From positions 1 through 23,758 of the IMG/VR virus record IMGVR_UViG_3300025880_000116: 23,758 nt of DNA; one strand, written 5' to 3'. This DNA is from a virus. This document shows, piece after piece, positions 1-23,758 of the stretch. The notes under the pieces were generated by a model. The model had not been told where the DNA came from, searched no databases, and saw nothing but the letters and a program-made list of their open reading frames with translations. Within the stretch, counting starts at the first letter, position 1. Each line of letters opens with the position of its first letter. Position numbers and translations under genes: made by a program.

Positions 1-152
1 ATCCCGGCGGCGGCGGCGGTATTTGCGGCACTAACGAAAGCGACTCTCTTTCATTTACAGGTGGCGGGGGTCGTGGTGCTAATGGCCTAGTGCGTATTAT
101 TTGGCCCGGAGACACTCGCACCTTCCCATCCACTGATGTTGGCACACCGTAA
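1..152 (+). CDS. C-terminal end of a phage tail fibre or receptor-binding protein (partial)
   Basis: Reading from base 3, an open frame continues from outside the window to a TAA at 150-152. The 49 visible residues are rich in glycine, with one G5 run and one G4 run, and end with GLVRIIWPG followed by RTFPSTDVGTP. A Gly-rich stretch followed by VRIIWPG and R-x-FPST is a C-terminal signature I know from tail fibres and other surface-exposed proteins of marine phages; glycine-rich tips often form the host-contacting end. The next gene resembles a tail fibre assembly chaperone, which fits. The stop codon TAA lies inside the Shine-Dalgarno sequence (AAGGAG) of that gene, so translation of the two is probably coupled. 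Only the tail end is visible, so the fold and length of the protein cannot be judged. Confidence 0.6.
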   Translation, partial: PGGGGGICGTNESDSLSFTGGGGRGANGLVRIIWPGDTRTFPSTDVGTP

Positions 153-163
153 GGAGAAAATAG

Positions 164-646
164 ATGCTAGTTAAACTTGAAAACAATGTGCCAACAGAGT
201 GGCCCGTAACACATAGTCGTATAAAACACGAGAACAAAAACGTCAGCTTCCCTAGAGATATGACCAAGATTGACGTTGCTGCATATGGCTTTGCGCCATT
301 TCAGTATGCAGATGAGCCGGACTTTGACTCAGAGTATCAGAACTGCACAGAGGTTACCCCTACACTAAGCGGAAACACCTATGTGCAAACATGGCAGGTT
401 ACTGAGAAGTACACCGCAGAAGAGCGGGCCGCCTACGACGCAAAGAAAGAAGCGGATCGTATCGACGCCCTGCCTGCCGTGCACCGTTCTATGCGAGACG
501 CACTACTGTCAGAAACAGATTGGTGGGCGTCAACTGACCTAACCATGACGGCAGAGCAAACAGCGTATCGTCAAGCACTGCGTGACATCACAAGCCACGC
601 TAACTGGCCCCACTTGGAAGAGGCTGACTGGCCCACTAAACCGTAA
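164..646 (+). CDS. Tail fibre assembly chaperone-like protein
   Basis: This 160-aa protein has a variable N-terminal half and a conserved-looking C-terminal part (about residues 108-160): RDALLSETDWW, then TAEQTAYRQALRDI, then a W-P-x-x-P ending. The combination RD-x-LL-x-x-TDW ... YRQ-x-LRDI ... WP-x-x-P is typical of the phage tail assembly chaperone family (the Phage_tail_APC type) found next to tail fibre genes, where the protein helps fibres fold or attach. It directly follows the tail fibre end. The start ATG has a good ribosome binding site (AAGGAG at 151-156, 7 bases away) that includes the previous stop codon. The region before residue 100 (many acidic and aromatic residues, one Cys) matches nothing I recognise. 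It might instead be a minor structural protein of the tail tip. Confidence 0.6.
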   Translation: MLVKLENNVPTEWPVTHSRIKHENKNVSFPRDMTKIDVAAYGFAPFQYADEPDFDSEYQNCTEVTPTLSGNTYVQTWQVTEKYTAEERAAYDAKKEADRIDALPAVHRSMRDALLSETDWWASTDLTMTAEQTAYRQALRDITSHANWPHLEEADWPTKP

Positions 647-655
647 GGATGCTCA

Positions 656-2575
656 ATGCCGTTAACCAAACTTCAGTTCCAGCCCGGTATCAACAGAGAA
701 TCCACCTCGTATAGCAACGAGGGTGGTTGGTACGATATGGACAAAGTGCGGTTTCGCATGGGTTATCCCGAGAAGATTGGTGGATGGACAAAGCTGGGTA
801 TCAAGTCTTTTCTTGGTTCGTGTCGGGCCTTGCATCCGTGGAGAACGATTGCTTTAAATAATTATCTAGGCGTTGGCACGAGCGACAAGTACTACATCGA
901 AGAGGGTCAGGGCTATTACGACATCACTCCTATCAGAGAAACGACCTCTGCGGGGGATGTAACTTTTGCTGCATCGGATGGATCATCTACAATTACTGTG
1001 ACCGATACAAACCACGGTGCGGTGATAGGAGATTTTGTCACCTTTAGCGGCGCGGTGTCTTTGGGTGGGTTAGTCACGGCGGATGTCTTAAACCAAGAGT
1101 ATAAGATTAACTCTATCGTGGATGACAACAACTACACAATAACTGCCAGAGAAGTAAACAGCGTTGCCATTATCACTGTTGACGGTGAGTATACTCCCGT
1201 TGCCGTAACGGCAAACACTTCTGATTCGGGGAATGGTGGCTCCTCTGTCGTGGGCGCGTATCAGATTAACACGGGCCTCGATACTTCTGTGTTTGGCAAT
1301 GGCTGGGGTGCTGGAACTTGGTCGCGTGGTGCTTGGAACTCTGCTGCGGTTATTGATACTTTAACAGATACATTGCGCCTATGGTCACACGATAACTTCG
1401 GGGAAGACCTAATAATAAACGTGTATAATGGGGGTATTTATTATTGGGACGCATCAGTAGTATCTCCATTAACTTCAAGAGCCGTTCCATTAAGCTCTCT
1501 TGCCGGGGCCAGCAACGCTCCAACAGTTGCCGCTAAGGTTATTGTCTCTGATGTTGACAGGCACGTTATTGCTTTTGGTGCGAACTCTCTAGGCAGTGCA
1601 ACACAAGACCCCTTGTTAATAAGGTTCTCCGATCAGGAAAACGCCGCAGACTGGACTCCAACAACAACCAATACTGCGGGAGACTTGCTTATCGGCTCTG
1701 GGTCAAGAATTGTTACGGCACTTGAGACCCGTCAGCAAATATTAGTATTCACGGACGCATCTCTGCATGTAATGCAGTACTTAGGACCACCGTTTACATT
1801 TGGGATCAACATGATCTCAGAGAACGTGACAATCGCAAGCCCCAACTCTGCGATAGCAATCGAAGATAACGTCTTTTGGATGGGTAGTAACGAGTTCTAT
1901 ACTTATGGCGGCGCAGTTCAAAAGTTACCCTGCACCGTGCGTGATTACGTCTTTAGTGACTTTAATCAGAACCAATCTGAAAAAGTATTTGCCGCATCTA
2001 ATACGTCATTCTCTGAAGTCTGGTGGTATTACCCCTCTGCCGATAGTGCTAATGTAGACCGCTATGTTGTTTATAACTACCAACAGAACATATGGTACTA
2101 TGGCACCTTAACTCGTAGCGCGTGGATTGACCGTGGTCTTGAACAAAACCCTATTGCGGCAGGGTTGGATGGATATCTATATACGCATGAGAATGGGTTT
2201 GATGATGGGAGCCAAAACCCCGCAGCCGCAATATCTGCATATATTGAGTCTAGTCAGTTTGATATTGGGGACGGCAACAACTTCTCGTTTGTAAGCCGAA
2301 TCATTCCAGACGTTACGTTTCGGGACTCAACTGTGAGTTCTCCGTCTGTTACGTTTACGATGAAGGCAAGGAACTTTCCCGGCGGTAATTATCTACAGGA
2401 AGATGATAGCATAATAACAAAGACAGCTACTGTTCCAGTAGAGCAGTTTACAAATCAGGCAAACATAAGATTGCGCGGACGATCAATGGCTTTGCGTGTA
2501 GACTCCAATGAAACAGGTATGACTTGGCGTCTTGGCTCTCCTCGCATGGATGTTAGACAGGACGGGCGTAGGTAA
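656..2575 (+). CDS. Large beta-rich tail protein, P22 gp10 / tail-nozzle-like
   Basis: This 639-aa protein opens with LQFQPGINRE and GGWYDMDKVRFRMGYPEKIGGW, the kind of N-terminus seen in podophage tail nozzle and packaged-DNA stabilisation proteins, which close the portal channel and carry the tail tip. The middle (about residues 290-510) has short repeated beta segments: IVSDVDRHVIAFGAN, ILVFTDASLHVMQYLG, SAIAIEDNVFWMGSNEFYTYGG and RYVVYNYQQNIWYYG. These suggest propeller-like blades, as in P22 gp10. Residues about 112-162 form a separate beta module marked by HGAVIGDFVTFSGA. The C-terminus (GRSMALRVDSNE to SPRMDV) resembles the closing strands of that family. No signal peptide or membrane segment is visible. 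ATG at 656 follows AAGGA at 645-649, and the stop overlaps the next start (TAATG). The structural role is fairly safe; the exact family is inferred from remembered patterns. Confidence 0.55.
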   Translation: MPLTKLQFQPGINRESTSYSNEGGWYDMDKVRFRMGYPEKIGGWTKLGIKSFLGSCRALHPWRTIALNNYLGVGTSDKYYIEEGQGYYDITPIRETTSAGDVTFAASDGSSTITVTDTNHGAVIGDFVTFSGAVSLGGLVTADVLNQEYKINSIVDDNNYTITAREVNSVAIITVDGEYTPVAVTANTSDSGNGGSSVVGAYQINTGLDTSVFGNGWGAGTWSRGAWNSAAVIDTLTDTLRLWSHDNFGEDLIINVYNGGIYYWDASVVSPLTSRAVPLSSLAGASNAPTVAAKVIVSDVDRHVIAFGANSLGSATQDPLLIRFSDQENAADWTPTTTNTAGDLLIGSGSRIVTALETRQQILVFTDASLHVMQYLGPPFTFGINMISENVTIASPNSAIAIEDNVFWMGSNEFYTYGGAVQKLPCTVRDYVFSDFNQNQSEKVFAASNTSFSEVWWYYPSADSANVDRYVVYNYQQNIWYYGTLTRSAWIDRGLEQNPIAAGLDGYLYTHENGFDDGSQNPAAAISAYIESSQFDIGDGNNFSFVSRIIPDVTFRDSTVSSPSVTFTMKARNFPGGNYLQEDDSIITKTATVPVEQFTNQANIRLRGRSMALRVDSNETGMTWRLGSPRMDVRQDGRR

Positions 2576-2871
2576 TGTCCCGTATCAATGCCGTACCATA
2601 CTTCCCCAACGCTCCAAAGGAGTACAGCCAGCAGTACATCGCGGAGATTGTTCGCTCTTTCTCAGTGTATGTGCAGCAGATACAGAACCCCGGCGAAGGC
2701 CGTAACACATTTGGCGTATTCACTAATCTACAGACAGACGATTCAGGTCTGGAACTAGGGGGTATATTTAACCACGGTGGCTATGTTATGGTTACACAAC
2801 TTAACACGCCACATCTTCGAGGCTCGGCAGGTGTCGGTCAGGTCGGTACAGTCGCAATTACTACTACATAG
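2575..2871 (+). CDS. Small conserved-looking tail-region protein of unknown function
   Basis: This 98-aa protein starts in the TAATG overlap with the nozzle-like gene, so it is translationally coupled to it. The N-terminal part (about residues 10-38, PNAPKEYSQQYIAEIVRSFSVYVQQIQNPG) looks like one amphipathic helix. The rest is probably beta strand and ends with RGSAGVGQVGTVAITTT. I have the impression of similar short proteins beside tail nozzle genes in marine podophages, but I cannot name a family. Its position between tail genes suggests a small structural or assembly protein. No signal peptide, metal site or catalytic motif is visible. Confidence 0.6.
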   Translation: MSRINAVPYFPNAPKEYSQQYIAEIVRSFSVYVQQIQNPGEGRNTFGVFTNLQTDDSGLELGGIFNHGGYVMVTQLNTPHLRGSAGVGQVGTVAITTT

Positions 2872-2878
2872 GTGCTTT

Positions 2879-3109
2879 ATGAGTGATACAGTTATTACAA
2901 TGTCAGACGGCTCAAAGTGGAGACCGTCTACATCCGAAGATAAATTGCAGTGCCACAACTGCGACAACGTGGTAGACACGCCCGAAGAAGTGGCCTCGTA
3001 TCCAGACGGGAATTGCCCAGATTGCGGTGAGTCATGGACAGATGAAACTAAGCGGCATACTAAGATCACCGTAACAATGCCGCAATCCGCAGACGGTGGA
3101 GTTATGTAA
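2879..3109 (+). CDS. Small zinc-ribbon protein
   Basis: The start is placed at ATG 2879 rather than the in-frame ATG at 2777, because the longer version would overlap the preceding gene by 95 bases and only 2879 has a nearby AGGTG ribosome binding site. The 76-aa product has two Cys pairs, C25-H-N-C28 and C46-P-D-C49, 17 residues apart, which is the layout of a rubredoxin-like zinc ribbon binding one metal ion. The protein is otherwise polar and acidic, and ends in ADGGVM. Small zinc ribbons in phages may bind nucleic acid, recruit host proteins or sit in the virion; nothing here decides between these. It is the last gene before a 74-base gap. Confidence 0.65.
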   Translation: MSDTVITMSDGSKWRPSTSEDKLQCHNCDNVVDTPEEVASYPDGNCPDCGESWTDETKRHTKITVTMPQSADGGVM

Positions 3110-3183
3110 AAGTTAGGTGCGAACAATCTCTGGAAACCGTAAAAGTTTTTTGTTAAGGTGAACAAAAGTTAAGGTAGTCTGAC
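3110..3183 (+). promoter_or_regulatory. Short intergenic leader with duplicated GTTAAGGT ahead of the internal virion genes
   Basis: This is the longest gap in the left-hand gene run (74 bases) and lies just before the six coupled virion genes. It contains an 8-base direct repeat, GTTAAGGT, at 3152-3159 and 3168-3175. The second copy supplies the ribosome binding site (AAGG at 3171-3174, nine bases before ATG 3184). I could not find a convincing -35/-10 promoter or a terminator hairpin in it. Confidence 0.3.
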
Positions 3184-4578
3184 ATGCAGTATAACAGTTT
3201 AAAGCAAATGCCGTCTGGCGGATTGGCCTCTTTTCTAGAGTCCAACATGGACGAAATAGGCGACAATGTACTAGCGTTTGGCTCTCCGAGCGGCATTAAC
3301 TCTATGACGGACATTGGCAACCGGATGGCTGAAATGGGCCGAAACGGTGATAATGAGCTTGTTCACATGAAAACGGGAGAGGTTGCGGTTTCTCCTGAAT
3401 TGCTGGAAGAAAATCCACGCTTGGCTAGCGAGCTAGCAAGCGCGTTTCAGCGTTCAAACGTGGACATGGATCGTTATACGGTAGGTTCAGCTGCAAACTC
3501 TATTAACCCGATAACTGGGCAGCGCGAGTTTTTTCTTAAAAAGCTTGTAAAAGGAGTTAAAAAACTCTTCAAAGCAGTTGCTCCTATTATTATTCCTATG
3601 GCGATTAACTTCTTTGCTCCGGGTTTGGGCACGGTTGCAAGTGGCGCTTTGGGCGCGGGCATCGGCACTTTGGTACAGGGCGGTAGTTTTAAAGACGCAT
3701 TTAAGTCTGCGGTTTTGGGCGGGTTTGCTGGCGGCATTTCGGCGGCGGCGAATGTTGGTGGGCCTGCGGGCGCTACTACCAAAATGGGCCGGGCTTTTGG
3801 TACGATGAGCGGAGAGTTTGAGGGCAGCGTTTTTAATCCTACTTCAAGTCTTACTGCCGTATCCAGTCAAGCTCCCGTGTCCGTAAACCCCTCAAATACT
3901 CCCGTTACGGACAAATTAACTCCTCCTGAAAACACAGGCTTTGTTGATTCCGCAAAAAGCTTTTACAACGAGACCCTGTCTCCTAGCAGGAACATGCCGA
4001 CCAATGCGGAGCTTTTTGCGGAGGTCTCTGAACTTCAAACCGCGGCGGCGGCTGAAGGTGTAACATTAAGTCAAAAACAAGCTCTAGATATGGCGACAAA
4101 AAACTTAACTCCCGGCCTAATCTCGCAGTACGCTCCTTTAGCTGCGGTAGGTACTGCGGCAATGGGAGCTTTTGGGGGCTTTGAAACTCCGGAAGCGGAC
4201 TTATCCTCTCCTTATGGATATACAAGCCGCGAAGAGTTTGAGCGTGATCCAAACAAATACAGCATTTATTCGGGCATTAACTTCCAAAGGCCTCTTGTAG
4301 GCCGTCCTGATATCAACCGCAATCCTTTTGTGTTTCAAAATTACCTGAACGAGCCCGTTCAACAGGCCGCGATGGGCGGTGAGATGTTCCCTCGCAAAAA
4401 CGGCTATATAGGGGGTCCCGGAACGGAAACTTCGGACGACATTCCTGCTATGTTGTCAGACGGGGAGTTTGTAATGACGGCCAAGGCGGTTAGAGGACTC
4501 GGAAACGGAAGCCGAAAACAAGGGGTTCGTAAAATGTACGATATGATGCGAGCGTTTGAAGGGGGAGTGGTAGCATAA
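3184..4578 (+). CDS. Putative internal virion protein with a membrane-active glycine-zipper region
   Basis: This 464-aa protein has three recognisable parts. The N-terminus holds QMPSGGLASF and later NELVHMKTGEVAVSPELL (about residues 57-74), a phrase I associate with marine phage structural proteins. Residues 116-130 form a cationic amphipathic stretch (FFLKKLVKGVKKLFK), followed at 131-190 by a hydrophobic, glycine-rich region with several G-x3-G spacings and AVAPIIIPMAINFFAPGLG, suited to insertion into a membrane. The C-terminus (about 397-460) contains MGGEMFPRKNG, then DDIPAMLSDGEFVMTAKAVRG and KGVRKMY-like basic helices; the SDGEFVMTA motif recurs in phage virion proteins. It starts the block of six coupled genes. 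A role as an ejection or pore-forming protein during genome entry is inferred from these features. A holin is less likely because of the length and the structural neighbours. Confidence 0.5.
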   Translation: MQYNSLKQMPSGGLASFLESNMDEIGDNVLAFGSPSGINSMTDIGNRMAEMGRNGDNELVHMKTGEVAVSPELLEENPRLASELASAFQRSNVDMDRYTVGSAANSINPITGQREFFLKKLVKGVKKLFKAVAPIIIPMAINFFAPGLGTVASGALGAGIGTLVQGGSFKDAFKSAVLGGFAGGISAAANVGGPAGATTKMGRAFGTMSGEFEGSVFNPTSSLTAVSSQAPVSVNPSNTPVTDKLTPPENTGFVDSAKSFYNETLSPSRNMPTNAELFAEVSELQTAAAAEGVTLSQKQALDMATKNLTPGLISQYAPLAAVGTAAMGAFGGFETPEADLSSPYGYTSREEFERDPNKYSIYSGINFQRPLVGRPDINRNPFVFQNYLNEPVQQAAMGGEMFPRKNGYIGGPGTETSDDIPAMLSDGEFVMTAKAVRGLGNGSRKQGVRKMYDMMRAFEGGVVA

Positions 4579-6500
4579 TGGCTCAAATTCAAACACAGTA
4601 CAACAATCCCGACATTGAGGCTTACCGCCTTGGTCTTTTGTCTGACACGCAAGGTTTAATTAGAAACCAACAGCTTGGCCGACAGGTCCAAGGTTTGCGC
4701 GGTCAAGTTAACCCTGATACGGGTGTTTCTTACACGGATGCAGAAATAGCGCAGCTTTTAAGCACTCCGGGATCGGGAACAGAGGGAGAAGAAGGCTACG
4801 TTGCCCCTACTAATTACGACCCCGCATACATTTCTTCTATTAGCCAAGACGCTGTTTTCCAACCCCCGGCTTTTCAAGTTGCGGGTTTAAATGTTAATCA
4901 AGCCGACGCTATTGACATGGCCTCTCGGGGCGTGGGCTCTTATAAGCCTTACATTCAAGCTGGAACTTCCACCTTGGGTCAGGGGATTGGTACGGTTGGA
5001 TCGGGCATTAGCGCCGCTCAATCTGGTACAAACTATGCCTTAAGCGGTTTGCAAGATGCGTCCAGTTTGGGTCAGACCGTAGCGGATCGCGCTATTGCGG
5101 GCGGTGCTAATGTCTTAGGCAATCAACGCGCGGGTTTGGCTCAATCTGAAGGCATGATGGGTCAAGCCGTGGCGGGCGGTCAGGCAGGCTTGGGTACAGC
5201 CACATCTAATGCTCGTGGTTTAAACGCCCCCCTACAAGGTAGCCTTGCAAGCTCTACTCAAGGGGGTTTGACCGCTGCTCAACAAGGTCAGCTAGGCGCG
5301 GATCAAGCGGCTTTTTTGGCTCGACAATCCACCGCCGCCGCTCAGAACCAGCTAACAGACGCAGCTAATTTTGGTTTGGGGACGGCGAAATCGGGTATAG
5401 CGCAGCTTGCGGGGGCGTCTGCGGAGTTCGACCCTAGCGGAATAGGCGCTTACAACAACCCGTATCAAGACGCGGTTGTAGCAGCTACTTTAGCAGATTT
5501 GGAGCGCGTAGCTGCTCGTCGTCAACAAGCGGCTGAAGACGAGGTTACAAGACAGGCAGTTTCCGCCGGGGCTTTTGGCAGCAGTGGTTATGAAAGAGCT
5601 CTGGATCGTTCTATAAACCCCATTCAGGAAGAGCTTGACCGAAACACGGCGTCTGCAATTGCTCAACTGCGGTCTCAGGGGTATGAGTCTTCTGCACAAC
5701 GGGCTATGTCAGCCTTTGAAGCGGCTCGAAACAGGCAGTTACAGACGGCTCAGACAACGGGGCAGTTAGGACAAGCTGGGGCGGCAACTTCTGCAAATGC
5801 GGCTCAAGCGGGCGGGAGTCTAGGACTTGGCGCAGAACAACTGGCGCAGGGAAGCGCCTTGCAGGGCGCTAAACTTGGGTTAGACGCTAATCAAATGGCC
5901 GCCGCTAACGCTCAAGCACTTGCCTCAACCGGGTTAAGTATTGAACAGCTAGCTTCTCAGAATGCTGACTCTGCGGCTAGATTAGGGATGTCAGCGGCAC
6001 AATTTAAAGCTGCTAACGAGAACTCTCTGGCTCAAACAGGTATGGGCGTCGAACAGCTTGCGGCACAAACGGGTATGAACGCGGCTACTTTAGCAGGAAA
6101 CATGGCAAATAGCGCCGGAGGATTGTCTCAGGGGTTAGGTTCTTTGATGACAACCGCGGGTCAGGCTCAAGGTAAAATGGGAATCCAGCAAGCAGGTATA
6201 GGCGAGTTAGAACAGTCCTTGCGCCGAAACGACATTAGTGATCTGTTGACTACAGGCGGCATTCAACAAACAAACGAACAGGCCGTTCTTGACGCGCAAC
6301 GGATGACCGATCAACAGAGTTATCAGCTTCCGTTCCAAGAAACAGGCTTTTTAAGTGACATATACGCGGGTGTTCCAACATCAGCATCCACTGTGACCTC
6401 TGGATCAACTTCCAGTGCGTCACCATTTATGCAGGCGGCTACGCTAGGAATCGGTGGTCTTAGTGCCGCGGCGGGCGCATCAAGAGCGGGGTTATTCTGA
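4578..6500 (+). CDS. Ala/Gln/Gly-rich helical virion protein with 18-residue repeats
   Basis: This 640-aa protein starts inside the previous stop codon (TAATG), with GGGGGAG at 4561-4567 as ribosome binding site. After a polar N-terminus (1-100), residues 125-280 are low in complexity and rich in Ala, Gly, Gln and Ser. Residues 292-395 look like a long helical hairpin: YNNPYQDAVVAATLADLER, then AGAFGSSGYERA, then a second helix. The NPY ... AGAFG-S combination is one I connect with internal or ejection proteins of marine podophages. Residues 397-504 are six consecutive 18-residue repeats. A Ser/Thr-rich linker (600-616) and a short hydrophobic Ala/Gly tail (618-640) end the protein. No enzymatic motif is visible. 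It probably belongs to an elongated helical assembly in the virion, but its exact role is unknown. Confidence 0.55.
   Translation: MAQIQTQYNNPDIEAYRLGLLSDTQGLIRNQQLGRQVQGLRGQVNPDTGVSYTDAEIAQLLSTPGSGTEGEEGYVAPTNYDPAYISSISQDAVFQPPAFQVAGLNVNQADAIDMASRGVGSYKPYIQAGTSTLGQGIGTVGSGISAAQSGTNYALSGLQDASSLGQTVADRAIAGGANVLGNQRAGLAQSEGMMGQAVAGGQAGLGTATSNARGLNAPLQGSLASSTQGGLTAAQQGQLGADQAAFLARQSTAAAQNQLTDAANFGLGTAKSGIAQLAGASAEFDPSGIGAYNNPYQDAVVAATLADLERVAARRQQAAEDEVTRQAVSAGAFGSSGYERALDRSINPIQEELDRNTASAIAQLRSQGYESSAQRAMSAFEAARNRQLQTAQTTGQLGQAGAATSANAAQAGGSLGLGAEQLAQGSALQGAKLGLDANQMAAANAQALASTGLSIEQLASQNADSAARLGMSAAQFKAANENSLAQTGMGVEQLAAQTGMNAATLAGNMANSAGGLSQGLGSLMTTAGQAQGKMGIQQAGIGELEQSLRRNDISDLLTTGGIQQTNEQAVLDAQRMTDQQSYQLPFQETGFLSDIYAGVPTSASTVTSGSTSSASPFMQAATLGIGGLSAAAGASRAGLF
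5766..6089 (+). repeat. Six tandem 18-residue protein repeats (54 bp period)
   Basis: Residues 397-504 of the 640-aa protein split without gaps into six units of 18 residues, starting at 397, 415, 433, 451, 469 and 487. The pattern is (L/T)-G-(L/M)-x-(A/I/V)-x-Q-(L/M/F)-A, clearest in units 2 to 6; the first keeps only the initial L-G and the small-residue composition. Eighteen residues equal five turns of an ideal alpha helix, so equivalent side chains point the same way in each unit. The DNA has diverged between units, so this is an old or selected protein repeat rather than a recent DNA duplication. Confidence 0.8.
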
Positions 6501-9500
6501 TGAACAATACACTTAATCGGCCTTTGTTTCGGCAAATGGGTGGTCCGGCTGCTCCAATGCCCCAAGATATGATGCCGCCTCAAGGTATGATGCCGCCCAT
6601 GAGCCCTGAAGAGGAAGTTATAGACGCCGAGCAAAGCGCAGAAATGGCAGGCCGTGAGTTTGTTGCAAACATGATGGGCAACATCGACGCGGCGGAAGAT
6701 GTTACAAGCATGATTAACGCGCTGCGAGGCAATGACGCGCCTCTTGAAGCGCGGTACTCGGAACTAGCCGGGTATGTTGGCGAAGCGGATGCAAGCCAGA
6801 CTCCTGAAAGTGTCTTAGCGATGGTTCAGCCCGCTATTATGCTAACAGAAGAAGGCGCTATTGACAGCGGTATTGGTGAGTTAATGTCTAAAATGGCGGG
6901 TTCTGAAATGGAGACGCCCGACGGCTCGCCTACTCCGATGGGTCAAGGAGTTGGTGAACTCATGGCAATGGGGGCGGGCAGCACTCCACCCGTAAATTTT
7001 AGGAATGGCGGGCCTGTAGAGGTCCGACGTTTTGCTAATGGAACACCTCCCACGGGTAATTCAAGCGTAATATCTGAAGCTCAAAGGATGGCCCCGGCGT
7101 ACCAAAAGCTTTTTGCAGGCGCTATAGACAGCGAAGCGCGGGCCGCGGACCTTGAAGAACAGAAGCGTTTATCGCAGGCTCAAATACTTTTTGACATAGC
7201 TCAGACGGCTCTGGCCGCTGGAGCGCCTACGGCTACCCCGATGTCGGCTGCGGAGCGCATAGCTGGCGCTGTGGGTCAGACACAACTTTTTGACAAAGTG
7301 GGACAACGGTCCGCGGGTCTTTTGCAGGCTAAACAAGCGCAGGCTGCGGAAGATCGTCAGTTGCGTATGGCTGGTTTGCAAGCAGGCTTGGGTCAGGCTC
7401 AGGCTGAAGAAAAGTTTAGGCAGGAAATGCAGTTGGCTGGGGCTCGGGCTTCAAAAACAGCCCCTGATATGAAAACTATTTATAGGGTTGATGCCGACGG
7501 AAATCCAGAGATTTACGATCAATTTAACATGAAAGACGACAATGATCTTGCTAGGTACAAAGCTTTTATTGACCCAGAAAATCAAAAATCGTTAGGCTTT
7601 AAAATCTATAATGCTGAAACTATTAAACCCTTTATAAAGGCTAAAGAAACTCGTCTTACTGGTGAGATCGAAGGTGAAAAAACTTTGCCCACAGAGTTTA
7701 TTGTTAAACAACCGTTCAGTGTTACCCGAAACGGGGTAAAAGTAGAATTTAAAACTGGAGAGTTGGCATATGTAACTCAAAACGAGTTAGATAGACACGC
7801 TAACTCGCTGGGATCGATTTCATCTGGAACAGAAAGAGTAACGCTTTATCCTATCGACGGAATAGGAAGACCAACTGCTTATCTAAAATCCAGTACTCAA
7901 ATCGCCGCTCTTACAGGGCCAGACGGTGGTTACACGCTCGACCCTGCGGCTTATGTAAGTCGTCTCGACGAAGCTAAACAAGAAAGAAAAGAAGAAAGAA
8001 CATTTGTCGATAAAACTTTCTTCTTAATTGATCCTACAGGCAAAACTACACGACAAACAATAAATGTCTCGGGAGAACAGGGCAAAAAAGACGCTGAAGC
8101 TCTTTTAGCACTTGGTTATACAACGGATTCCTCAGAAGCAAATGCCGCGCTTGCTGACGCTTTTGCCCAAAAACAACAAGAACGCGGCTTTAACGCGGTG
8201 CAGTTCTATAGAAAACGTGAAGACGGGGGCTTCGATAGAACCGTCGTAAATGTCGTAACCGCGGAAGGCCGAAATAAAGCTTCGGACCTTTTGAAGGATG
8301 GATACACAACAGATAACGCCGAGGCAAACAAGGCCCTTGATGAGATTTACGGAATAAGAAAAGAAAAACGGACGGAAATGCAAACCATCCAAGCCGAAAT
8401 TCGCGCTCAAACTTTCCTTAAAATGGCAGAAATTCGCGCTGAAGATAGAACTCTTTCTAAAGAAGAGCGGGACGCCGCCGCGCTTCTTGCTAAAGAAGAG
8501 CGCGCAAAGATTGCTCTTATAGAAGCAGAAAACCGCGCAGAAGACCGCACTCTTAGCGCAGAAGACCGAGCCGTGGCCCGCAAAAAAGCTGAAGAGTATA
8601 GAGGCGAGCTCATTGCGGTTCGTTCGGATATTCGCCAAACTAAATTCGATATAGCGAAGGAAAAGAGAGCTTTAGAGACCGCTGTTGCCAAAGAAGGCAG
8701 AGACGCAGTTGCTCCGTTTACAAGAGCAATAGGCGACAAATTGTTCCGGATTGATTTGTCTAAACCAGAGGCCGACCAAATAACGCTTCTCCTAGATGAA
8801 TCTACTATTCCAGATGTGTTTGGCAGCGGAACTACTGGTAAAGTAATGAGCATTGTTTCTAACGAAGACCTGTTGTCAAAGTATGCTAACAATACTTTGT
8901 CCAAAGAGGCGGATGGAATTTCGCCTACGGACATGGAAGCCGCTTTAATTGTTTACAATTCTCCTACCAGCACGGCTTATAGCGCCGATGCAAAAGACAA
9001 TGTTACCACTCCCGGAAAAGCTTTAACTTCTACAATGATTGACGCTTTACGGATTAGAAAGTCAAACGGCCTTAGCGTTCCAACCGGAGTATATTTCCCG
9101 TTCGATAGATTAGATGCAGCGGTTGATAAACGTTTAGGAATTGAAAATGGTTTAGACCAAGCCCCTCCAATGACCGCGTTTTTAGGTGATGCCGCGTGGG
9201 GTTCTAAAGCGTTTGTTCAAAATCTTGTAAACAATGGATTGGAGTTTGTTCAAGCCCCGTCGTACTTTACCGAAGCTAAAGACGCCATAGAAGCTGTAAA
9301 AAACCTTAACCAAGAGTTTTCCACAATATTTTTGGCTGCTGTAGAAATCAGGGACAGTGTATACCAAGGTAAAAAGCTGGACGACTTAACACCAAAACCC
9401 GCCGCGTTTTGGGGAACAGGGCCTGACGCGGCTCGTTCAAAAGCTCTAAACCTTTACGAGCGTTTATCGCGTACAATACAAATAGCTGAAGACCAACTCG

Positions 9501-9739
9501 CTGATCCAAGTATTCCTATGCCGCAAACTGGACCCAAGTCAGTTCAAAGTAAACGAGAGATTATTCAAAAACTAAAAGACCTTAAAGCAGGGTATGGTGT
9601 ACTGGCGGGCCTTGATTTACTATCAAGAGGGATGGACCCGGCAGACATAGCCCGTTCAGCAAAGGAACAGGCGCTCATTGACGAGCTAGACAGGCTTTCC
9701 GGAATAGGTGGAGGTGACGAGAATGACCCCGACAACTGA
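6500..9739 (+). CDS. Large charged coiled-coil internal virion protein
   Basis: This 1079-aa protein begins in a TGATG overlap with the previous gene. The N-terminus is Met/Pro-rich (RQMGGPAAPM, then MMPPQGMMPPM), followed by an acidic helical region and the motif FRNGGPVEVRRFANG (167-181). Residues 190-315 are mostly Ala/Gln helix. Two clear copies of a small alpha/beta domain follow at about 505-557 and 566-619 (each with GYTTD-x-x-EAN-x-AL), with two weaker possible copies at about 326-376 and 446-490. Residues 620-735 form a very charged helix with a 33-residue repeat. The C-terminal third (740-1079) looks globular and unfamiliar. There is no Walker motif, metal site or membrane segment. 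Size, composition and position suggest a major internal or ejection protein, like gp15/gp16 of T7 in role, although no sequence similarity to those is claimed. Confidence 0.55.
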   Translation: MNNTLNRPLFRQMGGPAAPMPQDMMPPQGMMPPMSPEEEVIDAEQSAEMAGREFVANMMGNIDAAEDVTSMINALRGNDAPLEARYSELAGYVGEADASQTPESVLAMVQPAIMLTEEGAIDSGIGELMSKMAGSEMETPDGSPTPMGQGVGELMAMGAGSTPPVNFRNGGPVEVRRFANGTPPTGNSSVISEAQRMAPAYQKLFAGAIDSEARAADLEEQKRLSQAQILFDIAQTALAAGAPTATPMSAAERIAGAVGQTQLFDKVGQRSAGLLQAKQAQAAEDRQLRMAGLQAGLGQAQAEEKFRQEMQLAGARASKTAPDMKTIYRVDADGNPEIYDQFNMKDDNDLARYKAFIDPENQKSLGFKIYNAETIKPFIKAKETRLTGEIEGEKTLPTEFIVKQPFSVTRNGVKVEFKTGELAYVTQNELDRHANSLGSISSGTERVTLYPIDGIGRPTAYLKSSTQIAALTGPDGGYTLDPAAYVSRLDEAKQERKEERTFVDKTFFLIDPTGKTTRQTINVSGEQGKKDAEALLALGYTTDSSEANAALADAFAQKQQERGFNAVQFYRKREDGGFDRTVVNVVTAEGRNKASDLLKDGYTTDNAEANKALDEIYGIRKEKRTEMQTIQAEIRAQTFLKMAEIRAEDRTLSKEERDAAALLAKEERAKIALIEAENRAEDRTLSAEDRAVARKKAEEYRGELIAVRSDIRQTKFDIAKEKRALETAVAKEGRDAVAPFTRAIGDKLFRIDLSKPEADQITLLLDESTIPDVFGSGTTGKVMSIVSNEDLLSKYANNTLSKEADGISPTDMEAALIVYNSPTSTAYSADAKDNVTTPGKALTSTMIDALRIRKSNGLSVPTGVYFPFDRLDAAVDKRLGIENGLDQAPPMTAFLGDAAWGSKAFVQNLVNNGLEFVQAPSYFTEAKDAIEAVKNLNQEFSTIFLAAVEIRDSVYQGKKLDDLTPKPAAFWGTGPDAARSKALNLYERLSRTIQIAEDQLADPSIPMPQTGPKSVQSKREIIQKLKDLKAGYGVLAGLDLLSRGMDPADIARSAKEQALIDELDRLSGIGGGDENDPDN
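8012..8356 (+). repeat. Tandem pair of about 55-residue domains in the coiled-coil virion protein
   Basis: Residues 505-557 and 566-619 of the 1079-aa protein align as two copies of one module. Each has an opening strand (TFFLIDPTGKTTRQTINV and VQFYRKREDGGFDRTVVNV), a helix ending in L-x-x-GYTTD, and a helix starting EAN-x-AL. The DNA coding for the two GYTTD segments (near 8113 and 8299) differs mainly at third positions. Confidence 0.7.
8357..8704 (+). repeat. Charged helix with 33-residue repeat
   Basis: Residues 620-735 are almost entirely Glu, Lys, Arg, Ala and Ile/Leu. The phrase RAEDRTLS occurs twice, at about 646-653 and 679-686, exactly 33 residues apart, each followed by (K/A)-E-(E/D)-R. 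Thirty-three is three hendecads, a spacing typical of long straight or slightly right-handed coiled coils. Confidence 0.65.
9710..9717 (+). promoter_or_regulatory. Very strong Shine-Dalgarno sequence fixing the start of the giant virion gene
   Basis: GGAGGTGA is an eight-base match to the anti-Shine-Dalgarno end of 16S rRNA and lies five bases before ATG 9723. It overlaps the upstream in-frame GTG at 9708, which therefore cannot use it. This makes ATG 9723 the preferred start. Confidence 0.8.
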
Positions 9740-12700
9740 GGACGACATCGTAATTGATTCTCAAGGCCCTGTCATAGAGGATGTTGTAACGGAGCCTGTT
9801 ATAGAGGATGTCGTAGAGCCTGTCGTAGAGCCTGTCGTTAGTGAATACGTTGTGGCACCGTCGCCTCTGGCGGATAACGGGTTTGACTATTATGATTTTC
9901 GGCAGAACGGTAGAATAGATTTTTCTCCGGAATACTTCGAAGAAATAATGAAATTATATGGGTCAAGAAAAAAACTTCGTGGAAATCGGGGTCGTGGAGC
10001 AAACACAGAGGCCACCGTAGCACCAAACACATATACTCCGACACAAGCCTTTGCTATTCAAGCCGCTGCGGAATTTAATGCGCGAACTGGAATGGGAGAC
10101 TATAGGTCTTTAAGGGACGGGACTTCTAAATTTAGACCCGGCGTAAAACTTACAGACAAACAGATTTTAAAATATATCACAACGATGGAGGAAAAAGGCT
10201 TTTTAGAAAGCCTTGGAACGCGCCTTGTTGAAAACGTGCCGTCAGCCACGGCCTTCGGAGCAGGGTTTGCGACGGGTAAAAAAATTCAAAGTATTGCTCC
10301 TAACATTCAAGGCCGTCTTTCTTTTGGAGCACCTGTGCTTGACCGGATGGCTCAAGCGGGTCAAACCGCGTATACCGCGGGCCGTTTTGCAATCCCTTAT
10401 ATTACTGGGATTGCGTCCAGTATATTTAGTGCGGATTACGGGGAACCCTTCGGAGAATTATTTTTAGGCAAGAAGACACTTCCTACACCCGACACTTATT
10501 CAACTATGCGTTCGGGAGAAGTCGCCGCAGACATTGCAGCTTTTTCACCTTATACGTTTTTTGCAGACCGTGCGGCCTCAAACATGTTGACCGATTATTT
10601 CACTAACAGGTTAGCTAATAATTCGGACATGTTTGGAAGAGGGTTTAACTTCTCAGATACCGCATCTACTTCTTTTGCAAAACAATGGAAAAATGCACAG
10701 AAAGTCGCTGCGAAGAGAACAAATACAAGAGGCGATCCTCGTGTATTTGAAGGCAGCGCCGTTCCCGGTCCTTTAAACATAAACGATTTAAACGAGCGTG
10801 GTGTAGCGGCTGTATTGCAAGGAAAGACGGCCCCCGGTGTTCTAAGAATGCTACTGACTATTGAAAACAGTTTAAAAACGGCCGGAAAAGATGCTCGAAA
10901 AAATCCGGGGTTAACATTGTTTTATGAAACAGTGGCCGCAACAGGCGCTAGTCTTTTTGTAAAAGGGGCCGCTGAAAGCAGCCCTTTTGGAAGTGCTGAA
11001 ACTACCGCAGAGTTGCTTGGGGGTATAGCCTTACCTATGTTCGCGGGTCAAACCGTTATAGGGGTTGGTAAAAAAATAGCGCCTTATCTCAAAACATTTA
11101 ATCAGAATAGAAAAGATTTAGGTTTAGTTCGGGGAACGGCGCAGACTGTTAGAGACGTGGCACAAGAAACTAGGGACGAGCGCGGGTTCCTTATGGTTGT
11201 AGATGTTTTAGAAAGAGCGGGTTCTTTAGACGATCCAAAACAACTAAACGAGCTTATTGCATCTTTAGAAGCCGCAAAAACAATTGACGGAAACAGGCAA
11301 ACAGCGGGTCAAGCTTCTAAAAACCCGGCTATTATGGCAATGGAAGCTGCTTTAGCCCGAGACTTCGATAGTCTTAGTGCGGCTCAAAAAGCTGCTAGAC
11401 AAAAAGAAGTAGAATTTCTAGAGGGCGTTTTAGAACAACTTGCGTTTGCGGAAGGTACGGAGTTTTCAAAAGAAGCTTTTACTATTGGAGCGCAAATAAA
11501 AGAAGCTATACAAGAAAGGGCTTTAAATGCGCGTCTTGTGTCCGCGGAACAAAACCTTTTAAAAGCGTTTCAACAAGTTGAAACTTCTGGAAAGCCTGTT
11601 TTAGGACCAGACGGGCAACCTTTAACCGCCGCAGAAAGAACCGCTTTAGATAACGAAGGTGTAATGGACCTTTCAGAACGCTTGTTTGAAATGTTAAAAG
11701 CACAAAAAGGATTTGCTCGCAGTCAACAAGAAACTCTTTATAAAAAAGTTGGAAACCTTAATGTAGACGAATTCTTTACCGATGATGGTGCAACTTCAAC
11801 CGTTCCTAAGTTTATACGGCTTCTTATAGACCAAGACGATGTTATTGAAGAAAGTTCTGTTAAAAAAGAACTTTCGGCACTCTATAGGTTTGCCCAGAGG
11901 CAGTCCGACGCTCTAAACTTAAACTACGATTTAGCTCTGGAAAGACCTGCGGCGGAAAAATTTAGTAAAGCTTTAGATAAGAACACGGCCTCCTTTTCTT
12001 TGGAAATGTTCGAGCTTTTTAGGGCAAAACTTGCCCCTCAATTAGACAACTCAGGCATTCCTGAAGTCGTGACTGATCCAATGATTCGTCAGGTCAGGGA
12101 AGCCCGAAATCAAGTTTCAAAAAGAGACAGCAAAGACCGTTATGATCTATACGACAGCTTTTTAAATGCGCTTATAGAAAAACGAAAAACGCAAGCTCCA
12201 GACGCTACGGCTCAAGCTCAAAACGCGGCACGGGATGCTGAGGCTCGTGATTTTGATGACCAAGCCAGCGTTCTGTTTCAAGGCTTAAACGACGGTGAAA
12301 CGCAATCATTTAATAACTTTATGATAAGCATAGAGAATTTAAACCCTGCTGAAAAAGCTGGAGCAATTCGAAAGTTTGTTGCTGAAAACAGCATGAGACC
12401 CGATGCTCATCCGGGAAAAATTCTAGCGGAAAAGATGGACTTTTTAGCTAGCAACCCGTTAGTAAAAGTTCCTGATGCAAGTCAGGTAGACTCTGCGGGT
12501 ATTTCTCTATCGGAACTTAGACAGATTAGAACAGAAGCTTTAGACATTGCACGAGATGGTCAAAAGTCACCCACTGTTCGAAGGGCCGCTGGCTTGTTTG
12601 CATCTGCGGTCGAAGACGACATTTCTAACTTTTCTAATTTTGGAGGTGGAGACACTTCTTCGGCGCAAATACGGGCTTTGCAAGATGCAAACGCATTTAC

Positions 12701-14384
12701 AAAAGCTTTTGCAGATGTGTTTTACCGCAGTTACGTTGGAGATGCTTTATCTCAGACTAAAGCGGGCGCTTATAGAATTGCGCCCGAAACTATGGGGGCT
12801 AATTTTACAACCTCTCGGTTTGATCCTAATTTCTTAAAAATTAGAGACATAGAAGAAGTCGGTAGATTTATGCGGGACCAAGGAATACCCGGCGGCGAAG
12901 GGGCTTTGGACTCCGTTAATGGCGTTATAGATCGTATAATTAGAACCGCTAGGGCTGAATCCATTGATCCAGAAACAAACGCCGTTTCGCAAAAGCGGTT
13001 GCGTCAATGGTTACAAAAAAACCAACAACTGTCAGAACTCTTTCCAGAAGTCTTTGCGGACCTAAATAATTTTGCGGTTGCAAAAGCTACGTTTGAAGCA
13101 ACAACGTCCGGTGTTTCTGCACAGAAAGCGGCGTTAGAAAAACAGATAAATTATACTAGCGTCTTGCGTAGTAAAACAGGAGAAGTTAGGACGAATCCCA
13201 CTTCGGCAATTGCAGAAGCAATGGCTGCGGGAAAAGATCAAGTTCCGGCGTTAGCTAGGTTAATTGATATTATACCTTCTAAAGGAACCGTTGAAAAAGC
13301 TCCTCTTTACGAAATAACTGATCCAGCAACTGGAATTGTGACAAAGTTTTTTGACCGCAAATCTGCTAGGGCTGCTCTAGAAACTATCCCCGGAGGAAAG
13401 ATTACTCAGAAGAATTTGTCCGTCACTCGTGATGAGGCTTTGGATGGATTTAAGTCTTCGTTTTTTGAATACCTCGTATTTGGACAAGCGGGAGGTAGAG
13501 GCGGCTCTGCAATACAAGACCCTTTAAAACTATACCGAGACCTCTTTGAAAAACGCTTGGTTGTCGGTGGGAAAACGTCCTCTCGTAGAGGTGACAAACG
13601 CCGTTACGACACTCTCACAGGCTACTTACAAAAAAAGGGTGTTTTTAACGAGCAAGAAGTTGCGGGCTTGAAGAAAACTTTAGAAGCATTAATTTCTGCA
13701 AAAACAGACGATGCCGCGGCAATGCTTGGAGAAAACTTTGAAGAGGCCAAGCCAATCCTAGACTTTGGGTTGGCAATCTTCGGCTCCGCAATCGGTACAA
13801 AATCACAGAGCTTATTGACCGGGGGTCAAGGCGGACCGGGGTCAATTATTGCCGCAGGTAAGGGCGCCGAAGCTATGCGCAACATCTTTTTACGGATGCC
13901 TCAAAATCAACGGATGCTGTTTACTGCGGAACTGCTGCAAAAACCAGAATTAATGGCAATGATGCTTAGAAAATATGGGGATGGGGACCAGAAAAAAGGC
14001 GTTGTGCAAACGGTTGTAGACTGGTTAAAAACCAACGGGTTTTCCGTGGCTCCTCGCAGGGCATTTAGTACATCTGTTCAAGGGGACCGGGAACCTACTT
14101 CAGAACAGTTTGACCCCGGCACATTTAAAAACTTACCCTCCAACGACCAACAAGGCGCGGTAGCTCCCGCGCCTGTTGCGGCTCCCGCTCCGCGGCCCCC
14201 GGTCCAGAGACCTTCGCCTGTGGCAACTCCCACCACCCGGGCGTCGGCCGTACCTAGTCCTTCTCCAGACCCCGCGCCTGTTAATACGGGCCCGGTTGAT
14301 AGGACTAGGTACGCTGCCCTGTTTCCTAACGACATGGCTTCAGGTATGATTAGACAATCTCAAGGAATAGGAAGTTTGATATGA
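9723..14384 (+). CDS. Giant internal virion protein of unknown fold (1553 aa)
   Basis: The start is taken at ATG 9723 because of the strong ribosome binding site in front of it; this gives a 17-base overlap with the previous gene. The first 45 residues contain an acidic repeat (PVIEDVV twice, then PVVE and PVVS). A globular region follows, with Gly/Ala-rich hydrophobic stretches around residues 155-215 and 395-450 that could touch membranes. Most of 470-1250 looks like long helices with many Gln, Glu, Lys and Ala. The C-terminus has a Pro/Ala-rich linker (about 1475-1525) and a final segment RYAALFPNDMASGMIRQSQGIGSL that I associate with marine phage virion proteins. Nothing identifies an enzyme. 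The length exceeds T7 gp16 (about 1300 aa), which plays the comparable ejection role. No homology to gp16 or to N4 virion RNA polymerase is visible. Confidence 0.55.
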   Translation: MTPTTEDDIVIDSQGPVIEDVVTEPVIEDVVEPVVEPVVSEYVVAPSPLADNGFDYYDFRQNGRIDFSPEYFEEIMKLYGSRKKLRGNRGRGANTEATVAPNTYTPTQAFAIQAAAEFNARTGMGDYRSLRDGTSKFRPGVKLTDKQILKYITTMEEKGFLESLGTRLVENVPSATAFGAGFATGKKIQSIAPNIQGRLSFGAPVLDRMAQAGQTAYTAGRFAIPYITGIASSIFSADYGEPFGELFLGKKTLPTPDTYSTMRSGEVAADIAAFSPYTFFADRAASNMLTDYFTNRLANNSDMFGRGFNFSDTASTSFAKQWKNAQKVAAKRTNTRGDPRVFEGSAVPGPLNINDLNERGVAAVLQGKTAPGVLRMLLTIENSLKTAGKDARKNPGLTLFYETVAATGASLFVKGAAESSPFGSAETTAELLGGIALPMFAGQTVIGVGKKIAPYLKTFNQNRKDLGLVRGTAQTVRDVAQETRDERGFLMVVDVLERAGSLDDPKQLNELIASLEAAKTIDGNRQTAGQASKNPAIMAMEAALARDFDSLSAAQKAARQKEVEFLEGVLEQLAFAEGTEFSKEAFTIGAQIKEAIQERALNARLVSAEQNLLKAFQQVETSGKPVLGPDGQPLTAAERTALDNEGVMDLSERLFEMLKAQKGFARSQQETLYKKVGNLNVDEFFTDDGATSTVPKFIRLLIDQDDVIEESSVKKELSALYRFAQRQSDALNLNYDLALERPAAEKFSKALDKNTASFSLEMFELFRAKLAPQLDNSGIPEVVTDPMIRQVREARNQVSKRDSKDRYDLYDSFLNALIEKRKTQAPDATAQAQNAARDAEARDFDDQASVLFQGLNDGETQSFNNFMISIENLNPAEKAGAIRKFVAENSMRPDAHPGKILAEKMDFLASNPLVKVPDASQVDSAGISLSELRQIRTEALDIARDGQKSPTVRRAAGLFASAVEDDISNFSNFGGGDTSSAQIRALQDANAFTKAFADVFYRSYVGDALSQTKAGAYRIAPETMGANFTTSRFDPNFLKIRDIEEVGRFMRDQGIPGGEGALDSVNGVIDRIIRTARAESIDPETNAVSQKRLRQWLQKNQQLSELFPEVFADLNNFAVAKATFEATTSGVSAQKAALEKQINYTSVLRSKTGEVRTNPTSAIAEAMAAGKDQVPALARLIDIIPSKGTVEKAPLYEITDPATGIVTKFFDRKSARAALETIPGGKITQKNLSVTRDEALDGFKSSFFEYLVFGQAGGRGGSAIQDPLKLYRDLFEKRLVVGGKTSSRRGDKRRYDTLTGYLQKKGVFNEQEVAGLKKTLEALISAKTDDAAAMLGENFEEAKPILDFGLAIFGSAIGTKSQSLLTGGQGGPGSIIAAGKGAEAMRNIFLRMPQNQRMLFTAELLQKPELMAMMLRKYGDGDQKKGVVQTVVDWLKTNGFSVAPRRAFSTSVQGDREPTSEQFDPGTFKNLPSNDQQGAVAPAPVAAPAPRPPVQRPSPVATPTTRASAVPSPSPDPAPVNTGPVDRTRYAALFPNDMASGMIRQSQGIGSLI
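9768..9839 (+). repeat. Short DNA tandem repeat coding PVIEDVV / EPVV units
   Basis: A 21-base unit starting CCTGTCATAGAGGATG occurs at 9768-9788 and again, with two changes, at 9795-9815. It is followed by 12-base units of the type GAGCCTGTCGTA. The near-identity at DNA level, including third positions, suggests recent slippage or duplication, unlike the older protein repeats of the upstream genes. The product is an acidic, valine-rich N-terminal extension. Confidence 0.75.
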
Positions 14385-15751
14385 ACCGTTCAATGATGCC
14401 CAAGCAAATCATGGCGTATAATCAAGGCGGAATAGCTTCCTTTGTTCCTCAACAGACTCAGATCATGGGACAGCCTCATCGTCTGGCATATGTAAATCCG
14501 CAGGAAGAGCAGATGATGCTCAATGCAGGTGGCGCGGGTCTTCCCGGTCCCGGCGGAATCCCGGCTTACTGGACTCTAACTGAGCCCAGCACTTGGGCGG
14601 GTGGCTCAAACTATGAACCGGGTGCTGGTTTTCAAGGAATTGGAAATTTTAACGCTTCTGACAACAATAATGCCGCGGCTACTAATAACAGTGACGATAA
14701 CGACTCAACTCCGACTTTTAATAGTTTGTCTGAAGCGTCTAAGGCGGGTTACCACGGGCAGGCCGTAAACATTGCGGGCAAGGGCCTTCAGAAGGTTGAG
14801 TTCGCAGACGATAGCTACAACACTCAGATGTCAAATGCTTCGGCGGCAGCTTCTAACGACACCCCCGGCGTAATAGACAGCATCTTGATGAGCATAGGAG
14901 CTAAAAAGAAAACTCCGGGGTATAATGCCGCGGTGGCATTGAATCTAGCAAACAGTTTACTTCCTTATAACCCAACCGCTAATGACGACAATAACAACGT
15001 CGTGGACTCTGTTAATGAAACTGGTACGGACGAAACTGTAGATGGTGAAGAAGAAATTCAATACACTCAGATGAAACCGTTTTATGGTGGTTATCAGCCT
15101 TCCACAATGGCAAGCACTTTAGTACCCTCGCAGTTAACAAGGCCTACTGGGGCAAACCCACGCCTTGATCCGATCTTTCCGCAGCAACCTCCGTCGGACT
15201 TTTATATTGATGACGGCTTCCCGCCTATTGATCCCGGTTTTAATATTGATGATGGAAGAATACGTAACTTTGATTTCGGTGCGCCTGCAAATTTAGGCGA
15301 CACGCATTATGATCCGGAGCTTGACACAACATATACTTATCAGGAAAAGCCTGACGGACAGGGCGGTTTTTATTCGGGTTGGGATATAACCCAAGGTACA
15401 GGCCCCAAAATGGTGCTATACGGCGGAGGTGGATCGCAGGGTTTAATGAACAATGACATCTCTGCTCAAGGCGTCGGAACGAATTTTGGCACGGTTATGC
15501 CAGAAATTAATCCTTTAACGGGCCTGCCACAGACCGCTTCAACAAACAGTGGGGGTCAATTCAATTCTTTGGCAGAGTTAGACGCTTTCCAACAGCAATA
15601 CCCGAGCGCGAACCTGATGGGAGAATATCAAAGGTTAAGAGCTTTAGAGGGCGGTATACCTGCCGTGGCTCAGTTGCCAGACCGAGGTGTAGCCAGCATC
15701 TTTGGTAACGAACAAGCGCCGCAATACATGTATCAAGGGATTATGGGTTAA
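14381..15751 (+). CDS. Low-complexity virion protein of unknown function
   Basis: This 456-aa protein starts in an ATGA overlap with the giant gene. It begins MNRSMMPKQIMAYNQGGIASF and has NAGGAGLPGPGGIPAYW at 48-64. Asn/Asp/Ser/Thr-rich stretches at 91-113 and 200-224 are likely disordered. Between 260 and 300 are Pro/Asp-rich repeated phrases (FYIDDGFPPIDPGFNIDDGRI). The C-terminus has a helix-like segment (LAELDAFQQQYPSANLMGEYQRLRALEGG) and ends in RGVASIFGNEQAPQYMYQGIMG. The opening GGIASF resembles GGLASF near the start of the 464-aa protein. I recognise no domain. It is probably a flexible virion component, given its place between two virion genes, but function is unknown. Confidence 0.5.
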   Translation: MNRSMMPKQIMAYNQGGIASFVPQQTQIMGQPHRLAYVNPQEEQMMLNAGGAGLPGPGGIPAYWTLTEPSTWAGGSNYEPGAGFQGIGNFNASDNNNAAATNNSDDNDSTPTFNSLSEASKAGYHGQAVNIAGKGLQKVEFADDSYNTQMSNASAAASNDTPGVIDSILMSIGAKKKTPGYNAAVALNLANSLLPYNPTANDDNNNVVDSVNETGTDETVDGEEEIQYTQMKPFYGGYQPSTMASTLVPSQLTRPTGANPRLDPIFPQQPPSDFYIDDGFPPIDPGFNIDDGRIRNFDFGAPANLGDTHYDPELDTTYTYQEKPDGQGGFYSGWDITQGTGPKMVLYGGGGSQGLMNNDISAQGVGTNFGTVMPEINPLTGLPQTASTNSGGQFNSLAELDAFQQQYPSANLMGEYQRLRALEGGIPAVAQLPDRGVASIFGNEQAPQYMYQGIMG

Positions 15752-17808
15752 TGTCCATGAACGAAGCTGATAAGGTTAGGGATTTTGGAAACCTAGAATA
15801 CGAAGTAGAGATTAGCCCTTTTTTGGAACCTATTTCTAAGGCGGGTTTTGACCCAAATGTTGTAAAAGTAATGCAAAACGTAGGTTCTAATTACAACCCA
15901 AACACCGATGAAATTATTATTGGAAACTACACGGGGACGGCTAATTTAAGTGAACAAGCACATGAGTTTCGCCATAGAGGATTAAAAAAATTATCTTCAG
16001 AGTTTTTTTTAAACATACCAACTTTAAAAAGAGAAATGCCTCCAGAAGACTTTAAAAGTCTTTTGGATTTTTTTGAAACTGAGAGAAAGCAAAACTTTAG
16101 AAAACGGGGCGCAGCGGGCGGTTTTGGCGCGCCCGGTACTGAAGAATACAAGTTTGACAGGCAAGAAATGATAGCCGAGTTTTTTGAGGAGCCTTACGAT
16201 TACAACCTTCCTGCGCAATATTATGCTGCAACTGGAGAAGACCCCGCGTCAGCAAAATTTCAACGTGTAATGAACATTAATCCAGAAACAAAAGAGCCTT
16301 ATACCGCCGAGGAAAGAGACGCTTATGCGGCGCGTACTGGTACGGTAATAAAAAAGATGTTGCAAAGGGACACGGTTCAAGACCAGATGGATAGACTTGA
16401 AACGGTTGGTCAGAAAGAATTTAGAACGTTCGCAGACGCCGATCCTGAAACTCGGACTGGGGACGAAATATTTAAACAGGCTATGCTTGTTCAAGATTTT
16501 GCAAGAAAACAAAACGATGATGCAAAAAATTACTCTGAAGGGGGCGCAGTTATGAACGGCATTGGAACACTGAACGAAACAGCCCGTAACATGTTTCGCG
16601 GCCCGCGGGGCATTGGCGTTTACCAACAGTATGCAATGGGTGGAGAGGCTTTTGGTCCCCCTCCAATGCGCGGTCCTGATTCGCAGGGGATTGCCCGGTA
16701 CGCTCCCGGCGGTCCTGTGGAAAGTATTCGACCACAAGCTAGACCCGAGTCCGTTCCGGAGTTTTCTGCACCCTTGACCAGTTTACGTCCGCAGCCGAGA
16801 CCCGAGTCCTATTTAAATAATTTGCCAGAAGAAAAGTTTTTTGAAATAAACTCTACTCTCGATGAAAGAGACGGTTTTGAAAAACCTATTATTAAATTTA
16901 AAGACGGCACAAAAATGTTTTTAACAGATGTCGAAAACATGATTAATGGAAATAAAAGCGCGTCCGAACCTATTGTAGGTAAATCAACCGCAGAAGAAGT
17001 CTTGGAATTTTTACAAGAAAAAAACCCGACTAGCCAAGAGTTTTTAAACTACTTTAGTTCTGCGCGACTCGCGGACGGCGGCGAAGTTGAAGAACCATTG
17101 TCTCAGTATCAGGAGGCTCTGATAGCGTCTGAGTCTAGCGGCCGTTCTGATGTTGTAAATGAAAGTGGTTACAGGGGTTTGACTCAAGGTGGAGATGCCG
17201 CAATTTCTGACTTTAAAGATCAAGAGGGTTTGGACTTTACAGATGAAGAATACATAAATAGCCCTGATCTTCAAATGCAGTTTCAAAGATGGTACGAACA
17301 AAAAACCATAAACTATGTGATGGACAAAGGTCTGGATGCTTACATTGGAAGAGTAATAAAAGGCGTTCCAATTACTATGAGCTCTCTGCTCGGCATGGCA
17401 CATATTGGCGGCGATTTTGGAATGCAGCAGTTTTTAGAAACGGGCGGTCGATATGATCCCAACGACGGCAAAACAAGCCTAAGTGATTATGGCCGTAAGT
17501 TCGCAAACATGGCAATTTATGGAGAAAGCGGCGGAGAAAACTTTAACCGCGTCACTCCTGAAGATGCTTTAATGTCCATGCCCGTTGAACAAGAAGGCTC
17601 GTTAGCGTTTTACCGTCCGCGAGCAAGGCCCCCTGAAATAGAATTTTCGGCCCCGTTAACAAGCTTACGTCCGCAAGCACGGACGGTTTCTGAAGAAATG
17701 AGTTCTGTTAACCGCCCACTGGCTCTGCCAGAAGGCCGATCCATGATCGAAAAGTATGGCCTGCCCGGTGACATGCCCGAAAGCGGGATTATGTCAGCCA
17801 TCCGCTAA
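15751..17808 (+). CDS. Virion enzyme: HExxH peptidase-like N-terminus fused to a lytic transglycosylase
   Basis: This 685-aa protein has two enzyme-like parts. In the N-terminal part, a predicted strand (NTDEIIIGNY) precedes H71-E-F-R-H75, matching the zinc metallopeptidase HExxH motif, with a second acidic helix RQEMIAEFFEE (138-147) that could give the third ligand, as in gluzincins. Residues 260-330 are Gly/Pro-rich linker with GGAV, MGGEAF and GGPV motifs. The C-terminal part (about 448-590) resembles a lytic transglycosylase: E461 in SESSGRSD is the likely catalytic glutamate, followed by GYRGLTQGG and GMAHIGGDFGMQQFL ... SLSDYGRKFA. Such domains in virions open the peptidoglycan during DNA entry. 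The repeat EFSAPLTSLRPQ-x-R flanks this domain. The gene starts in a TAATG overlap (ATG 15757 is an alternative) and its end overlaps the minus-strand helicase by 20 bases. The transglycosylase is fairly sure; the peptidase is a motif-based inference. Confidence 0.65.
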   Translation: MSMNEADKVRDFGNLEYEVEISPFLEPISKAGFDPNVVKVMQNVGSNYNPNTDEIIIGNYTGTANLSEQAHEFRHRGLKKLSSEFFLNIPTLKREMPPEDFKSLLDFFETERKQNFRKRGAAGGFGAPGTEEYKFDRQEMIAEFFEEPYDYNLPAQYYAATGEDPASAKFQRVMNINPETKEPYTAEERDAYAARTGTVIKKMLQRDTVQDQMDRLETVGQKEFRTFADADPETRTGDEIFKQAMLVQDFARKQNDDAKNYSEGGAVMNGIGTLNETARNMFRGPRGIGVYQQYAMGGEAFGPPPMRGPDSQGIARYAPGGPVESIRPQARPESVPEFSAPLTSLRPQPRPESYLNNLPEEKFFEINSTLDERDGFEKPIIKFKDGTKMFLTDVENMINGNKSASEPIVGKSTAEEVLEFLQEKNPTSQEFLNYFSSARLADGGEVEEPLSQYQEALIASESSGRSDVVNESGYRGLTQGGDAAISDFKDQEGLDFTDEEYINSPDLQMQFQRWYEQKTINYVMDKGLDAYIGRVIKGVPITMSSLLGMAHIGGDFGMQQFLETGGRYDPNDGKTSLSDYGRKFANMAIYGESGGENFNRVTPEDALMSMPVEQEGSLAFYRPRARPPEIEFSAPLTSLRPQARTVSEEMSSVNRPLALPEGRSMIEKYGLPGDMPESGIMSAIR
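16759..16800 (+). repeat. First copy of EFSAPLTSLRPQ-x-R linker repeat
   Basis: This segment encodes residues 337-350 of the virion enzyme (EFSAPLTSLRPQPR), within a Pro/Arg-rich linker preceding the transglycosylase domain. A second copy lies at 17641-17682 behind that domain. The two share 13 of 14 residues but differ at many third codon positions. Confidence 0.85.
17641..17682 (+). repeat. Second copy of EFSAPLTSLRPQ-x-R linker repeat
   Basis: This segment encodes residues 631-644 (EFSAPLTSLRPQAR) after the transglycosylase domain, preceded by the Pro/Arg-rich YRPRARPPEI, which also resembles the region before the first copy. Protein conservation with synonymous DNA change argues for selection on the peptide. 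Confidence 0.85.
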
Positions 17809-19228
17809 CGTCCTCTTTAAGCACCTGTCCGGCAAGATCAATCTTGCTGCGCAGGGCGTTCAGGACTTTCTCGTCAATGGTGTTGGGCGAAACCAAATCA
17901 ATATAAGTCACGGCGTTCTTCTGCCCGATCCGGTGAGCGCGGTCCTCGGACTGTAGCCTTATCTCAAGATCGTATGAGTTGCTGTAATAGATCACAGTAT
18001 TGGCCGCTGTCAGGGTAATTCCGTATCCACCTGTCTTAGGCTGACCAACAAAGAACCGCAGGGGATCGTTAACGTCTTGAAATCGGTTAACAATCTCCTG
18101 CCGCTCGTCTTGGGGTGTTTCCCCGTAATAAAGTGCGACCGAATCGGGCCCGAAACGGTCGCGCAGGGTCTGGCAAATCTGTTGAATGTCGTGGGTATAC
18201 GACGCCCAAATGATTGCCTTCCCTGATAGCTCGTCTGTAATGCTGGTTAGTTCACTCAGACGGTTATTCTTTAGCGGTTGTATCTTCCCAACGTCGGGCT
18301 GGAAGAAACCGCAGCAAATTTGTTGTAAGCGCATGATCTGCGTCAGAACACTTTCGGTAGTTGCAATCTCCCCATCCAACTGGGCCAAAGCTAACTTCTT
18401 CATCTGCATGTAAACTTTGGCCTGTTCGTCCGTTAGTTCTACATTTCTGCGCGTGTATATTTTGTCAGGAAGGTCTAAGCACTCTTCTTTGAGGATGCGG
18501 GTAGAGAAGTTAAACAAGCGTTCGTTTAGCTCATCAAGGCGTCTGTACCCGGTTATCTCCTGAAAACTACGCGCTCCCATCATACGCTTCTGCACTATAG
18601 CGTATCGGTTTTGAAAGGCAAAGAAACTATTGTAGCCAAGCGCACGTTCGTCCAAGAAATTACACTGACTAAACAAATCCATAGGGCTTTTTGTAACAGG
18701 AGAACCCGTAAGTATGCGGCGGTACTTGCTATACTTAGTCAGTACCATGAGGTTCTTCGTGCGCTGGGCTTTGCGGTTCTTGATAGTCGTGCTCTCGTCT
18801 ACAATCACCATGTTGTCAGGGTTCTGTACCAAAAAGCGTCCCGCCATCCGCGCACCGCGAGGCGAGGAGAAAGCTTCAACGTTGATGACAAATATCTTTA
18901 GACCGTCAAAGTCTTCCATAATCATTTCTTCAAGCTCTGCGGCATACCTTTTACTCATAGTAGGCTTCCAACTTAAAACCTTACGGTTGACGGCCTCAGA
19001 CAGGTGCAACGGTATCTCGCCAAGTGCCCAGTTGTCGTAAACACCCTTGGGTGCAACAATCAACGCCGCGGTGATTTCACCCTTGTCGTAAAGAATGCCC
19101 ATGTTATCAATGGCAACCTTACTCTTACCAGTTCCCATCTCCATGAAGTACGCATGAAACTTCGCGGACCACGAGCCTTCAAGAGCTTTACGCTGATGGT
19201 CGAAGGGTTCTGTTTTGAACTGATACAA
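17789..19228 (-). CDS. SNF2-type superfamily 2 helicase
   Basis: This 479-aa protein carries the SF2/SNF2 motifs in order: Walker A MGTGKS (31-36), VAPKGV (58-63), Walker B with DEST (144-147) in place of DEAH, LTGSPVTKSP (173-182), GGYGITLTAAN (400-410) and motif VI QSEDRAHRIGQ (426-436), a hallmark of the SNF2 family. It is short, with only the two ATPase lobes, like many phage DEXH helicases thought to remodel DNA-protein complexes or assist replication or recombination. The start codon is TTG (19226-19228 on the complement), with AAGGAG six bases upstream; no ATG gives all motifs. It is the only minus-strand gene, has its own promoter, and runs tail to tail into the virion enzyme gene. 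Its exact task (replication, annealing, countering host DNA-bound proteins) is not shown by the sequence. Confidence 0.9.
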   Translation of the reverse strand: MYQFKTEPFDHQRKALEGSWSAKFHAYFMEMGTGKSKVAIDNMGILYDKGEITAALIVAPKGVYDNWALGEIPLHLSEAVNRKVLSWKPTMSKRYAAELEEMIMEDFDGLKIFVINVEAFSSPRGARMAGRFLVQNPDNMVIVDESTTIKNRKAQRTKNLMVLTKYSKYRRILTGSPVTKSPMDLFSQCNFLDERALGYNSFFAFQNRYAIVQKRMMGARSFQEITGYRRLDELNERLFNFSTRILKEECLDLPDKIYTRRNVELTDEQAKVYMQMKKLALAQLDGEIATTESVLTQIMRLQQICCGFFQPDVGKIQPLKNNRLSELTSITDELSGKAIIWASYTHDIQQICQTLRDRFGPDSVALYYGETPQDERQEIVNRFQDVNDPLRFFVGQPKTGGYGITLTAANTVIYYSNSYDLEIRLQSEDRAHRIGQKNAVTYIDLVSPNTIDEKVLNALRSKIDLAGQVLKEDVSGWLT

Positions 19229-19234
19229 AGTTTT

Positions 19235-19240
19235 CTCCTT
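19235..19240 (-). promoter_or_regulatory. Ribosome binding site supporting the TTG start of the SNF2 helicase
   Basis: On the minus strand the sequence reads AAGGAG, six bases before TTG at 19228-19226. No ATG occurs in frame between it and the first motif region that would keep a complete N-terminus, so the TTG is well supported. Confidence 0.75.
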
Positions 19241-19276
19241 TTGACGCTTGACTATAGGAATTTATAAGAATATAAG
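19241..19276 (+). promoter_or_regulatory. Sigma70-like promoter (two overlapping registers) for the replication module
   Basis: TTGACT at 19248-19253 is followed after 17 bases by TATAAG at 19271-19276, five of six matches to each consensus box. A second register uses TTGACG at 19241-19246 and TATAAG at 19263-19268 with a 16-base spacer. Transcription would start near 19275-19283, leaving a leader of about 45-50 bases before ATG 19327 with its GAGAG ribosome binding site. Confidence 0.75.
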
Positions 19277-19280
19277 CGTC
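19243..19280. promoter_or_regulatory. Inverted repeat spanning the divergent promoters (possible operator)
   Basis: GACGCTT at 19243-19249 and AAGCGTC at 19274-19280 are a perfect 7-base inverted repeat with 24 bases between, each arm next to a TATA sequence. The centre-to-centre distance is about 31 bases, three helical turns, so a dimeric or tetrameric repressor could bind both arms on one face and cover both promoters. No regulator is identified; the small HTH protein at 22256 is one candidate. Confidence 0.45.
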
Positions 19281-19288
19281 TTTGTCAA
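19261..19288 (-). promoter_or_regulatory. Sigma70-like promoter for the SNF2 helicase
   Basis: On the minus strand TTGACA (complement of 19283-19288, a perfect -35) is followed after 16 bases by TATAAA (complement of 19261-19266). The start point would be near 19254, about 26 bases before the TTG start. Its -10 overlaps the -10 boxes of the plus-strand promoter, so the two probably compete for RNA polymerase. Confidence 0.75.
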
Positions 19289-19326
19289 GGCCGTAAAAGG
19301 GTCTTTAACAACGAAAGAGAGAAAAC

Positions 19327-19896
19327 ATGAACGATATACTATCAATGATGGAATCCGACTTTGAAGATACAGTCGCTAATTCCGTAGAAAAGGGTAACCT
19401 CGGTGAGATTTCCACCTTAGCCCGAAAAATCAGACAGGCGCAACAAGAAGTCGAAGAGATTGAGAAAGACCTCAAGTCTCGGAAGAAAGACTTGTTGAAA
19501 CTGACTGATGAAGAACTGCCGTCTGCTATGCAGGAGTTGGGCATGTCTTCGTTTTCATTAGATGACGGTTCTACTGTGGATGTTAAACCTACATACGGAG
19601 CCAGCATTTTAGTGGCTAACCGCCCTCTTGCTTACGAATGGCTGCGTGAAAACGGTTACGACGATATTATTAAGAATGTCGTATCTTGTGAATTTGGTCG
19701 TGGAGAAGACGATCAAGCAAGTGCCTTTAAAGCTTTTGCTGCAAAGGAAGGCTTTCCCGCCGATCAGACCGAAAGTGTCCACTCTGGGACGCTCAAGGCT
19801 TTTGTACGGGAACGTGTCGAAGCTGGGGATGATTTCCCTATGGAATTGTTTGGGGCCTATGTAGGCCAACGCGCTATAATCAAAGGAGCAAAATAA
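19327..19896 (+). CDS. Coiled-coil phage protein, Gam / Gp157-like layout
   Basis: This 189-aa protein has a long charged helix (about residues 27-70, LARKIRQAQQEVEEIEKDLKS onward), a beta hairpin (SFSLDDGSTVDVKP, 75-88), a helix AYEWLRENGYDDIIKNVV (102-119), and a second conserved-looking part, TLKAFVRERVEAGDDFPMELFG (155-176). A coiled coil followed by a beta hairpin and a helix is also the order in Mu Gam, which binds DNA ends and blocks host RecBCD, and in the siphovirus Gp157 family. I cannot show sequence identity to either. It is first in the rightward module, directly behind the promoter, and its stop overlaps the SSB-like gene start (TAATG), which suggests a role at DNA ends or with single-stranded DNA. 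Confidence 0.45.
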   Translation: MNDILSMMESDFEDTVANSVEKGNLGEISTLARKIRQAQQEVEEIEKDLKSRKKDLLKLTDEELPSAMQELGMSSFSLDDGSTVDVKPTYGASILVANRPLAYEWLRENGYDDIIKNVVSCEFGRGEDDQASAFKAFAAKEGFPADQTESVHSGTLKAFVRERVEAGDDFPMELFGAYVGQRAIIKGAK

Positions 19897-20672
19897 TGGC
19901 GAACGCAGTTGCAAAAACAAAAAAGTCTGACGTAGTACAGTTTGACGGGGCTATGTTCGAACAGGACTCTGGTCAAGGTAATCAAAACATTACCAGTGAT
20001 GATCTGGCTCTGCCGTTTCTCAAGCTTTTAAGTGGGAATGACGACGTTTTAAACACCCATGAAACTGCTAGAAGGGGTGACATCTACAACAGCGTCTCAG
20101 GAGAGGCTGTAAGCGGCAAGGAAGGCCTGTTGGTCATTCCATGCGCCTATCAGCGTGTATTCATTCAGTGGCTCCCACGGGGCTTAGGAACGGGCGCACC
20201 TGTGGCTATCTATCAGCCTAATGACTCCACCCGACCCAAGACCGAGCGTAGCAAAGAAGACAACAAAGAATATGTTGTTGGCGGCTATGGTGACTACATC
20301 GAAGAGACACACCAACACTATGTTCTGGTAGTCAAAGAAGATGGATCAACCGAGACCGCTCTGATTGCTATGAAATCAACACAGTTGAAGAAGTCACGCA
20401 AATGGAACAGCATGATCCAATCTGTCACCATGCAGGGCAAGAACGGCCCATTTAACCCGCCGCGCTTCTCGCACATCTACCGCATCAAATCGGTAGCAGA
20501 AGAAAACTCCAAGGGTTCTTGGCACGGCTGGGAAATGTCGCGTGAAGAACCAATCCAAGATGCGAACATTTACGCACAGGCTAAAGCTTTCTCTGAAAGC
20601 GTCTTGAGCGGCGATGTAGTGGTAAAACATGAAAACGATAAAGCTGAGAACTCAAACGACATTCCGTTTTAA
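19896..20672 (+). CDS. Single-stranded DNA-binding protein, phage type
   Basis: This 258-aa protein has a beta-rich middle (about residues 76-200) with aromatic and basic residues (VFIQWLPRG, HYVLVVKEDG, KKSRKWNSM, PPRFSHIYRI) consistent with an OB-fold-like DNA-binding core. It has a polar, acidic C-terminal tail ending NDIPF. The DIPF tip matches the end of bacterial SSB proteins, which recruits partner replication and repair enzymes. The opening IALPFLKLLSG-like segment (DLALPFLKLLSG, 36-47) and GDIYNSVSGE (61-70) are phrases I know from phage SSB-type proteins. AAGGAG precedes the ATG, which overlaps the upstream stop. It sits between a putative DNA-end protein and the primase. Other single-strand-binding or recombination mediator roles are possible. 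Confidence 0.65.
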   Translation: MANAVAKTKKSDVVQFDGAMFEQDSGQGNQNITSDDLALPFLKLLSGNDDVLNTHETARRGDIYNSVSGEAVSGKEGLLVIPCAYQRVFIQWLPRGLGTGAPVAIYQPNDSTRPKTERSKEDNKEYVVGGYGDYIEETHQHYVLVVKEDGSTETALIAMKSTQLKKSRKWNSMIQSVTMQGKNGPFNPPRFSHIYRIKSVAEENSKGSWHGWEMSREEPIQDANIYAQAKAFSESVLSGDVVVKHENDKAENSNDIPF

Positions 20673-20681
20673 GTTTTACTA

Positions 20682-20703
20682 GGGGGCTGCTACGGCAGTC
20701 CCC
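20682..20703 (+). other. RNA hairpin with cUACGg tetraloop between SSB and primase genes
   Basis: In RNA, GGGGGCUGC (20682-20690) pairs with GCAGUCCCC (20695-20703) over nine base pairs with one G-U pair, closed by a UACG loop on a C-G pair. That is the UNCG type, among the most stable tetraloops known. No run of U follows, so it is not a standard intrinsic terminator. It lies 18 bases before the primase start codon, with the ribosome binding site AAGGA (20709-20713) just outside the stem. It may protect the upstream mRNA 3' side, mark a processing site or lower primase translation. Confidence 0.75.
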
Positions 20704-20720
20704 ACCGCAAGGACATAACC

Positions 20721-22259
20721 ATGACAGTTAAAAAGTTCTCGTCTATCTTTGATGGACTAAAAGAAGCTTACGGCACATACCGCATAGACAAAACGCAGTC
20801 CAACGGCAAAAATACAGGTAAAGCGGGCATCGTTCGTGAACCGCGGAACGCGGGTCTATGGGAAGGCCACTTGTCCGGCAAGGGCAACTCTATCGGCATC
20901 ATACCGATTAATGCTGACAACATGTGCAAATGGGGCTGCGTTGATATCGATCAGTATCCGCTAGACCATAAGCTTCTGTTGGAAAAGATTAGAAAATTAA
21001 AGATACCTCTGGTTGTCTGCCGTTCTAAGTCCGGTGGGGCTCACTGCTTCCTCTTCTCTACAGATTGGGTTGAAGCAAAGGACATGCAGAAATCATTGAA
21101 GAGCGTGGCCGCTGCGCTGGGCTACGGTGAGAGCGAGATATTTCCAAAGCAGATCAAACTGCACTTAGACCGCGGAGATGTAGGAAACTTTCTAAACCTA
21201 CCATATTACAACGCGGAAGAAGGTTTACGCTACGGCATCTTGGACGACGGCACATCTGCATCGCTTGAAGAGTTCTTTGAGCTTTACGAAAAGTATGCTC
21301 AAACACCAGAACAGATACAAAAGTTACAGATTACAGAAAGTGCCGAGGGTACGCCTGTTAGAGACGGTCCGCCGTGCTTGCAGCACCTCGTCAAAGAAAA
21401 AATATCCGAAGGTGGGCGCAATAACGGTCTGTTCAATATCGGGGTATATCTGCGCAAGGCTTACCCAGACAGCTGGGAAACAGAAATCCTAACGTACAAC
21501 ATGCAGTACTTAGAGCCACCTCTGCCCCTGTCAGAAGTGACGGTGGTGGCAAAGCAGCTTGAACGCAAAGATTACGCCTATAGGTGCAACGATGCGCCGA
21601 TCAACGCGCACTGTAACAAGGAGCTCTGCCAAACCCGCAAGTTTGGCATTGGGAGCGCCATACAGAACGCTACAGTAGCCAATCTGCGTAAGTATAACTC
21701 AACACCCCCGGTTTGGTTTATGGACGTTAACGGCGAGCCTCTGGAGCTAGACACGGACGCCCTGATGAGCCAGCCCATGTTTCAAAAGGCCTGCATGGAG
21801 CAACTTAACTTCATGCCCCGCTCCGTGGCAAAGCAACAGTGGGAAGGCAGGATCAGCGCCCTGCTTACAGAAATGCGCGAAAACGAAAGCGCCATCATGG
21901 AAGTCGCCGTGGATGCAAGTATCAGCGGGCAGTTCTACGATTACCTAGAAGAGTTTTGCCGCTTCCTACAGCAAGCGCAGGACAAAGAGGAAATCTTGCT
22001 TCGCCGCCCTTGGACCGACGAGGACGCTATGGTTACTTACTTCCGCCTCAAGGACTTTGAGAACTTTCTAAAGAAGAACAAATTCTTTGAGTATAAGTCG
22101 CACCGCATTGCTCAACGCTTGCGAGACATCAATGGCGACAGCACCGTGCTCAAGATCAAAGGTCGAGCCGTCCGCGTCTGGCAAATACCTGCTTACAGTG
22201 TAGGAGACATGGACATATCCACACCGGACTTTGCGCCAAAACATGGGAGCCCGTTTTGA
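20721..22259 (+). CDS. Archaeo-eukaryotic-type primase (TOTE-like AEP) with PriCT-like and Cys-cluster regions
   Basis: This 512-aa protein has an AEP primase core in its first 165 residues: GCVDID with D75 and D77 as metal-binding aspartates, the nucleotide-binding stretch SKSGGAH (102-108), and NFLNLPYYN (156-164), all typical of the TOTE-type AEP family seen in many phages. Residues about 218-285 (HLVKEKISEGGRNNGLFNIGVYLRKAY) look like a PriCT helical domain. A Cys cluster follows (YRCN, AHCNKELC; C289, C298, C303), perhaps metal binding with a nearby His. The C-terminal 150 residues end in a winged-helix-like region (AMVTYFRLKDFENFL ... KGRAVRVWQIP). There is no helicase ATPase domain, so unwinding must come from another protein. 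AAGGA at 20709-20713 serves ATG 20721. Confidence 0.8.
   Translation: MTVKKFSSIFDGLKEAYGTYRIDKTQSNGKNTGKAGIVREPRNAGLWEGHLSGKGNSIGIIPINADNMCKWGCVDIDQYPLDHKLLLEKIRKLKIPLVVCRSKSGGAHCFLFSTDWVEAKDMQKSLKSVAAALGYGESEIFPKQIKLHLDRGDVGNFLNLPYYNAEEGLRYGILDDGTSASLEEFFELYEKYAQTPEQIQKLQITESAEGTPVRDGPPCLQHLVKEKISEGGRNNGLFNIGVYLRKAYPDSWETEILTYNMQYLEPPLPLSEVTVVAKQLERKDYAYRCNDAPINAHCNKELCQTRKFGIGSAIQNATVANLRKYNSTPPVWFMDVNGEPLELDTDALMSQPMFQKACMEQLNFMPRSVAKQQWEGRISALLTEMRENESAIMEVAVDASISGQFYDYLEEFCRFLQQAQDKEEILLRRPWTDEDAMVTYFRLKDFENFLKKNKFFEYKSHRIAQRLRDINGDSTVLKIKGRAVRVWQIPAYSVGDMDISTPDFAPKHGSPF
22245..22249 (+). promoter_or_regulatory. Ribosome binding site supporting the TTG start of the HTH gene
   Basis: GGGAG lies six bases before TTG 22256, inside the end of the primase gene. 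The alternative in-frame ATG at 22280 has only AAAGAA ahead of it, so TTG is preferred. Confidence 0.55.
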
Positions 22260-22453
22260 GTAAGAACGTTTTTAAAGAAATGCGTAACGCCGAAATCGTT
22301 CACATGATCGATCAAAGGCACATGACAAAAACAGCGGTGGCTAAGTGGTTCAACATTAGCAAGCAGCGCGTCTGGCAGATTTACCAAAGGGAGAAAGAAA
22401 GTGTTCAGGATATTCGGCCCACCGGGGACGGGGAAGACAACTCGACTTCTTAA
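22256..22453 (+). CDS. Small helix-turn-helix protein
   Basis: This 65-aa protein starts at TTG, its last two start-codon bases being the first two of the primase stop (TTGA overlap). Residues 13-47 (AEIVHMIDQRHMTKTAVAKWFNISKQRVWQIYQRE) read as two helices followed by a classic turn and recognition helix: the first helix with T-K-T-A-V-A, a turn at F-N-I-S, and the recognition helix K-Q-R-V-W-Q-I-Y. This resembles homeodomain-like or sigma region 4-like HTH proteins. The last part is polar and overlaps the helicase start by 53 bases in another frame. It could regulate phage promoters, including the divergent one at 19241-19288, or bind replication origins. It has no effector domain. Confidence 0.65.
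   Translation: MSKNVFKEMRNAEIVHMIDQRHMTKTAVAKWFNISKQRVWQIYQREKESVQDIRPTGDGEDNSTS
22388..22393 (+). promoter_or_regulatory. Ribosome binding site supporting the GTG start of the UvrD-type helicase
   Basis: AGGGAG lies seven bases before GTG 22401, within the HTH gene. The first ATG in the helicase frame, at 22455, would remove the Walker A motif, so GTG is required. Confidence 0.7.
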
Positions 22454-23758
22454 TATGGTCGATGACGCCCTCCAGAAGGGTGTCGAACCTCGCAGCATTG
22501 CTTTCTTAGCCTTTACACGCAAAGCGGCCAATGAGGCCAAAGAACGCGCGGCCAAACGTTTTAACCTAGACCCAAAGAAAGACCTATTCTACTTCAGAAC
22601 CCTGCACAGTCTGGCGCTGACCTGTTCCGACATTCGGACAGAGCAAGTCATGCAGGACGAAAACTACAGAGAACTTTCTGAAAAGATGGGCGTGGAGCTT
22701 CAGATCACCCGTTCAAACAGCTTTGACGACGATCTTCCCGATATAACAAAAGCCACAGACCCCATCTTAGGCATGATAAACCTTGCCAGAATGCGTAAAG
22801 TGGCTCTCCGTGACCAGTACAATTCTATGGATAGCCAGATTGAGTGGAACATCATCAAGTATGTGGACGAATGCTTGCGCAGCTACAAAGAAAACCTAGA
22901 GATGTATGACTTTACAGACATGCTCGAAAGCTTTCCAGAAGAGGGTTTCCGCTCGTGCCCCGCGTTTAAACTCTGCTTTGTAGATGAGGCGCAAGACCTG
23001 TCACCTATTCAGTGGGACATTGCTCATATTTTGGATGAAAAATCTGACCGCATGTATTGCGCTGGGGACGATGACCAAGCTATCTATAGGTGGGCTGGGG
23101 CAGACGTAGATCACTTCATTAACCTCGACGGTGGGTCAGAGACCCTGTCTCAGTCCTACCGCATACCGCTAGAGGTGCACCGCCTCGCAGAACGGGTAGT
23201 GGGACGCATAGATAAAAGGTTCCTAAAAGATTATGAACCCCGAGTGGATAGCCTCGGATCAGTGCGCCGCATCTTTAGTATCGAAGAGATGGACATGTCA
23301 GAAGGATCGTGGCTCGTGCTTGCTCAAGCCGGATACCAACTACAGCCCGTATCTACCGAACTAAAATCCAGCGGATACCTGTACGAATACCGCGGCCATC
23401 GGTCCATATCAGAAAAGCTAAGTGACGCCGTGAACGGTTGGGAGCAACTGCGTAAAGGTAGAGATATACCCGGCGCAACCGCTAGAAAAATCTATGCCTA
23501 CATGTCAGTCGGGGATCGTATCACCCGAGGGTTTAAAAAACTGCCCGGTTTGGAAGACCAAGACTTGGTTAACATGCAAGCCTTGATCGTTAACCATGGC
23601 TTATTGGCAGACCCCAACATGATCTGGTCAGAGGCAATGAACAAAATACCAGACGGGGACAGGGCATATGTAACCGCGCTTCTGCGTCGGGGGGAAAAGT
23701 TTAATGGTGAGCCCAGAATAACGGTCTCTACCATCCACGGGGCAAAAGGTGGGGAAGC
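22401..23758 (+). CDS. UvrD/Rep-type superfamily 1 helicase (partial, runs off the window)
   Basis: From GTG 22401 the frame stays open to the last base, giving 452 residues without a stop. All SF1A motifs up to V are present in order: Walker A GPPGTGKTT directly at the N-terminus (residues 6-14), Ia AFTRKAANEAK, RTLHSLA, Walker B CFVDEAQDLSPIQ, motif III GDDDQAIYRWAGAD, motif IV QSYRIP, and TVSTIHGAKGGE at the window end. The usual HGAKG-L-E of UvrD is HGAKGGE here, a variant I associate with phage helicases. Family members are usually about 500-700 aa, so motif VI and the end lie just outside. It is a 3'-5' DNA helicase by family. Since the primase lacks a helicase domain, it may help the replication fork or recombination. 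It overlaps the HTH gene by 53 bases. Confidence 0.9.
   Translation, partial: MFRIFGPPGTGKTTRLLNMVDDALQKGVEPRSIAFLAFTRKAANEAKERAAKRFNLDPKKDLFYFRTLHSLALTCSDIRTEQVMQDENYRELSEKMGVELQITRSNSFDDDLPDITKATDPILGMINLARMRKVALRDQYNSMDSQIEWNIIKYVDECLRSYKENLEMYDFTDMLESFPEEGFRSCPAFKLCFVDEAQDLSPIQWDIAHILDEKSDRMYCAGDDDQAIYRWAGADVDHFINLDGGSETLSQSYRIPLEVHRLAERVVGRIDKRFLKDYEPRVDSLGSVRRIFSIEEMDMSEGSWLVLAQAGYQLQPVSTELKSSGYLYEYRGHRSISEKLSDAVNGWEQLRKGRDIPGATARKIYAYMSVGDRITRGFKKLPGLEDQDLVNMQALIVNHGLLADPNMIWSEAMNKIPDGDRAYVTALLRRGEKFNGEPRITVSTIHGAKGGE

Follow-up and report, generated by a model that had tools for sequence, protein, structure and literature searches.

We read the 685-aa product of a gene that closes the structural block of a virus genome fragment, with moderate confidence, as a virion or ejection protein of the polyvalent type, in which a lytic transglycosylase (LT) for wall entry is paired with an exchangeable, zincin-like cargo acting after delivery, and a conserved linker serves as the swap joint. 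Under this reading the protein would be packaged and injected; the C-terminal LT would help to breach the cell wall at entry, and the N-terminal zincin-like domain would travel along as an accessory, exchangeable cargo that binds zinc and cuts either a host protein or the delivered protein itself. Recombination at the conserved linker would replace the cargo and, separately, the transglycosylase. The window (the whole stretch of DNA analysed), a virus record in IMG/VR, is a fragment and spans 23,758 bases. Within the protein the domain order is zincin-like domain, conserved linker, proline-rich middle, transglycosylase region and conserved C-terminal tail (Table 1).

The product is a candidate virion protein, an assignment that rests on gene position. 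Its ORF is the last gene of a contiguous structural/ejection block, in which the genes on the 5' side match structural or tail families or have counterparts in phage DSL-LC04, and it comes after genes syntenic with those for the DSL-LC04 stabilization, tape-measure and DNA transfer proteins. The large upstream virion protein matched the DSL-LC04 'DNA transfer protein' at 22.6% over 470 aa (E 1.6e-17), and pieces of the 456-aa product in between recur inside or ahead of the cargo protein of relatives. No counterpart of the 685-aa gene was present in the syntenic phage DSL-LC04. On the 3' side lie the SNF2-type helicase gene, two genes of unknown function, a primase gene and another helicase gene, on the opposite strand first and then on the same strand.

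Table 1. Features of the 685-aa protein gene and its neighbours (positions in the window; residues of the 685-aa protein)
Feature	Position	Strand	Basis
685-aa modular protein	15751..17808	+	single ORF, ATG to stop; ORF, PHROG and DNA comparisons
Zincin-like metallopeptidase domain (predicted), residues about 3-161	15757..16233	+	AlphaFold2 model, alignment of 25 distinct relatives, fold hits
HEFRH, residues 71-75; predicted zinc ligands H71 and H75, predicted general base E72	15961..15975	+
E139, predicted third zinc ligand, helix 137-144	16165..16167	+
Conserved linker, residues 261-318, GGxVMxGIGTLNETARNM..RGPRGIG.YQQ.A.GGE	16531..16704	+	common to proteins with unrelated flanks
Proline-rich and middle region, residues 320-445	16708..17085	+	DNA comparison with L033 and L031
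Lytic-transglycosylase-type region, residues 446-585	17086..17505	+	PHROG 26675, annotated relatives
E461, predicted catalytic Glu of the transglycosylase, within SESSGRSD	17131..17133	+	LT alignment
Conserved C-terminal tail (..LALPEGRSMIEKYGLPGDMPESGIMSAIR)	17548..17805	+	57-91% identity in L031, L032, L033 and L038
Upstream large virion protein, partly related to 'DNA transfer protein' of phage DSL-LC04	9708..14384	+
456-aa upstream gene without known domain	14381..15751	+
Convergent SNF2-type helicase, opens conserved replication block	17789..19228	-

A query with the linker retrieved 28 viral loci (denoted by L numbers), whose proteins vary both in what precedes it and in what follows it. 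The N-terminal zincin of the window's family stands ahead of the linker in the window and in L026, a domain of HExGH type is found in L043 and L045, and one of HELQH type in L055. ART-like N-terminal domains were recognized in L046 (Pfam ART-PolyVal, E 1.1e-4, below the cut-off), in L034 (weak Pfam match, E 0.07) and, by eye only, in L031, L044, L048 and L040; an AlphaFold2 model of the L034 domain was too poor (mean pLDDT 61) for fold searches to be informative. ParB-like domains occur in L042 (PHROG, E 1.1e-6) and L053 (Pfam, E 0.015), and L033, L038 and L039 carry the same linker at the same position with no N-terminal domain. These alternative kinds of cargo (MPTase, ART, ParB, lysozyme) coincide with those listed for polyvalent proteins (PMC5512222). 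The zincin lies between linker and LT in L052, L053, L055 and L071, with ParB-like or other domains ahead of it in the last three; L071, which joins a ParB-like domain, a zincin and a transglycosylase resembling that of the window, shows the pairing seen in the window independently, and L053 likewise combines ParB-like, zincin and LT domains. We thus find the zincin family fused to LTs in L026, L052-L055 and L071. A sequence-only reading of this DNA had regarded such a fusion as unusual; its recurrence in other viral contigs, and the description of polyvalent proteins in 2017 (PMC5512222), mean that it is not unprecedented.

Mosaic exchange was visible at the DNA level among close relatives. 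The helicase genes of L031, L032, L033 and L044 are 99% identical to that of the window, and g189 and the primase about 98-99%. Despite these ~99% identical replication genes, L031 and L044 carry an ART-like domain and L033 carries none; the L032 contig ends before the zincin position. Over the window's gene, L031 matches only at 16537-16697 (91%) and then from 17646 onward (93%), leaving the middle region unmatched, and L033 matches at 16588-17081 (90%; residues 280-444) and then from 17710 onward (94%), so that the transglycosylase is skipped. Where the flanking domains fail to match, the proteins still share 84-91% identity in linker DNA. By these alignments, the exchange joints appear to lie in the linker and the C-terminal tail. 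As a separate observation, which speaks against a cargo-only view, exchange goes beyond the cargo domain: identity to the window falls to about 30% in the upstream virion genes of L033 and L044 too, and the exchanged segment can therefore reach upstream.

Because close relatives swap the protease via the linker, the protein looks like an interchangeable-cargo member of a described class of entry proteins. The modularity itself, with N-terminal domains and transglycosylases swapped via a conserved linker, seems to be the new part; no description of linker-based exchange was found in the limited set of literature searched. A wider reading, which we offer tentatively, is that a combinatorial cargo locus closes the ejection genes in this phage group, in which linker-mediated, independent swapping of effectors (three HExxH kinds, ADP-ribosyltransferase-like and ParB-like) and wall-cutters would let near-identical phages deliver different weapons, in the manner of polymorphic toxins.

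Relatives of the zincin that stand alone are encoded after the portal gene (L011, L013), ahead of it (L009), between terminase and portal (L029) or between small and large terminase (L016). In L015 the zincin-family gene is followed by a transglycosylase gene of its own, and in phage KZY1 and in L007 the gene after the zincin gene encodes a lysozyme or a hydrolase that looks CHAP-like by eye, with a membrane segment at the C-terminus. The family is thus found near genes for packaging, structure and wall entry. Its location in terminase/portal blocks, like the glycine-rich linkers between domains, would also suit a virion maturation or self-processing protease, which would cleave itself or internal proteins nearby, either within the capsid or during ejection, and so free the cargo from the transglycosylase; this role has been proposed for polyvalent-protein MPTases, with the processing of phage P1 DdrB as a clue (PMC5512222). 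We take this as the chief rival but as less likely, as no cleavage site was identifiable, and as some proteins that share linker and position lack a zincin of the window's family (family 1) or, in L033, L038 and L039, any N-terminal domain, which indicates that processing by the zincin is not generally required. Variants without any zincin exist, and they make a swappable, probably injected cargo likelier than a protease essential for maturation.

The motif of this domain, HEFRH, is the sole HExxH among the proteins of the window (about 7,780 residues), where 0.025 would be expected by composition. A tblastn search gave a single phage relative, the 225-aa product of KZY1 ORF46 (HEFRHRG), and further relatives came from scans of viral contigs with N-terminus-only, linker and motif-pattern queries. 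Relatives found with the HEFRHRG/AHEYRHRG pattern were excluded as evidence for conservation of those letters, and two pattern matches (L022, L025) were discarded as unrelated. The motif-independent set comprised KZY1 (tblastn) and L007, L011, L012, L013, L015, L029, L030 and L052-L055 (N-terminus-only or linker-only queries). The sequence-only reading had staked its proposal on conservation in homologues, and this was borne out: in the family alignment H71 and E72 never vary (25/25 distinct relatives) and H75 varies once (24/25). Among 12 relatives not found by pattern (L003, L007, L011, L012, L013, L015, L026, L029, L030, L052, L053 and L055), which amount to fewer than 12 independent cases because L052, L053 and L055 are near-identical, H71 and E72 were kept in all 12 and H75 in 11. 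Its retention in relatives found without the motif as query indicates that HEFRH is real beyond chance. The expected acidic residue downstream, placed by the earlier reading within residues 139-143, proved to be E139, in RQEMIAEFFEE (residues 137-147), which is Glu in 22 of 24 aligned relatives. An acidic site at residues 131-132, drawn from a two-sequence alignment, was superseded by the multi-sequence alignment.

A profile match to a metallopeptidase family, which the earlier reading had proposed to look for, did not materialize. None was obtained with the whole protein and family profiles against Pfam, PHROGs, NCBIfam and PDB sequences (16 family members were scanned against Pfam and PHROGs; the window protein, L037, KZY1 ORF46 and L007 against NCBIfam), and the domain did not match any Pfam PolyVal metallopeptidase model. 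One row, the lysozyme 5i8l (0.0006), was set aside because it consisted of a 16-residue match repeated three times. Neither the linker nor the KZY1/L007 query found relatives in bacterial genomes. By these profile comparisons, the N-terminal family is absent from all four collections.

The single exception at H75, L026, has HEFRE in place of HEFRH and yet keeps the domain and its fusion to an LT, such that some copies of the domain may be inactive. This exception, and the equally strict conservation of R76, G77 and G32 (invariant across the 25 distinct relatives), fit a non-catalytic zincin-like fold with a metal-binding or scaffolding role, e.g. as a structural element at the portal. We regard such a role as quite improbable because a structural domain needs no general-base Glu, and E72 is as invariant as H71, with E139 nearly so.

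The transglycosylase assigned by the sequence-only reading from E461 in SESSGRSD stood up to comparison. Residues 451-581 match PHROG 26675 (E 1.5e-7), E461 does not vary across the aligned LTs, and a downstream G..G..Q and AHxGG are also conserved; GMAHIGGDFGMQQFL comes after SESSGRSD in this region. Both E461 and AHxGG are kept in Sulfitobacter and MedPE phage proteins, and relatives are annotated as peptidoglycan hydrolases. A Pfam scan of the window protein gave no hit, SLT (PF01464) included, and true Pfam SLT domains are present at the equivalent place in L031, L034, L037, L040 and L045. When the transglycosylase alignment was used as a profile against the PDB, the only hits were ribosomal proteins (E 1.4). 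As the name of PHROG 26675 is 'endolysin', and as the zincin genes of KZY1 and L007 adjoin the lysozyme or CHAP-like genes described above, the protein might instead be an exported or lysis enzyme outside the virion, a late wall-degrading protein with an accessory peptidase. This has little probability in our estimation: the gene closes the structural/ejection block, no membrane segment was predicted in the 685-aa protein, and LT domains in internal virion proteins, as the earlier reading had noted, are an established pattern of the T7 gp16 type (PMC8954989).

The predicted fold agrees with the zincin assignment. AlphaFold2 was run on the N-terminal domain with 16 sequences (mean pLDDT 70, pTM 0.67) and placed a helix (3-24), three strands (38-41, 47-49 and 54-58), a helix bearing HEFRH (66-87; pLDDT about 90) and a helix bearing E139 (137-144; pLDDT around E139 of 64-71 only). 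HEFRH therefore follows a strand, as the sequence-only reading had it, and the order agrees with the zincin core published for polyvalent proteins, which has three strands, an N-terminal helix, an HExxH helix and a Glu helix (PMC5512222). This helix order, including the E139 helix, supports the zincin-like layout that the earlier reading proposed; single fold matches were weak. The top 11 Foldseek matches in the PDB read as zincins with poor scores (best E 1.1), nearly all VIA rows did so with Z of at most 4.5 (individually not significant), and polyvalent-protein and PolyVal metallopeptidase entries were among the top matches in a viral fold library. Lethal factor, ArdC, IrrE/PprI, BlaR1, SPRTN and selecase were among the zincins matched (E at least 1.1). 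A control search, identical except that an unrelated low-confidence model was used, gave a mixed list, and the dominance of zincins is thus no habit of the tool. On the model and alignment, the N-terminal domain is most likely a zinc peptidase with ligands H71, H75 and E139 and general base E72. That HEFRH is a chance HExxH in a non-zincin helical domain is barely credible and already largely refuted, since, although such motifs do occur by chance and the fold-search scores are low, the motif is kept in relatives found without it, the zincin element order is predicted and the fold list is zincin-dominated.

Phage polyvalent proteins with zincin-like MPTase domains, such as N4 virion RNAP, P1 DdrB and Moraxella prophage DR90_1081, were described by Iyer et al. 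2017 (PMC5512222), and in some of this class the MPTase is combined with lysozyme or transglycosylase domains. The window protein resembles these in its predicted zincin core, in the kinds of partner found in the group (lysozyme/transglycosylase, ART, ParB), in late-gene context and in joining unrelated domains in one polypeptide (zincin-like and transglycosylase here, with a ParB-like domain added in L053 and L071), but is smaller and has the NETARNM linker as exchange joint. Like T7 gp16-type ejection proteins, among which mosaic swapping of the wall-cutting domain is known, it has a transglycosylase encoded among ejection/structural genes; unlike them, it is encoded by a gene of its own, downstream of that for the DNA-transfer-protein relative, and no peptidase domain is mentioned for that type (PMC8954989). 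Phage KZY1-k141_1027853 (Zobellviridae) also has its zincin-family gene (ORF46) beside a cell-wall hydrolase gene (ORF45), but there the two are not fused, and ORF45 encodes an unrelated lysozyme. The 'peptidoglycan hydrolase' of Sulfitobacter phage pCB2047-C and gp28 of EBPR podovirus 2 share the transglycosylase-type region (ESxG and AHxGG), whereas no zincin-like domain was detected in them by search. A conserved carrier with effector domains exchanged by recombination also recalls bacterial polymorphic toxin systems (PMC3482391), although here the carrier is a phage entry-type protein, the variable domain is N-terminal and no immunity gene was seen.

Zincin-like domains are the commonest domain of polyvalent proteins, and whether they serve virion processing or attack on the host is at issue. 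The locus offers natural experiments, in that close relatives have the same carrier with a zincin, with another domain or with nothing, and comparison of these carrier variants would tell a part in maturation from an effector function. Finally, the conserved linker provides a sequence handle for further delivered phage effectors.

Standalone relatives of the zincin-like domain, at loci L011, L013, L016, L029 and L009 on other viral contigs, come from unrelated phages, where they lie next to or in between the genes for terminase and portal. Among the fused forms, the zincin-family member joined to an SLT transglycosylase at L026, on a contig shared with L037, has HEFRE in place of HEFRH and, judged by this motif, is possibly inactive.

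The cargo slot, the N-terminal position before the conserved linker that is held by exchangeable domains, contains a different, HExGH-bearing domain in L043 and L045, for which Pfam and PHROGs gave no family match. A ParB-like domain precedes the linker in the modular proteins L042, L053 and L071. Further HExxH domains share a polypeptide with an HExxHRG zincin in L055 (HELQH, then GEVEAR downstream) and L064 (HEIQH).

Coordinates of the loci discussed
Feature	Location	Strand
Modular protein with zincin-like and transglycosylase-type regions	window 15751-17808	+
Neighbouring virion genes	window 164-15751	
Virion structural protein; weak, below-cut-off match to endosialidase beta-barrel domain (PF12195)	window 656-2575	
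Gene whose product has a C-terminal segment similar to a motif conserved at the end of tail tape measure proteins (GGPGTxTSDDIPAMLSDGEFV)	window 3184-4578	
HEFRE fusion	L026:7965-9962	
HExGH protein	L045:4915-7506	
HELQH domain	L055:342-1349	
HEIQH domain	L064	-

The short motif [YFLM]xxGGx[VIA] occurs in five copies between the domains of the modular protein in the window, and also close to the N-termini of neighbouring virion gene products (e.g. MAYNQGGIASF and MPSGGLASFL); it may serve in binding or cleavage.
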